DNA of 47,632 nt from Ruminococcus sp. (lineage in GTDB: Bacteria; Bacillota; Clostridia; Oscillospirales; Ruminococcaceae). The position numbers were made by a program, and so were the translations under genes. This document shows positions 1-47,632 of the stretch, one piece after another. The notes beneath the pieces were generated by a model. That model had not been told where the DNA came from and ran no database searches. It was given only the letters and a program-made list of their open reading frames with translations. The stretch lies in NCBI GenBank assembly GCA_017461395.1, contig JAFTYF010000039.1:1-47632 (forward strand), read 5' to 3'. Positions within the stretch are counted from its first letter, which is position 1; the number at the start of each line of letters is the position of its first letter.

Positions 1-114
1 AAAATGGTAGAAAAATAATGTGATTCACGTTTATATTATCTACCAACAACTCTCTGAAACCCAGTCAAATCGGATAAAACAGAGAATTGTTACTAAGGAA
101 TTCATATAATAGAG

Positions 115-143
115 TAGACAAATGCACTATTATATGGTAAAAT
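115..143 (+). promoter_or_regulatory. Candidate promoter of the SGNH esterase gene
   Basis: A -35-like TAGACA (115-120) and a -10-like TAAAAT (138-143) are separated by 17 bases. They precede a GGAAG ribosome site and the ATG at 168. Both boxes deviate by one or two bases from the vegetative sigma consensus, so this is moderately supported. Confidence 0.45.
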
Positions 144-167
144 ATGGATATTATAGGAAGTGAGATT

Positions 168-1151
168 ATGAAAGAAAAAATTGTTAATTTTCTAAGAAGC
201 CCTTCCCTTGCACTTATCCTGTTCATAACTGCTATGCTTGCTGTTTTATGGGCATACGGCTCCGGACGGAAAAACGAACATCCCGGCGGTAATACTCAGC
301 AGAAATTTGCTTCTGAATTGACTGTGACTACCTCCTCTGCAACGACAACCACAAAAACTCACACGACTACATCCACTGCGACTACAACAAAAAAATCAAC
401 GACAACCTCAACGACCACAACTACTACAACTACTTCTGCTACTACATCCACTACAACTACAACAACTGTCACAACGACAGAACCACCAGCGGATGTCTAC
501 GAATCAGGACAGGTGCTTTCACCGTACCTTTACGCCGGAAATTCTCCGAACAGCAGCTTCTATCAGGAACGCATGGCTGTTGCCGGAGATTCTATCGCAA
601 CGGGCTTCAATTTATACGGATATATTCCTCACGAACACAATATCGCTAAAGAATCTGTCGGACTGTGGAATTATGCCGGAAATATTTTCCCCTCAGGTAT
701 GGGAATGATCGACACAATAGCTTATATGCAGCCTCGTCTGCTGTATATTTCTATGGGTATGAACGATCTCCCGAACTGCAATCCTGACGGCTTTGCAGCT
801 GCATATTATGACCTTATATCGCAAATTATGGCTGTTGCTCCGAATACACAGATAGTTGCTGCCGGAATCTCTCCCGTAGCCGATTATGTGACCTACTCCA
901 CAAATGATAATATCCGCAATTATAATTACGCACTCGAAAATATGATATACTCCATAGGCTCGCCTCAGGTGTACTATTTTGACGCATATTCTGTCCTTGC
1001 GGACGGAAATACACTTGCTCTGAGCAGCTATTATTCGGGCGGTGACGGAATCCACCTCGCCTCTCACAGCTATAACGATATTCTTACTGCTCTCTTTAAT
1101 TTCCTCGATACAACCCCTGTCCTTGAACAGATAATGTATACAGAACAATAA
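168..1151 (+). CDS. Membrane-anchored SGNH/GDSL-type esterase with Thr-rich linker
   Basis: The protein (327 residues) starts with a short basic segment and one hydrophobic helix (about residues 14-32), which fits a signal anchor. A Thr/Ser-rich linker follows (about 50-105), then an extracellular SGNH-hydrolase domain. The family blocks are visible: GDSIA with the nucleophile Ser, GMNDL with the block III Asn, and DGIHL with the Asp and His of the triad. SGNH enzymes are esterases, often acting on acetylated polysaccharides; the actual substrate here is unknown. An upstream in-frame ATG at 144 lies one base after the -10 box, whereas the ATG at 168 has an AGGAAG ribosome site 7 bases away, so 168 was chosen. 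Thr-rich linkers of this kind are common in secreted Ruminococcus enzymes. A terminator follows the gene. Confidence 0.85.
   Translation: MKEKIVNFLRSPSLALILFITAMLAVLWAYGSGRKNEHPGGNTQQKFASELTVTTSSATTTTKTHTTTSTATTTKKSTTTSTTTTTTTTSATTSTTTTTTVTTTEPPADVYESGQVLSPYLYAGNSPNSSFYQERMAVAGDSIATGFNLYGYIPHEHNIAKESVGLWNYAGNIFPSGMGMIDTIAYMQPRLLYISMGMNDLPNCNPDGFAAAYYDLISQIMAVAPNTQIVAAGISPVADYVTYSTNDNIRNYNYALENMIYSIGSPQVYYFDAYSVLADGNTLALSSYYSGGDGIHLASHSYNDILTALFNFLDTTPVLEQIMYTEQ
328..482 (+). repeat. Low-complexity ACA/ACT/ACC-rich tract encoding a Thr linker
   Basis: The tract is dominated by ACN codons in changing order rather than one pure repeat unit, so it is a diversified Thr-coding stretch. It makes the flexible, probably O-glycosylated spacer between the membrane anchor and the SGNH domain. 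Replication slippage here would change linker length without frameshifts only in units of three. Confidence 0.8.
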
Positions 1152-1176
1152 AAATATTACCATAGCAATTATGTAG

Positions 1177-1198
1177 GGGACGGCGTCCTCGACGTCCC
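1177..1198. repeat. Short REP-like palindrome
   Basis: GGGACG (1177-1182) and CGTCCC (1193-1198) flank a GC-rich centre, in an otherwise AT-rich spacer. Its composition resembles dispersed REP-type elements found in several Firmicutes. There is only one copy in the window, so its repeat status is inferred. Confidence 0.3.
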
Positions 1199-1219
1199 AA
1201 ATATGTTTTATACATTCTG

Positions 1220-1250
1220 ACTCCCATACTGATGTATGGGAGTTTTTATT
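1220..1250 (+). terminator. Intrinsic terminator after the SGNH esterase gene
   Basis: A perfect 10-bp stem (1220-1229 with 1234-1243) with a TGAT loop is followed by a run of Ts. It separates the esterase gene from the lipoprotein pair. Confidence 0.85.
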
Positions 1251-1371
1251 CTCCTCGATATAGTTAAAACAAAAATATTTATAAAAAGTTCGTCTTTTTG
1301 AGGCGTGAAAATCACTTATTTATATAAAGATAAGTTATGTCACGTCAGACATCGCAAAAGGAGGAACTTTT

Positions 1372-3570
1372 ATGAAAAAATTAACAGCATTTTTATTTGC
1401 ACTTACAATGGTATTTACATCTACTGCCTGCGGAGAAAAGAAAAAATCCGACGTCAGCAAACCGCCCGTAGAAGTAACTGTAACACAGACCTGCTACGCA
1501 ATAGAGGAGAAGTCTATTGACCTCAGCGATTTAGCCTATGCCGGTCAGACTGCCGTATACGATGACGGAATATGCCTGTTCTACAACGATTTCAGCAACT
1601 GCACAAGATTTGCACGAACAGACAAGGATTTCAATATCGTTGCTTCCGGCGGACTTGACGGGGTTATAGGTACATACAGCGTCAACAGTGACGGAAGTTT
1701 CGACGCTGTTATTTCTGAAACTGACTACGAATTTGAATACGATGAAAGCGGTGCCATCACCAACTATGAGGAATATTTCGAAAATGCCGTATTTACATTC
1801 CGGCTTGTTTCCTACGACAGCAGCGGAAATGTCCTCAGTGAGTGCGAAATTGAGGAAATCTCCGACTACTACGACGCAGAAATTTCCGGTTCAAAACAGC
1901 TTGTTTCATGCGGTGACGGGAAATTTATCTACAATTTCGGAAGTGGTCTTGCACTTTTCGACAACGAGGGAAAAATTATCGAGATAAACAACGGCGATGA
2001 ATATTATGACTGCTATCTCACAAGTCTGCCCAACGGAAAAATATTGTACAGCAATAGTTTTTCATACGGCTATATGGAAGAAGATACCGTCAAAATCCCC
2101 ACTGACCTTAAATACACTGAAAAGTTCGGTTCAATGTATACACAGGCGATAAAAGGAACAGGCGATTTCATTGCTTACTTCAATCTCAGCGGCGGTTTAT
2201 ATGGTCTTACTGAAAACGATGAAATAATTCTTGTGGTGGATTACAACAAATCGCTTATTTCTGAGGCCTATAATATTTTCCCGATTGACGACGGAAAATT
2301 CGTTATCAGCAATGGCACGCCCACGCTTAAATTATGTACACGCCGTCCCGATGACTATGTTGAAAGCAGAGAACCCATTGAAGTTTGGATGATCGAACGT
2401 GCATCAACTCAGATGCACGATGACGCAAAGGAATTTTCCGCTCTCCATGACAATTACTTTGTAAACGTCAAGGAAAATGTCAAGTATGAAGATGTTCCGG
2501 CTGCAATGCTTACAGGCGACGTTCCGGATGTACTTTATTACAGTAAGACTGGTGATATGATTAGATATACAAATCTCGGCGGTCTTGCTGATCTCACACC
2601 AATGCTTGAAGGCGATACAGGACTTGCAAAGGACGATATTCTGCCGAATCTCCTCGATGCGCTCGAATACAAGGGCGGTATATATACAATTCCTGAGACG
2701 TACAGCATAAAAGCGCTGATAGCGAAAAAGGATTTCATAGGCGATGAGTACCGTGACTGGTCTATTGAGGAATTTATGGAAATATACGACAGCCGTCCGG
2801 AAGGAATGAGTATATTTGAAGAACCATATATGTATCCAAGTCTGCTGGGACAGGATATCTGGATCGACTACATGAATGGCACCTGTAATTATGATTCTGA
2901 GGAATTCATAAGGCTTCTGGAAATAGCTAAAGAAGCTGAAAAAATGAGGGGAGAAATTGACTACGATGATCCGGAATATAACAAAAAGCGTTTTTCTATG
3001 TTAAAAGAAGGAAGAACTATGTTCGGCTCAAACACCATAAATACTCCAACTATATTCATGTTTTTCAGTGATGTCGGTGTGAGAGGAATGAAAATAGATG
3101 ACGTATCATTCCTTAATTCCCCCGAAAGCGGAGGAAAAATATACCTTGACAGCTGCTACTCAATAACATCCGAAGCCAAAAATCCTGACGGTGCATGGAA
3201 ATTTGTTTCCCATGTCCTCACGGAAGAAGAACAAGAACGTGGCGGATATACAGTATGGTCTCATCCCCTGACAAAGAAAGCCTTCGATAGATATCTTGAA
3301 CACTATATCACTCCGCCGGAAGGTCCCGATATAAGCAAGCACAGTATAAATGGTATATCCTACGATGTGGAAATGACCGCATCTGAGGAACAGGTCAAGC
3401 GTCTCGGCGATTTTATCCTCAGCTGTGACGAGCTTGCTTTCTACGACAGAGAAATAGAAACGATTTTTGTATCTGAATATAACCGCTTCCTGAACGATCA
3501 GATAACAGCCGAAGAATGTGCACAGAATTTACAGAGCCGAATTGAGATTCTTCTTGCGGAACAGACATGA
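1372..3570 (+). CDS. Extracellular solute-binding-type lipoprotein, copy 1
   Basis: The protein (732 residues) has a lipoprotein-like signal ending in TSTAC (Cys at about 20). Residues from about 345 to the end look like a family 1 carbohydrate ABC solute-binding fold: a WMIER strand, an AAMLTGDVPDVLYY block and an IYTIPETYSIKALIAKK block are typical of this family. The roughly 300 residues in front are an additional extracellular region rich in beta-strand-like segments that I do not recognise, which makes the protein much longer than the usual 420-450 residues. A strong AGGAGG site precedes the ATG. The next gene is a paralogue with the same architecture. No ABC permease or ATPase gene is adjacent, so the transport partner, if any, is elsewhere, or the protein acts as a sensor or binding protein only. 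Confidence 0.8.
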   Translation: MKKLTAFLFALTMVFTSTACGEKKKSDVSKPPVEVTVTQTCYAIEEKSIDLSDLAYAGQTAVYDDGICLFYNDFSNCTRFARTDKDFNIVASGGLDGVIGTYSVNSDGSFDAVISETDYEFEYDESGAITNYEEYFENAVFTFRLVSYDSSGNVLSECEIEEISDYYDAEISGSKQLVSCGDGKFIYNFGSGLALFDNEGKIIEINNGDEYYDCYLTSLPNGKILYSNSFSYGYMEEDTVKIPTDLKYTEKFGSMYTQAIKGTGDFIAYFNLSGGLYGLTENDEIILVVDYNKSLISEAYNIFPIDDGKFVISNGTPTLKLCTRRPDDYVESREPIEVWMIERASTQMHDDAKEFSALHDNYFVNVKENVKYEDVPAAMLTGDVPDVLYYSKTGDMIRYTNLGGLADLTPMLEGDTGLAKDDILPNLLDALEYKGGIYTIPETYSIKALIAKKDFIGDEYRDWSIEEFMEIYDSRPEGMSIFEEPYMYPSLLGQDIWIDYMNGTCNYDSEEFIRLLEIAKEAEKMRGEIDYDDPEYNKKRFSMLKEGRTMFGSNTINTPTIFMFFSDVGVRGMKIDDVSFLNSPESGGKIYLDSCYSITSEAKNPDGAWKFVSHVLTEEEQERGGYTVWSHPLTKKAFDRYLEHYITPPEGPDISKHSINGISYDVEMTASEEQVKRLGDFILSCDELAFYDREIETIFVSEYNRFLNDQITAEECAQNLQSRIEILLAEQT

Positions 3571-3590
3571 CTTTAAACGGAGGTTATATT

Positions 3591-5843
3591 ATGAAAAAAT
3601 TATCAGCAATTTTACTTGCACTTACGATGCTTCTTACTGCGGCTTGTGCGAAAAAAAGCGGAAACAGCTCCGATATCAGGGAGCAGACTGCACAGGAAAT
3701 TTCCGTTGTTCAGCCGCTTTACAAGGAATCGCAGATAAAAATCGGCGAGCGTTTCAGTGAATGCGTAAGTATTCAGAAATATAGCGGGGGTTATTGCTTC
3801 TTCTACGAGGATTCAAAACATGAACTAAAGCTTGTAAAGCTCGACAGCAATTTCACGGTATCAGAGCCGATTTCTCTCGGTAAATCGCTTTCTGTCGGCT
3901 TGGGAACCATAGTTCACGATGACGGAAGCTTCACTATACTTTCGCCCGTCACCGATTACGAAATAGAATACGATGAATACGGCGTCATGAAAAATTACTC
4001 ATCCTTTATAAGAGAAGGCAGCGTTTCCTTTGTACTGACCGACTACGACAGCTCCGGAAATATAACTGCTCAGCATGATGTTACCGGAATGGAGCAATAC
4101 TACAATCTGAGACAGAGCAGACTTTCAGCGATGATTCCCTATAAAGACGGCGGATATTTAGTTCCTCTCGGATGCGGTGTCGTCATTATCAGCGAGGACG
4201 GAACTGTTACAGACGGACAAGTATACGAGCAGTACCATGCCGATTTCGGACTTGACTGCGACGGAAAGCTTATCATGTCGATGCACAACGGATTCGCTTA
4301 CATGGAGGAGGATTCTCTCAATATTCCGAATGAGCTTATGAATTCCGAAGAATGGATAATGCTCACATCAAGCGCAAAGTCCGGAGAAATGGGCTTCAAG
4401 GCGTTTTTCAAAAAGGATGACGGAATCTACGGGCTTACGGACAGCGGCGAGCTTCTTCATGTCGTGGATTTCAGAGGTTCTCTTATCGACAGTGTAGAGG
4501 TCAATGATTATGTATTCTGCGGCGACGGTCAGTTCCTGGCAGCTGGAATGGAAAGCGATTATCTCACGCTCCACACACGCCGTCCTGACGATTACAAGGA
4601 AAACAGAAAAACAGTTGATTTATGGCAGATTTACGGCGGCGGCGGAGATGGACATGCAACTGCCTTCAACAAGCAAAATGACGATTATCTTGTCAAAATG
4701 GCAATTGATATTAAAAATCTTGAAGACCTCAGCGAGGCGGTGCTTACCGGAGATTCTCCCGATCTGATTTACTACACAAACAGGTCAGTTCTTGACGGAA
4801 TGCTGAATCTTGGTGCGGCGGCTGATATTTACCCGTACATGGAATCCTACGACGGCGTAAAGCGTGATGATATCATGCCTAACGTGCTTGAAGCCTTTGA
4901 TATGGACGGAAAGCTCTATGCCATTCCGGAGAATTTCTGCGTTTCGTCATGGTACGCTAACAGCAATGTCGTTGGTGAGGAATACCGCAACTGGTCGTTT
5001 GATGATATGTATGAGAAATTCGAAAGCTGTCCCGATGATATGTATTTTACAGATGAGCAATACAATAATGATCTTTTCACTACTATATTATCAGATAACT
5101 TAACTCCTTGGGTTGACGCTGAAAACGGTACCTGTAATTTCAACAGCAAGGATTTTGTAAAGCTTCTGGAATTCTGCAAAAATACTAAGAATGCTTTTGC
5201 ACTGGATGTGACAGCTGAATGGGATGCCGAATACCTTAAGAGACAATCAACGGTAATGAACGGAGAACACGCCATGATTACTGTAAATTCCAGTTTAAGA
5301 TATGGAGTTCTTCATGCTGCGGAAGAACTCGCAAGAATGGGACTGCCTTTCTCAGAGGCTTCTATTCTTAATCTGCCCGGCGGAAACGGCAAGGGTATGA
5401 TGACCTGCGACAACTGCTTTACTATCATGAATACCGGCGATTGTCCTGACGGCGCATGGGCATTCGTTTCGTATCTGCTGAGCGATGAAAGGCAAATTCC
5501 TATGGGAGAGGAATTTCCCGGCTGGAACTGGACAAACAAGAAAGCCTTTGAAACCGGACTTAAGAATTCTGTTACCAAAGAACCGCAAACACGAAAAGTA
5601 AGTTCAAACTTAGAAAACGGAGAAATTGTTGAATTTGAATATCCTCTTGTTATTACAGAGGAGGATGTTCAGAGATACAAGGAATTCGTAATGAACTGCA
5701 CAGAGCTTGAATATAGCAATTCTGATATAAACCAAATACTGTGGGAGGAAATCGAGCGATATAAAAACGACGAGATAACAGCCGAAGAATGTGCTGAATT
5801 TATCCAGAGCAGAGTGGAAATTCTTCTTTCTGAGCAGTCATAA
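3591..5843 (+). CDS. Extracellular solute-binding-type lipoprotein, copy 2
   Basis: This 750-residue paralogue of the preceding gene arose by tandem duplication. Shared landmarks include the signal (MKKLSAILLALTM), an RRPDDY motif at the start of the solute-binding domain, the LTGDSPDLIYY block and a C-terminal ITAEECAEFIQSRVEILL segment. The Cys of the lipobox-like LLTAAC is at about residue 17. The ATG at 3591 is chosen over an earlier in-frame start because a GGAGG site lies 7 bases upstream and the signal peptide begins there. The gene starts 20 bases after the stop of copy 1, so the two are co-transcribed. The N-terminal region of about 320 residues is unassigned. A bidirectional terminator follows. 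Confidence 0.8.
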   Translation: MKKLSAILLALTMLLTAACAKKSGNSSDIREQTAQEISVVQPLYKESQIKIGERFSECVSIQKYSGGYCFFYEDSKHELKLVKLDSNFTVSEPISLGKSLSVGLGTIVHDDGSFTILSPVTDYEIEYDEYGVMKNYSSFIREGSVSFVLTDYDSSGNITAQHDVTGMEQYYNLRQSRLSAMIPYKDGGYLVPLGCGVVIISEDGTVTDGQVYEQYHADFGLDCDGKLIMSMHNGFAYMEEDSLNIPNELMNSEEWIMLTSSAKSGEMGFKAFFKKDDGIYGLTDSGELLHVVDFRGSLIDSVEVNDYVFCGDGQFLAAGMESDYLTLHTRRPDDYKENRKTVDLWQIYGGGGDGHATAFNKQNDDYLVKMAIDIKNLEDLSEAVLTGDSPDLIYYTNRSVLDGMLNLGAAADIYPYMESYDGVKRDDIMPNVLEAFDMDGKLYAIPENFCVSSWYANSNVVGEEYRNWSFDDMYEKFESCPDDMYFTDEQYNNDLFTTILSDNLTPWVDAENGTCNFNSKDFVKLLEFCKNTKNAFALDVTAEWDAEYLKRQSTVMNGEHAMITVNSSLRYGVLHAAEELARMGLPFSEASILNLPGGNGKGMMTCDNCFTIMNTGDCPDGAWAFVSYLLSDERQIPMGEEFPGWNWTNKKAFETGLKNSVTKEPQTRKVSSNLENGEIVEFEYPLVITEEDVQRYKEFVMNCTELEYSNSDINQILWEEIERYKNDEITAEECAEFIQSRVEILLSEQS

Positions 5844-5852
5844 TACATTAAA

Positions 5853-5884
5853 AAGGACTATATTGTTTGCGCAATATAGTCCTT
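5853..5884. terminator. Bidirectional terminator between convergent operons
   Basis: A perfect 13-bp stem (5853-5865 with 5872-5884) with a 6-base loop lies between the stop codons of the + strand lipoprotein gene and the - strand thioesterase gene. A-rich and T-rich flanks are short on both sides, so it can serve both transcripts. Confidence 0.8.
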
Positions 5885-5889
5885 AAACA

Positions 5890-6588
5890 TTATATATTCA
5901 GCGTATCCGCTATAATGCGGCATACAGCTTCCTTGTTTTCCTGATAGTAGAAATGTGCTCCTTCAAAATCATGAACAGTGCAGTTTCCGTCAGTCATTCT
6001 CTGCCAGCCGTGCATATCATAGGCTGAAAGCATCTCGTCATCCTTACCGTAAAGCACTGTGATATCGCACGAAAACTTGAATTTCTCCGGCGAAATACAG
6101 CATTTGTCTGCCATACGGACATCAGCGCAGAGTATCCGGCTGAGCATCGCCATGAGTTCCTCAGCACCCTGTGCCGGCTTCGGAAAAAGCGATTTTGAGA
6201 AGAAAAAGTCCGTTATATCCTCATCTGTCGTCGTTTCATCTGATTTGAAGATCATTGCCTTTTCATCAGCACTGCATCTGCCCGACAGAAAAACGTGCTC
6301 AGGCTCAGGAAGTCCCTGTTCTCTTGCCTGACGGACAAGCTCGCACGCAAGGAGAGTTCCCATGCTGTGCCCGAATATCGCATATTCTTCTGACGCTATC
6401 ACATCTCTGTGTTTTTCAAGAAGATCACGGCAGCAGTCCGAAACATCTGTAAACAGCGGTTCAGAGCTTCTTGTGCTTCGTCCGGCTATCTCCATAGGAA
6501 TAACTTTCAGCGACTGCGGCAGAAAACGCTTGAATGAACAGTAGCTTTTTGCAGAACCTCCGGCATGAGGCAGGAAAAACAATACCAT
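5890..6588 (-). CDS. Type II thioesterase (alpha/beta hydrolase)
   Basis: The 232-residue protein is a typical stand-alone thioesterase of the kind that serves polyketide and nonribosomal peptide assembly lines, either removing stalled acyl groups from carrier proteins or releasing product. It has the N-terminal PHAGGSAKSY motif of the family, the nucleophile in GHSMG (Ser75), an Asp in YGKDDEM (183/184) and the His in GAHFYY (212). It is the last gene of the 13-gene minus-strand operon and starts 12 bases after the carrier-protein gene, with a GAGGG ribosome site. Its presence argues for a carrier-protein-based pathway rather than CoA-based beta-oxidation. The substrate cannot be read from the sequence. 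Confidence 0.88.
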   Translation of the reverse strand: MVLFFLPHAGGSAKSYCSFKRFLPQSLKVIPMEIAGRSTRSSEPLFTDVSDCCRDLLEKHRDVIASEEYAIFGHSMGTLLACELVRQAREQGLPEPEHVFLSGRCSADEKAMIFKSDETTTDEDITDFFFSKSLFPKPAQGAEELMAMLSRILCADVRMADKCCISPEKFKFSCDITVLYGKDDEMLSAYDMHGWQRMTDGNCTVHDFEGAHFYYQENKEAVCRIIADTLNI

Positions 6589-6600
6589 TTCTGCCCTCGC

Positions 6601-6849
6601 TTATTCTATCGGAGTACCTTCACTGTTGAGAAGGTCGAACATCTCGCCTACTCTGCTGATAGAAGCAACAGATGAAAGCGGAATATTCAGGCGGAGTGTC
6701 TCTGTAATTTCGCTTCCGAGACCAAAAAGACCGAGAGAGTCAAGGTAAAGATCCTCATAAACGTCTGTATCTTCGTTAATCTCGCCTGCGTCAACTCCTA
6801 CATAATCAGAGATAATCTGCTTGAACTGGTTGAAATCCAAATTATTCAT
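6601..6849 (-). CDS. Acyl carrier protein 1
   Basis: This 82-residue acidic protein has the size and helical pattern of a discrete acyl carrier protein. The phosphopantetheine attachment site is Ser38 in the YLDSLGLFGL segment, which matches the DSL core of the family. The longer in-frame reading would overlap the upstream ligase; the ATG at 6849 has an AAAGGA site in front and gives a normal ACP length. It lies directly after the acyl-AMP ligase gene, so the ligase most likely loads its acyl group onto this carrier. It is clearly different in sequence from the second ACP of the operon, which suggests separate roles for loading and extension (inference). Confidence 0.88.
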   Translation of the reverse strand: MNNLDFNQFKQIISDYVGVDAGEINEDTDVYEDLYLDSLGLFGLGSEITETLRLNIPLSSVASISRVGEMFDLLNSEGTPIE

Positions 6850-6871
6850 ATTTTTATCCTTTCCATATACC

Positions 6872-8428
6872 TTAGTGGTATTCCTTTTTCCTGAGATACT
6901 TGAACTGTATCTTGCCGACATCCTTAGGAAGTTCCTCAACAAGAACTATCTTATCCGGAACCTTATATGCTGAAAGCTTGCCGTCAAAGAATTTTGCTAT
7001 CTCGCCTCTGGTGATTCTTTCATCGCCCTTAGGCTGGATATATGCAACGATCTGCTGACCTATTACTGGATGCGGCTCATCAGTTACGGCTGCTGCTGCA
7101 ACCTTCTCGTATGTGAGGAGACAAGCTTCAACTTCCTCCGCATGAACGAGGTTTCCGCCTCTCTTTATAATACGCTTGCTTCTTCCGGCAAAACGAACAA
7201 TACCGTCAGGAAGTCTGCTTACAAGATCGCCTGTGGAGAACCAGCGGCGTCCCTGATCGTCTGTGTGAATCTTTTCTGCTGAAAGCTCGGGATTACCGAA
7301 ATATTCAGTGATAACTCCGGCTGTATATACGCAGAGTTCGCCTGTACCGCCTTCGGGAACTTCATTTCCTTCCTCGTCAAGAACACGGATATCAGTGAAC
7401 GGAAGCTTTCTGAAATCGCTTGGATCCTTATCGCCGTCAATTGCTGAATCCCATACAACCATTGTTGTAGTTTCGGACGATCCGATAACATTTATAACAC
7501 GGATGCCGAGTTTCTGAACGAATACATCAGCTATCTCCTTAGGAAGAACCTCGCCGGCAAAATAGCTTGTATGAACGCTTGAAAGATCATACTTGTCAAA
7601 ATCCGGTGTGGAAAGAAGTACTTTCGCAAGTGTGGATGTAAGCTGAATTACGCTTACCTTGTACTTCTGTACTGTTTCAAGGAACGTCTGCGGATTGAAC
7701 TGCGGCTGATACATAACTGTTCCGCCCTTTACAGTTGTCTGGAGTCCCATACCGAAGCCGCCCTGATGATAGAGCGTCATTCCGAGCATCATGACCTCGT
7801 TCTCGCCGAAGCCGAGATGTGTTCCCATATCGTCCTGTGTTTCAAGGAATCCGTAATAGGGTACTGAAAGCACCTTAGGATTTCCGGTGCTTCCTGATGT
7901 ACAGGCAAGCGACATAACGTGATCTTCGCCTGGAATATATTCCACGCACTCCTCACCGCAGTATTCAGAGAAGAACTTTTCTGCTGAAATAAACGGCTCT
8001 GCAAGCTCAATATCACTTTCTGTGAAGCATACCACCTTGTCAAGCGCAACCTCAGCCGGAACTACCTGCTGCATTGCGCCGATGATATTGTTGCTGCGGT
8101 ATTTTTCAGCCGCAAAGCATATCTTGACGCTTGTTGACGGAAGAAGCTGGAGAAGCTCCATTGTACCGCTCTGCGGATCAATAGGTGCCGGCTGTGCTCC
8201 GATGCGGACTGCCGCCCAGAATACAAGATACCAGTCAATGCTGTTGGGCATAACGATTCCCACTTTGTCATCAGCACCGATTCCGAGCTTCTGCATTCCC
8301 GAAGCAATTACAGCTGTTTTCTGCATGAATTCACCGTATGTAAGAGTATCGTCATCTATGCGGAGAAGAACCTTATCGGGATTCTTCTGAGCATATTCAC
8401 GGTAATAATCAAAAAAAGTTTTTTTCAC
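6872..8428 (-). CDS. Acyl-AMP ligase / acyl-CoA synthetase family enzyme
   Basis: The protein (518 residues) belongs to the ANL superfamily, which adenylates a carboxylic acid and transfers it to a thiol. Visible motifs are the P-loop TSGSTGNPK, the GSSETT motif, STGDLVSRLPDG and the C-terminal hinge GRSKRIIKRGG; a GKIQFKYL segment near the end carries the expected catalytic Lys. The start is a GTG with a GAGG site 8 bases upstream, 9 bases after the hydrolase stop. With an ACP gene immediately downstream and a ketosynthase in the operon, it probably supplies the starter acyl unit to a carrier protein. Whether the substrate is a fatty, aryl or short branched acid cannot be told by eye. It could alternatively make an acyl-CoA. 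Confidence 0.88.
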   Translation of the reverse strand: MKKTFFDYYREYAQKNPDKVLLRIDDDTLTYGEFMQKTAVIASGMQKLGIGADDKVGIVMPNSIDWYLVFWAAVRIGAQPAPIDPQSGTMELLQLLPSTSVKICFAAEKYRSNNIIGAMQQVVPAEVALDKVVCFTESDIELAEPFISAEKFFSEYCGEECVEYIPGEDHVMSLACTSGSTGNPKVLSVPYYGFLETQDDMGTHLGFGENEVMMLGMTLYHQGGFGMGLQTTVKGGTVMYQPQFNPQTFLETVQKYKVSVIQLTSTLAKVLLSTPDFDKYDLSSVHTSYFAGEVLPKEIADVFVQKLGIRVINVIGSSETTTMVVWDSAIDGDKDPSDFRKLPFTDIRVLDEEGNEVPEGGTGELCVYTAGVITEYFGNPELSAEKIHTDDQGRRWFSTGDLVSRLPDGIVRFAGRSKRIIKRGGNLVHAEEVEACLLTYEKVAAAAVTDEPHPVIGQQIVAYIQPKGDERITRGEIAKFFDGKLSAYKVPDKIVLVEELPKDVGKIQFKYLRKKEYH

Positions 8429-8437
8429 GTCTTAACC

Positions 8438-9553
8438 TCACTTAATTATTCTCTCTGCTATAAAGTCAGCAGCAATATGCTTTACCCAGTGGAACTGCTC
8501 TCCTACCGGCATTGCGTGCATAATAGTTTCCTCAGAAACGTAAGCCGGCTTTTCATCAACGAAAATCTTTTCTTTATAGCCGTCAGCTCTGTCGAAAAGT
8601 CGCATTGAAGCGTCAGTATCCATCCAGTTGTCGTCAGGACTGTATACGAGAAGATAATCAGAACTGAGCTTTCCTTCAAGAAGTACATTCATTCTTTTAA
8701 TGAAATAATCTCCGTACTGCGAGGAAGCCCACTTGCCTCTCTTCATCCAGATCGGGATAGAATCCATATCAGCAAACCCCATGAGAAGTGGGAAAAGTGT
8801 TACGCAGCACTTTGTTGCAGGACGCTTTACAGCAGCTCTGAATGCATATCCGCCGCCCATGCAGAGTCCGAAATCAGCAACGTTATCGCTGTCGATATCC
8901 TCACGGCTGTCTATCCAGCGTGAAATTCCCTCGAATGCTGCTTCTATCTGAGGACCGCAGCATTTCAGACCGTTCCAGATTACGGACGCACCGGCACCGG
9001 GCATATCTACGCAGAGAACTGCGGCTCCGCGTTCGTTCATGGGCTCAGCAAGCATTTCAAGCTCTTCCTTGCAGCTTCCGATTCCGGAATATGTCACAAC
9101 AAGAGGATAGTTACCTTTGCTTCCGTCATCGGGATAATGCAGATATGCCGGAATTTTTCCGTACTCAGTATCAATTTCAACATATTCGATTTTATTGGGA
9201 CATACAGCCGTATATTTACGATAGCTTTCTTCAAGTCCGGAATAAATCTCCTTCTTCTTGTCGATATCGTCTGTATTTATCATGAAGCAGGCATAGTGAC
9301 ACTGCATTGCAAGTCTGTAGTAAGCTCTTGCAGATATACGGTTGTTTTTCTGCACAGCCTGCTCGGCAAGGGTGTTATATTTTTCAATTTTCTGTGCCCA
9401 CTCGCCGAGCCATACTGTCTGGATCTGCTTTCCGCTTTTCACCTTGATTCCGTCTATTTTCTTAAGTACATATTCAAGATCAAACGGATCAGCACCGAAT
9501 AAAAGCGAGCGTGTTGCAACGGGATTAAGTAAATCTCTGATAGACCATTTCAT
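8438..9553 (-). CDS. FrsA/Ayg1-like alpha/beta hydrolase with Cys nucleophile
   Basis: The protein (371 residues) has an N-terminal helical region (about 1-125) followed by an alpha/beta-hydrolase domain, an arrangement like FrsA-type hydrolases. That group includes fungal Ayg1-type enzymes, which shorten or release polyketides by C-C bond cleavage. The nucleophile elbow is DFGLCMGGG with Cys231 where most members carry Ser; dienelactone hydrolases also use Cys in a G-x-C-x-G elbow. Asp307/308 (YSPDDN) and His355 (EQFHW) are plausible remaining triad members. The gene lies between the tautomerase and the acyl-AMP ligase. By context it could cleave, hydrolyse or lactonise an acyl intermediate; this is inference. 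Confidence 0.75.
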   Translation of the reverse strand: MKWSIRDLLNPVATRSLLFGADPFDLEYVLKKIDGIKVKSGKQIQTVWLGEWAQKIEKYNTLAEQAVQKNNRISARAYYRLAMQCHYACFMINTDDIDKKKEIYSGLEESYRKYTAVCPNKIEYVEIDTEYGKIPAYLHYPDDGSKGNYPLVVTYSGIGSCKEELEMLAEPMNERGAAVLCVDMPGAGASVIWNGLKCCGPQIEAAFEGISRWIDSREDIDSDNVADFGLCMGGGYAFRAAVKRPATKCCVTLFPLLMGFADMDSIPIWMKRGKWASSQYGDYFIKRMNVLLEGKLSSDYLLVYSPDDNWMDTDASMRLFDRADGYKEKIFVDEKPAYVSEETIMHAMPVGEQFHWVKHIAADFIAERIIK

Positions 9554-9575
9554 AAATCAAAGCCTTCTCTTTCTT

Positions 9576-9941
9576 TTATTTTTTACTGGGCGGAGTGTAT
9601 TTCCATGCAGATTCCCTCGTCATTTCTGTAAACTGCATATATACTCTGTTGGGATTAACTCCTGTATAACGCTGAATTATTTCCAGCATTCTGTCCGCAA
9701 AGATATCAAGCCACTCTTTTCTTTCATCAGCATCTGAAAAATCCCTCAGATAGCGGAATTCGCCGAAAAATACTGTATCCTCGCTCTGATTCATAAGCAT
9801 ATGAAAATCATCGAGCATTACCATTACAGCCGGAAGCGGCTTTTCGATAAGCTCTGCCATTGCAGAAGCTATCTCGTTCATGAAATCAGTTCTTTTCTGC
9901 GCTTCAAAGCGGTAGTTTGTTTTCATCTGACAAATAGGCAT
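9576..9941 (-). CDS. MIF-family tautomerase-like protein
   Basis: At 121 residues, the protein matches macrophage-migration-inhibitory-factor-type tautomerases in length and landmarks. Pro2 follows the initiator Met and would be the catalytic N-terminal base after Met removal. A TN pair follows early (residues 8-9), then KPLPAVMVML corresponds to the conserved KP...V.V strand, NPNRVYMQFTEM to the conserved RVY strand, and SAWKY to the C-terminal Trp segment. The family catalyses keto-enol tautomerisation. Its GAGGAGG site overlaps the stop region of the ketosynthase gene, so translation is coupled to it. Placement next to a ketosynthase suggests action on a beta-keto, dienol or pre-aromatic acyl intermediate (inference). 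The homology was recognised by eye, not by a search. Confidence 0.75.
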   Translation of the reverse strand: MPICQMKTNYRFEAQKRTDFMNEIASAMAELIEKPLPAVMVMLDDFHMLMNQSEDTVFFGEFRYLRDFSDADERKEWLDIFADRMLEIIQRYTGVNPNRVYMQFTEMTRESAWKYTPPSKK

Positions 9942-9955
9942 ATTCAGTTACCTCC

Positions 9956-11167
9956 TCAGCCGTTGTATCTGCGGAATACGAGCGTAGAATTATGTCCGCC
10001 GAATCCGAATGAATTGGAAATCGCTACATTTACATCTGCTTTTTTTGCCTCGTTGGGAACATAATCAAGATCAAGCTCTTCATCCGGCTCGTCATAATGG
10101 AGAGTAGGAGGAAGAATTCCTGTCTCTATCGCTTTTACGCAGGCAATGGCTTCGAGTGCACCGCAGGCTCCGAGAGTATGTCCGATAGCAGCCTTGATAG
10201 AGGAAACAGAAAGTTCCTTTGCGTGATCTCCGAAAACGCTGTGAATAGCCTTTGTCTCGTAAAGGTCATTGAGTGATGTTGATGTTCCGTGAGCGTTTAT
10301 ATAATTTACTTCCTCAGGTGAAACTGCGCCATCCTCAAGAGCCTTGCGCATTGCATCCGCCATACCAATTCCGTCTGTCTGGGGAGCTGTAAGATTGAAC
10401 GCCTCACAGGTAGCAGAAGCACCGGCAAGCTCGCAGTAAATTCTTGCTCCGCGCTTTTTAGCAGATTCCTCAGCTTCAAGGACAACAGTTCCGCCGCCCT
10501 CGCCCATAATGAAGCCGTCACGGTTCTTAGTGAAGGGACGTGCTGCCGTTTCGGGATCGGGATTTACAGACATCGCAAGAAGCTGATTGAAGCCTGTAAT
10601 AGTATCGTGAGAAACCATTCCGGATGTACCGCCGGCAATTACCATATCGCAGAGACCGCTTTCTATCATCTGCTTGCCAAGTGCGATTGCATATGCAGAT
10701 GAAGCACAGGCAGTTGAAAGGCTGAAGTTAGGTCCCTGAAAACCGTATTTCAGAGCAATAAGCGCCGGAAGTCCGTTGGGCATATTTTTAAGTGTAAGAT
10801 TGTTCCTTTTCTCGCACTCTGCGTCCTCATAAACAGTATCTATAACACCGAAGATAACGCCGACCTTAGAGCCGTCATACTCAGCCATATCAACTCCACA
10901 GTCAGTAACAGCTTCTGCAGCGGAAGCAAGTCCGAACTGAGTAGTAGCTGTTGTTGCACCAAGCTGACGCTTCTTCCAGTATTTTGAAATTTCTGTCTTG
11001 TATGCTTCATCAACCTCTGCGGCAACGGTTGTTTCATGCTCCTCAACGGATATGCGCTTGATTTTCTTCATGCCGCATTTTCCGCTGACAAGACCGTCCC
11101 AGAATGCAGGCATAGTCGCACCGATGGATGTCACAGCACCCATTCCTGTAACTACAACTTTTCTCAT
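9956..11167 (-). CDS. Beta-ketoacyl-ACP synthase II-like ketosynthase (FabF-like)
   Basis: The protein (403 residues) performs decarboxylative Claisen condensation of a malonyl-type extender with an acyl chain. The full Cys-His-His triad of the KAS I/II class is present: Cys154 in STACASS, His293 in NAHGTST and His330 in IKAAIGHTLGA. The C-terminal GFGGHNSTLVFRR motif is also typical. Length is normal for FabF. The operon has no partner chain-length-factor gene and none of the usual housekeeping fab genes (fabG, fabZ, fabK, accB), so this is probably a pathway-dedicated ketosynthase rather than the cell's main one. A GGAG site lies about 10 bases upstream of the ATG. Confidence 0.93.
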   Translation of the reverse strand: MRKVVVTGMGAVTSIGATMPAFWDGLVSGKCGMKKIKRISVEEHETTVAAEVDEAYKTEISKYWKKRQLGATTATTQFGLASAAEAVTDCGVDMAEYDGSKVGVIFGVIDTVYEDAECEKRNNLTLKNMPNGLPALIALKYGFQGPNFSLSTACASSAYAIALGKQMIESGLCDMVIAGGTSGMVSHDTITGFNQLLAMSVNPDPETAARPFTKNRDGFIMGEGGGTVVLEAEESAKKRGARIYCELAGASATCEAFNLTAPQTDGIGMADAMRKALEDGAVSPEEVNYINAHGTSTSLNDLYETKAIHSVFGDHAKELSVSSIKAAIGHTLGACGALEAIACVKAIETGILPPTLHYDEPDEELDLDYVPNEAKKADVNVAISNSFGFGGHNSTLVFRRYNG

Positions 11168-11203
11168 ATTACTTTCACTCCGTTCTGAATGATCGACGTG
11201 CGA

Positions 11204-12325
11204 TCAGACATAAATTTTGTCAAAATCAGCTTTTTCAGCTGCGATGTATACTTCAAAGCCTGTTTCTTCGTAAAGACGATCAAGCTCTGACTTCACTGTT
11301 TCATAGCCCATCGCGCTGTAATATTCCGGAAGCTTTTCTGCAAGTCCGAGAACATCAGCAGCAGCGTCAAGAAGCGCTTCTGTTTCACATCCCGATTCCT
11401 TTGCAGCAAACACGGCTGCGTTGAGTATCAGAGCAATAACACCTCTCGCAAATCCGCTTGTATCGCAGCCGGAGGATGTCTGTACATCCTTCATGTAATC
11501 AAGAAGCTCGCCGCTTCCTGCCGGATATCCATTTTCTATCCAGCTATTCATTATTTCATATCCGCAGCGCAGAAGCGACGCATTCCGGCTGATACGGAAT
11601 CCCTCCGGATTCTTAGCCATAAGTCCGAGACTTACTGTGTCAAGTACTGCAAAAGGTCCGGCAAATGGGAAATATTCCTTTACTGCGCTGTCGAATTCCT
11701 CCGCTGTCGCACCGGCTTCTCCGGCAGTGCGGATAGAATGTGAAATACAGAGCGCAAGTATCTGATTGAGATAAATGTGATATTCTCCGGCAAAGCGCAG
11801 TGCACGTTTTCCGGAAGCTGTTATCAGAGCTTCTGCCTTGTCAAGAACCTCCGGTGTATTTTCAGGGAGATAATTGAGTTCAACAAATCCGGAAAGCTTT
11901 ACCGGATAGAAGAAATGCATTCCGAGACAGCGCTCAGGGCGGGAATTTCCACTGAAAACCTCAGCGATATCAAGTGAGGATGTGTTCGTAAGAAGCAGAG
12001 CTTCCGCCGGAACTATCTTATCAAGCATTGAAAAGATATCCTTTTTGACGTTCATATCCTCGAAAACAGATTCAATAACGATATCACAGCTGGAAAGCGC
12101 ATTGTAATCGTCAGTGAATCGGAAGGACTTGCATTTTGCGTCGTAAACCTCCTGAGTGATCCTCTTGCGCTTGAGCTGTCGTGCAAGAAGCTTTTCTATA
12201 CCCTCACGGCTTTTTTCCGTATCATGCTGAGATATGACAGTAATATCTGCGTCCTTCACTGTATCAAAAAGAAGTGAGAAAATCTCGCTTCCCATTTTTC
12301 CGTAGCCCACAATACCAATATTCAT
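11204..12325 (-). CDS. 3-hydroxyacyl-CoA dehydrogenase-like oxidoreductase
   Basis: The 373-residue protein has an N-terminal Rossmann fold with GYGKMG (residues 7-12), the Asp-Ile-Val-Ile-Glu-Ser block at 81-86, the NTSSLDI motif and His137 in GMHFFYPV, where the usual motif is HFFNP. A C-terminal helical domain follows. The family interconverts 3-hydroxyacyl and 3-ketoacyl thioesters with NAD(H). In this operon it is the only visible candidate for reduction of the beta-keto group, replacing the usual FabG-type ketoreductase. Its ATG overlaps the stop codon of the upstream crotonase by one base (TAATG), implying translational coupling. Whether it works on ACP- or CoA-bound substrates is unknown. 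Confidence 0.88.
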   Translation of the reverse strand: MNIGIVGYGKMGSEIFSLLFDTVKDADITVISQHDTEKSREGIEKLLARQLKRKRITQEVYDAKCKSFRFTDDYNALSSCDIVIESVFEDMNVKKDIFSMLDKIVPAEALLLTNTSSLDIAEVFSGNSRPERCLGMHFFYPVKLSGFVELNYLPENTPEVLDKAEALITASGKRALRFAGEYHIYLNQILALCISHSIRTAGEAGATAEEFDSAVKEYFPFAGPFAVLDTVSLGLMAKNPEGFRISRNASLLRCGYEIMNSWIENGYPAGSGELLDYMKDVQTSSGCDTSGFARGVIALILNAAVFAAKESGCETEALLDAAADVLGLAEKLPEYYSAMGYETVKSELDRLYEETGFEVYIAAEKADFDKIYV

Positions 12326-13029
12326 TACACTGCCTCCGTTTCAAGAAAACGTCTGTAGAATCCAGCCGCCTTTTCAGCTGTGAATTCCTCACCCGTACTG
12401 CTGATGAAGTTTATAAGCTGTTTTGCACGGCTGAAGCCTGCCTTCTTGCCGACTACCTCGTTTGCCCAGAGAAGCTCTCCAGCTCTTTCAGCAGAGAAAA
12501 GCTCGCCGGACACAACTATATCAAAGGCATTCTGCATTCCGGTGTGAGTGATGCTTCGTGCGATTCCTCCGAGTGCCGGAAGGATTCCGAAAGTGCTCTC
12601 AGGCTGACCTATACGTGCATTCTTCTCAGCAATGCGGAAATGACTGTTAACTGCGATTTCGCTTCCCGAACCGATGCAGAAGCCGGTAACTACGCTGACT
12701 ACAGGAAACGGAAGGTCATACAGGAATGTGAAGAAGTGCTTCTGTCTGTGGTGTCCCTCAGGTATTTTTCCTGTCCTGCGAAGCTCCGGAAGTTCCTCAG
12801 AGGAACGCTCGCTCAGTGATTCAACATCTGCGCCAACGCTGAAATGTCTGCCGCCGCCGCAGATAATCATGCCTTTCCACTTCTTTTCAGAAGCAAGACT
12901 TTCCACCTCAGCCATAGCGGCTTCATATCCCTCAAAAAACGACGCTGTCATGAGGTTGTTCCCTTCAGACTGCATCGTAAGTATTAGAATACCGTCATCT
13001 TCTGTTATCACAAACGCTTTTTCATTCAT
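12325..13029 (-). CDS. Crotonase / enoyl-CoA hydratase family protein (ECH-b)
   Basis: The protein (234 residues) has the two oxyanion-hole loops of the crotonase fold, GGGRHFSVGAD and GFCIGSGSEIA, and a Glu in the QPESTFGILP helix start that corresponds to a catalytic Glu of hydratases. Length is slightly short for the family (about 250-260). The ATG lies inside the end of the upstream gene, overlapping by 8 bases (ATGAATGA). It probably dehydrates a 3-hydroxyacyl thioester or isomerises a double bond; the operon carries a second crotonase, so the two may act at different positions or chain lengths. Confidence 0.87.
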   Translation of the reverse strand: MNEKAFVITEDDGILILTMQSEGNNLMTASFFEGYEAAMAEVESLASEKKWKGMIICGGGRHFSVGADVESLSERSSEELPELRRTGKIPEGHHRQKHFFTFLYDLPFPVVSVVTGFCIGSGSEIAVNSHFRIAEKNARIGQPESTFGILPALGGIARSITHTGMQNAFDIVVSGELFSAERAGELLWANEVVGKKAGFSRAKQLINFISSTGEEFTAEKAAGFYRRFLETEAV

Positions 13030-13597
13030 CTGACTGTTCCTCCGTTTTCTGTGCCATCAGTGCGTAAAATCCGTTTGATTCTGCCGAAAGAACTGCTTCT
13101 GTACCACCCTTTGAAGCGGCTTTGAGACAGCCTGTCAGTATACTGAGCTGTCCGGATGTTCTTCCTGAGCAGATATGTTCAAGATATGATACAGCTGCCG
13201 CAGAAAATCCCTCATCATCAGAGAGAACTGTCACGAAATTCGGAGCATTTTCAGTTTTGCCGGCAGAAAGCATCTCGTATGCTGTATCTCCGCAGAGAAA
13301 TCTGTATCTTTCATCTGCTTTTGCAAAAGCCGCAGGATAAGGATTTCCGCCAAGACGCACATCAAAAAGCGACATCAGGTTATAGGAAAAACGTCCTGTA
13401 TCCTCTGCCGCAATAACTGTGATAAACGGCACATCCATGAACCATACTGCTGTCTCCTCTGAGACTGAATTTTCCATATCGTCTGCATGGACAAGAATTA
13501 CCGGCATATCGCCAAGCCTGTCCCTTTCGGCATAAAGCTCGCCAAGAGCCTTACAGCCGGTTATTTCTGTAAATCCGTTATGATTCTGAATAATCAT
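13022..13597 (-). CDS. Degenerate crotonase-like protein of unknown function
   Basis: This protein of about 191 residues sits between a thioesterase and a crotonase and is translationally coupled to both. A middle segment (FMDVPFITVIAAEDTG then FDVRLGG) can be laid over the second oxyanion-hole region of crotonases, but the glycine-rich loops and catalytic Glu residues are gone. It may be a non-catalytic structural partner of the flanking crotonases, or a fold I do not recognise. The start is uncertain: a GTG at 13606 gives 194 residues but sits directly on the GGAG site, whereas the ATG at 13597 has that GGAG 10 bases upstream. Function is unassigned. Confidence 0.6.
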   Translation of the reverse strand: MIIQNHNGFTEITGCKALGELYAERDRLGDMPVILVHADDMENSVSEETAVWFMDVPFITVIAAEDTGRFSYNLMSLFDVRLGGNPYPAAFAKADERYRFLCGDTAYEMLSAGKTENAPNFVTVLSDDEGFSAAAVSYLEHICSGRTSGQLSILTGCLKAASKGGTEAVLSAESNGFYALMAQKTEEQSDE

Positions 13598-13991
13598 CCG
13601 TACCACGCTCCATTATATCTGTGATATCTGCGGGAATCGTACATATCATGCGGTTTTCGTCAACATACGCAAGTTTGCCTGTTATCCTGCATGAACGCTT
13701 TCCTGTCGTAAGGCTGGAAATAATATGGCGGAACTTCGTGATATTCTGCGAAAATTCCCATTCCGTCGTCACCAGAACTTCCTCCATGTGTTTAAGCTCG
13801 TTCATATAGCGGATATTGTTTTCAAGGATGACAGGAAAAAGCTTATGCTCCTGTAAATGCGCAAGCGCACCGCATTTTCTGAAAAAATCCCATTTTGCCG
13901 CTTCGGCATATTGCAGATATACTGCATTATTGACGTGCCCGAAGGAGTCAAGCTCGTATCCCCGAACAGTCAGTGTATATGTACTTTTCAT
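13578..13991 (-). CDS. Hotdog-fold acyl thioesterase (4HBT-like)
   Basis: The 137-residue protein shows the signature of 4-hydroxybenzoyl-CoA-type thioesterases, YELDSFGHVNNAVYLQYAE, with Asp15 as the likely catalytic residue. These enzymes hydrolyse acyl-CoA or acyl-ACP thioesters and often release polyketide or enediyne-type chains. It directly follows the ECH-a gene (3-base gap) and overlaps the next gene. With the type II thioesterase at the operon end, the cluster has two different thioesterase folds, one of which probably performs release and the other editing; which does which cannot be decided. Confidence 0.87.
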   Translation of the reverse strand: MKSTYTLTVRGYELDSFGHVNNAVYLQYAEAAKWDFFRKCGALAHLQEHKLFPVILENNIRYMNELKHMEEVLVTTEWEFSQNITKFRHIISSLTTGKRSCRITGKLAYVDENRMICTIPADITDIMERGTDDYSES

Positions 13992-13994
13992 CTT

Positions 13995-14723
13995 CTACCC
14001 TTCGTTTATCTGTGCAAGAACCTTTTCAAACTGTCCCTTTGAGGGATCCTCAGCGCCGTCAAGAGCATTGTTCATCGTCTGGATGATGCACTCTATCTGA
14101 AGCTTTGATTTTCCTTCTGCAAGCTTCTGAACGAACTCCATACATTCCGGAAATGCATCCTTTTCCTCAGAGATTCCGGTGATAAGACCACAGTCAAGAG
14201 CCTGCTGTGCCGTTATCATATCTCCGTTCAGGCACATCATAAGAGCCTTCTGTCTGCCGAGAAGCTTCTGCATACGCTCCATTCCGCCCATTCCGGGAAC
14301 AACGCCGTGCATTATCTCAGTGAGTCCGAGATAAGCCTTAGGGGACGCTATTCTGAACTGACAACTAAGCGCGATTTCAAGACCTCCGCCGAAGCATCCG
14401 CCGTTTATAGCTGCAGCTGTGAGTATCGGCAGGCGTTCTATCGTACGGAGAAGCTCACGGGATTTTTCAAGCTTTTCAGTTATTGAGCTTCGTGCTGACG
14501 CATCGGAGAAAAGAGATACATCCGCACCATGAGAAAAATGGCGTCCTTTTCCTCTTATCACGAGGGAATTCACCTCCGGATGTTCGCTTAAAAATCCGAG
14601 AAGCACATCCTTTTCGATGAATTCCGGCTCTGTAAGAAGATTCTTCGCTCCGTTTTCAAGTGTAAGAACTGCCGTATTTTTTTCCGCATAGAGAGTAGAA
14701 ATATTGCTTGTTACTATATTCAT
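13995..14723 (-). CDS. Crotonase / enoyl-CoA hydratase family protein (ECH-a)
   Basis: The protein (242 residues) has well-formed crotonase motifs: GKGRHFSHGAD and GGCFGGGLEIALSCQFRIAS for the two oxyanion-hole elements, and LGLTEIMHGVVPGMGG with a Glu at the usual position. It is closer to the family consensus than the other crotonase of the operon. The ATG shares one base with the stop of the ACP-2 gene (TGATG). Probable role: dehydration of a 3-hydroxyacyl intermediate or double-bond shifting, possibly on ACP-2. Crotonases are also used for decarboxylation in polyketide beta-branching, but no HMG-CoA-synthase-like gene is present here. Confidence 0.88.
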   Translation of the reverse strand: MNIVTSNISTLYAEKNTAVLTLENGAKNLLTEPEFIEKDVLLGFLSEHPEVNSLVIRGKGRHFSHGADVSLFSDASARSSITEKLEKSRELLRTIERLPILTAAAINGGCFGGGLEIALSCQFRIASPKAYLGLTEIMHGVVPGMGGMERMQKLLGRQKALMMCLNGDMITAQQALDCGLITGISEEKDAFPECMEFVQKLAEGKSKLQIECIIQTMNNALDGAEDPSKGQFEKVLAQINEG

Positions 14724-15025
14724 CAGAGATTTACGATATCGTTGCCGTACTGGTAGATCTTGCAGATCATGTCAACAACGTCCTTCATTGTGTCCATAGG
14801 AGTTTTGAGCATATACTTGCCGATAGACTGAAGCTTTACGTCGATGTCATACTTTTCAGCTGTCATTTCGATAAGCTCAACGAACATAAGAGAATCGCTT
14901 CCGAGATCTTCCTGCGGATTGGATTCCATTGTGATCTCGTCTCTGTCGATCTCACATTCGTCTGCGTAATAATCAAATATCATGTCCTGAATTTCCTGTC
15001 TGATTTCCTCTGTAATCTCTCTCAT
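14723..15025 (-). CDS. Acyl carrier protein 2
   Basis: This 100-residue acidic protein carries the phosphopantetheine motif DLGSDSLMFVEL with Ser45. It is longer than ACP-1 and less similar to housekeeping AcpP (about 77 residues). The ATG at 15025 has a near-perfect AGGAGG site 8 bases upstream; upstream in-frame codons overlap the acyltransferase gene and would add a non-ACP segment. The position directly after the acyltransferase suggests that this carrier receives the extender (malonyl-type) unit, while ACP-1 next to the ligase receives the starter (inference). Confidence 0.9.
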   Translation of the reverse strand: MREITEEIRQEIQDMIFDYYADECEIDRDEITMESNPQEDLGSDSLMFVELIEMTAEKYDIDVKLQSIGKYMLKTPMDTMKDVVDMICKIYQYGNDIVNL

Positions 15026-15071
15026 TGAGATTTCCTCCTTTTTAGCTGTACGCCGTAATTTTAATAATGCC

Positions 15072-15974
15072 TTATACCTCATCGAAGGTGTAAATTCTGC
15101 CCTTTCGTCTGCTGATGCGCGAGAATTTTCCGACTGCACCATTTGCGCTTACATCGAAGAATTCCGTTACACCAAGCTCTTCAAGCTTTTTCAGCGCAAG
15201 ATCCCAGCGTATCGGGTTGAGAATGTTGATCTGGTTTTCGTGCCTGATATCCTCACCGTCTGTCATAATACGCCTGTCAAAAATCGACAGGATAGGATAA
15301 TCCGGAGCACTATATTCCCCCACTGCACAGAACTCAACATACTCTTGGGAATGTCTCTCGATCATGGGATGATGATATGCAAGTCCGATATTGAAGGGGA
15401 TCACCTTGATTGCTCCTGCCTCCTGTGCGTCAAGCAGAAGCTGTTTTACTGCATCCTCTCTGCCGGAAATCATAGTGCATATCCTTGAATTTGCGCTTCC
15501 CACGATAACTTCATCGGGTGAATATTTTTTTTCTGCGATAAGCTCGTTCACATCGTCGATGCTCATTCCGATGATAGTACCCATATCCTGCTTTTCATCT
15601 GATATACTCAGAGAATGCATAGTTGCACGGTTCATCATGATTATCTCGTGTGCAAACTCGTGGCTTACAGAGCCGAAACACGCACTTATGCTGACGATTC
15701 CGGAGCTGTGTCCCATTCCGATATCGGGAATTATCCCCTTTTCGATGTAGTATTCATACACCACACGGTCTGATATCAGGGAAGTAAGCCATTCTGCCGC
15801 AAGCCTGTCGATAGGTGCATTTTCAGAAAGCTCCTCTTTCAGTCCAAGTCTTGCGAACTCATCATGCTGATAACTGCGGTGCTTTTCGAGCATCTGCGGA
15901 GTCATCGCCTGAAAAAGCTTTTCCGGTTTAGTTCCGATGCCATTAAATAGAAACGCCTTTTTGAATGTACTCAC
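15072..15974 (-). CDS. FabD-like acyltransferase (discrete, malonyl-type AT)
   Basis: The protein (300 residues) looks like a free-standing malonyl-CoA:ACP transacylase. The nucleophile is Ser90 in GMGHSSG; Arg116 in MMNRATMH matches the Arg that binds the malonyl carboxylate; His201/202 in AYHHPMI matches the catalytic His. The N-terminal FNGIGTKP replaces the usual FPGQGAQ, so the oxyanion-side Gln is not in its usual place. It is the first gene of the operon, started by a GTG with a GAGG site 7 bases upstream, below a good promoter. It probably loads extender units onto the operon's ACP(s). Confidence 0.85.
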   Translation of the reverse strand: MSTFKKAFLFNGIGTKPEKLFQAMTPQMLEKHRSYQHDEFARLGLKEELSENAPIDRLAAEWLTSLISDRVVYEYYIEKGIIPDIGMGHSSGIVSISACFGSVSHEFAHEIIMMNRATMHSLSISDEKQDMGTIIGMSIDDVNELIAEKKYSPDEVIVGSANSRICTMISGREDAVKQLLLDAQEAGAIKVIPFNIGLAYHHPMIERHSQEYVEFCAVGEYSAPDYPILSIFDRRIMTDGEDIRHENQINILNPIRWDLALKKLEELGVTEFFDVSANGAVGKFSRISRRKGRIYTFDEV

Positions 15975-16041
15975 TTGTCATCCTCGCTGTTTTACAGAAT
16001 TTACCTCATCAAAAATATACTATATGAATAAAGGCATACTA

Positions 16042-16070
16042 ATTATACTATATATTATCATTTTTGTCAC
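16042..16070 (-). promoter_or_regulatory. Promoter of the 13-gene acyl/polyketide operon
   Basis: On the minus strand GTGACA (16065-16070) and TATAAT (16042-16047) are spaced by exactly 17 bases. The predicted start leaves a leader of about 60 bases before the GTG of the acyltransferase gene. No obvious operator palindrome was seen, and no regulator gene is linked. Confidence 0.8.
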
Positions 16071-16172
16071 CTGGTTTTTGAATTTTCTGTATATTGCAAA
16101 AAATAATTTAACTGGCTCTCTTGATATTTGTGAAAAAATTATTAATTATTCTCCTGTTTTGCCTTAAAAAAT

Positions 16173-16204
16173 AAAAGGATACCACCGTAGTGATATCCCT
16201 TTTT
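16173..16204 (-). terminator. Terminator of the ribose operon
   Basis: On the minus strand an imperfect stem (16190-16204 with 16173-16185) is followed by a T-rich run. It lies just downstream of the rbsK stop and insulates the acyl/polyketide operon from the ribose operon. Confidence 0.75.
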
Positions 16205-16214
16205 GTATACAGCT

Positions 16215-17102
16215 TTATTGTTTCAATGCTTCTTCTACTTCTTTTCTGAATGGAATCGACTGCACCGCGCCGTTCCTTGTAACAGCAATTGACGAAGCCT
16301 TTGCGCTCATTTTGAGTACATCCGGAATCGCCATTCCGTCAATCAAACCGGCAAGGAAATATCCCGTAAACGTATCTCCTGCCGCTGTCGTATCAACTGC
16401 CTGAACCTTGAAAATAGGCTGAGAACAACGCTCATTTCCGTAAGCATAAACTGCCCCCTCTTTACCGAGCGTCAGCACTATCTGCGCATCCGGATAAAGC
16501 GACTGAAGCTTATCAAGAATAGCATCCGGAGCTTTTTCTCCCGTCATCTGCTCACCCTCGACTTCATTCAGCAGAAAAATACCGATTTTACTCATATCAC
16601 ATTCAGCAAGCGAATCATTGAAAGGCGACGGATTGAGCGCAATTGTAAGTCCCTTTTCGTATGCTTTATTGATAATATAAGGCAGAAGATTCACCTCATT
16701 CTGGAGCAGCAGTATATCACCCTTTTCAAATTTTCCGATAACCTCGTCAATAAATTCCTCTGTAAGACACTGATTCGCACCGCCATACAGAAGTATGCAG
16801 TTCTGAGCGTTCTTATCGACCTGAATAATCGTGTGACCGGTCTTTTCGTCGATTTTCCGGATATAATCGGAATTCACACCGTACTCTCTGCAGGCATCAA
16901 GGAACATTTCGCCGTCAGAGCCGATAAATCCGCAGTGATACACATCTGCTCCTGCTTTAGCAACAGCCATAGACTGATTTATTCCTTTTCCGCCGAGAAA
17001 TACGTTCATCCCTCTGGTAGTCTGTGTTTCTCCTGGCTGAACAATATGGTCAACACTGTAAACATAGTCGATATTCATTGAACCGATTGTTAATACTTTC
17101 AT
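16215..17102 (-). CDS. rbsK: Ribokinase
   Basis: The 295-residue PfkB-family kinase phosphorylates D-ribose to ribose 5-phosphate. It has the N-terminal GSMNIDYVYSVD strand, the GGKGINQSMAVAKAG sugar-binding motif and the C-terminal DTTAAGDTFTGYF motif with the catalytic Asp and the anion hole. Length is normal. It is the last gene of rbsDACBK and is separated from rbsB by 67 bases containing a hairpin, so its expression may be lower than that of the binding protein. AGGA-type ribosome site (GGAGG) precedes the ATG. Confidence 0.95.
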   Translation of the reverse strand: MKVLTIGSMNIDYVYSVDHIVQPGETQTTRGMNVFLGGKGINQSMAVAKAGADVYHCGFIGSDGEMFLDACREYGVNSDYIRKIDEKTGHTIIQVDKNAQNCILLYGGANQCLTEEFIDEVIGKFEKGDILLLQNEVNLLPYIINKAYEKGLTIALNPSPFNDSLAECDMSKIGIFLLNEVEGEQMTGEKAPDAILDKLQSLYPDAQIVLTLGKEGAVYAYGNERCSQPIFKVQAVDTTAAGDTFTGYFLAGLIDGMAIPDVLKMSAKASSIAVTRNGAVQSIPFRKEVEEALKQ

Positions 17103-17125
17103 TATATTTCCTCCGTTATTTCAGG

Positions 17126-17159
17126 AAAGTCCTGTCCCACAATAGCAGAACAGGACTTT
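17126..17159 (-). terminator. Intercistronic hairpin between rbsB and rbsK
   Basis: A perfect 10-bp stem (17126-17135 with 17150-17159) lies in the rbsB-rbsK gap. The T tract after it on the minus strand is short, so it is more likely a partial terminator or an mRNA 3'-end stabiliser that favours high rbsB expression. Confidence 0.6.
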
Positions 17160-17169
17160 TGTAGTTGTA

Positions 17170-18102
17170 TCAGCCTGCGTTTTCAGCTGTAATGAGTGTT
17201 ACCTCAACGGGAATGGATTTTTCAACAGTTTCGCCGTTGATAAGTCTGATAGCTGTTTCAACAGATGTTGAACCGATAAGGTCGGGCTGCTGAGCGATTG
17301 TTGCACTCATTCTGCCTTCCTTGATTGAATCAATAGCGTCATCGGTTGCGTCGAAACCGACAACAATGATGTTCTTTCTTGAAGCTGAAATAGCCTCCAT
17401 AGCTCCAAGAGCCATTTCATCGTTAGCTGCAAATACAGCCTTGATATCACTGTTAGCCTGAAGAATGTTCTCCATAACTGTCATACCCTTTGTTCGGTCG
17501 AAATCAGCGGGCTGACTTGCTGCAACCTTAAGCTTATCATCTGCGATATTGTGGAAGCCCTTTCCTCTGTCGATAGCCGCAGAAGCTCCGCTTGTTCCCT
17601 GAAGCTCAGCAACCTTAGCGCCTTCGCCCACCTGATCTACGATAAACTGTGTTGCAAGCTCGGCACCGAGTACGTTATCTGATGCGATCTGGCAGTCAAT
17701 ATCAACGCCGTTTACCACACGGTCAGCTGAAATCACCTTTATGCCTCTGTTTACTGCTGACTGAACAACAGATGAAACAGTATCGGAATCAACAGGATTT
17801 ACGATAAGAACGCTGATATTCTTAGCAATGAGGTCTTCTATATCGCTCACCTGTTTTGCTGCGTCGTCGCCTGCGTCAACCACGATAAGCTTTACATTGT
17901 TTTCCTCTGCTGCCTTCTTTGCACCGTCAACAAGAGTTACAAAGAACGGGTTATTCTGTGTTGAAACTGAAAGTCCTATAGAGCCATTGCCCTTATAATC
18001 TGCAGGATCTCCCTTATATTCGCCGTCAATTGTAATAAGATCGCATCCTGCAAAGCAAAGCAGTGTCATAACGCTTATGAGAAGCGCCAGTATCTTTTTC
18101 AT
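17170..18102 (-). CDS. rbsB: D-ribose ABC transporter substrate-binding lipoprotein
   Basis: The protein (310 residues) has a lipoprotein signal ending at a Cys in LLCFAGCD, followed by a periplasmic-binding-protein type 1 fold with typical strings such as IGLSVSTQNNPFFVTLVDGA, NPVDSDTV and FAANDEMALGA. It captures ribose outside the cell and delivers it to RbsC/RbsA. The start at 18102 is chosen because an AGGAGG site lies just upstream and the signal peptide begins there; an in-frame extension upstream has no ribosome site. Confidence 0.95.
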   Translation of the reverse strand: MKKILALLISVMTLLCFAGCDLITIDGEYKGDPADYKGNGSIGLSVSTQNNPFFVTLVDGAKKAAEENNVKLIVVDAGDDAAKQVSDIEDLIAKNISVLIVNPVDSDTVSSVVQSAVNRGIKVISADRVVNGVDIDCQIASDNVLGAELATQFIVDQVGEGAKVAELQGTSGASAAIDRGKGFHNIADDKLKVAASQPADFDRTKGMTVMENILQANSDIKAVFAANDEMALGAMEAISASRKNIIVVGFDATDDAIDSIKEGRMSATIAQQPDLIGSTSVETAIRLINGETVEKSIPVEVTLITAENAG

Positions 18103-18154
18103 GCATATTCCTCCTAATATGGTTGTGACTGATATTGTGAATCGAAATCTGTTT

Positions 18155-19141
18155 TTATCTCTTGCGGTCTGAAAGTACAGCAACAAGAATTACTGCCGCC
18201 TTGATAACATCCTGATAGTATGTTGATACTTCAAGAAGATTCATACCGTTGTTAAGAACAGCTATGATAAGTACACCAGCAAAGGTTCCTGTGATTCTGC
18301 CGCGTCCGCCGCTCATGGAAGTTCCGCCGAGAGCTACGGCTGCTATAGCGTCAAGCTCGTATCCGTCACCGAGTGTAGGCTGTGCGGAATCAAGACGAGA
18401 AATAAGGATAAGTCCTGTAAGCGCTGACATAAAGCCGGAAATAGCGTAAACTATAACTTTTGTTGCTGTTATGTTTACACCTGCAAGCTTAGCGCATTTT
18501 GCGTTGCTTCCTGTAGCGTATACCTTACGTCCGAAGGTTGTTTTGTTGAGAACGAAGAAAAATACTACAAGTGCGAAAATGAGAAGAATTGCAGGAATCG
18601 GAACCTTGCAGAAATTTCCCTTACCGATAAGCTTGAACGGGAAGGAATCACTTCCTTCTGTTTCGATAGTTCTTGCAAGATTTGAGATAGGCTTTCCGTC
18701 TGTAAGGATAAATGCAAATCCTCTGTAAGCCGTCATTGTGATAAGAGTTGCGATAAACGGCTGTAAACGTCCCTTTGTTACAAGAAGTCCGCTTACTGCG
18801 CCGAGAACAGTTCCTGTAACGAGTGCTATAAGCATTGCAAGAACCGGCGGAACGCCTTCAAGCAGAAGCTTAGCACAAATTACTGCACTGAGAGCAAGTG
18901 TTGAACCAACTGAAAGGTCGATGCCGTCTGAAAGGATTACGCAGGTCATGCCGAATGCGATAAGTCCGTTAAATGTTGCCTGTCTCAGAACGTTAAGAAG
19001 ATTTCCGGAAGTTCTGAATTCCGGACTGATAACACTGATAACAACAACAAGAAACAGAAGTGCGATAAATGCACCATATTCGCCGATATATGAAATCCAG
19101 CTTTTTTTATTATTCAGTGTAGCTGATGATGTATTTCCCAT
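18155..19141 (-). CDS. rbsC: Ribose ABC transporter permease
   Basis: This 328-residue hydrophobic protein has the RbsC/AraH family motifs: the GMTCVILSDGIDLSVGSTLAL region, the GRKVYATGSNAKCAKLAGV loop and AIAAVALGGTSMSGGRG near the C-terminus. It is the membrane channel of the ribose importer and works as a dimer with RbsA. The ATG shares one base with the stop of rbsA, so the two are translationally coupled. Length is normal. Confidence 0.95.
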   Translation of the reverse strand: MGNTSSATLNNKKSWISYIGEYGAFIALLFLVVVISVISPEFRTSGNLLNVLRQATFNGLIAFGMTCVILSDGIDLSVGSTLALSAVICAKLLLEGVPPVLAMLIALVTGTVLGAVSGLLVTKGRLQPFIATLITMTAYRGFAFILTDGKPISNLARTIETEGSDSFPFKLIGKGNFCKVPIPAILLIFALVVFFFVLNKTTFGRKVYATGSNAKCAKLAGVNITATKVIVYAISGFMSALTGLILISRLDSAQPTLGDGYELDAIAAVALGGTSMSGGRGRITGTFAGVLIIAVLNNGMNLLEVSTYYQDVIKAAVILVAVLSDRKR

Positions 19142-20625
19142 TATAAAGTACCTCCTGTAGCTAATGTCATAACTTTTTCCTGATCTGCCTCAGCGGCGTC
19201 GATGATGCCGGTCACTTTACCTTCATGGACAACCATGATTCTGTCGCTCATGCCAAGCACCTCTGGAAGCTCTGAGGATACAAGGATAATTGCAACTCCC
19301 TTTGCGGCAAGATCGTTTATTACGCTGTAAATTTCTTTTTTTGCTCCGATGTCTACGCCTCGTGTAGGCTCGTCCATTATCAGAACCTTAGGATCGGTAT
19401 ATACCCATTTTGCAAATACGACCTTCTGCTGATTGCCGCCTGAAAGATTATTGCATTCATGGTCGGGACCGAAACATTTGATATGGAATTCTTCAATTCC
19501 CTTCTTAACAAGCTCAGAGCCTTTTTTCTTTGAAAGAACAGATTTACTCGACACCTTGCCAAGATTTGCAAGCTCAATATTTTCGGCGATGCTTTTTTCA
19601 AGAAGAAGCCCCTCTGTTTTTCTGTCCTCTGTAATGAAGCCTATACCTGCGCTGATTGCTTCACGGGCATTTTTTATGCGGACTTCCTTGCCTTCGATGA
19701 AGATTTTTCCGCTTTCAAACGGAAGATTTCCGAATATAGCGTGCATTATCTCTGTACGACCTGCGCCCATAAGTCCGGACACACCGAGAACCTCTCCGGA
19801 ATTCACGCTGAAATTAACATCCTTGAAGGTCTTGCCCTTTGTAAGTCCCTCAACACGGAGCATTTCCTTACCGATTTTGACGTCTCTTGCAGGGAAACGC
19901 TCACCGATTTCACGTCCTATCATCATGCGGACGATATCGTCCATATTGACATCCTTGATTTTTTCAGTACCAACATATGTACCGTCACGCAGAATGGTGA
20001 TTCTGTCGCAAAGCTCAAAAATTTCTTCCATTCTGTGAGAGATGTATACAATAGAAACGCCTTTTTTGCGCAGACTTTTTATAAGCTTGAAAAGTCCCTC
20101 AGTTTCGCTCTGTGTAAGGGCAGCTGTAGGCTCGTCCATGATAAGCACCTTTGCGTCAACCATGATAGCCTTGCAGATTTCGACCATCTGCTGCTGACCA
20201 ACGGAAAGCTCTGACATTACGGCATTTATCGGGATTTTCACTCCCATTTTATCCATAGCCTCCTGAGCCTTTTTGCGCATAGCCTTTTTATCACAGATAC
20301 CGAATTTCTTTGTGATTTCCTTTCCCATAAAGAGATTTTCCTCAACGGTAAGGTCAAAAAGAACATTAAGCTCCTGATAAATGAATACAATGCCTGCTTT
20401 TTCGGCTTCCTGAGGAGACTTATATACCACATCCCTGCCGTCAACTGTAACTGTTCCGGCATCACGGGTATATACACCGGTAAGAATCTTCATAAGCGTA
20501 GATTTTCCGGCGCCGTTCTCACCCATAAGGGCATGGACTTCGCCGTTTTCAAGAACAAATCCCGCATCTTTAAGAACCTGATTGGAACCAAATGATTTAT
20601 TGATTCCCTTCATTTCAATTTTCAT
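19141..20625 (-). CDS. rbsA: Ribose ABC transporter ATP-binding protein (two NBDs)
   Basis: The protein (494 residues) has two nucleotide-binding domains in tandem, as usual for sugar importers of this class. The first has Walker A GENGAGKST, signature LSVGQQQM and Walker B KVLIMDEP. The second has the characteristically degenerate Walker A GLMGAGRTE, signature LSGGNQQK and a second MDEPTRGVD. It energises ribose import with RbsC. It follows rbsD by 18 bases. Confidence 0.95.
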   Translation of the reverse strand: MKIEMKGINKSFGSNQVLKDAGFVLENGEVHALMGENGAGKSTLMKILTGVYTRDAGTVTVDGRDVVYKSPQEAEKAGIVFIYQELNVLFDLTVEENLFMGKEITKKFGICDKKAMRKKAQEAMDKMGVKIPINAVMSELSVGQQQMVEICKAIMVDAKVLIMDEPTAALTQSETEGLFKLIKSLRKKGVSIVYISHRMEEIFELCDRITILRDGTYVGTEKIKDVNMDDIVRMMIGREIGERFPARDVKIGKEMLRVEGLTKGKTFKDVNFSVNSGEVLGVSGLMGAGRTEIMHAIFGNLPFESGKIFIEGKEVRIKNAREAISAGIGFITEDRKTEGLLLEKSIAENIELANLGKVSSKSVLSKKKGSELVKKGIEEFHIKCFGPDHECNNLSGGNQQKVVFAKWVYTDPKVLIMDEPTRGVDIGAKKEIYSVINDLAAKGVAIILVSSELPEVLGMSDRIMVVHEGKVTGIIDAAEADQEKVMTLATGGTL

Positions 20626-20643
20626 ACACTTTCATCCCCTTTG

Positions 20644-21048
20644 CTATGAAAAAATACAGCCTGACTGCAGTATGATATTGGCATAAGGAGTCGTTTCTCC
20701 TGTTCTGATTACTGCCTTGCAGATTTTTGTCTGCTCTTTAAGCTGACTGTGGCTGACGAATTCAGTTTCAATGCTGCTTTCACTGAACAGTTCTTCGATT
20801 TCACGCAGAATTTCCGGATTATTCTCCTTTATTTCTTCGGCGAGGATGATTTTTTCTATTTTCATATCATCTGCCACGACCTTAAGTGTCTGCATGAATG
20901 TTGGTATCCCAAACGCAAGTGCAAGGTCTATTCGTTCCGTTTCATCGGGAACAGGAAGTCCGCAGTCACCGACAGCGATACAGTCTGTATGTCCCATATA
21001 CGACAGTATTCGTGAAATTTCGCTGTTCAAAATACCATTTTTCTTCAT
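20644..21048 (-). CDS. rbsD: D-ribose pyranase
   Basis: The 134-residue protein matches RbsD/FucU sugar mutarotases, with the N-terminal segment MKKNGILNSEISRILSYMGH containing the catalytic-site His, a GLPVPDE motif and the C-terminal TGETTPYANIIL motif. It speeds interconversion of ribopyranose and ribofuranose so that RbsK can use the sugar. It is first in the operon, downstream of a consensus promoter. An AGGAGG site lies 12 bases from the ATG, a little farther than usual. Confidence 0.95.
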   Translation of the reverse strand: MKKNGILNSEISRILSYMGHTDCIAVGDCGLPVPDETERIDLALAFGIPTFMQTLKVVADDMKIEKIILAEEIKENNPEILREIEELFSESSIETEFVSHSQLKEQTKICKAVIRTGETTPYANIILQSGCIFS

Positions 21049-21069
21049 CTTTGATTGATACCTCCTATT

Positions 21070-21094
21070 AAACGAATTATAACGTTAACCGTTT
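21070..21094. promoter_or_regulatory. Candidate LacI-family operator at the rbs start site
   Basis: Just downstream of the -10 box lies the 8-base palindrome TAACGTTA (21080-21087), nested inside AAACG (21070-21074) and CGTTT (21090-21094) arms. LacI/RbsR-type operators are CG-centred palindromes of this style. Its position over the predicted transcription start fits repression. No rbsR gene is in the window. Confidence 0.5.
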
Positions 21095-21100
21095 ATAGAT

Positions 21101-21129
21101 ATTATACTATATTTTTTGATACTTGTCAA
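21101..21129 (-). promoter_or_regulatory. Promoter of the ribose operon
   Basis: On the minus strand a perfect TTGACA (21124-21129) and a perfect TATAAT (21101-21106) are spaced by 17 bases. Such a full consensus promoter normally requires repression, which agrees with the adjacent operator candidate. Confidence 0.92.
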
Positions 21130-21364
21130 CTGTTTTTGTGTATTGTATAAAAAATCTGTTTTATAACTTTTTGTATTTATCCCTTAGTTATCCGGAATCT
21201 GTTTGCGCAGCCAAGCAGCGGAAAGCAATTCGATTATGGCAGCACCGTACAAAGCTTGTACGAAAGATGCGAAGTTAGATTTCTGTTCAAGATGACGAAA
21301 AATAAACAAACAAATTTCGTGCAAAACAATATGGCTTGATTTGTGCGATTCCGGTAATAAAATA
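21130..21364. other. Intergenic spacer without recognisable genes
   Basis: This stretch between the rbs promoter and the tRNA terminator shows no plausible reading frame with a ribosome site, no clear hairpin and no promoter. It is AT-rich at both ends with a more mixed centre, possibly decayed sequence. Confidence 0.5.
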
Positions 21365-21395
21365 AAAAACGGATACCCATAAAAGGATATCCGTT
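21365..21395 (-). terminator. Terminator of the tRNA-Thr gene
   Basis: On the minus strand an 11-bp near-perfect stem (AACGGATATCC paired with GGGTATCCGTT) is followed by a T-rich run, immediately after the tRNA 3' end. Confidence 0.88.
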
Positions 21396-21397
21396 AA

Positions 21398-21473
21398 TGG
21401 AGCTGATGATCGGACTTGAACCGACGACCTACGCCTTACCAAGGCGTTGCGCTACCGACTGTGCCACATCAGC
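21398..21473 (-). tRNA. trnT: tRNA-Thr (anticodon GGT)
   Basis: The 76-nt gene folds as a standard cloverleaf. The acceptor stem pairs GCTGATG with CATCAGC, followed by discriminator T and an encoded CCA. The anticodon arm is ACGCC-TTGGTAA-GGCGT, giving GGT. The T arm contains GGTTCAAGTCC and the D arm contains AGTCGGTAGCGC. Its own consensus promoter and terminator show it is transcribed alone. Confidence 0.97.
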
Positions 21474-21487
21474 ATTGACCAAATAAT

Positions 21488-21516
21488 ATTATACACTATT
21501 TTGCACCGGATGTCAA
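21488..21516 (-). promoter_or_regulatory. Promoter of the tRNA-Thr gene
   Basis: TTGACA (21511-21516) and TATAAT (21488-21493), both perfect on the minus strand, are spaced by 17 bases. The predicted transcript starts a few bases before the tRNA 5' end. Confidence 0.93.
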
Positions 21517-21593
21517 TACCCGACAATTAATTTTTTATATTAATTAATAATCATCCGTAAATTACAGCTCCATACTCGAATTAAAGCGATGCC

Positions 21594-21622
21594 TTGACTG
21601 ATATATTAAAATATGATATAAT
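21594..21622 (+). promoter_or_regulatory. Promoter of the PBP-like lipoprotein gene
   Basis: TTGACT (21594-21599) and TATAAT (21617-21622) are spaced by 17 bases. The leader would be only about 20 bases, placing the ribosome site and the ATG at 21651 right behind the start. Confidence 0.85.
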
Positions 21623-21650
21623 TACAAAAAACCGTGAAAGGAATTTTACC

Positions 21651-23120
21651 ATGTCATACAGATTAAAAAAGGCTGCCGTTATCATTATGGCACAGGCTAT
21701 GCTCCTGTCGACAGCTTCATGCAGTTCAACCGTCGAAAGACGTACAGGCGAAAATCCTGCCCCCACCTCTGAACCCACAACCGCTCCGTCTCAGGAAGCT
21801 TCTCCCTCTGCATCCGCAGAAGCTTCAACAGCTCCTGCCGAAAAAACAACCGAAAAAACTCAATCTGATACAGAAAAAGCCGATATTAAGGGAAATATCT
21901 ACGATACAAAGGGACGTCTGCTCATCTCGGATTCTGACGGAAAAAGAGTTTATGCCGACGATTATGCCATTTCATTTGCTAATGTTGCAACCGAAATGTC
22001 AGCCGGATATGATAAGGCTTTTGAGGATATCCTCCTCACTCCAGACGGCTCCGGTCAGTTCGGCAATTCAATCACGATCACGCTCGACGCCAACGTTCAG
22101 AACGCTGTATACAGCTATATGCAGGCAAATAACCTCAGGGGAGCCTGCGTCGCTATGAGAACTGACGGTTCGATTCTTGCACAGGTTTCCTACCCCTCCT
22201 ACGACCCAAGAACTGTCGCTTCCACCGACTATGATGAAGAACTTGCATGGGGCGAGTGCGGAAACAAGGCTTTCCAGAACTACGAGCCCGGCTCATGCTT
22301 CAAAATCATGTCTGAGGTCATCTCCGACAAGCACGGCGTTTACTCTCTCACCGACGAGGGCGAATGGGAATTCGACGGAACTTCTATCGTTAACTGGGAT
22401 CACGACACGAATTTCTCCTACCCTATGGAGCGCTCGCTTTCATCAGCTTTCATAAATTCCAGCAATATTTACTTCGCAAAGGCTTTCGACCAGATCGGAG
22501 CTGACGCTGTTCTTTCCGACCTTGATTCTATTTTCCATTTCGTAACCGATATTGAATGTGACTTCGGCGCACTCGAAAACAATATCGAGATATACTGTCA
22601 GGATGACCTCCGCAGAACGGCTTTCGGGCAGTCTTATGTCCTCACTTCTCCGCTCTATCTTGCGGCTCTCGGACGTGAAGCAGTTTTCGGTCACATGGTA
22701 AGACCTTTTGTTCTGCAGAATACTGTTGCAACCGGAGATCCTTTAAACCAGCTCGGTAATGCTCCTAAGGGAAACGAGGTTATCGCTACGATTCCTCAGG
22801 AGCTGAGACAGAATCTTCTTGACGGAATGAAGGCTATAGGAAGCAATCTCGGTGTTTACGTTCCGGAAGGATATACGCTCTACGCCAAGACGGGAACAGC
22901 TGAAACATGGCTCGGAGATTTCCTCTATATTACGGGATGTGTGAAGAATAACAGCGACGACGGCGCCGGTACATACTTCGGAAATTATGAGAGCTACGGC
23001 GAAAACGGCTCTTATATCATCGTTATGATGGTACAGAATCCCGGCGAACACGGCTATGATTTCGCAAGCGAATCGGCTCCCCTCTATCAGGGACTCGTAA
23101 ATGCTATAGTTGGCTCATAA
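21651..23120 (+). CDS. Penicillin-binding-protein-like transpeptidase, lipoprotein-like
   Basis: The protein (489 residues) contains a full penicillin-binding transpeptidase domain: SCFK (Ser215, Lys218) as the SxxK motif, SSN (270-272) as SxN and KTG (413-415). It would cross-link peptidoglycan outside the membrane. The N-terminus is unusual: a hydrophobic stretch ends in LSTASCSS, which looks like a lipobox with Cys24, followed by a Pro/Ser/Thr/Glu-rich linker (about 28-75). Class B PBPs are normally held by an uncleaved helix. The N-terminal dimerisation domain is nearly absent, so the protein resembles the short PbpA/FtsI-like forms. Earlier in-frame codons lie inside the promoter, so ATG 21651 is used. 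It precedes the ExbB/ExbD-like genes but has its own promoter and terminator. Confidence 0.88.
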   Translation: MSYRLKKAAVIIMAQAMLLSTASCSSTVERRTGENPAPTSEPTTAPSQEASPSASAEASTAPAEKTTEKTQSDTEKADIKGNIYDTKGRLLISDSDGKRVYADDYAISFANVATEMSAGYDKAFEDILLTPDGSGQFGNSITITLDANVQNAVYSYMQANNLRGACVAMRTDGSILAQVSYPSYDPRTVASTDYDEELAWGECGNKAFQNYEPGSCFKIMSEVISDKHGVYSLTDEGEWEFDGTSIVNWDHDTNFSYPMERSLSSAFINSSNIYFAKAFDQIGADAVLSDLDSIFHFVTDIECDFGALENNIEIYCQDDLRRTAFGQSYVLTSPLYLAALGREAVFGHMVRPFVLQNTVATGDPLNQLGNAPKGNEVIATIPQELRQNLLDGMKAIGSNLGVYVPEGYTLYAKTGTAETWLGDFLYITGCVKNNSDDGAGTYFGNYESYGENGSYIIVMMVQNPGEHGYDFASESAPLYQGLVNAIVGS

Positions 23121-23127
23121 TCAGCTG

Positions 23128-23154
23128 GGGCGGATATTCTCCGCCCTTATTTTG
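23128..23154 (+). terminator. Terminator after the PBP-like gene
   Basis: A perfect 7-bp GC-rich stem (23128-23134 with 23140-23146) is followed by TTATTTTG. Confidence 0.85.
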
Positions 23155-23194
23155 TCGTAATTTCTGCAAAACTCTAAAAAAAATCAAAAACCTA

Positions 23195-23223
23195 TTGCAT
23201 TTTTATGGTGAATATGCTATAAT
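23195..23223 (+). promoter_or_regulatory. Promoter of the ExbB/ExbD-like operon
   Basis: TTGCAT (23195-23200) and TATAAT (23218-23223) are spaced by 17 bases. A very short leader with GAGGAGG follows. Confidence 0.83.
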
Positions 23224-23244
23224 AAACCGTGAGGAGGAATGTTG

Positions 23245-23883
23245 GTGAAAAACATATTTTCGGTCATCTTCATGAATTTCTGGGGATACGACCTCATTAT
23301 TTTCATTGCCGCCGTTCTGACGGCTGTGATGTACTTCTCTCTGAAAAAATCAGCGGACAGGCTTTACAATAAAATGCACCTTACAGTTTTTGTTCCTGAC
23401 GGCAATCTTTCCCGAAAAGAAGCCGATAACGATATATCCGGACTGCGTGAAACCGATATCGTCACCATGAGAAACAGCATGGGCAGGCTCTACTCCATTT
23501 TCGTTAACCTTACTGGAATCTTCCCTCTGCTCGGTATTCTCGGTACAGTCATCTCGCTTCTCGGTCTTGTTTCCGATACGACAGATATTACAGGAAATTT
23601 CTACGGCGCACTTACTTCAACTTTCTGGGGACTTGTTTTCGCTATAATCTTCAAGTTCCTTGACGGTATAATCAGCGCTAAAATTGAGGATAACGAAAAA
23701 AATGTCGCCCTATATCTCGACCGCAATAATTCGGCAGGAAAAATTTTTTCCAGAACGGATATGCCCTATAATCCACGAAATACAGGCGATGATCACTATG
23801 CTGAAAACCCCTGCGCCACCTGCGAGGAACACGCTTCCGACTCGGATATGGAAGTTATGAAAATCCTCAATTCCATAAACTGA
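23245..23883 (+). CDS. MotA/TolQ/ExbB-family proton channel-like protein
   Basis: The protein (about 212 residues) has the three-helix topology of ExbB/TolQ: an N-terminal helix, a long cytoplasmic loop, then FPLLGILGTVISLLGLV and GALTSTFWGLVFAIIFKFLDG as the two conserved pore helices. The Thr/Ser in TSTFWGL matches the pore-lining Thr of ExbB/TolQ. ExbB-type proteins use the proton gradient to power an ExbD/TolR partner, which is encoded next. Start choice: ATG 23239 is only one base from the GAGGAGG site, whereas GTG 23245 is 7 bases away, so GTG is preferred. Such modules are rare in Gram-positive bacteria, where there is no outer membrane and no TonB. Confidence 0.8.
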   Translation: MKNIFSVIFMNFWGYDLIIFIAAVLTAVMYFSLKKSADRLYNKMHLTVFVPDGNLSRKEADNDISGLRETDIVTMRNSMGRLYSIFVNLTGIFPLLGILGTVISLLGLVSDTTDITGNFYGALTSTFWGLVFAIIFKFLDGIISAKIEDNEKNVALYLDRNNSAGKIFSRTDMPYNPRNTGDDHYAENPCATCEEHASDSDMEVMKILNSIN

Positions 23884-23887
23884 CGCT

Positions 23888-24502
23888 ATGAACAGATTCA
23901 GCAAAAGCAAGGGGATCATTATTGAGCTGACGGCTCTCCTTGACGTTATAATGATAATGCTCTTCTGGGTGATGATGAACGTTCAGGACAGCAGCAAGTC
24001 CGCTTCGACAGCCGCTGAAAAAAAGGCTGCGGCGGCTGAACAAAGGCTCGAAGAAACTCAGGAGGAGCTTGATATCAGAAACGCTCAGCTTGAAAGATTC
24101 AAGGAAATACTCCGGAATATCGACAAAAATGCTGCCGACAACCAACAGGCTCTGCTCGGCTATGAAAGTGGTATGCTGGTTACTCTCGATATCCGCTATG
24201 ACGATACCGGAAAGCTTCACATTTATAATACATCCGACAAGCTCGGAGAAAGTGAGTTATCCTCCGATACCGAAATTACTGTCTGCATCATAAATGCTCT
24301 GAAAAAAGCAGGTCTTGAAAAGGATGATGTTGTGCTCTGCGCTCTGATCTACGACGGAAGCACTTCACTATACAGGGATTATAAAATGGTGAATTCTGCT
24401 GTTGAAAGCGTGAGAAGCGTCTACGAAAACTTCTACTGCGCCTACATAAATACAGCAAAAAAGAATCAGCCAGAAACAGAATATACTACGAAAGGTCGGT
24501 AA
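23888..24502 (+). CDS. ExbD/TolR-like protein with coiled coil
   Basis: The 204-residue protein has one N-terminal helix, LTALLDVIMIMLFWVMM, with Asp19 at the position of the proton-carrying Asp of ExbD/TolR, preceded by a short basic cytoplasmic end. Residues about 38-75 are Ala/Glu/Lys/Arg-rich and would form a coiled coil. The remaining C-terminal part (about 85-190) is an extracytoplasmic domain of mixed alpha/beta character, with an ISVD-like strand (MLVTLDIRYDDTGKLHIY). It follows the ExbB-like gene after 4 bases and probably forms the stator complex with it. The coiled coil is not typical of ExbD and may extend the complex toward the cell wall (inference). Confidence 0.75.
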   Translation: MNRFSKSKGIIIELTALLDVIMIMLFWVMMNVQDSSKSASTAAEKKAAAAEQRLEETQEELDIRNAQLERFKEILRNIDKNAADNQQALLGYESGMLVTLDIRYDDTGKLHIYNTSDKLGESELSSDTEITVCIINALKKAGLEKDDVVLCALIYDGSTSLYRDYKMVNSAVESVRSVYENFYCAYINTAKKNQPETEYTTKGR

Positions 24503-24504
24503 TT

Positions 24505-24990
24505 ATGGCAAAATCAAAAAAACAATCTAAAAAAGGTCAGCCTCCTGTTCAGGAAAAGGTCGTTGTAAAAAGAAAAAGCGGATGTTTTATTGCTCTCCTT
24601 CTCCTTATTGCAGTTATCGCTCTCCTTATCTGGCTTATGAGCCACTTCCATATCGGATTTTTCGGAAATGACGGCGGCGGCGACAACAAGAACTCGTCAC
24701 AATCCGAAAGTACTGACGATCTGTCACCTATCGACAAAAGTACTCAGCCTTCTGACCACAACTCCGAAAAAATTATTGATATCACCGTGAGCGGCAGTCA
24801 GTATTTCTATGACGACGGAAAAACTGAGGTTCAGGACTTTATCAGCGAAATCAAGGAAATGAACGGCGTTGTAAATGTCCGTGTTACCGACAACAACGCT
24901 TACGTCGAATATATGCAGGAGCTTATCAGCGCTCTTGAAGAAAACGGTATCCCTTACACGGAATATCCGGCTGACAGTGAAAACGAATAA
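24505..24990 (+). CDS. Single-pass membrane protein with ExbD-like extracytoplasmic domain
   Basis: The protein (161 residues) has a Lys-rich cytoplasmic N-terminus, one helix (FIALLLLIAVIALLIWLM), a Gly/Asn/Ser/Asp-rich linker and a C-terminal domain from about residue 90. That domain (IDITVSGSQYFYDDGK ... VRVTDNNAYVEYMQELIS) resembles the periplasmic domain of ExbD, with a strand, a helix, a strand with Asp, and a final helix. Unlike the preceding protein, its helix has no Asp, so it could not carry protons. It starts 2 bases after the ExbD-like stop and is the third member of the set. Assignment of the domain is by eye. Confidence 0.6.
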   Translation: MAKSKKQSKKGQPPVQEKVVVKRKSGCFIALLLLIAVIALLIWLMSHFHIGFFGNDGGGDNKNSSQSESTDDLSPIDKSTQPSDHNSEKIIDITVSGSQYFYDDGKTEVQDFISEIKEMNGVVNVRVTDNNAYVEYMQELISALEENGIPYTEYPADSENE

Positions 24991-25004
24991 AACCAGTACC
25001 ACAC

Positions 25005-25055
25005 AGAGCCTGTCTGATATCTCCTGAATTGCAGCGGAGATACTGAACAGGCTCT
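25005..25055 (+). other. Two-part RNA hairpin between the ExbD-like operon and aroB
   Basis: An outer 9-bp stem (25005-25013 with 25047-25055) and an inner 7-bp stem (25018-25024 with 25036-25042) are separated by a symmetric CTGA/CTGA internal loop. There is no long T run on the plus strand, so it is not a clear terminator. It lies 38 bases upstream of the aroB ATG and could be a processing or regulatory hairpin. Confidence 0.5.
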
Positions 25056-25093
25056 TAAATCAAAAAAACAGACAGCTTATCAACGGAGGAATT

Positions 25094-26137
25094 ATGAAAA
25101 CTATCCATGTAAATACAAGTCATCCATACGATGTCCTTATCGAAAGAGACGGACTTAAAAAATGCGGCGAATATATCAGAAGCATTACAAAATCCACTAA
25201 GGCGGCTGTCATTACTGACGATATCGTGGGTGCTCTCTACGCTCAGACGGCTGTTGAATCCCTTGCTCAGAACGGATTTGAAGCGTGCGTATTCACATTT
25301 CCGAATGGCGAGCAGTCGAAAAATCTCAGTATTTTCGGACAGATTCTTGACTTCCTCTGCGAAAACAGCATTACACGAAGCGATATAATTATAGCTCTCG
25401 GCGGCGGAGTTGTCGGCGATATTACCGGCTTTGCGGCAGCTTCATATCTCAGGGGCGTTGATTTTGTGCAGATTCCCACTACCCTGCTTGCACAGATAGA
25501 TTCATCCGTCGGCGGTAAAACTGCTATCGACATAAAAGGCGGAAAAAATCTCGTCGGAGCTTTCAAACAGCCGGCTATGGTCATTTGCGACAGCAATACG
25601 CTCAGAACCCTTTCGCCGGAAATCCTCTCCGACGGCATGGCAGAAGCTGTGAAATACGGCATGATTCGTGACGAAAAACTCTTTGAGCTTATCGAAACTC
25701 ACGACCTTGATTCTATCGACGAGGTCATGGACGAAATGATCTGCACCTGCATCGACATCAAGCGTGACGTAGTTGAACACGATGAATTCGACAGGGGCGA
25801 AAGAATGATACTTAACTTCGGTCATACTCTCGGTCACGCTCTCGAGGGATGGCATGAATATACAAACTTCACGCACGGAATGGGTGTTGCCGCCGGTATG
25901 TGCCTTATCACGGGAAAGCTCTGTGAGCCGCTTGTTATGGAAAGACTGCAGAAGTGCCTTGTGAAATACAGGCTCCCCGTCGGCACGGATATCCCCATGA
26001 GCGAACTGCTTCCGTTCTGCTCAAAGGACAAAAAACGTGAATCGGACAGCCTCAGCTATATCGTGTGCAGAACTATCGGCAGGGCTGAGATAGTCAGAGT
26101 TACTGTGGAAGAATTCAACAAGCTTATGGAGGACTGA
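25094..26137 (+). CDS. aroB: 3-dehydroquinate synthase
   Basis: The protein (347 residues) converts DAHP to 3-dehydroquinate, the second step of the shikimate pathway, using NAD+ and a divalent metal. Key motifs are present: GGGVVGDITGFAAA for NAD binding, PTTLLAQIDSSVGGKTAI, GMAEAVKYG with a metal-binding Glu, and the metal-binding His in FGHTLGHALE and THGMGVAAGM. Length is normal. It is the first of four closely spaced genes (aroB, aroA, aroC-like, DUF4364). A GGAGG site precedes the ATG; no strong promoter was found in the 100 bases upstream. Confidence 0.96.
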   Translation: MKTIHVNTSHPYDVLIERDGLKKCGEYIRSITKSTKAAVITDDIVGALYAQTAVESLAQNGFEACVFTFPNGEQSKNLSIFGQILDFLCENSITRSDIIIALGGGVVGDITGFAAASYLRGVDFVQIPTTLLAQIDSSVGGKTAIDIKGGKNLVGAFKQPAMVICDSNTLRTLSPEILSDGMAEAVKYGMIRDEKLFELIETHDLDSIDEVMDEMICTCIDIKRDVVEHDEFDRGERMILNFGHTLGHALEGWHEYTNFTHGMGVAAGMCLITGKLCEPLVMERLQKCLVKYRLPVGTDIPMSELLPFCSKDKKRESDSLSYIVCRTIGRAEIVRVTVEEFNKLMED

Positions 26138-26138
26138 A

Positions 26139-27365
26139 ATGGATATACGCATAACCCCATCACATCTTTCCGGCAGAGTTGAGATACCTGCGTCAAAAAG
26201 CTGTGCTCACCGTGCACTTATCTGCGCATCTCTCGCTCAGGGAAAATCAGTTATCAGCGGCGTCAGTATGTCCAAGGATATCGAAGCGACTATCAGAGCA
26301 ATGACGGCTCTCGGCGCACATTTTGACGTTGACGGAACTACTGTGACTGTTACCGGAATAACATCAGCTCCGGACAAGGCTGACATCGACTGCAACGAAA
26401 GCGGCTCAACTCTGAGATTCATCCTGCCTGTTGCAGCAGCTCTCGGCTCCGAAGCGACTTTCAGGGGCAGAGGACGTCTTCCTCAGCGCCCTATCGACAT
26501 CTACAAGCGTGAACTTACTAAAAACGGTACGGTATTTCTAGCTCAGGATATGCCGTATGTCATCGGCGGAAAGCTTAAAGGCGGCAGATATGAAATAGAA
26601 GGAAATGTTTCATCTCAGTTCGTTACCGGACTTATTTTCGCTCTCCCGCTCCTTGACGAGGATTCTGAGATAATTCTCACATCACGCCTCGAATCACGTC
26701 CCTACGTCGATATCACCATTGATATCCTCAGACGATTCGGTATAAGCATCACCGAAACTGAAAACGGATTCTTCATTAAAGGCGGTCAGAAATATACTCC
26801 CCATGATGAAAAAATCGAGGGTGATTTCTCACAGGCGGCGTTTTTCTATGTTGCTAACGCTCTTGGCGCAGATATAAAACTCGGAAATCTCAGCGAAAAC
26901 AGCGTTCAGGGCGACAAAAAAATTACAGAAATCATAGATCAGGTATGCTCTGACGGAAAAATAAGCTCATTCAGGGCGGACTGCTCGGATATCCCCGACC
27001 TTGTGCCGATTCTCACTGTTCTCGGAGCTTTCGGCTCAGAAGATTCAGTTATATATAACGCTGAAAGGCTTAAAATCAAGGAAAGCGACAGGCTCCAGAC
27101 CTCTGCGGCTCTTGTGAATTCACTCGGCGGAAACGTTGAAATCACAAGCGACGGACTCATCATTCATCCCGTTAAAAATATGCACGGCGGTATTGTTGAC
27201 AGCTTCGGCGACCACAGAATCGTTATGGCAGCAGCTGTTGCCGCTTCCGCAGTTGACGGAGAAGTGATTATTCGCGGAGCAGAAGCCGCTGAAAAATCAT
27301 ATCCCGATTTCTTTAAAGACTATATCCAGCTCGGAGGTAAGGCTAATGTCGTCAATCTGGAATAA
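26139..27365 (+). CDS. aroA: 3-phosphoshikimate 1-carboxyvinyltransferase (EPSP synthase)
   Basis: The 408-residue enzyme transfers an enolpyruvyl group from PEP to shikimate 3-phosphate. Conserved blocks are all recognisable: ASKSCAHRALI near the N-terminus, CNESGSTLRF, LPQRPID, SSQFVTGL, GDFSQAAFF, DIPDLVP, KESDRL, FGDHRIVMA and KSYPDFF. The replacement of the family's NSGT by ESGS-type sequence is common in clostridial enzymes. One base separates it from aroB, and its last 20 bases overlap the aroC-like gene. It appears fully functional, in contrast to its downstream neighbour. Confidence 0.95.
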   Translation: MDIRITPSHLSGRVEIPASKSCAHRALICASLAQGKSVISGVSMSKDIEATIRAMTALGAHFDVDGTTVTVTGITSAPDKADIDCNESGSTLRFILPVAAALGSEATFRGRGRLPQRPIDIYKRELTKNGTVFLAQDMPYVIGGKLKGGRYEIEGNVSSQFVTGLIFALPLLDEDSEIILTSRLESRPYVDITIDILRRFGISITETENGFFIKGGQKYTPHDEKIEGDFSQAAFFYVANALGADIKLGNLSENSVQGDKKITEIIDQVCSDGKISSFRADCSDIPDLVPILTVLGAFGSEDSVIYNAERLKIKESDRLQTSAALVNSLGGNVEITSDGLIIHPVKNMHGGIVDSFGDHRIVMAAAVAASAVDGEVIIRGAEAAEKSYPDFFKDYIQLGGKANVVNLE

Positions 27366-28395
27366 CAGGATATCTGTTTCTATCTTCGGAGAAGCGCAGG
27401 CTCCTGCTATAGGTATAACTATCGACAATCTTCCGACGGGAGAATATATAAATACTGAGGAACTCACAGCTTTCATGGCACGAAGAAGCTCCCATGTAAT
27501 GAGCGACGGCTATGAAAATACTGTTCCGCATATAATGTCCGGCATTATAAACGAGCGTACAACTGGAATGCCTCTCTGCGCCTTTTTGCAAAATACCCCA
27601 AAACCCTCTGCTCCTGCCGTAAATGATCCGGCACTCATGCGTACAGGTCATGCTGATTATACAGGTGCGGCAAGATATAAAGGCTTTTGCGATGTAAGAG
27701 ATTCCGTCGGTTTTTCTGACCGCATAACGCTTCCCCTATGCTTTGCCGGTGCAATCTGCGGTCAGATACTGCAGCGCAGAGGAATTTACGCCGGTGCGCA
27801 TATCCTCAGTATTCACAATATGAAAGACAACCCTTTTGATCCCGTAAACGTCGGACGAGAAGCTGTTCTCAGCGTGCGAAAAAAAGATTTCCCCGTGATA
27901 AACGACCGAAAAGGCTGGGTTATGGCTGAAAATCTCAGAAAAGCTGCCGAAGCTGGTGAAACTCTCGGCGGTATCATTGAGTGCGCAGCAATTAATGTTC
28001 CGGCTGGTATCGGCTCACCCGTTTTTGACGGTCTTGAAAACAGCATTGCTCAGCTTGTTTTTGGAATTCCCGGCGTTTCCGGTCTGGAATTCGGTGCAGG
28101 ATTCTCGGCTGCAAGAATGATCGGCAGCCAGAACAACGATGATTACTATGTCAGCGATCACGGATATGTTCTCACGAAAACGAACAATCACGGCGGTATT
28201 CTCGGCGGAATATCCTCCGGAATGCCAGTTACGCTCAGGGTTGCTGTAAAGCCTCCCCTGCTCCCGACCGGAGCTTCCGGCGGCGCAATAAAGGTCAGCG
28301 AGGCGTGCAGTGTTCCCGCACTTGTTCCGTGCGTTGAGGCGGCAGTAAATATTGCTCTCCTCTCGCACATGATAGATTACCCCGATTTTTGTTAA
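27346..28395 (+). CDS. aroC: Chorismate synthase-like protein with altered active site
   Basis: The protein (349 residues) is collinear with clostridial chorismate synthase and keeps landmarks such as the TGHADYTG block (His102), VPAGIGSPVFDGL, GSQNNDDYY and NNHGGILGGISSGMP. Several normally invariant sites are changed. FGESHG is FGEAQA, so the catalytic His becomes Gln18. The GGG(H/R) motif of the FMN/substrate loop is DSVG (119-122). The RHDP motif is VSEA (317-320) and the following PRAV Arg is Ala325; the loop before it is shortened. The codons were checked directly. It may be inactive, slow or have a new function, while the gene position (overlapping aroA) is that of a true aroC. No second chorismate synthase is in the window. 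Confidence 0.85.
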   Translation: MSSIWNNRISVSIFGEAQAPAIGITIDNLPTGEYINTEELTAFMARRSSHVMSDGYENTVPHIMSGIINERTTGMPLCAFLQNTPKPSAPAVNDPALMRTGHADYTGAARYKGFCDVRDSVGFSDRITLPLCFAGAICGQILQRRGIYAGAHILSIHNMKDNPFDPVNVGREAVLSVRKKDFPVINDRKGWVMAENLRKAAEAGETLGGIIECAAINVPAGIGSPVFDGLENSIAQLVFGIPGVSGLEFGAGFSAARMIGSQNNDDYYVSDHGYVLTKTNNHGGILGGISSGMPVTLRVAVKPPLLPTGASGGAIKVSEACSVPALVPCVEAAVNIALLSHMIDYPDFC

Positions 28396-28404
28396 GGTGA
28401 TATT

Positions 28405-28995
28405 ATGCAGGAAGAAAATATTCTGAAAATGGCAGAAATGGCAGATACTGAGATAAAGGATGTTCCCACGCTCAATATCCTGCTTTGCTATCTGCTGTAC
28501 AAAATAAATAAGCCGATAGAAACTGAACAGCTTTACGAAATAGCTATCGGCACCGAAATAATTAATTTCTTTTATTATCAGGATTCCATTGACTATCTAC
28601 TGAAAAATTCTCTCATTTCTGTCACAGAAGATAACGGAAAGGAATTCTATACCCTCCAGCCAAAGGGAATCGAATGTGCAAAGCGCCTTAAAAGCTATGC
28701 ACCAAAATCCTATCGTGACAAGCTCGTTCTTGCAGCACTCAGATACTTCGCACGAATTAAAGCAGAAAACGAAATGAAGATTGAGTTCATTCCGCTTGAA
28801 AACGGATATTACACAAGAGTCCGCTGCCTCGACAAGGACTGCGATCTCATGGATCTCATGCTATATGCGCCTGATCTTACTCAGGCTAAGCTTCTCGGCG
28901 AAAAAATAATGCTTAATCCGGCTGGATTCTACGGAAAAATCGTTGAGCTTGCTCTCTCAAACGAGGAGATCCCTTATGATCTAAGCGATAACTGA
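28405..28995 (+). CDS. DUF4364 family protein (winged-helix-like)
   Basis: The 196-residue protein matches the clostridial DUF4364 family: an N-terminal region that looks like a winged helix (LLCYLLYKINKPIETEQLYE ... YLLKNSLISVTEDNGKEFYTL) and a C-terminal domain with beta-strands (IEFIPLENGYYTRVRCL). Its function is unknown; the first domain suggests nucleic-acid binding. It lies 9 bases after the aroC-like stop, so it is in the same transcript, and a terminator follows within about 115 bases. Confidence 0.78.
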   Translation: MQEENILKMAEMADTEIKDVPTLNILLCYLLYKINKPIETEQLYEIAIGTEIINFFYYQDSIDYLLKNSLISVTEDNGKEFYTLQPKGIECAKRLKSYAPKSYRDKLVLAALRYFARIKAENEMKIEFIPLENGYYTRVRCLDKDCDLMDLMLYAPDLTQAKLLGEKIMLNPAGFYGKIVELALSNEEIPYDLSDN

Positions 28996-29084
28996 GCTGA
29001 TAAATAAGCACATTTATTTACTACAAAAAAAGGACGGCCACTGGTCGTCCATACGTTTATAAAATGAAAAATCGCCAAATTATC

Positions 29085-29120
29085 AGGTCATCTGAAAAAT
29101 CTCAGATGACCTTTTTATTT
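29085..29120 (+). terminator. Terminator of the aro operon
   Basis: A perfect 11-bp stem (29085-29095 with 29102-29112) is followed by a T-rich run. A second, weaker GC-rich hairpin at about 29031-29050 precedes it. Confidence 0.88.
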
Positions 29121-29138
29121 TATGGAAAGCTGTGATTT

Positions 29139-30287
29139 TTATTCGTGATCGAAAGTGATCATTGTTTCAAAGCAGCATCCGTTTTGTTTCAGTTCACTGT
29201 CCATGCGTTTTTTTATTTCATCACCGGAAAGTGAGCATCCAAACGGCACTATCATATCAAAAATGATCATACTTCCGGAAATGCGGAAATCATGTACAGA
29301 AAATCCCTCGTTCATAGATAAAGCTATTGCCCTTACCATTGCTCTGTATTTCGTTGTTTGTGTATCGTCTATATCAACAGGATCAGTATGAAGCGTGAGC
29401 GAAATATTAAATTTTTCCTGTATGCTCCGCTCTATTCTGTCGGCAATCTCATGAACTTCCTTGAAGCTTTTGTCGCTTCTCAGCTCAATATGACAGCTTC
29501 CGATCATTTTTGTAATGCCGTAATTATGGATGACAAGATCATGAACGTCAATTATATTGCTGTCAGAAATGATAGTGCTTCTGATATTTTCTGCAATTTC
29601 AGGCGGAACAGGCTTTCCGATAAGCTCATCAACAGTTTCTCGGATGATATCGATTCCTGTTCTGAGGATAAACGCTGATACTACAAGTCCCATTATTCCG
29701 TCAACAGGAAAATCTGTAAACAATGATGAAACAAGTGCAATAATAGTTGCGCTTGTAGCAATAACATCATTTCTGCTGTCATTCGCAGCAGCCGTAAGAA
29801 CTCCGGAATTGATCCTTTTGCCGAGCTTCATATTGAAAACTGACATCCACAGCTTTACTCCTATGGAAAGTATCAGCGAAGCAAGAACCACTGCGCTGAA
29901 TTCAACAGGCTTCGGATCTGCAGTTTTCTCGACCGAGCCTTTAAAAAGCTCAAATCCTACGACCATTATTATACCGGAAAGGATCAGTGATGTGAGATGC
30001 TCTACTCTGCCGTGACCGAAAGGATGATCTCTGTCGGCAGGCTTTGAAGCCATTTTGCATCCGAGAAACGATACCACACATCCTCCGCAGTCGGAAAGAT
30101 TATTGAATGCGTCGGAGATTATCGAAATTGAACCGGAAAGAACTCCCATAGCGTATTTCAGCAGAAAAAGAAATATATTGCAGATAAGTCCGGTCACACT
30201 GCTGAGAGCACTGTAGGCTCGTCTGACATCAGCATTTCCGGTATCGCTGCTGTTTTTCACGAATTTTTTTACCAGAAAATCAGTCAT
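29139..30287 (-). CDS. Cation diffusion facilitator (CDF) family metal exporter
   Basis: The protein (about 382 residues) has a CDF transmembrane domain and a cytoplasmic metal-binding C-terminal domain, followed by an extra C-terminal region of about 80 residues. Metal-site motifs are SDAFNNLSD in helix 2 and AAANDSRND in helix 5, plus the HPFGHGRVEH loop. The usual His of the zinc-type site is replaced by Asn/Asp, a pattern reported for Mn(II)-type CDFs, so manganese or iron export is more likely than zinc (inference). ATG 30287 is preferred over an upstream GTG because GAGGTG lies 6 bases before it. It may be co-transcribed with the MBOAT-DHHW pair upstream. Confidence 0.9.
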   Translation of the reverse strand: MTDFLVKKFVKNSSDTGNADVRRAYSALSSVTGLICNIFLFLLKYAMGVLSGSISIISDAFNNLSDCGGCVVSFLGCKMASKPADRDHPFGHGRVEHLTSLILSGIIMVVGFELFKGSVEKTADPKPVEFSAVVLASLILSIGVKLWMSVFNMKLGKRINSGVLTAAANDSRNDVIATSATIIALVSSLFTDFPVDGIMGLVVSAFILRTGIDIIRETVDELIGKPVPPEIAENIRSTIISDSNIIDVHDLVIHNYGITKMIGSCHIELRSDKSFKEVHEIADRIERSIQEKFNISLTLHTDPVDIDDTQTTKYRAMVRAIALSMNEGFSVHDFRISGSMIIFDMIVPFGCSLSGDEIKKRMDSELKQNGCCFETMITFDHE

Positions 30288-30328
30288 AGGCTTCACCTCA
30301 ATTTCATTATATGTCAGACCGTAATCTG

Positions 30329-31438
30329 TTATTTCATCGCAAGGCTGTTGTTAAGGATCAGCGTACTGTAAATGAAAAGTACATCCTGATCTTTGAAGTC
30401 AATATATGCACCCACCGCAGAGCTTGAAATATAGCGGATATCCACCAGTGTTACCTTTGAATAGCCGTCAACAAGAAGCGGAGCAAGACTGCTTCCGAAA
30501 GAATCACGGAAAATTATGAGTTCCCTGTCAGAAGAAGCGTCCGGATTTTCTATAGTGACAAGCGGATCGCTTCCGTTCAGGAACATCTCATAAGCATCCC
30601 TGCCCTCAGCCTTTTCCATACTGTACATCTGCGCTTCGACCGGCTGTCCGTACTTGTTGTTGTAACTTGTAACCTTGCAGTTTTCGAGAGTTTCGTTTGT
30701 CAGCCAGCAAAGCTCGTCAGGCTTAATTGGAAGTGCAAGCTGATTATAGTAAACCCCGTAAAACGGCTTGTCAAGCGTATTTTTTGTATAGCTTCCGCTG
30801 AGAGAGATTCCCATTGCAGAAGCAAGTCTTTCGGCAACATCGGTGATTTTTTCCTGCCGCCAGTGCGTATCTGTGCGGTAGTAATCCGATAACGTCAACA
30901 GATCGGTAATGTCGATATACTTTGCAAAATCACCTGTCCGACTGCGCACACTTTCGATAAACTCCGGATAGTCAAGCGAAAGACGATTCCTTTTATCGGA
31001 AAGAAAGCGGTTCTTATCCGGAATAACGGACATATACACGTTAGTATCTGTTCCGCTGAGATAAGTGTCGTAGATATATCTGAATCTTCCGGCGGCATGG
31101 TCTATCATCTTGTCGTTCTGCGGATATTCAACCTTTGCGATATATCCGTCCTGTAAATACAGATCATTGTTGTCAAGCTTCTGGAATACGAAAAGCTCAG
31201 CGGCTGATTTGAAGCCTCTGAACACATCACGCATCGGAAACTGATCCATTGCGTAGTCCTCAAATGAATTCATAAAGCTTGCGTCTGCAATAGTTTCTGC
31301 CGATAATTCAGGGAAGGTTTTAAGCACACGCCGCTCGCTGTCAGAGAAATCCTCCGGCTTTTTTAACCAGCACCAGAAGGACATTCCGAAAACAAGCACC
31401 GCCATTATTATGACTGTAATCATATTTTTTACTTTCAT
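30329..31438 (-). CDS. DHHW family protein (AlgX/AlgJ-like SGNH partner of MBOAT)
   Basis: The protein (369 residues) has an N-terminal membrane anchor (about residues 5-25) and an extracellular domain with the family motif TDTHW (about residue 216) and a C-terminal FRDSFG motif holding the nucleophile Ser. Such proteins pair with MBOAT acyltransferases to O-acetylate exopolysaccharide or cell-wall polymers. The start at 31438 follows a GAGGAGGG site, 10 bases after the MBOAT stop, so the two genes are an operon. The polymer acetylated is unknown. Confidence 0.88.
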   Translation of the reverse strand: MKVKNMITVIIMAVLVFGMSFWCWLKKPEDFSDSERRVLKTFPELSAETIADASFMNSFEDYAMDQFPMRDVFRGFKSAAELFVFQKLDNNDLYLQDGYIAKVEYPQNDKMIDHAAGRFRYIYDTYLSGTDTNVYMSVIPDKNRFLSDKRNRLSLDYPEFIESVRSRTGDFAKYIDITDLLTLSDYYRTDTHWRQEKITDVAERLASAMGISLSGSYTKNTLDKPFYGVYYNQLALPIKPDELCWLTNETLENCKVTSYNNKYGQPVEAQMYSMEKAEGRDAYEMFLNGSDPLVTIENPDASSDRELIIFRDSFGSSLAPLLVDGYSKVTLVDIRYISSSAVGAYIDFKDQDVLFIYSTLILNNSLAMK

Positions 31439-31448
31439 GACGCCCTCC

Positions 31449-32852
31449 TCAGAAACGGAAATACATGAACGGATTGAATGAGCCGTCCACGAGATACGCT
31501 GTTGCGGCAAGAGTTATCACCACAACAAATACGATTTCCGAAACGCTCATAACAGCCGCACCCGATTTCGTTGTGCGTACTTTTTCTGTAAGCATTTTCG
31601 GCAGCTGAGTTGCTCCGATAACTGCAAGTATCAGTACAAGCGCAAAGCTGCGCAGATAATAGCTGTGCTCGTCAGTTATGAGAGGAAGACCTCTCAGACC
31701 GAACATTCCGCCAATGCACTTTCCGGCTGTACTCATCGAATCTGAACCGAAGATGACAAAGCTTATCAGAATTGTCACCAGTACATAGGCGTGGCTGAAA
31801 AGCTTCGATTTTTTGAGATATTTTCCAAGAAAGAATTTCTCGGCTGTGAGGAATACAGCAAAGTAAAGTCCCCAGATGATGAAATTCCATGCGGCACCGT
31901 GCCAGAAGCCGGTTAGCATCCATACGATGAGGATATTTCTCAGGTGACGAAGCTTTGAAACACGGTTTCCGCCAAGTGGGATGTATACATAATCCCTGAA
32001 CCATGTGCCGAGTGAAATATGCCATCTGCGCCAGAATTCAGTTATGCTCGCTGATGTGAAAGGATACCGGAAGTTTTCGCAAAGTTCAAAACCGAACACC
32101 TTTGCAAGTCCGACAGCCATATCGCTGTAACCGGAGAAATCAAAATATATCTGGAGAGAATAGGAAATTGCATACATCCAGCAGAGAGCAACTGAAATTT
32201 CCGAGCCGTTGGTATATACTCCGCAAAGCTCGCCGAGAGCATTGGCTATAAGCACTTTTTTTCCAAGACCGATAACGAAAATCCGTATACCGTCAGCTGT
32301 TTTGTCGAGAGTATGGGTTCTTGATCTGAGCTGGGATGCAACATCGGAATACCGCACGATAGGTCCGGCGATAAGCTGTGGAAACATCGAGACATACGCT
32401 CCGAGATCAATGGGATTACGCTGTGCCTTGACATCGTTTCTGTAGACATCCACGACATAGCTCAGGATCTGGAATGTATAAAAGCTTATTCCCACAGGCA
32501 GAGCAACTTTTTTGATTGCAAGATCAAGTCCTGTAAGAGCGTTGAGGTTTTCAACAAAGAATCCGGAATACTTGAAATATCCCAGTGCGCCTAAGCTCAG
32601 CGCTGTAGATGCTATGAGTACTGCACGGGCTGTTTTCTTTTTTTCACGGAAACGTTCTATCAGCAGACCTGAAGCATATCCGATGAGGATACTTGTTATC
32701 ATGAGGATAATATATTTTGGCTCTCCCCACGCATAAAAAACAAGACTAGCTATAAGAAGCGCAGTATTTTTCAGTTTTGAGGGCGATATAAAATACAGGA
32801 TTAATGCAGCTGGAAGAAAATAATATAGGAAAGTAAGGGTTGAAAATACCAT
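31449..32852 (-). CDS. MBOAT family O-acyltransferase (AlgI/DltB-like)
   Basis: This 467-residue polytopic membrane protein carries acyl groups across the membrane to a surface polymer. It shows the family motifs WRRWHISLGTWFRDYVYIP and TGFWHGAAWNFIIWG with the invariant His. Length and topology fit AlgI-like enzymes. ATG 32852 has GGAGAGG 8 bases upstream, while the earlier GTG overlaps that site. The downstream DHHW gene completes the acetylation pair. D-alanylation by DltB is unlikely since dltA, dltC and dltD are absent. Confidence 0.93.
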   Translation of the reverse strand: MVFSTLTFLYYFLPAALILYFISPSKLKNTALLIASLVFYAWGEPKYIILMITSILIGYASGLLIERFREKKKTARAVLIASTALSLGALGYFKYSGFFVENLNALTGLDLAIKKVALPVGISFYTFQILSYVVDVYRNDVKAQRNPIDLGAYVSMFPQLIAGPIVRYSDVASQLRSRTHTLDKTADGIRIFVIGLGKKVLIANALGELCGVYTNGSEISVALCWMYAISYSLQIYFDFSGYSDMAVGLAKVFGFELCENFRYPFTSASITEFWRRWHISLGTWFRDYVYIPLGGNRVSKLRHLRNILIVWMLTGFWHGAAWNFIIWGLYFAVFLTAEKFFLGKYLKKSKLFSHAYVLVTILISFVIFGSDSMSTAGKCIGGMFGLRGLPLITDEHSYYLRSFALVLILAVIGATQLPKMLTEKVRTTKSGAAVMSVSEIVFVVVITLAATAYLVDGSFNPFMYFRF

Positions 32853-32879
32853 AATAAACACCTCTCCGGCAAAAATTCA

Positions 32880-32901
32880 GGGCGAACATATTTGTTCGCC
32901 C
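32880..32901 (-). terminator. Terminator of the small lipoprotein gene
   Basis: A perfect 9-bp stem (32880-32888 with 32893-32901) is followed on the minus strand by a TGAATTTTT run. It lies between the lipoprotein and MBOAT genes, so MBOAT expression needs read-through or a promoter I could not see. Confidence 0.78.
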
Positions 32902-32915
32902 GAACAGCCTTATTA

Positions 32916-33479
32916 TTACATTTCCGGCTGAGGTGCTTCTTCAAACGACTTAGGGCTCATTACGAAGAATACCTTGTCACCAACTGTTTCACAAACCATT
33001 TCCTCTGCTTCAACGCAGATATTCCATCTGAGATCAGCGTTATCCTTGAGAGTTGTCATAAATGCTTCTGTGTCTGTTCCCTCGTCAAGAGTAAAAACAT
33101 AGCCGATGAACGGAATTGAGCCGATAGCAGGACCGAACATTACGCCTTCCTTGAAGCCCTTGATCTCTGCGTTGCCGAAGCCGCTGAGAAGTCCCTGTTC
33201 AACGGGCATTGTCATGGGCATAAACTGAATCATCGGATTTGCCATAACAGCGTCTGCAAGCGACTGTGCTGTTGCTGCCGGATCTGCTTCTGCCTTTCCC
33301 TTGAAATCAACGTAAAGCTTTGTGCCGACTGTATCAGCCTTAATTTCCTCAGCAGGCTTTGTTTCCTCAGAAACACTGCTTCCGCCGGAAGAATCGGAAT
33401 CAGATGAATCAGAATTTCCACAGGCAGTAAATGTCATTGCCATCATGGAGATCAGTAAAATAGTAAGAGCCTTTTTCAT
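32916..33479 (-). CDS. Small secreted lipoprotein of unknown function
   Basis: This protein of about 187 residues starts with a signal peptide that ends in MTFTACGN, a lipobox-like sequence with Cys at about 19, followed by an acidic Ser/Asp-rich linker. The remaining 140 residues (from GTKLYVDFKGKAE on) form a compact domain that I do not recognise. The start is set at MKKAL because the signal begins there; two in-frame ATGs lie slightly upstream and the ribosome site (AAAGG) is poorly spaced for all of them. It has its own promoter and terminator, so it is a single-gene unit. Confidence 0.7.
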   Translation of the reverse strand: MKKALTILLISMMAMTFTACGNSDSSDSDSSGGSSVSEETKPAEEIKADTVGTKLYVDFKGKAEADPAATAQSLADAVMANPMIQFMPMTMPVEQGLLSGFGNAEIKGFKEGVMFGPAIGSIPFIGYVFTLDEGTDTEAFMTTLKDNADLRWNICVEAEEMVCETVGDKVFFVMSPKSFEEAPQPEM

Positions 33480-33585
33480 AAAATATACCATACCTTTCAG
33501 CATTCTTCCGGAGGATAATTCTGCTGTACATCACCGGAAAATTTATTATTTCAGGCTTTTTTAAGCCATTACTGACAGCAAACCT

Positions 33586-33614
33586 ATTATAACATACCGC
33601 TTCATAAAAATCAA
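33586..33614 (-). promoter_or_regulatory. Promoter of the small lipoprotein gene
   Basis: TTGATT (33609-33614) and TATAAT (33586-33591) on the minus strand are spaced by 17 bases. A leader of about 100 bases follows. Confidence 0.8.
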
Positions 33615-33663
33615 CTGTTAATTGTAAATTTTCAGTTTATTTTCAGCTTGTTTACACAGAACA

Positions 33664-33697
33664 AATCCCCTGATTCTATAAAAGTAATCAGGGGATA
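33664..33697 (-). terminator. Terminator of the dockerin esterase gene
   Basis: An 11-bp stem (33664-33675 region with 33686-33696) follows the esterase stop on the minus strand, ending in a TTTGTT tract. Confidence 0.78.
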
Positions 33698-33713
33698 ATA
33701 TATTCACTGGATT

Positions 33714-35366
33714 TTACTGATTTTCATGGAAGAAATACGGAAGCGCATCGTAAACGTAATGTCTTACAAAGCCCCACCAGTGCGTCTTGCCCGGAGCAAC
33801 AAGGAAATACAAATTGCCCTTTGAAAAGTCAGATGTGTATGTGAAATAATTTGTTTTTGACTTGAGGTCGTTCATCTGAGGAACCATATTGTTATAGGCA
33901 ATATCCTCGTCGCCTGTAGCCGCAAAAATGTAGTAATCAGTCTTCTTATAGCCGAGACTGTCTATCTGATTTGTGAGAGTTCTCATTCCCTCCCAGTTAT
34001 CGCCTGAAAGCGGCATGAAATAGCCAACAAGATCCATTGCATGATCAGCTACACACCATGTTGAAAGTCCGCCCATTGAGAATCCGCCGTATGCACGGTG
34101 CATTCTTGAAGCACGAAGATCTGCTTCTGATGTCGAAGCCGCATAGGTTGAGTATTTGCCCTCTACAAAAGGAACAACGCTCTTGCGGAATTCTTCATAG
34201 AATTTATCAGCGCCGCTCTTGTTGAATGTAGGCGTTACTACGATAAGCGGTTCAAGTTCACCGTTCATTATCATGTGATCGAGGATATGATCAAGCTTTA
34301 CATCATCGCTGAAAATTGTATTTTCATTTTCTCCGCCGCCGTGCATGAGATAGAAGATATTGTACTTCTTGTTTTCGTCATAGCCATAAGGCAGATAAAC
34401 GTTGAGTGTGTTTGAGCCGTGTATACCATTATATGTTTCCTTTACAACCGTTCCAGCCTGTGAGCACGGATTGAGATAACCTGAGGGTGCTTCACGATAA
34501 GAAAGTGCGGGATCATAATTAAAATCACTCGGCTCCGGTTCAGGCTCAGGCTCGGGCTCCGGAGTATTATCGGGGAATTCATTGATTTCTCCGTTAACGA
34601 ACTCCTGAATAAGCACAAGATCGTTTACCTCATACTTGCCGCTGTTGTCAGCGTCAGCACAGAATAACGCCATATCGTCAGCAAGATTTCCTGTTATAGC
34701 CTTTCTTGCAAGAACTACATCGAAAGCGTCTATAACACCGTCACGGTCAACATCGCCTTCGTTGGCAGTTCCGCCTATAGCGCCGCTTACATGAGTTCCC
34801 TTAACAGCGATAACTGCGTCGTCAATGTAGAAATCGTTCTTGCCTGCAGCCGTTTCAACATATATGCAGACATCCTCAGCTCCTGACGGAATTGTAAAAT
34901 TCTGATTAGCAAGCTGAATCCATTTTCCCTTGACAGCTCGTGAAGTTGATATTTTTTCGTAATGTGCTTCGCCGTCAGCGTCATTGTACTGCATTGTAAA
35001 GTGGAATTTCTCAGCAGTTTCGCACTTATCAGTCATAGCATTTACGCTGAAACTGTATGCCGAACCAGCCTTGAATGAATCATCAAGTTCGATTATAGCG
35101 CCGTTCCATGAAGAATTGCGGTTTGTAACTTTAAGTGAATTTCTTCCTTCAAACGAAGCTGAATCATTAGCGATTTCCGCATCACCACGTCCCGTCCAGC
35201 TTCCGGTTCCATTTTCGTAATTCTCATAAAAAAGATATCCGCTGTCCGCAGCATCAGCGCTCATGATATCTGCATTATCAGTGATTACATTTTTTTCAGT
35301 TGCATACACGGCTGTACTCATAGCTGTCATAAGTACTGCCGAAACGCCGGCAATAAATTTCTTCAT
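33714..35366 (-). CDS. Cellulosomal CBM-dockerin-CE1 esterase (feruloyl esterase-like)
   Basis: The protein (550 residues) reads: signal peptide (1-22), a CBM22/CBM4_9-like jelly-roll module (about 45-190), a type I dockerin (about 204-268) with two calcium loops starting DVDRDGVIDAFD and DADNSGKYEVND, a Pro-Glu repeat linker, and a C-terminal CE1 esterase domain (about 285-550). The catalytic Ser is in GGFSMGG, the acid is probably in GDED, and the His in THWWGF. CE1 enzymes release ferulic or acetyl groups from xylan, and the dockerin attaches the enzyme to a cohesin scaffold. The order CBM-dockerin-CE1 resembles xylanase-linked feruloyl esterase modules of cellulolytic Clostridia. It is a single-gene unit with its own promoter and terminator. 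Confidence 0.93.
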   Translation of the reverse strand: MKKFIAGVSAVLMTAMSTAVYATEKNVITDNADIMSADAADSGYLFYENYENGTGSWTGRGDAEIANDSASFEGRNSLKVTNRNSSWNGAIIELDDSFKAGSAYSFSVNAMTDKCETAEKFHFTMQYNDADGEAHYEKISTSRAVKGKWIQLANQNFTIPSGAEDVCIYVETAAGKNDFYIDDAVIAVKGTHVSGAIGGTANEGDVDRDGVIDAFDVVLARKAITGNLADDMALFCADADNSGKYEVNDLVLIQEFVNGEINEFPDNTPEPEPEPEPEPSDFNYDPALSYREAPSGYLNPCSQAGTVVKETYNGIHGSNTLNVYLPYGYDENKKYNIFYLMHGGGENENTIFSDDVKLDHILDHMIMNGELEPLIVVTPTFNKSGADKFYEEFRKSVVPFVEGKYSTYAASTSEADLRASRMHRAYGGFSMGGLSTWCVADHAMDLVGYFMPLSGDNWEGMRTLTNQIDSLGYKKTDYYIFAATGDEDIAYNNMVPQMNDLKSKTNYFTYTSDFSKGNLYFLVAPGKTHWWGFVRHYVYDALPYFFHENQ

Positions 35367-35440
35367 AAATTCCTCCTTTTGATATAGAATAGTTTTAACT
35401 AATAAACACTATGTTTAAACCAAACTTTTAAGCTATTCTT

Positions 35441-35469
35441 ATTATAGCAAACTTTCGGCCATAGTTCAA
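35441..35469 (-). promoter_or_regulatory. Promoter of the dockerin esterase gene
   Basis: TTGAAC (35464-35469) and TATAAT (35441-35446) on the minus strand are spaced by 17 bases. The leader of about 65 bases is AT-rich and ends in an AGGAGG site. Confidence 0.83.
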
Positions 35470-35601
35470 CTAAAAATATGAAGATACGGTGGACAAAATG
35501 CATTTTTATTGTTATTTTTGCAGATTATACTACAATTAATTGATTAAAAATTTATTATCTGGAATTTCACTTTATGTTTATATCTTTTTTTACATTCTCT
35601 A

Positions 35602-35630
35602 TTGAAAATCGACTGCAGAAATGTTATAAT
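35602..35630 (+). promoter_or_regulatory. Promoter of recJ
   Basis: TTGAAA (35602-35607) and TATAAT (35625-35630) are spaced by 17 bases. It is divergent from the esterase promoter; the region between the two promoters (35470-35601) is AT-rich with no gene. Confidence 0.85.
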
Positions 35631-35669
35631 AGTAATGATATATATACTTTAAATGTGTAGGAGCTGCTT

Positions 35670-37694
35670 ATGAAGATCTGGAATGTGAACAAACCGGACA
35701 GAAAAACTACAAACCGCCTTTCTTTCAGCTGCGGTATCACTCCCCTTGCTGCTGCCGTTCTCGTTTCAAGGGGATTTGCCTCACCTGAGGCAGTCAGCGA
35801 CAGATTCAACACAGATATGCTGTCAGATCCGTTCCTTATCAGGGATATGCAGCAGGCTGCTGATATTATCAACAACGCTATTGACGAAGGACAGCGCATA
35901 TGCGTCTATGGTGACTACGACTGCGACGGAATTATGGCGACTGTTATCCTCTTTTCATATCTTTATGAATGCGGTGCAGATGTTTTTTACTATATTCCGG
36001 AACGTTCTGAGGGCTATGGTCTAAATACAGCCGCAATTGACGAGATCGCCGCAAAGGAAACTGATCTTATCATTACCGTAGACAACGGAATATCAGCTGT
36101 TGCAGAGGCAGAATACGTCTACTCTAAAGGAATGAAGCTCGTTATCACTGATCATCATCAGCAGGGTGAGGCGCTTCCTAGAGCTGAGGCTGTTGTTGAT
36201 CCTCATCGCCACGACTGCACTTCGCCGTTCAAGCATATGTGCGGCGCAGGAATAGCTCTGAAGCTTACAGCCGCTCTCGACGGCGGAGATTATACAATGG
36301 CTCTTGAACAATTCGGAGATCTTGCCGCAATCGCTACTGTTGCTGATATCGTAAGCCTTTCCGGCGAAAACAGATTTCTTGTCTCCTACGGTCTTGAGCT
36401 TATTAACAATTCCGACCGTCCGGGACTTATCGCACTTATCAGACAAGCTGGTCTCGGCGAAAAGAAAATAGATTCACGCTCAGTTGCATTCGGTATTGCT
36501 CCGAGAATAAATGCATCAGGACGCTTTGGCTCCCCCAAAATGGCAGCCGCACTTATGCTTTGCGAAGATCCGGATGAAGCTTTTGAACTTGCCGCTAAGC
36601 TCGATGAACTCAACAATCAGCGAAAAGCCGCTGAAAACTCCATTACGGACGATATCTACAGAACTCTTGACGAAAATCCATCGCTGCTCCGGAACAGAGT
36701 TATATTCATTTCCGGAAAAAACTGGCATCACGGCGTAATAGGCATTGCCGCCGCAAGAATAATGGAACGTCTTGGCAAACCAGTATTTATTGCCTCTGAA
36801 GCTGACGGCGAAATCAGAGGTTCCGCACGCTCTTTCGGTGAATTTTCTATTTTCGGCGCACTTACTTATGCCACTGAAGCTCTTGAAAAATTCGGCGGAC
36901 ATCCCGCTGCCGGAGGATTTACCATAAAGACAGGAATGGAAGAAAAATTCCGTGAGCTTCTTGAAGAATACGGATATAAATACCACAAAATAATGCCTGT
37001 CCCCACACTCACCGCAGATACCGCACTGACCTCTGATCTGCTCACTATGGAAAACGTATCGGGACTTTCAGCTCTCGAACCTTTCGGCTCGGATAACGAA
37101 AAGCCCCTGTTCTATGTTGAGGGTATCGCTCAGAGTATCGGCGGTCTTTCCGGCGGAAAGCACTCCGTCATAAGGTGTGAGATCGGCGGAAAATCCTTTG
37201 AAATTCTCAGTTTTGGCACTCCGCCGCATGAAATCCCTGTTCGCTCCGGTGATCTCTTTACAGCCGCAGTCAGTCTCGGTATCAACGAATATAAGGGACG
37301 CAAATCTATATCTATGATTGCTGAGGGTATCCTTCCTCCGTCGCTCGATCAGAAAAAATATTTTGCCGCATTCAGATCGTTTGAAGCTTTTATGCGTCAT
37401 GAAGAACTTCCGGCAAACTACTATCCGGTAATGCTTCCTAACAGAAGCACTGCTCTGAAAATATACTCCGCCGTCCCTGAATCAGGAATAAATTCTGATG
37501 AACTCTACATAAAGCTTATGGACGAAAAACTCAATTACTGCCGCTTCTGCACTGCCGTTGAGGCTCTGAAAGAACTTGGAATAATCGCTGTTTCCTCAAA
37601 GGACAACAGAATATTCCGCCTCCCAGTAAACAAGAAAAACGATCTTGCTTCTGCTCCCGTCCTTGTAAGACTCAGCAGCATGATTAGTAAATAG
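35670..37694 (+). CDS. recJ: Single-stranded-DNA-specific exonuclease RecJ
   Basis: The protein (674 residues) is a 5'-3' exonuclease of recombination and repair. The DHH phosphoesterase motifs are clear: YGDYDCDGIMAT, TVDNGISA and TDHHQQGE, followed by the DHHA1 part with a GGHPAAGGFT motif and an OB-fold region (about 470-560). The C-terminal 100 residues are an added segment whose role I cannot tell. A GGAG site is 8 bases from the ATG. Three of the following genes run in the same direction and may share the transcript. Confidence 0.95.
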   Translation: MKIWNVNKPDRKTTNRLSFSCGITPLAAAVLVSRGFASPEAVSDRFNTDMLSDPFLIRDMQQAADIINNAIDEGQRICVYGDYDCDGIMATVILFSYLYECGADVFYYIPERSEGYGLNTAAIDEIAAKETDLIITVDNGISAVAEAEYVYSKGMKLVITDHHQQGEALPRAEAVVDPHRHDCTSPFKHMCGAGIALKLTAALDGGDYTMALEQFGDLAAIATVADIVSLSGENRFLVSYGLELINNSDRPGLIALIRQAGLGEKKIDSRSVAFGIAPRINASGRFGSPKMAAALMLCEDPDEAFELAAKLDELNNQRKAAENSITDDIYRTLDENPSLLRNRVIFISGKNWHHGVIGIAAARIMERLGKPVFIASEADGEIRGSARSFGEFSIFGALTYATEALEKFGGHPAAGGFTIKTGMEEKFRELLEEYGYKYHKIMPVPTLTADTALTSDLLTMENVSGLSALEPFGSDNEKPLFYVEGIAQSIGGLSGGKHSVIRCEIGGKSFEILSFGTPPHEIPVRSGDLFTAAVSLGINEYKGRKSISMIAEGILPPSLDQKKYFAAFRSFEAFMRHEELPANYYPVMLPNRSTALKIYSAVPESGINSDELYIKLMDEKLNYCRFCTAVEALKELGIIAVSSKDNRIFRLPVNKKNDLASAPVLVRLSSMISK

Positions 37695-37779
37695 AAAAAT
37701 TACGGCTCCGCCTGCCTTAAAAGCGGTAACGGCTGACGTCAGTATGGCACTCTGCGGCGTCTCGTTAAGGAGAAAATTT

Positions 37780-40056
37780 ATGAATGATGAAATGAAAATA
37801 TCAGACAACAAGGCTTCTGCTGACAAAAAGAAACCTGATTCAGATATGAATCTATTCAGTGATATACCTGAATATGACGACAATTTCACTATCGAAAAGC
37901 TTATCCAGAAGATACTTACGGACGACAGGCAGTATGACCTGAGCAAGATCGTTTCTGCCTATGAATTTGCTGCAAAAGCTCACGAAGGACAAAAGCGTTC
38001 CTCCGGTCAGGCGTATATCATTCATCCGCTTGCAGTGGCTTATATTCTCCTAGAACTCGGCATGGATACCGATACTATCTGCGCCGCTCTCCTGCACGAT
38101 GTTGTCGAGGATACTCCGGCTACTCTTGATGATCTCAAAAAACGCTTTGGTCAGGATGTCGCAATGCTCGTGGACGGCGTTACAAAGCTGAGCAAAATAC
38201 CGGTTTTCACTAAGGAAGAACAGCAGGCAGAAAATATCAGAAAGATTCTTCTCGCTATGTCTCAGGATATCCGTGTAATGATCATCAAACTCTGTGACAG
38301 GCTTCACAATATGAGAACCCTTAAATACCGCCCCGACGACAAGCAGCGCAATACCGCCCTCGAAACTATGAATATCTACGCTCCTATTGCTCATCGTCTA
38401 GGCATCCACGCTGTTAAAGAAGAACTTGAAGATCTTGCATTCCATTATCTTGATCCGTATGCCTACACCGAGATCGAAAATATTCTCAACAACAAAAAAG
38501 AAGAACGTGAAGCTTTTATTGAGATCATCAAAAAACGTATCTCAGAGCGCTTCAGATCAGAGGATTTTACAAATCCGCCGCAGATAGACGGCAGAGTAAA
38601 AAGCATTTACGGCATCTACAAGAAGATATTTCTGCATCACAAAAACATCGACGAGGTATACGACAAGTACGCTGTCAGAATTATCGTGTCCTCTATTTCG
38701 GAATGTTACAACGTTCTCGGACTTATCCATGATATGTTCCGTCCGCTTCCCAACCGTTTCAAAGATTACATCTCCACACCTAAAAGCAACAATTACAGAT
38801 CCCTTCACACTACCGTTCTCGGCAAGGAGGGAATCCCATTTGAAGTGCAGATCCGTACATGGGAAATGCACGAGGAAGCCGAATACGGTATCGCTGCTCA
38901 CTGGAAATACAAGGAGGGTATTCAGGGCAGAGACAAAATGGAACAGCGTCTTGCATGGGTACGTCAGATCATTGAGGCTCAGCAGACCTCAGATGATGTT
39001 GAGGAAATCGTCCGCATTATCAAGACCGACCTCGCTCCGGAAGATATCGTTATTATGACTCCAAAGGGCAGATCTGTTGATCTTCCTGTAAATTCCACTA
39101 TTATCGACTTTGCTTACCGCATACATACCGAGATAGGTCACAAGACTATCGGTGCTAAGGTTGACGGAAGAATCGTTCCTCTTGACTACAAGCTCCAGAC
39201 AGGTCAGATATGTGAGATACTCACCAGCAGAGATCCTGAAAAAGGTCCCAACAGAGCTTGGCTCAATATCGTAAAAACTAACGAAGCAAGATCAAAAATA
39301 CGCTCATGGTTCAAAAAAGAACGACGTGAAGAAAATATCGCTGAGGGTAAGGCGGCTCTTGAACGTGAATTTAAACGCCACAGAATCAATCTTGATCCTT
39401 CAAAATATGAGGAACTTCTTTCTGATGACTTCAAGCGCCACAACTGCACATCGCTCGATGATTTCTATGCGTCAGTAGGCTACGGCGGCGTTCTACTGTC
39501 TAAGATAATCCCGCGCCTCAGAGACAAATACGAAAAGCTCTACGGCAGCGAAACACCTTCTGTTGCTCCGCTGATCCAGCCAAAATCCAGCGGCAGAGGA
39601 AACATTATCCTCGATCAGGTAGATGATGTTCTTGTAAAATTCGCTCAGTGCTGCAATCCTTTGCCCGGTGATGATATTGTAGGATTCATCACAAGAGGAC
39701 ATGGAATTTCTGTCCATACAGTAAGATGCTCAAATTACAAGGCCGTTCTCAACAGAGGCAGTGAAGAAGAACTCAGCCGCTGGTGCGATATCCAGTGGTC
39801 TGATCACAGTGCAACACAGCTCCAGACAAGTTTTCAGGTCACTGCTGTTGACAGAGTTGGTCTTGTCTACGATATTTCCGCTATCCTTCTTGAAGCAAGA
39901 GTTCCTATCGTCCACTCCGCTTCACGAGTAATGAAGAACGGCGACGCTTTCTTTGAAAGTACAATTATTATCTCCAGTACGGAGCAGCTTAAGAATCTCT
40001 TTGAAAAGCTCCGAAAAATAAAGGGCGTTATTTCTGTTGAAAGATCAACGCTCTGA
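37780..40056 (+). CDS. relA: Bifunctional (p)ppGpp synthetase/hydrolase (Rel)
   Basis: The protein (758 residues) controls the stringent response. Domains in order are: HD hydrolase (HPLAVAY and LLHDVVEDT), RelA/SpoT synthetase (FKDYISTPKSNNYRSLHTT and the EVQIRTWEMHEEAEYGIAAHWKYK region), TGS (about 395-455), a linker with a conserved CCNPLPGD motif and a C-terminal ACT domain. Both enzyme domains have intact motifs, so it should make and degrade (p)ppGpp. The ATG at 37780 has AAGGAG 7 bases upstream; a longer in-frame start at 37744 lacks a site. It is followed by an MBL gene after 14 bases. Confidence 0.96.
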   Translation: MNDEMKISDNKASADKKKPDSDMNLFSDIPEYDDNFTIEKLIQKILTDDRQYDLSKIVSAYEFAAKAHEGQKRSSGQAYIIHPLAVAYILLELGMDTDTICAALLHDVVEDTPATLDDLKKRFGQDVAMLVDGVTKLSKIPVFTKEEQQAENIRKILLAMSQDIRVMIIKLCDRLHNMRTLKYRPDDKQRNTALETMNIYAPIAHRLGIHAVKEELEDLAFHYLDPYAYTEIENILNNKKEEREAFIEIIKKRISERFRSEDFTNPPQIDGRVKSIYGIYKKIFLHHKNIDEVYDKYAVRIIVSSISECYNVLGLIHDMFRPLPNRFKDYISTPKSNNYRSLHTTVLGKEGIPFEVQIRTWEMHEEAEYGIAAHWKYKEGIQGRDKMEQRLAWVRQIIEAQQTSDDVEEIVRIIKTDLAPEDIVIMTPKGRSVDLPVNSTIIDFAYRIHTEIGHKTIGAKVDGRIVPLDYKLQTGQICEILTSRDPEKGPNRAWLNIVKTNEARSKIRSWFKKERREENIAEGKAALEREFKRHRINLDPSKYEELLSDDFKRHNCTSLDDFYASVGYGGVLLSKIIPRLRDKYEKLYGSETPSVAPLIQPKSSGRGNIILDQVDDVLVKFAQCCNPLPGDDIVGFITRGHGISVHTVRCSNYKAVLNRGSEEELSRWCDIQWSDHSATQLQTSFQVTAVDRVGLVYDISAILLEARVPIVHSASRVMKNGDAFFESTIIISSTEQLKNLFEKLRKIKGVISVERSTL

Positions 40057-40070
40057 GGAGGAACACTGTT

Positions 40071-40697
40071 ATGAAAATTCACACACTCAATCTCGGTGAG
40101 CTTCGTGTCAACAGCTATGTTGTGGAAACTGCTCCTGGAAGATGCATTATCATTGATCTCGGCGGCGATCCGGATTATCTTATGAAATTCCTTGAATCCC
40201 ACAAGCTTAAACTCCGCAAGATACTGCTTACTCACGGTCATTTCGATCACATAGGCGGTGTTGAAGCCGTCCGGAAGCTTACAGGCGCTGAGGTTTACAT
40301 CCACGAGGATGACGCAAAAATGCTCACAAGCGCAGAATACTCACTTGCCGCTGGCATATCATATCATCCGTTTACAGCAGTCACGGATTTTACAGCCATT
40401 ACCGGCGATTCTCTCCTTAACGACGGCGATCTCAGCTTTCAGGTACTTCATACTCCCGGTCATTCGGAGGGAAGCGTATGTTATGTCTGCGGAAATGTGA
40501 TGTTTACCGGTGATACGCTGTTCCGCGATTCTATCGGACGCACTGATTTTCCCGGAAGCAATCCCATTGATATGCGTAATTCGCTTTGTGCTCTTAAGAT
40601 GATAAACGGCGATTACAAGGTACTTCCAGGACATGGACCTGCAAGCTCGCTCCGCTATGAGCAGAATAACAATCCCTACATGAGAAATTTAAAATGA
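40071..40697 (+). CDS. Metallo-beta-lactamase-fold hydrolase (glyoxalase II-like)
   Basis: The protein (208 residues) has the binuclear metal-binding motif THGHFDHIGG, a downstream HTPGHSEGS His, the Asp of FTGDTLF and a final His in LPGHGP. It belongs to the YcbL/GloB-like hydrolases, often annotated as hydroxyacylglutathione hydrolase, but glutathione is usually absent in such anaerobes, so the true thioester substrate is uncertain. An AGGAGG-type site precedes the ATG, 14 bases after relA, a pairing common in Firmicutes. Confidence 0.9.
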   Translation: MKIHTLNLGELRVNSYVVETAPGRCIIIDLGGDPDYLMKFLESHKLKLRKILLTHGHFDHIGGVEAVRKLTGAEVYIHEDDAKMLTSAEYSLAAGISYHPFTAVTDFTAITGDSLLNDGDLSFQVLHTPGHSEGSVCYVCGNVMFTGDTLFRDSIGRTDFPGSNPIDMRNSLCALKMINGDYKVLPGHGPASSLRYEQNNNPYMRNLK

Positions 40698-40704
40698 GGA
40701 ATTT

Positions 40705-42195
40705 ATGAATAATAATTTTAAAATGCCGGTTATTTTAATCGGCAATTCTTTTAAATACGAAATTGAAGCAACTCTTAAACTTTTTTTTCATGAAAACAGA
40801 TTTGCTTTTTCAGATGACATAAACGATGCAGCCGGCGATGATTATGTTATTGCTGCTGTGCAAAATGACACGGAAATTTCAGCGCAGATCATGCTTGACG
40901 GCAAGCTTTCCACGCTTGACGCCTCACTTGATACTCCAGTCAGCGCTGACAAGGATACCGCTGAACATGAGCTTTGCAGGCTGATTTACCGTATCCTATC
41001 GGAACGTACCGGAATTCGTCCTCCTTGGGGACTTATGACAGGAATCCGTCCTGTAAAGAAATTCGTTGAGCTTATCCGGCAGGATATGTCCCGTGAGCAG
41101 ATATATGACAGACTTTCACAGAAATATGAGATATCTCCTGAAAAACTCAATATTGGCTATATTACCGCAGAAAATCAGCTTCCTATTCTTGACAGGATAA
41201 ACAGCAGGGCTGTCAGTCTGTATGTCTCTATCCCCTTCTGCCCGACAAGATGCAGCTACTGCTCTTTCGTTTCACACTCTATGGATTCCGCTGTAAAGCT
41301 GATGCCAGATTATGTAAAAATGCTTTGCAGAGAGCTTGAAATCACAGCACAGATAGTCAGGGAAACAAATACTGAAATTGATACAGTTTATTTCGGCGGC
41401 GGAACACCCACCTCCATTTCAGCTGAGGATCTCAGATCTATCATGGAATGTGTCGCCAAAAATTTCGATCTTGCAAAGATCCGCGAATACAGCGTTGAAG
41501 CAGGACGTCCTGATACGATAACAGAAGAAAAGCTCCGTGTGATAAAGGAACTCGGTGCACAAAGGATATCTGTCAATCCGCAGACTCTCAATGATGATGT
41601 TCTCCGTGTGATTGGCAGAAAGCACTCCGGTGAGGACGCTATAAGAGCCTTTGAGCTTGCAAGAAAAATCGGTTTCACCAACATCAACACAGACCTCATA
41701 GCCGGACTTCCGACGGAAACTCCTGAGAGCTTCAGAAATACTCTCGACAGAATAACAGAGCTTGATCCTGAAAGCATTACAGTCCACACCCTGACTATAA
41801 AGCGTGCCGCAAATCTCTTTGAAAAAGCCGGCGAAAACAATAACAATCCCGCTGCTGAAATGGTGAGCTACAGCATAGAAAAGCTTCTCGCAAACGGCTA
41901 TCTTCCGTATTATATGTACAGGCAGAAGAATACCGTCGATAACCTCGAAAATATCGGCTACTCCAAAAAAGGCTTCGAAAGCTTCTACAATATCTTCATT
42001 ATGGACGAAACTCAGACTATTCTCGGAGTCGGCTGTGCAGCTTCTACCAAGCTTATTTATCCGGACGGAAAAATATCGAGAATACATAATTATAAATTCC
42101 CCTACGAGTACATCAGGCAGTTTGATACTCTCATGGAAAAAAAGAAGGAGGCAGCTGAATGCTTGAAAAAAATCAATTCTATACCGCTGAAATAG
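40705..42195 (+). CDS. hemZ: Coproporphyrinogen dehydrogenase-like radical SAM enzyme HemZ
   Basis: The protein (496 residues) has an N-terminal domain of about 165 residues and a radical SAM core with the cluster motif CPTRCSYCSF, a GGGTPT motif and the conserved SVEAGRPDT and NTDLIAGLP segments. HemZ-type proteins are annotated as oxygen-independent coproporphyrinogen III dehydrogenases, though the activity of clostridial members is not always proven. Its ATG follows the MBL stop by 7 bases; its last 37 bases overlap the next gene. Confidence 0.9.
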   Translation: MNNNFKMPVILIGNSFKYEIEATLKLFFHENRFAFSDDINDAAGDDYVIAAVQNDTEISAQIMLDGKLSTLDASLDTPVSADKDTAEHELCRLIYRILSERTGIRPPWGLMTGIRPVKKFVELIRQDMSREQIYDRLSQKYEISPEKLNIGYITAENQLPILDRINSRAVSLYVSIPFCPTRCSYCSFVSHSMDSAVKLMPDYVKMLCRELEITAQIVRETNTEIDTVYFGGGTPTSISAEDLRSIMECVAKNFDLAKIREYSVEAGRPDTITEEKLRVIKELGAQRISVNPQTLNDDVLRVIGRKHSGEDAIRAFELARKIGFTNINTDLIAGLPTETPESFRNTLDRITELDPESITVHTLTIKRAANLFEKAGENNNNPAAEMVSYSIEKLLANGYLPYYMYRQKNTVDNLENIGYSKKGFESFYNIFIMDETQTILGVGCAASTKLIYPDGKISRIHNYKFPYEYIRQFDTLMEKKKEAAECLKKINSIPLK

Positions 42196-43667
42196 AGGAT
42201 ATCACGAGTGAAGGAAGCGGTGTATGCAGAATCGGCGGATTCACAGTTTTTGTTCCTGATACGGCTGTCGGAGATATTGTCAGCGTGAAGATTGTGAAAG
42301 TACTTAAAAGCTATGCATATGGCATTATTGATAAGCTCATAACTCCGTCAGCTGACCGAACTGAAAACGACTGTCCGTACTACAAAAAATGCGGAGGATG
42401 CGTTTTCCGCCATATTTCCTATGAAGCTGAATGCAGAACAAAAGATAGCATCGTAAGAAATGCTTTTAAACGTATCGGCGGTATTGAACCGGAATTTGAA
42501 AGTTTCATTGCCGCTGAGGACACATCTGGTTACCGCAACAAAGCTCAGTATCCCACCGCAATGAACGAAGGAAAGGCTGTCTGTGGCTTCTTTGCTCCGA
42601 GAAGTCACCGTATAGTTTCTCTCACCGACTGTGCTTTACAGCCGGTTCAATTCAGGGATATACTCGAAACTGTCCTTGACTATATCAACGACAAGAATAT
42701 TTCTGCCTACGATGAGGAATCGCATACGGGAATAGTTCGTCACATTTACATAAGAAAAGGTGCTCATTCCGGAGAAATCATGCTCTGTATTGTTGTGCGA
42801 AAGGATATTTCACGCCAACTTTCTGGTCTTTGCAGAATCGCTGCAGAAAAATTCCCCGATATAAAAAGCATCGTGATGAATATAAATCCTGACAAAACAA
42901 ATGTGATACTCGGTAAAAAATGCGTTACGCTTTACGGAAGCGATACCATTTCTGACATAATGTGCGAAAACAAAATTGAAATTTCACCGCTTTCCTTCTA
43001 TCAGGTGAATACCGCTCAGGCTGAACGTCTTTACGCAAAGGCTCTGGAATATGCTGCTCCTGAAAATAATGACATTATCGCTGATCTCTACTGCGGCGCC
43101 GGAACTATCGGACTTTCTATGGCAGGAAGCGCCGGAAAAATCATTGGTATCGAAATCGTTCCTCAGGCTGTCGAAAATGCACGGAAAAATTCCCGTATAA
43201 ACGACATAAGCAATACCGAATTTTATTGCGGAGACGCCGGAGTAGTTTTTGAAGATCTCCGAAAAAACGGCTGCTCCCCTGATATAATCGTGATTGATCC
43301 CCCTCGCAAAGGATGTTCGGAGGAAACCATAAATGCTATATCTAAGGCTTCGCCGAAAAAAATAGTTATGATCTCGTGCAATCCCGCAACTGCCGCAAGA
43401 GATGCAAAAATGCTCGCTGATTACGGATATACCGCCGTTAAAGCCGCCGGTGCTGATCTCTTCCCGAGAACTAAGCATGTTGAGGCGGTAGTATTATTGT
43501 CCAAACTAAAAACAGACCATCATATCGAGGTTGAACTGAATACAGACGAGTTGGATTTGACCTCTGCGGAGAGCAAGGCTACTTACGATGAAATCAAGGC
43601 TTATGTCAAAGAACATATAGGTTTGTCGGTCTCCTACCTATATATCTCACAGGTGAAGCATAAATAA
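42159..43667 (+). CDS. rlmCD: 23S rRNA (uracil-5-)-methyltransferase, RlmCD type, with swapped C-terminus
   Basis: The 502-residue enzyme methylates uracil C5 in 23S rRNA using SAM. It has an N-terminal TRAM domain, a 4Fe-4S Cys cluster (CPYYKKCGGC and a later Cys), the SAM motif DLYCGAGTIGLSMA, DPPRKGC and the catalytic Cys in SCNPAT. The normal family end is at VEAVVLLSKL (about residue 450). After it follows about 53 residues (HIEVELNTDELDLT ... YLYISQVKHK) that are not part of the methyltransferase fold; I recall this tail from many clostridial rumA copies next to integrated elements. The tail is cut by TAA at 43665-43667, and its continuation is still readable downstream. The ATG overlaps hemZ and follows an AAGGAGG site. 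Confidence 0.88.
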   Translation: MLEKNQFYTAEIEDITSEGSGVCRIGGFTVFVPDTAVGDIVSVKIVKVLKSYAYGIIDKLITPSADRTENDCPYYKKCGGCVFRHISYEAECRTKDSIVRNAFKRIGGIEPEFESFIAAEDTSGYRNKAQYPTAMNEGKAVCGFFAPRSHRIVSLTDCALQPVQFRDILETVLDYINDKNISAYDEESHTGIVRHIYIRKGAHSGEIMLCIVVRKDISRQLSGLCRIAAEKFPDIKSIVMNINPDKTNVILGKKCVTLYGSDTISDIMCENKIEISPLSFYQVNTAQAERLYAKALEYAAPENNDIIADLYCGAGTIGLSMAGSAGKIIGIEIVPQAVENARKNSRINDISNTEFYCGDAGVVFEDLRKNGCSPDIIVIDPPRKGCSEETINAISKASPKKIVMISCNPATAARDAKMLADYGYTAVKAAGADLFPRTKHVEAVVLLSKLKTDHHIEVELNTDELDLTSAESKATYDEIKAYVKEHIGLSVSYLYISQVKHK

Positions 43668-43787
43668 GGTCTGGAAAAGAGTGAGAATTACAACAATGCG
43701 AAGTCTAATAACTCAAGACAGCCGAAGTGTCCGAAGGAAAAGGAAGAAGCGATTGTTTCGGCTTTACGACATTTCAAGATGGTATGA
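43668..43787 (+). pseudogene. Untranslated remainder of the rlmCD C-terminal tail
   Basis: In the same frame as rlmCD, directly after its TAA, 39 more sense codons and a TGA follow (GLEKSENYNN ... RQPKCPKEKEEAI ... LRHFKMV). They match the usual end of this tail type (a Gly-Leu/Ile-Glu segment, a Gln-Pro-x-Cys-Pro segment, a HFxM end). A Tyr or Cys codon at the KHK/GLE junction probably became TAA. The methyltransferase domain is unaffected. Confidence 0.75.
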
Positions 43788-43814
43788 GTGGGATAGCAAG
43801 GAAGGAGCAATATT

Positions 43815-44060
43815 ATGAAAAGATGGATAAACGAAAATGTTGATATTTCTGATTTTGCTGATAAACTGCCTCGTTCTGTCTTTGAGCTTTTTGAAGAAGC
43901 AGAAGAAGCCGAACGTAAAGGCGAGGAGTTTGCGTATTATGAGATTTGCGACAACATCGACATTGCAGGAAAACTTCTTGCAACTGAAGGTGTGATAACC
44001 GACGAAGAGTGGGATAGACTTTGTGAGAAATATAGTCCTTATATTGAAATTGAGGAATAA
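43815..44060 (+). CDS. Small acidic protein, accessory region
   Basis: The 81-residue protein is highly acidic and mostly helical (ELFEEAEEAERKGEEFAYYE, GVITDEEWDRL). It has no signal or membrane segment. A AAGGAG site is 8 bases before the ATG. Similar short acidic proteins occur in clostridial integrative elements, but I cannot assign a role. It is the first intact gene after the rlmCD junction. Confidence 0.65.
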   Translation: MKRWINENVDISDFADKLPRSVFELFEEAEEAERKGEEFAYYEICDNIDIAGKLLATEGVITDEEWDRLCEKYSPYIEIEE

Positions 44061-44061
44061 A

Positions 44062-44208
44062 ATGAAAGAAAGATACTCAGTTATGGACATTCAAACTCTG
44101 AAAAGGACATCTCCCTCGAAATTACGCCTAACAACAACTGCGAAAGGTGAGCGAACTATCATATCTTGCGACTGTGGTTTTATTTACAGCGAAGAGATAA
44201 ATCTCTGA
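44062..44208 (+). CDS. Small basic protein, accessory region
   Basis: The frame encodes 48 residues, basic, with a C-terminal CDCGFIY segment that could bind metal only with a partner. The ATG is 1 base after the previous stop and a GAGGA site lies inside the end of that gene, so it is probably translationally coupled. No family was recognised. Confidence 0.5.
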   Translation: MKERYSVMDIQTLKRTSPSKLRLTTTAKGERTIISCDCGFIYSEEINL

Positions 44209-44254
44209 TTATCACTTAATGTGAAGTTCTGTTGCTTATAGAGAGGATGATAAT

Positions 44255-44491
44255 ATGCTGAAACTGGTTGATTTATCTTTAAATGGACATATTTTGACGA
44301 TGACAGTTCTGATTGAGGGTGATGCAAATAGAGCATACCGGCTGTCTATGGACATCGAAACAGAAAGGTGTTCCGTGATAAACAGTGATATTCCGTCAGA
44401 ATACAAGATATACGAGAGACAGGCGAAGACAGCCCTACGCAGATACAAAGGTAAGGATTTACCTGTGGTAATTACATCTATGTGGTATTAA
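44255..44491 (+). CDS. Small hypothetical protein, accessory region
   Basis: The 78-residue protein has alternating hydrophobic segments (LKLVDLSLNGHILTMTVLIEG) and a charged C-terminal half. There is no signal peptide or clear motif. A GAGAGG site precedes the ATG and a strong palindromic terminator follows the stop. Function unknown. Confidence 0.55.
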   Translation: MLKLVDLSLNGHILTMTVLIEGDANRAYRLSMDIETERCSVINSDIPSEYKIYERQAKTALRRYKGKDLPVVITSMWY

Positions 44492-44522
44492 TCCCAAAAT
44501 AAGATAATAAGCATAAAATACG

Positions 44523-44565
44523 AAACACTGTTACTCATGAGATATGAGTAACAGTGTTTTCCTTT
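44523..44565 (+). terminator. Strong palindromic terminator
   Basis: A 16-bp perfect stem (44523-44538 with 44544-44559) with a 5-base loop is followed by a T-rich run. It closes the small-gene group and isolates the next promoter. Confidence 0.85.
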
Positions 44566-44614
44566 TATAAAAAGTCACTTTTTCAGATGAATTTGCTTTT
44601 TTTCTGCATTTTGA

Positions 44615-44643
44615 TTGACTTTTGTACACTGTTGTGGTATAAT
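44615..44643 (+). promoter_or_regulatory. Promoter of the structured leader RNA and lipoprotein gene
   Basis: TTGACT (44615-44620) and TATAAT (44638-44643) are spaced by 17 bases. The predicted start (about 44649-44652) coincides with the first base pair of the large RNA structure. Confidence 0.85.
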
Positions 44644-44649
44644 ATGAAG

Positions 44650-44820
44650 TGCGACACAATCAAATATTCAGCTGTAAAAACCAAAGTATGCTCTTTTACT
44701 ATTCGGTAAAAGTGCATGCTCACTTTTCGTATACTTTGGTATGCTGAAATGATTGTGTCGCAGCAATGGAGTTATGCATTTTTCGGTGCGTAGCTTCACG
44801 GCTGCGCACTTTTTTATTTT
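44650..44820 (+). ncRNA. Structured leader RNA or small RNA with intrinsic terminator
   Basis: The element begins at the predicted transcription start. A closing stem pairs 44650-44662 with 44750-44762 (13 bp, perfect). Inside are a 6-bp stem (44667-44672 with 44743-44748) and a 10-bp stem (44680-44689 with 44731-44740). The apical part can form two mutually exclusive 7-bp hairpins: 44693-44699 with 44706-44712, or 44708-44714 with 44721-44727. A terminator hairpin (44786-44794 with 44801-44809) with a T6 run follows, ending about 8 bases before the AGGAGG of the lipoprotein gene. It matches no RNA family that I can recall. It could be a riboswitch-like attenuator or a free-standing small RNA. 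Confidence 0.75.
44786..44815 (+). terminator. Intrinsic terminator inside the leader
   Basis: A 9-bp stem with one G-U pair (44786-44794 with 44801-44809) and loop TTCACG is directly followed by six Ts. It lies between the structured domain and the ribosome site of the lipoprotein gene. Confidence 0.85.
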
Positions 44821-44842
44821 ATCACATAGGAGGAAAAAGAAA

Positions 44843-45694
44843 ATGAAGCGAAGATTGATTGGTATTGCAGTTTTGACTGCGATGCTGTTGGGGTGTATGA
44901 CTGGGTGTGGTCAGAAAACAGATTCACCTGTTGAAAATAATAAGGATAATAGTAGTGCGTCTGATGTTACAACCACTGATTTTACTTCTGATAAAATCGC
45001 TGATATTGACTCAGAAACAGCACCTAAAGAAACCTATGAGCCGAATAAGCCCAATCCTAATGGTGATGCAGACGGTGATGATGTCTATATGAACAGTGTA
45101 AAGCTTGTTCCCGACGGAGAACTGACACACGCTGGCGTGAATTTCGGTCTTGTCTCAGTAAATGGAAAAGAACTTGACATTTTTGCACTGAACAGAACGG
45201 AGCTTGTCGAAGAAACTCCGTGGACGCCCACCTATCGTCCTATGAAAAATATGTCCTATGCAAAGTTTGATTTCCCTGACTTTTCGTTCTACAGCAATAT
45301 CTACGGTAAGGGTGTTCACCTTGAATATCTGGAAGATGATATGGTTTTGCTTGTAGACCAAAGCGAAAAAGACAGACTCTGGGACACAGAGCTGAAGGGT
45401 TTGGAGTGGAGTATTCTGGAAGCAGACCATGAGCGATGGGATTATGAACACATTATCTTCTATAATGATGTTAAGCTTGGTATGCTCAGAGAAGAAGCGG
45501 AAACAGCTATGGGTGGCGTAGGAACTGTTGGTACAGACTTCACCGTAGAATACACAGACGGAGCTATCACATATCATCCTGTTATCTACAAGAGCGAAAG
45601 CACCACAATGGTAATTATGTATGAGGATATGGAAACACTCACTCACGATACCGTTCAGAGAGTGAACAGAGTATTTGTTCTGAAGAATGATTAA
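44843..45694 (+). CDS. Secreted lipoprotein of unknown function, accessory region
   Basis: The protein (283 residues) has a lipoprotein signal (MKRRLIGIAVLTAMLLGCMTGC, split here into its basic and hydrophobic parts), an acidic Ser/Thr/Asp linker (about 30-75), then an extracellular domain with many aromatic and acidic residues that I do not recognise. A segment MLREEAETAMGG near residue 215 resembles SmpA/OmlA-like small lipoprotein repeats only loosely. ATG 44843 follows a strong AGGAGG; the longer frame upstream runs through the terminator and is not used. Expression is probably controlled by the structured leader. Confidence 0.72.
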   Translation: MKRRLIGIAVLTAMLLGCMTGCGQKTDSPVENNKDNSSASDVTTTDFTSDKIADIDSETAPKETYEPNKPNPNGDADGDDVYMNSVKLVPDGELTHAGVNFGLVSVNGKELDIFALNRTELVEETPWTPTYRPMKNMSYAKFDFPDFSFYSNIYGKGVHLEYLEDDMVLLVDQSEKDRLWDTELKGLEWSILEADHERWDYEHIIFYNDVKLGMLREEAETAMGGVGTVGTDFTVEYTDGAITYHPVIYKSESTTMVIMYEDMETLTHDTVQRVNRVFVLKND

Positions 45695-45743
45695 TCATCG
45701 AACAATGCTTTATATTTTGTAATTTTACAAGGAGGCATCCCCA

Positions 45744-46334
45744 ATGAATGTTACTTACGATGAAATGCCCAAATCAGTACAGAAAATATACAGATTTAAC
45801 AACACGCTCAGAAAGCTCACAATGATTCTGAGTTGGGTTTTATCAGTAATAATCTTTCTGGCTATACGCAAACCTTCTACCGAGGCTTCGGTTTTTAACA
45901 CATTTCATATCAGTTTAATGCTGGCTAGTGTGATACATGGATTTATGCATGGTACATTTATTTTTAGATCCGTCTGGAAATGGTTATGTGACAAGTTGTA
46001 CGGATTATCTATTTTATTACTTTTGATTGCATACTTTGTAGAAGGTGTCATTTTTTCATTTTTTTGTGCATACGGATTTGTTTTTATAATCATTGACACA
46101 ATTCGTTTTCTCATAAAAAAACCGCTTGTTTACCGGTGGGAACATAAATACCTTCTGAGAATGGAGAAGCCTGAGAAAGTGTCTGAGGAGGATAGATACT
46201 TGCGCTCTGTCGAAACCAACAGAAGTGAAGTTGCCTCTGAAAGATTAAGAAATCTGAATATGCTTAGGGCAGAAGGGGTGATTACCGAGGAAGAGTATAA
46301 CGCCAAGAAAACTGAAATTCTTGAAAAAATCTAA
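45744..46334 (+). CDS. Membrane protein with C-terminal SHOCT domain
   Basis: The protein (196 residues) has about four hydrophobic segments between residues 22 and 125, followed by a charged part and a C-terminal SHOCT motif (LNMLRAEGVITEEEYNAKKTEIL). SHOCT domains are short oligomerisation modules found in many membrane and stress proteins. A perfect AAGGAGG site lies 9 bases before the ATG, 50 bases after the lipoprotein stop, so the two are likely co-transcribed. Role unknown. Confidence 0.75.
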   Translation: MNVTYDEMPKSVQKIYRFNNTLRKLTMILSWVLSVIIFLAIRKPSTEASVFNTFHISLMLASVIHGFMHGTFIFRSVWKWLCDKLYGLSILLLLIAYFVEGVIFSFFCAYGFVFIIIDTIRFLIKKPLVYRWEHKYLLRMEKPEKVSEEDRYLRSVETNRSEVASERLRNLNMLRAEGVITEEEYNAKKTEILEKI

Positions 46335-46345
46335 ATACATACCAA

Positions 46346-46376
46346 AAGAGATGTCATCACGGCATCTCTTTTTTTA
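46346..46376 (+). terminator. Terminator after the SHOCT protein gene
   Basis: A 7-bp stem (46347-46353 with 46363-46369) is followed by seven Ts. Confidence 0.82.
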
Positions 46377-46459
46377 TTTCTGAAAATTTTCCATTTCTCT
46401 GTTTTGAACAAAAATAAGTGTGCAGTTTCAAACTGGAATTATTCAACTTATACTAAAGT

Positions 46460-46507
46460 GCCACTGAATCAGACCTGATAACGGGTCTGGTTTGGTGGCT
46501 TTTTTTG
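46460..46507 (+). terminator. Second terminator-like hairpin with internal loop
   Basis: Two stems, GCCAC/GTGGC (46460-46464 with 46495-46499) and CAGACC/GGTCTG (46470-46475 with 46484-46489), are separated by 5-base by 5-base internal loops and followed by seven Ts. No gene lies just upstream, so it may end a short untranslated RNA. Confidence 0.6.
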
Positions 46508-46606
46508 TTTATGTCCAGCCCTCTGTAACTCATCCAACACTTCTCGTTACATATGCAAGTGAACGGTGTTTTTCACTGCTCATATTGAAGTGAAAGGATG
46601 ATTTTA

Positions 46607-46813
46607 ATGAATACTTTTGTAAATGCGGACATCAAAGCGAAGGCATTGTTAAACGGAGTGCGGTTGTATGAGATTGCTTGTCACTGTAACATGAGTGTAT
46701 CAACTTTCGGTCGGAGAATGTGCAAGGAACTTTCACAGGCTGACCGTGAACAGTTTTTAAAAGCAATCGATGAAATTGCCGCTGAGAAGAAAGAGTCAGG
46801 ACAGGCGGTTTAG
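46607..46813 (+). CDS. Small helix-turn-helix-like protein
   Basis: The protein (68 residues) contains LLNGVRLYEIACHCNMSVS, which has the spacing of a helix-turn-helix, followed by TFGRRMCKEL and a charged helix. It could be a small DNA-binding regulator of a mobile element. The ATG at 46607 lies 9 bases after AAAGG; an earlier in-frame ATG at 46598 is on top of that site. Proteins like this occur in clostridial conjugative elements (from memory). Confidence 0.65.
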   Translation: MNTFVNADIKAKALLNGVRLYEIACHCNMSVSTFGRRMCKELSQADREQFLKAIDEIAAEKKESGQAV

Positions 46814-46869
46814 TATTACCCTGCTAACTGACCCCGACAATTATACCTCACAGAAAGGAGTGAATAATT

Positions 46870-47526
46870 ATGCCGTATCACGGTGATGCGCTGCAAGCAT
46901 ATCTCTGCAAAAAGTGGGCAAAGGAGAACGACTTTTTATATGACCTTAACGGAGATGCGTTCATCAGCGTTGCTAACGGATATGAGGTCTCTGTACCGCT
47001 TGCAGATGATAACAGAGACGTATGTGTTACTTACTATCAGGCTTGTGGTCTCCTAAAGCTTGATGTACGCAAATCCTCTATGCCAAATCCATACGGCAAG
47101 CGGAAACGTTGCAAGACCGCAGAAGAAGCTGTCAGTGTACTTACAAGCACTCCCGATAAAAAGACCCCTCATATCACAGCCCAAGCTACCCATGCTAACT
47201 GCCCCACTCATGATGTTACCCCTGCTAACTGCCCTTCTCATGATGAAGCTGATGTTTCTACCGGTAATGTCACAGCCCAAGCTACCCCTGTTAACTGCAC
47301 CGACATTAAGTTTGTAAGCGATGCTGACTATGTAGGCGACAGAGAACTTGTAACAAGCGAGGATGGTAAACTGTATCGGGTGCGTGTTGGCGGAGCTGAT
47401 GCAGGAGTTGTAGATGGAGAATGTAGGAGTTACGAGAGCGAAAGAGCAAAATTTGTGGAACTAAAAAATAAATGTCTTCAAAGTTGCAATCCATATAAGA
47501 CCTGTGCTTTTACGTTAGGTACATAA
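46870..47526 (+). CDS. Hypothetical accessory protein with internal repeats
   Basis: The protein (218 residues) has an N-terminal domain (about 1-85; HGDALQAYLCKKWAKENDF, then beta-like segments) and a middle part made of imperfect repeats of the type TAQATHANCPTHD. The C-terminal part (about 145-218) is charged and contains Cys residues. No signal or membrane helix is seen. An AAAGGAG site precedes the ATG. No family was recognised; the repeats also contain a short DNA motif found upstream of the gene. Confidence 0.6.
   Translation: MPYHGDALQAYLCKKWAKENDFLYDLNGDAFISVANGYEVSVPLADDNRDVCVTYYQACGLLKLDVRKSSMPNPYGKRKRCKTAEEAVSVLTSTPDKKTPHITAQATHANCPTHDVTPANCPSHDEADVSTGNVTAQATPVNCTDIKFVSDADYVGDRELVTSEDGKLYRVRVGGADAGVVDGECRSYESERAKFVELKNKCLQSCNPYKTCAFTLGT
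47171..47304 (+). repeat. Imperfect internal repeats in the last gene
   Basis: A block starting CACAGCCCAAGCTACC occurs at about 47175 and 47271, 96 bases apart. An 18-base core of the form ACCC-TGCTAACTGCCC appears at 47188, 47218 and 47284, and a further related copy lies upstream at 46818 outside the coding region. Confidence 0.65.
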
Positions 47527-47632
47527 CCTTTTAGTGATATACAAAAAGCGATTTTAAAATTACTGAAGAAGGACAAAGGATTTCTTTTCAAAAATTATGA
47601 AAACTTGAAGTGTGGTTTTATGTTTCTTGACC
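47527..47632. other. Window end, no gene seen
   Basis: The last 106 bases are AT-rich with no terminator hairpin and no complete reading frame. A further gene of the accessory region may begin beyond the window. Confidence 0.5.

What the first reader, a model, noticed from the sequence alone, without database searches (positions are those of the whole stretch)
5890..15974. Thirteen-gene discrete-enzyme acyl/polyketide operon of no known type
One promoter drives 13 tightly packed, partly overlapping genes: AT, two ACPs, KS, a HCDH-like reductase, two crotonases plus a degenerate one, a hotdog thioesterase, a MIF-like tautomerase, a Cys-nucleophile hydrolase, an acyl-AMP ligase and a type II thioesterase. 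This is a full starter-loading, extension, reduction, dehydration and release set, but made of separate proteins and without FabG, FabZ, an enoyl reductase or a modular PKS. Lack of an enoyl reductase suggests an unsaturated, polyenoyl or cyclised product. No PPTase, exporter or regulator is linked. I know no characterised pathway with this composition.
Basis: partly seen in the sequence, partly recalled or inferred. Interest (0 to 1): 0.87.

Follow-up and report, generated by a model that had tools for sequence, protein, structure and literature searches.

The report
Ruminococcus discrete-enzyme polyene-type synthase operon
A conserved block of 13 enzyme genes in cellulose-digesting gut bacteria looks like an unusual polyene factory made of separate proteins, with fat-burning-type enzymes doing the reduction steps, and it is a plausible source of the unexplained yellow, cellulose-binding pigment of Ruminococcus.

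Summary
Thirteen packed genes (15974 to 5890, minus strand) form one predicted transcription unit and are not the fatty acid synthase, which sits on another contig. 34 of 52 fetched Ruminococcus-type loci hold all 13 in the same order (12 others are cut by contig ends); 7 of 8 loci from four other genera of the family hold all 13. Catalytic residues are nearly invariant. The usual ketoreductase/dehydratase pair is replaced by beta-oxidation-type enzymes (HCDH, crotonases, a pseudo-crotonase), which natural gene fusions tie together. The 'hydrolase' resembles the polyketide-trimming enzymes AntI/Ayg1, with Cys for Ser. The AT lacks the usual malonyl-binding Arg, so it may not load malonate. I infer an iterative, ligase-primed conjugated-polyene synthase. 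In a 297-genome family sample, 10 of 10 genomes with the MIF marker have GH48 cellulase, against 35 of 297 overall; relatedness was not corrected for. In four R. flavefaciens and two R. albus isolates the operon KS is the only ketosynthase besides a presumed FabF. A 2025 paper found no celluxanthene cluster in an R. flavefaciens strain, so its yellow pigment has no known genes. This operon is a leading candidate. Product and activity are untested.

The parts
16042..16070 (-). promoter-like site (GTGACA-17-TATAAT)
   Evidence: 11 of 12 consensus matches, best site of the scan; prediction only
16173..16202 (-). terminator-like hairpin that closes the upstream ribose operon
   Evidence: 13 pairs then T-run
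15072..15974 (-). AT-like acyltransferase; Ser and His kept, malonyl-binding Arg replaced
   Evidence: PF00698 32.1 bits, fabD 88.8 vs cut-off 260.9; residue counts in 45 ATs
14723..15142 (-). acyl carrier protein 1; the true start is probably downstream of this ATG
   Evidence: PF00550; DSL serine in 25 of 25 rows
13995..14723 (-). crotonase-fold hydratase/dehydratase ECH1
   Evidence: PF00378 1.1e-31; both catalytic Glu in 46 of 46 rows
13578..13991 (-). hotdog (4HBT/YbgC-type) thioesterase
   Evidence: PF13279 2.3e-16; Asp15 in 47 of 47 rows
13022..13606 (-). pseudo-crotonase (dECH), probable partner of ECH2
   Evidence: crotonase fold by model; only 6 invariant columns in 20 sequences; fused to ECH2 in L048
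12325..13029 (-). crotonase ECH2, best NCBIfam score FadB alpha
   Evidence: both catalytic Glu in 50 of 50 rows
11204..12325 (-). 3-hydroxyacyl dehydrogenase (HCDH), takes the place of a ketoreductase
   Evidence: PF02737 1.1e-40; His137, Glu149, Asn187 in 48 of 48 rows
9956..11167 (-). FabF-like ketosynthase
   Evidence: TIGR03150 441 bits; Cys154, His293, His330 in 50 of 50 rows
9576..9941 (-). MIF-like tautomerase-superfamily protein
   Evidence: PDB profile hit 3.6e-10; Pro2 in 47 of 47 rows
8438..9553 (-). AntI/Ayg1/FrsA-type alpha/beta hydrolase with Cys231 as nucleophile
   Evidence: Cys231 in 47 of 47 rows
6872..8428 (-). acyl-adenylating ligase, His221-Gln222 at the substrate-specificity position
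   Evidence: PF00501 4.8e-62; His-Gln in 42 of 42 rows
6601..6942 (-). acyl carrier protein 2; listed from TTG, the true start is probably an ATG further downstream
   Evidence: PF00550 4.9e-07; DSL serine in 30 of 31 rows
5890..6588 (-). type II thioesterase
   Evidence: PF00975 3e-29; Ser75 and His212 in 41 of 42 rows each
5853..5884 (-). terminator-like hairpin after the last gene
   Evidence: 13 pairs then T-run

Best explanation
The operon encodes an iterative polyene-type polyketide synthase made of separate proteins. Step 1 (inferred): the ligase activates a carboxylic acid, probably aromatic, and loads it on ACP2, with the AT-like enzyme moving or editing acyl groups. Step 2 (inferred): the housekeeping FabD malonylates ACP1, and the single FabF-like KS extends the chain by two carbons per turn. 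Step 3 (inferred from families and intact catalytic residues): HCDH reduces the 3-keto group and the crotonases (ECH1 and an ECH2/pseudo-crotonase pair) remove water, leaving a trans double bond; with no enoyl reductase in the operon each turn adds one conjugated double bond. Step 4 (inferred, weakest): the MIF-like protein tautomerises a keto/enol intermediate, the AntI/Ayg1-like Cys enzyme releases or trims the chain, and the two thioesterases release or edit. The product is most likely the oxygen-sensitive yellow, cellulose-binding pigment of cellulolytic ruminococci (the 'yellow affinity substance' of R. flavefaciens), made by a route different from the type I PKS that makes celluxanthenes in Clostridium thermocellum.
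For: Gene set and order in 34 of 52 loci; all 13 genes in 7 of 8 loci from four other genera, two of those with the AntI-like gene moved ahead of KS. Catalytic positions invariant except single rows in ACP2 and the type II thioesterase. Fusions dECH-ECH2 in L048 and ECH2-HCDH in L058 (also L057), and three mini-loci that keep AT, dECH, ECH2 and KS together, tie these proteins into one machine. Separate complete FAS. Pigment link: marker MIF in 10 of 297 family genomes, all 10 with GH48, GH48 in 35 of 297 (Fisher 1.5e-10 by genome, 8.2e-6 by genus). R. flavefaciens YAD2003, MA2007, Y1, YL228 and R. albus KH2T6, AR67 have two PF00109 ketosynthases only. Phytoene/squalene synthase 0 of 11 genomes. 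PMC12144888: R. flavefaciens DSM 25089 has no cex-like cluster and no celluxanthenes. PMC9785684 passage: many cellulolytic ruminococci are yellow or orange, with intensity roughly tracking cellulolytic ability. PMC2844368 reference list: titles on yellow affinity substance of R. flavefaciens.
Against: No product, expression or knock-out data. Operon ligase in only 39 of 100 genus genomes (21 of 56 good ones) although GH48 is in 56 of 56 good ones, so cellulolysis does not need it. In that genus sample 4 of the 39 ligase-bearing genomes show no GH48 (all under 80% complete). The GH48 association is not corrected for relatedness. R. albus, usually described without the yellow pigment (PMC8865330 passage), carries the operon in KH2T6 and AR67. 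R. flavefaciens ATCC 19208, FD-1, ND2009 and SAb67 have further ketosynthases (3, 7, 6, 21 matches), and this genome has a second PKS-like cluster on C33. One KS must do every turn; no chain-length partner is present. The ligase substrate is not predicted.
Confidence: 0.42

Rival explanations
1. Same chemistry (iterative, ligase-primed, unsaturated chain), but the product is a colourless or unrelated secondary metabolite, for example a trimmed and cyclised aromatic, a lactone or an antibiotic. The cellulose pigment comes from other genes.
For: The hydrolase groups with AntI and Ayg1, which trim and cyclise polyketides (passages of PMC11165489). A tautomerase fits keto/enol or ring chemistry. 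R. albus, usually not called yellow, carries the operon. Patchy presence inside cellulolytic genomes.
Against: Four R. flavefaciens isolates of a species named for the pigment have no other ketosynthase than a presumed FabF and no phytoene/squalene synthase. Association with GH48.
Confidence: 0.33
2. A reverse beta-oxidation or lipid-tailoring route: the operon makes or remodels unsaturated acyl groups for envelope lipids or fatty acids, with the HCDH and crotonases acting as in fatty acid oxidation.
For: HCDH and crotonases score best with beta-oxidation families, and ECH2-HCDH is fused in FadB order in L058. Hotdog and type II thioesterases are common in acyl metabolism (general knowledge).
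Against: Two dedicated ACPs, an AT-like enzyme, a FabF-type KS and an adenylating ligase, without acyl-CoA dehydrogenase, thiolase or enoyl reductase among the 13 genes. Patchy, accessory distribution.
Confidence: 0.17
3. The AT-like protein and the type II thioesterase are proofreading hydrolases and the real extender supply is FabD; the operon is a starter-modifying cassette (one or two extensions only) that feeds another enzyme system.
For: AT lacks the FabD Arg in 45 of 45. AT-like acyl hydrolases are known in trans-AT systems (recalled, no call).
Against: Six named isolates have no other PKS ketosynthase for it to feed.
Confidence: 0.08

Closest known systems
Celluxanthene / flavoaffinin clusters (cex, faf) of Clostridium (Acetivibrio) thermocellum
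   Same: Cellulolytic anaerobic Firmicutes; an adenylating ligase, an ACP and an alpha/beta hydrolase by the genes; acetate-built polyene pigment (papers)
   Different: cex uses a type I iterative PKS (CexF), two KASIII and a linked PPTase; here all proteins are discrete, there is one FabF-type KS and no KASIII or PPTase. PMC12144888 reports no cex-like cluster in R. flavefaciens DSM 25089. I did not fetch or compare the cex sequences.
Type II aryl polyene and other highly reducing type II synthases
   Same: Discrete KS, ACP, reduction and dehydration enzymes, ligase-activated starter, no enoyl reductase (features recalled)
   Different: No FabG-type ketoreductase, no FabZ-type dehydratase, no chain-length factor among the 13 genes; HCDH and crotonases instead
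AntI (Photorhabdus) and Ayg1p/Wdyg1p polyketide-trimming enzymes
FadB/FadJ beta-oxidation multienzyme
   Same: ECH2 and HCDH adjacent, fused in that order in L058; ECH2's best NCBIfam score is FadB
   Different: In the window they are separate, linked to KS and ACPs, and presumably run on ACP in the synthetic direction

Membership tests
Fatty acid synthase II (housekeeping) | is the strain's only or main FAS | tested here: not met
   complete FAS gene set on contig C35, ten of ten scanned proteins over an NCBIfam cut-off
Celluxanthene (cex) cluster | type I iterative PKS CexF | tested here: not met
   none of the 13 proteins is multidomain; longest 518 aa
Celluxanthene (cex) cluster | two KASIII and a PPTase in the cluster | tested here: not met
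   one FabF-type KS, no PPTase among the 13 genes; PPTases on C36 and C33
Yellow affinity pigment synthase | makes a yellow cellulose-binding polyene | not testable with these tools
   needs chemistry; only association and elimination arguments
Classical type II PKS | KS-alpha with chain-length factor partner | tested here: not met
   single PF00109 protein in the operon
Type II aryl polyene synthase | FabG-type KR and FabZ-type DH | tested here: not met
   no adh_short or FabA/FabZ hit among the 13 proteins
Type II aryl polyene synthase | aryl starter, polyene product | not testable with these tools
   ligase has His-Gln, not the Asp of amino-acid domains (42 of 42; meaning recalled)
HMG-CoA-synthase beta-branching cassette | HMG-CoA synthase homologue | tested here: not met
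   no such hit among the 13 proteins
AntI/Ayg1 polyketide-trimming hydrolases | fold with N-terminal helical domain | tested here: met
   (shared with DHPON hydrolase and FrsA); model residues 1-21 are low confidence
AntI/Ayg1 polyketide-trimming hydrolases | Ser nucleophile in GxSxG | tested here: not met
   Cys in GLCMG in 47 of 47
Tautomerase (MIF) superfamily | N-terminal catalytic proline after Met removal | tested here: met
   Pro2 in 47 of 47
Malonyl-CoA:ACP transferase | malonyl-binding Arg | tested here: inconclusive
   N/H/C/T at the aligned place in 45 of 45, but Arg one residue on in 38 of 45

The most novel reading that the evidence does not exclude
Cellulolytic ruminococci evolved their own cellulose-affinity polyene pigment with a discrete-enzyme synthase in which a FadB-derived HCDH/crotonase/pseudo-crotonase complex, working on ACP, replaces the ketoreductase and dehydratase, independently of the type I route of Clostridium thermocellum. 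Yellow affinity substances would then be a convergent trait of bacterial cellulose digestion.
Probability: 0.38. Interest if true: 0.86.

Novelty: new variant of a known kind. Interest (0 to 1): 0.72.

Why it matters
R. flavefaciens is named for a yellow pigment, and papers cited in PMC2844368 link that pigment to its cellulases, yet PMC12144888 excluded the only known gene cluster for such pigments in the strain it tested. A specific 13-gene candidate, present in sequenced isolates with few or no rival ketosynthases, makes the question directly testable. If the chemistry holds, it would also show a polyketide synthase that recruited beta-oxidation enzymes as its reductive loop.

Tried and rejected
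Rejected: operon as the strain's FAS; HMG-CoA-synthase branching cassette and classical KS/CLF type II PKS; plasmid-borne copy (no tblastn match of the KS in 72,556 plasmid records at 1e-100); RNA regulator in the window (one tRNA only at Rfam gathering thresholds); carotenoid route for the pigment in the named isolates (PF00494 0 of 11; only this family was tested).

Led nowhere: GH48 inside the genus cannot discriminate because 56 of 56 good genomes have it; the ligase gave no PDB hit at 1e-50 and, at 1e-30, mixed aryl-acid, amino-acid and acyl ligases, so no substrate; VIA-align ranked DHPON hydrolase, AntI, a peptidase and FrsA within 2 Z units, so fold does not fix the hydrolase's reaction. 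Paper searches in the held open-access library listed no paper that, from the listings and passages I saw, describes this cluster; subscription papers are not held. What I saw of papers: PMC12144888 text parts 1, 2 and 4 of 4; PMC11839114 parts 1 and 2 of 3; passages only of PMC8865330, PMC11055587, PMC11165489, PMC2844368, PMC9785684, PMC9653558; others in listings only. The Kopecny papers I know only as entries in reference lists.

Limits of counts: the 80 loci are the best of 389 found by peptide patterns of this KS; 28 of the 80 (L068-L096 without L071) are non-Ruminococcus loci where only the KS matched well. Of the other 52: 34 complete, 12 cut by contig ends (L033 and L040 of these also lack a pseudo-crotonase hit), 3 mini-loci (L045, L049, L064, from genomes that also gave L033, L030 and L032), and 3 uncut but incomplete: L041 without AT, L047 without the hotdog thioesterase, L048 with dECH fused to ECH2. 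Of the 8 loci, L101 and L102 have the contig lengths of L042 and L048 and are probably repeats. Residue counts use the window plus rows kept by a length filter; kept of found: AT 44 of 46, ACP1 24 of 48, ECH1 45 of 51, hotdog 46 of 47, dECH 40 of 50, ECH2 49 of 51, HCDH 47 of 50, KS 49 of 52, MIF 46 of 46, hydrolase 46 of 47, ligase 41 of 44, ACP2 30 of 43, type II TE 41 of 41. both searched 297 genomes; I take them as the same set because the listed handles agree, but 267 and 242 rows were not listed.
Full report
What is there. Between 15974 and 5890 on the minus strand lie 13 genes in this order: AT-like, ACP1, ECH1, hotdog thioesterase, degenerate crotonase, ECH2, HCDH, KS, MIF-like, alpha/beta hydrolase, AMP ligase, ACP2, type II thioesterase (families). 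A ribose operon ends upstream with a terminator-like hairpin, an 11-of-12 promoter-like site follows, and a strong terminator-like hairpin closes the unit, beyond which a solute-binding-protein gene converges. No PPTase, exporter or regulator lies in between.

It is not the fatty acid synthase. The same genome has on contig C35 an ACP, AccA, AccC, FabZ, AccB, FabF, FabG, FabK, FabH and FabD, each over an NCBIfam cut-off. The operon KS is 39% identical to that FabF. In a tree of 88 ketosynthases the operon and mini-locus copies (58 rows, some repeats) form one group without other members, though with a weak support value of 0.59.

It is a conserved unit. A scan of one genome per species gave 52 Ruminococcus-type loci among the 80 kept: 34 hold all 13 genes in this order, 12 are cut by contig ends, 3 are mini-loci and 3 are incomplete or fused. 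The flanks differ in the eight loci whose ORFs I listed. R. flavefaciens ATCC 19208, FD-1, MA2007, ND2009, Y1, YAD2003, SAb67 and YL228 and R. albus KH2T6 and AR67 carry it. In the genus sample the ligase is in 39 of 100 genomes (21 of 56 good ones). A MIF-family profile finds it in 10 of 297 genomes of the family, in 5 of 126 genera, and in only the window's own genome among 391 of the class, of which five were other genera of the family. All 13 genes are present in 7 of 8 loci from four other genera, with the hydrolase gene moved ahead of KS in two. Ten genes evolve at dN/dS 0.03-0.18, the degenerate crotonase at 0.17-0.35.

The enzymes look active. Catalytic positions are invariant in KS, HCDH, both crotonases, hotdog thioesterase, hydrolase, MIF and ACP1, and differ in one row each in ACP2 and the type II thioesterase (rows as). 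The degenerate crotonase has a crotonase fold by model, few conserved positions and shorter forms in other species. Its gene is fused to ECH2 in L048; ECH2 is fused to HCDH in L058 and L057. Three mini-loci keep AT, dECH, ECH2 and KS together, and these KS form their own group (0.97). I read this as a KS-linked complex in which HCDH and the ECH2/dECH pair do the work of ketoreductase and dehydratase. That is inference.

What it makes. With KS, HCDH and crotonases and no enoyl reductase, repeated turns give a conjugated polyene; a ligase with its own ACP suggests a dedicated starter acid. Substrate and length are unknown.

Why the yellow pigment. Ishida et al. 2025 (PMC12144888, read in parts) showed that the yellow affinity substance of C. 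thermocellum is a type I PKS product and wrote that R. flavefaciens DSM 25089 has neither a cex-like cluster nor celluxanthenes. Reviews seen as passages describe yellow pigment in R. flavefaciens and yellow or orange colour in many cellulolytic ruminococci, roughly tracking cellulolytic ability. One isolation paper reports yellow colonies for R. albus and R. flavefaciens alike (passages). Among the ten named isolates, six (R. flavefaciens YAD2003, MA2007, Y1, YL228; R. albus KH2T6, AR67) have two PF00109 ketosynthases only, one of them the operon's, the other presumably FabF (neighbours not inspected). ATCC 19208 has one more, in a 2358-aa frame; FD-1 has 7 matches, ND2009 6 and SAb67 21. No phytoene/squalene synthase is found in any of 11. 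In the family sample 10 of 10 marker-positive genomes have GH48 against 25 of the 287 others (Fisher 1.5e-10, by genus 8.2e-6). These tests ignore shared ancestry of cellulolytic genera, so they show association only.

Against it. 35 of 56 good genus genomes have GH48 but not the operon ligase. Four of 39 ligase-bearing genus genomes lack a GH48 hit, all under 80% complete. R. albus carries the operon although it is usually set apart from R. flavefaciens by lacking the colour (passage). The window's own genome has a second PKS-like cluster on C33 with KS, a KS-like partner, reductases, a FabA-like dehydratase, oxidoreductases and a PPTase. No expression or chemistry exists.

Verdict. A real, conserved, probably active operon of a new composition; most likely an iterative polyene synthase with beta-oxidation-type reduction. 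The pigment assignment is the boldest reading that the evidence supports, at about 0.4.

Noticed in passing
own genome contig C33 (L099, 1-19901, and beyond to 38044 of the contig): A second PKS-like cluster: ACP, KS, KS-like partner (CLF-like), two SDR reductases, hotdog and FabA-like proteins, two or three FAD oxidoreductases, metallo-beta-lactamase-fold protein, ABC/MacB-like exporter genes and a PPTase. The named isolates show no close match to its KS.
   Followed up: partly
L045, L049, L064: Mini-loci with AT, pseudo-crotonase, ECH2 and KS (plus the hydrolase in L045) in genomes that also gave a larger locus (L033, L030, L032); their KS form one group.
   Followed up: partly
record of SAb67 (G127:C14): R. 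flavefaciens SAb67 shows 18 PF00109 matches on one contig in frames of up to 3096 aa, a large modular PKS.
   Followed up: no
window 25094-28395: DHQ synthase and EPSP synthase genes and a third ORF in a row (shikimate pathway), about 9 kb from the operon on the other strand; probably unrelated.
   Followed up: no
window 31449-32861: MBOAT-family O-acyltransferase.
   Followed up: no
window 1372-5843: Two adjacent large extracellular solute-binding-type proteins, next to a GDSL lipase-like protein.
   Followed up: no
G000:C13 and G000:C70: Two GH48 places in this genome (one cut by a contig end), so the host is probably cellulolytic.
   Followed up: no
G001, G007, G020: The MIF match in these three relatives is reported with one stop codon inside the aligned stretch; not examined.
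   Followed up: no
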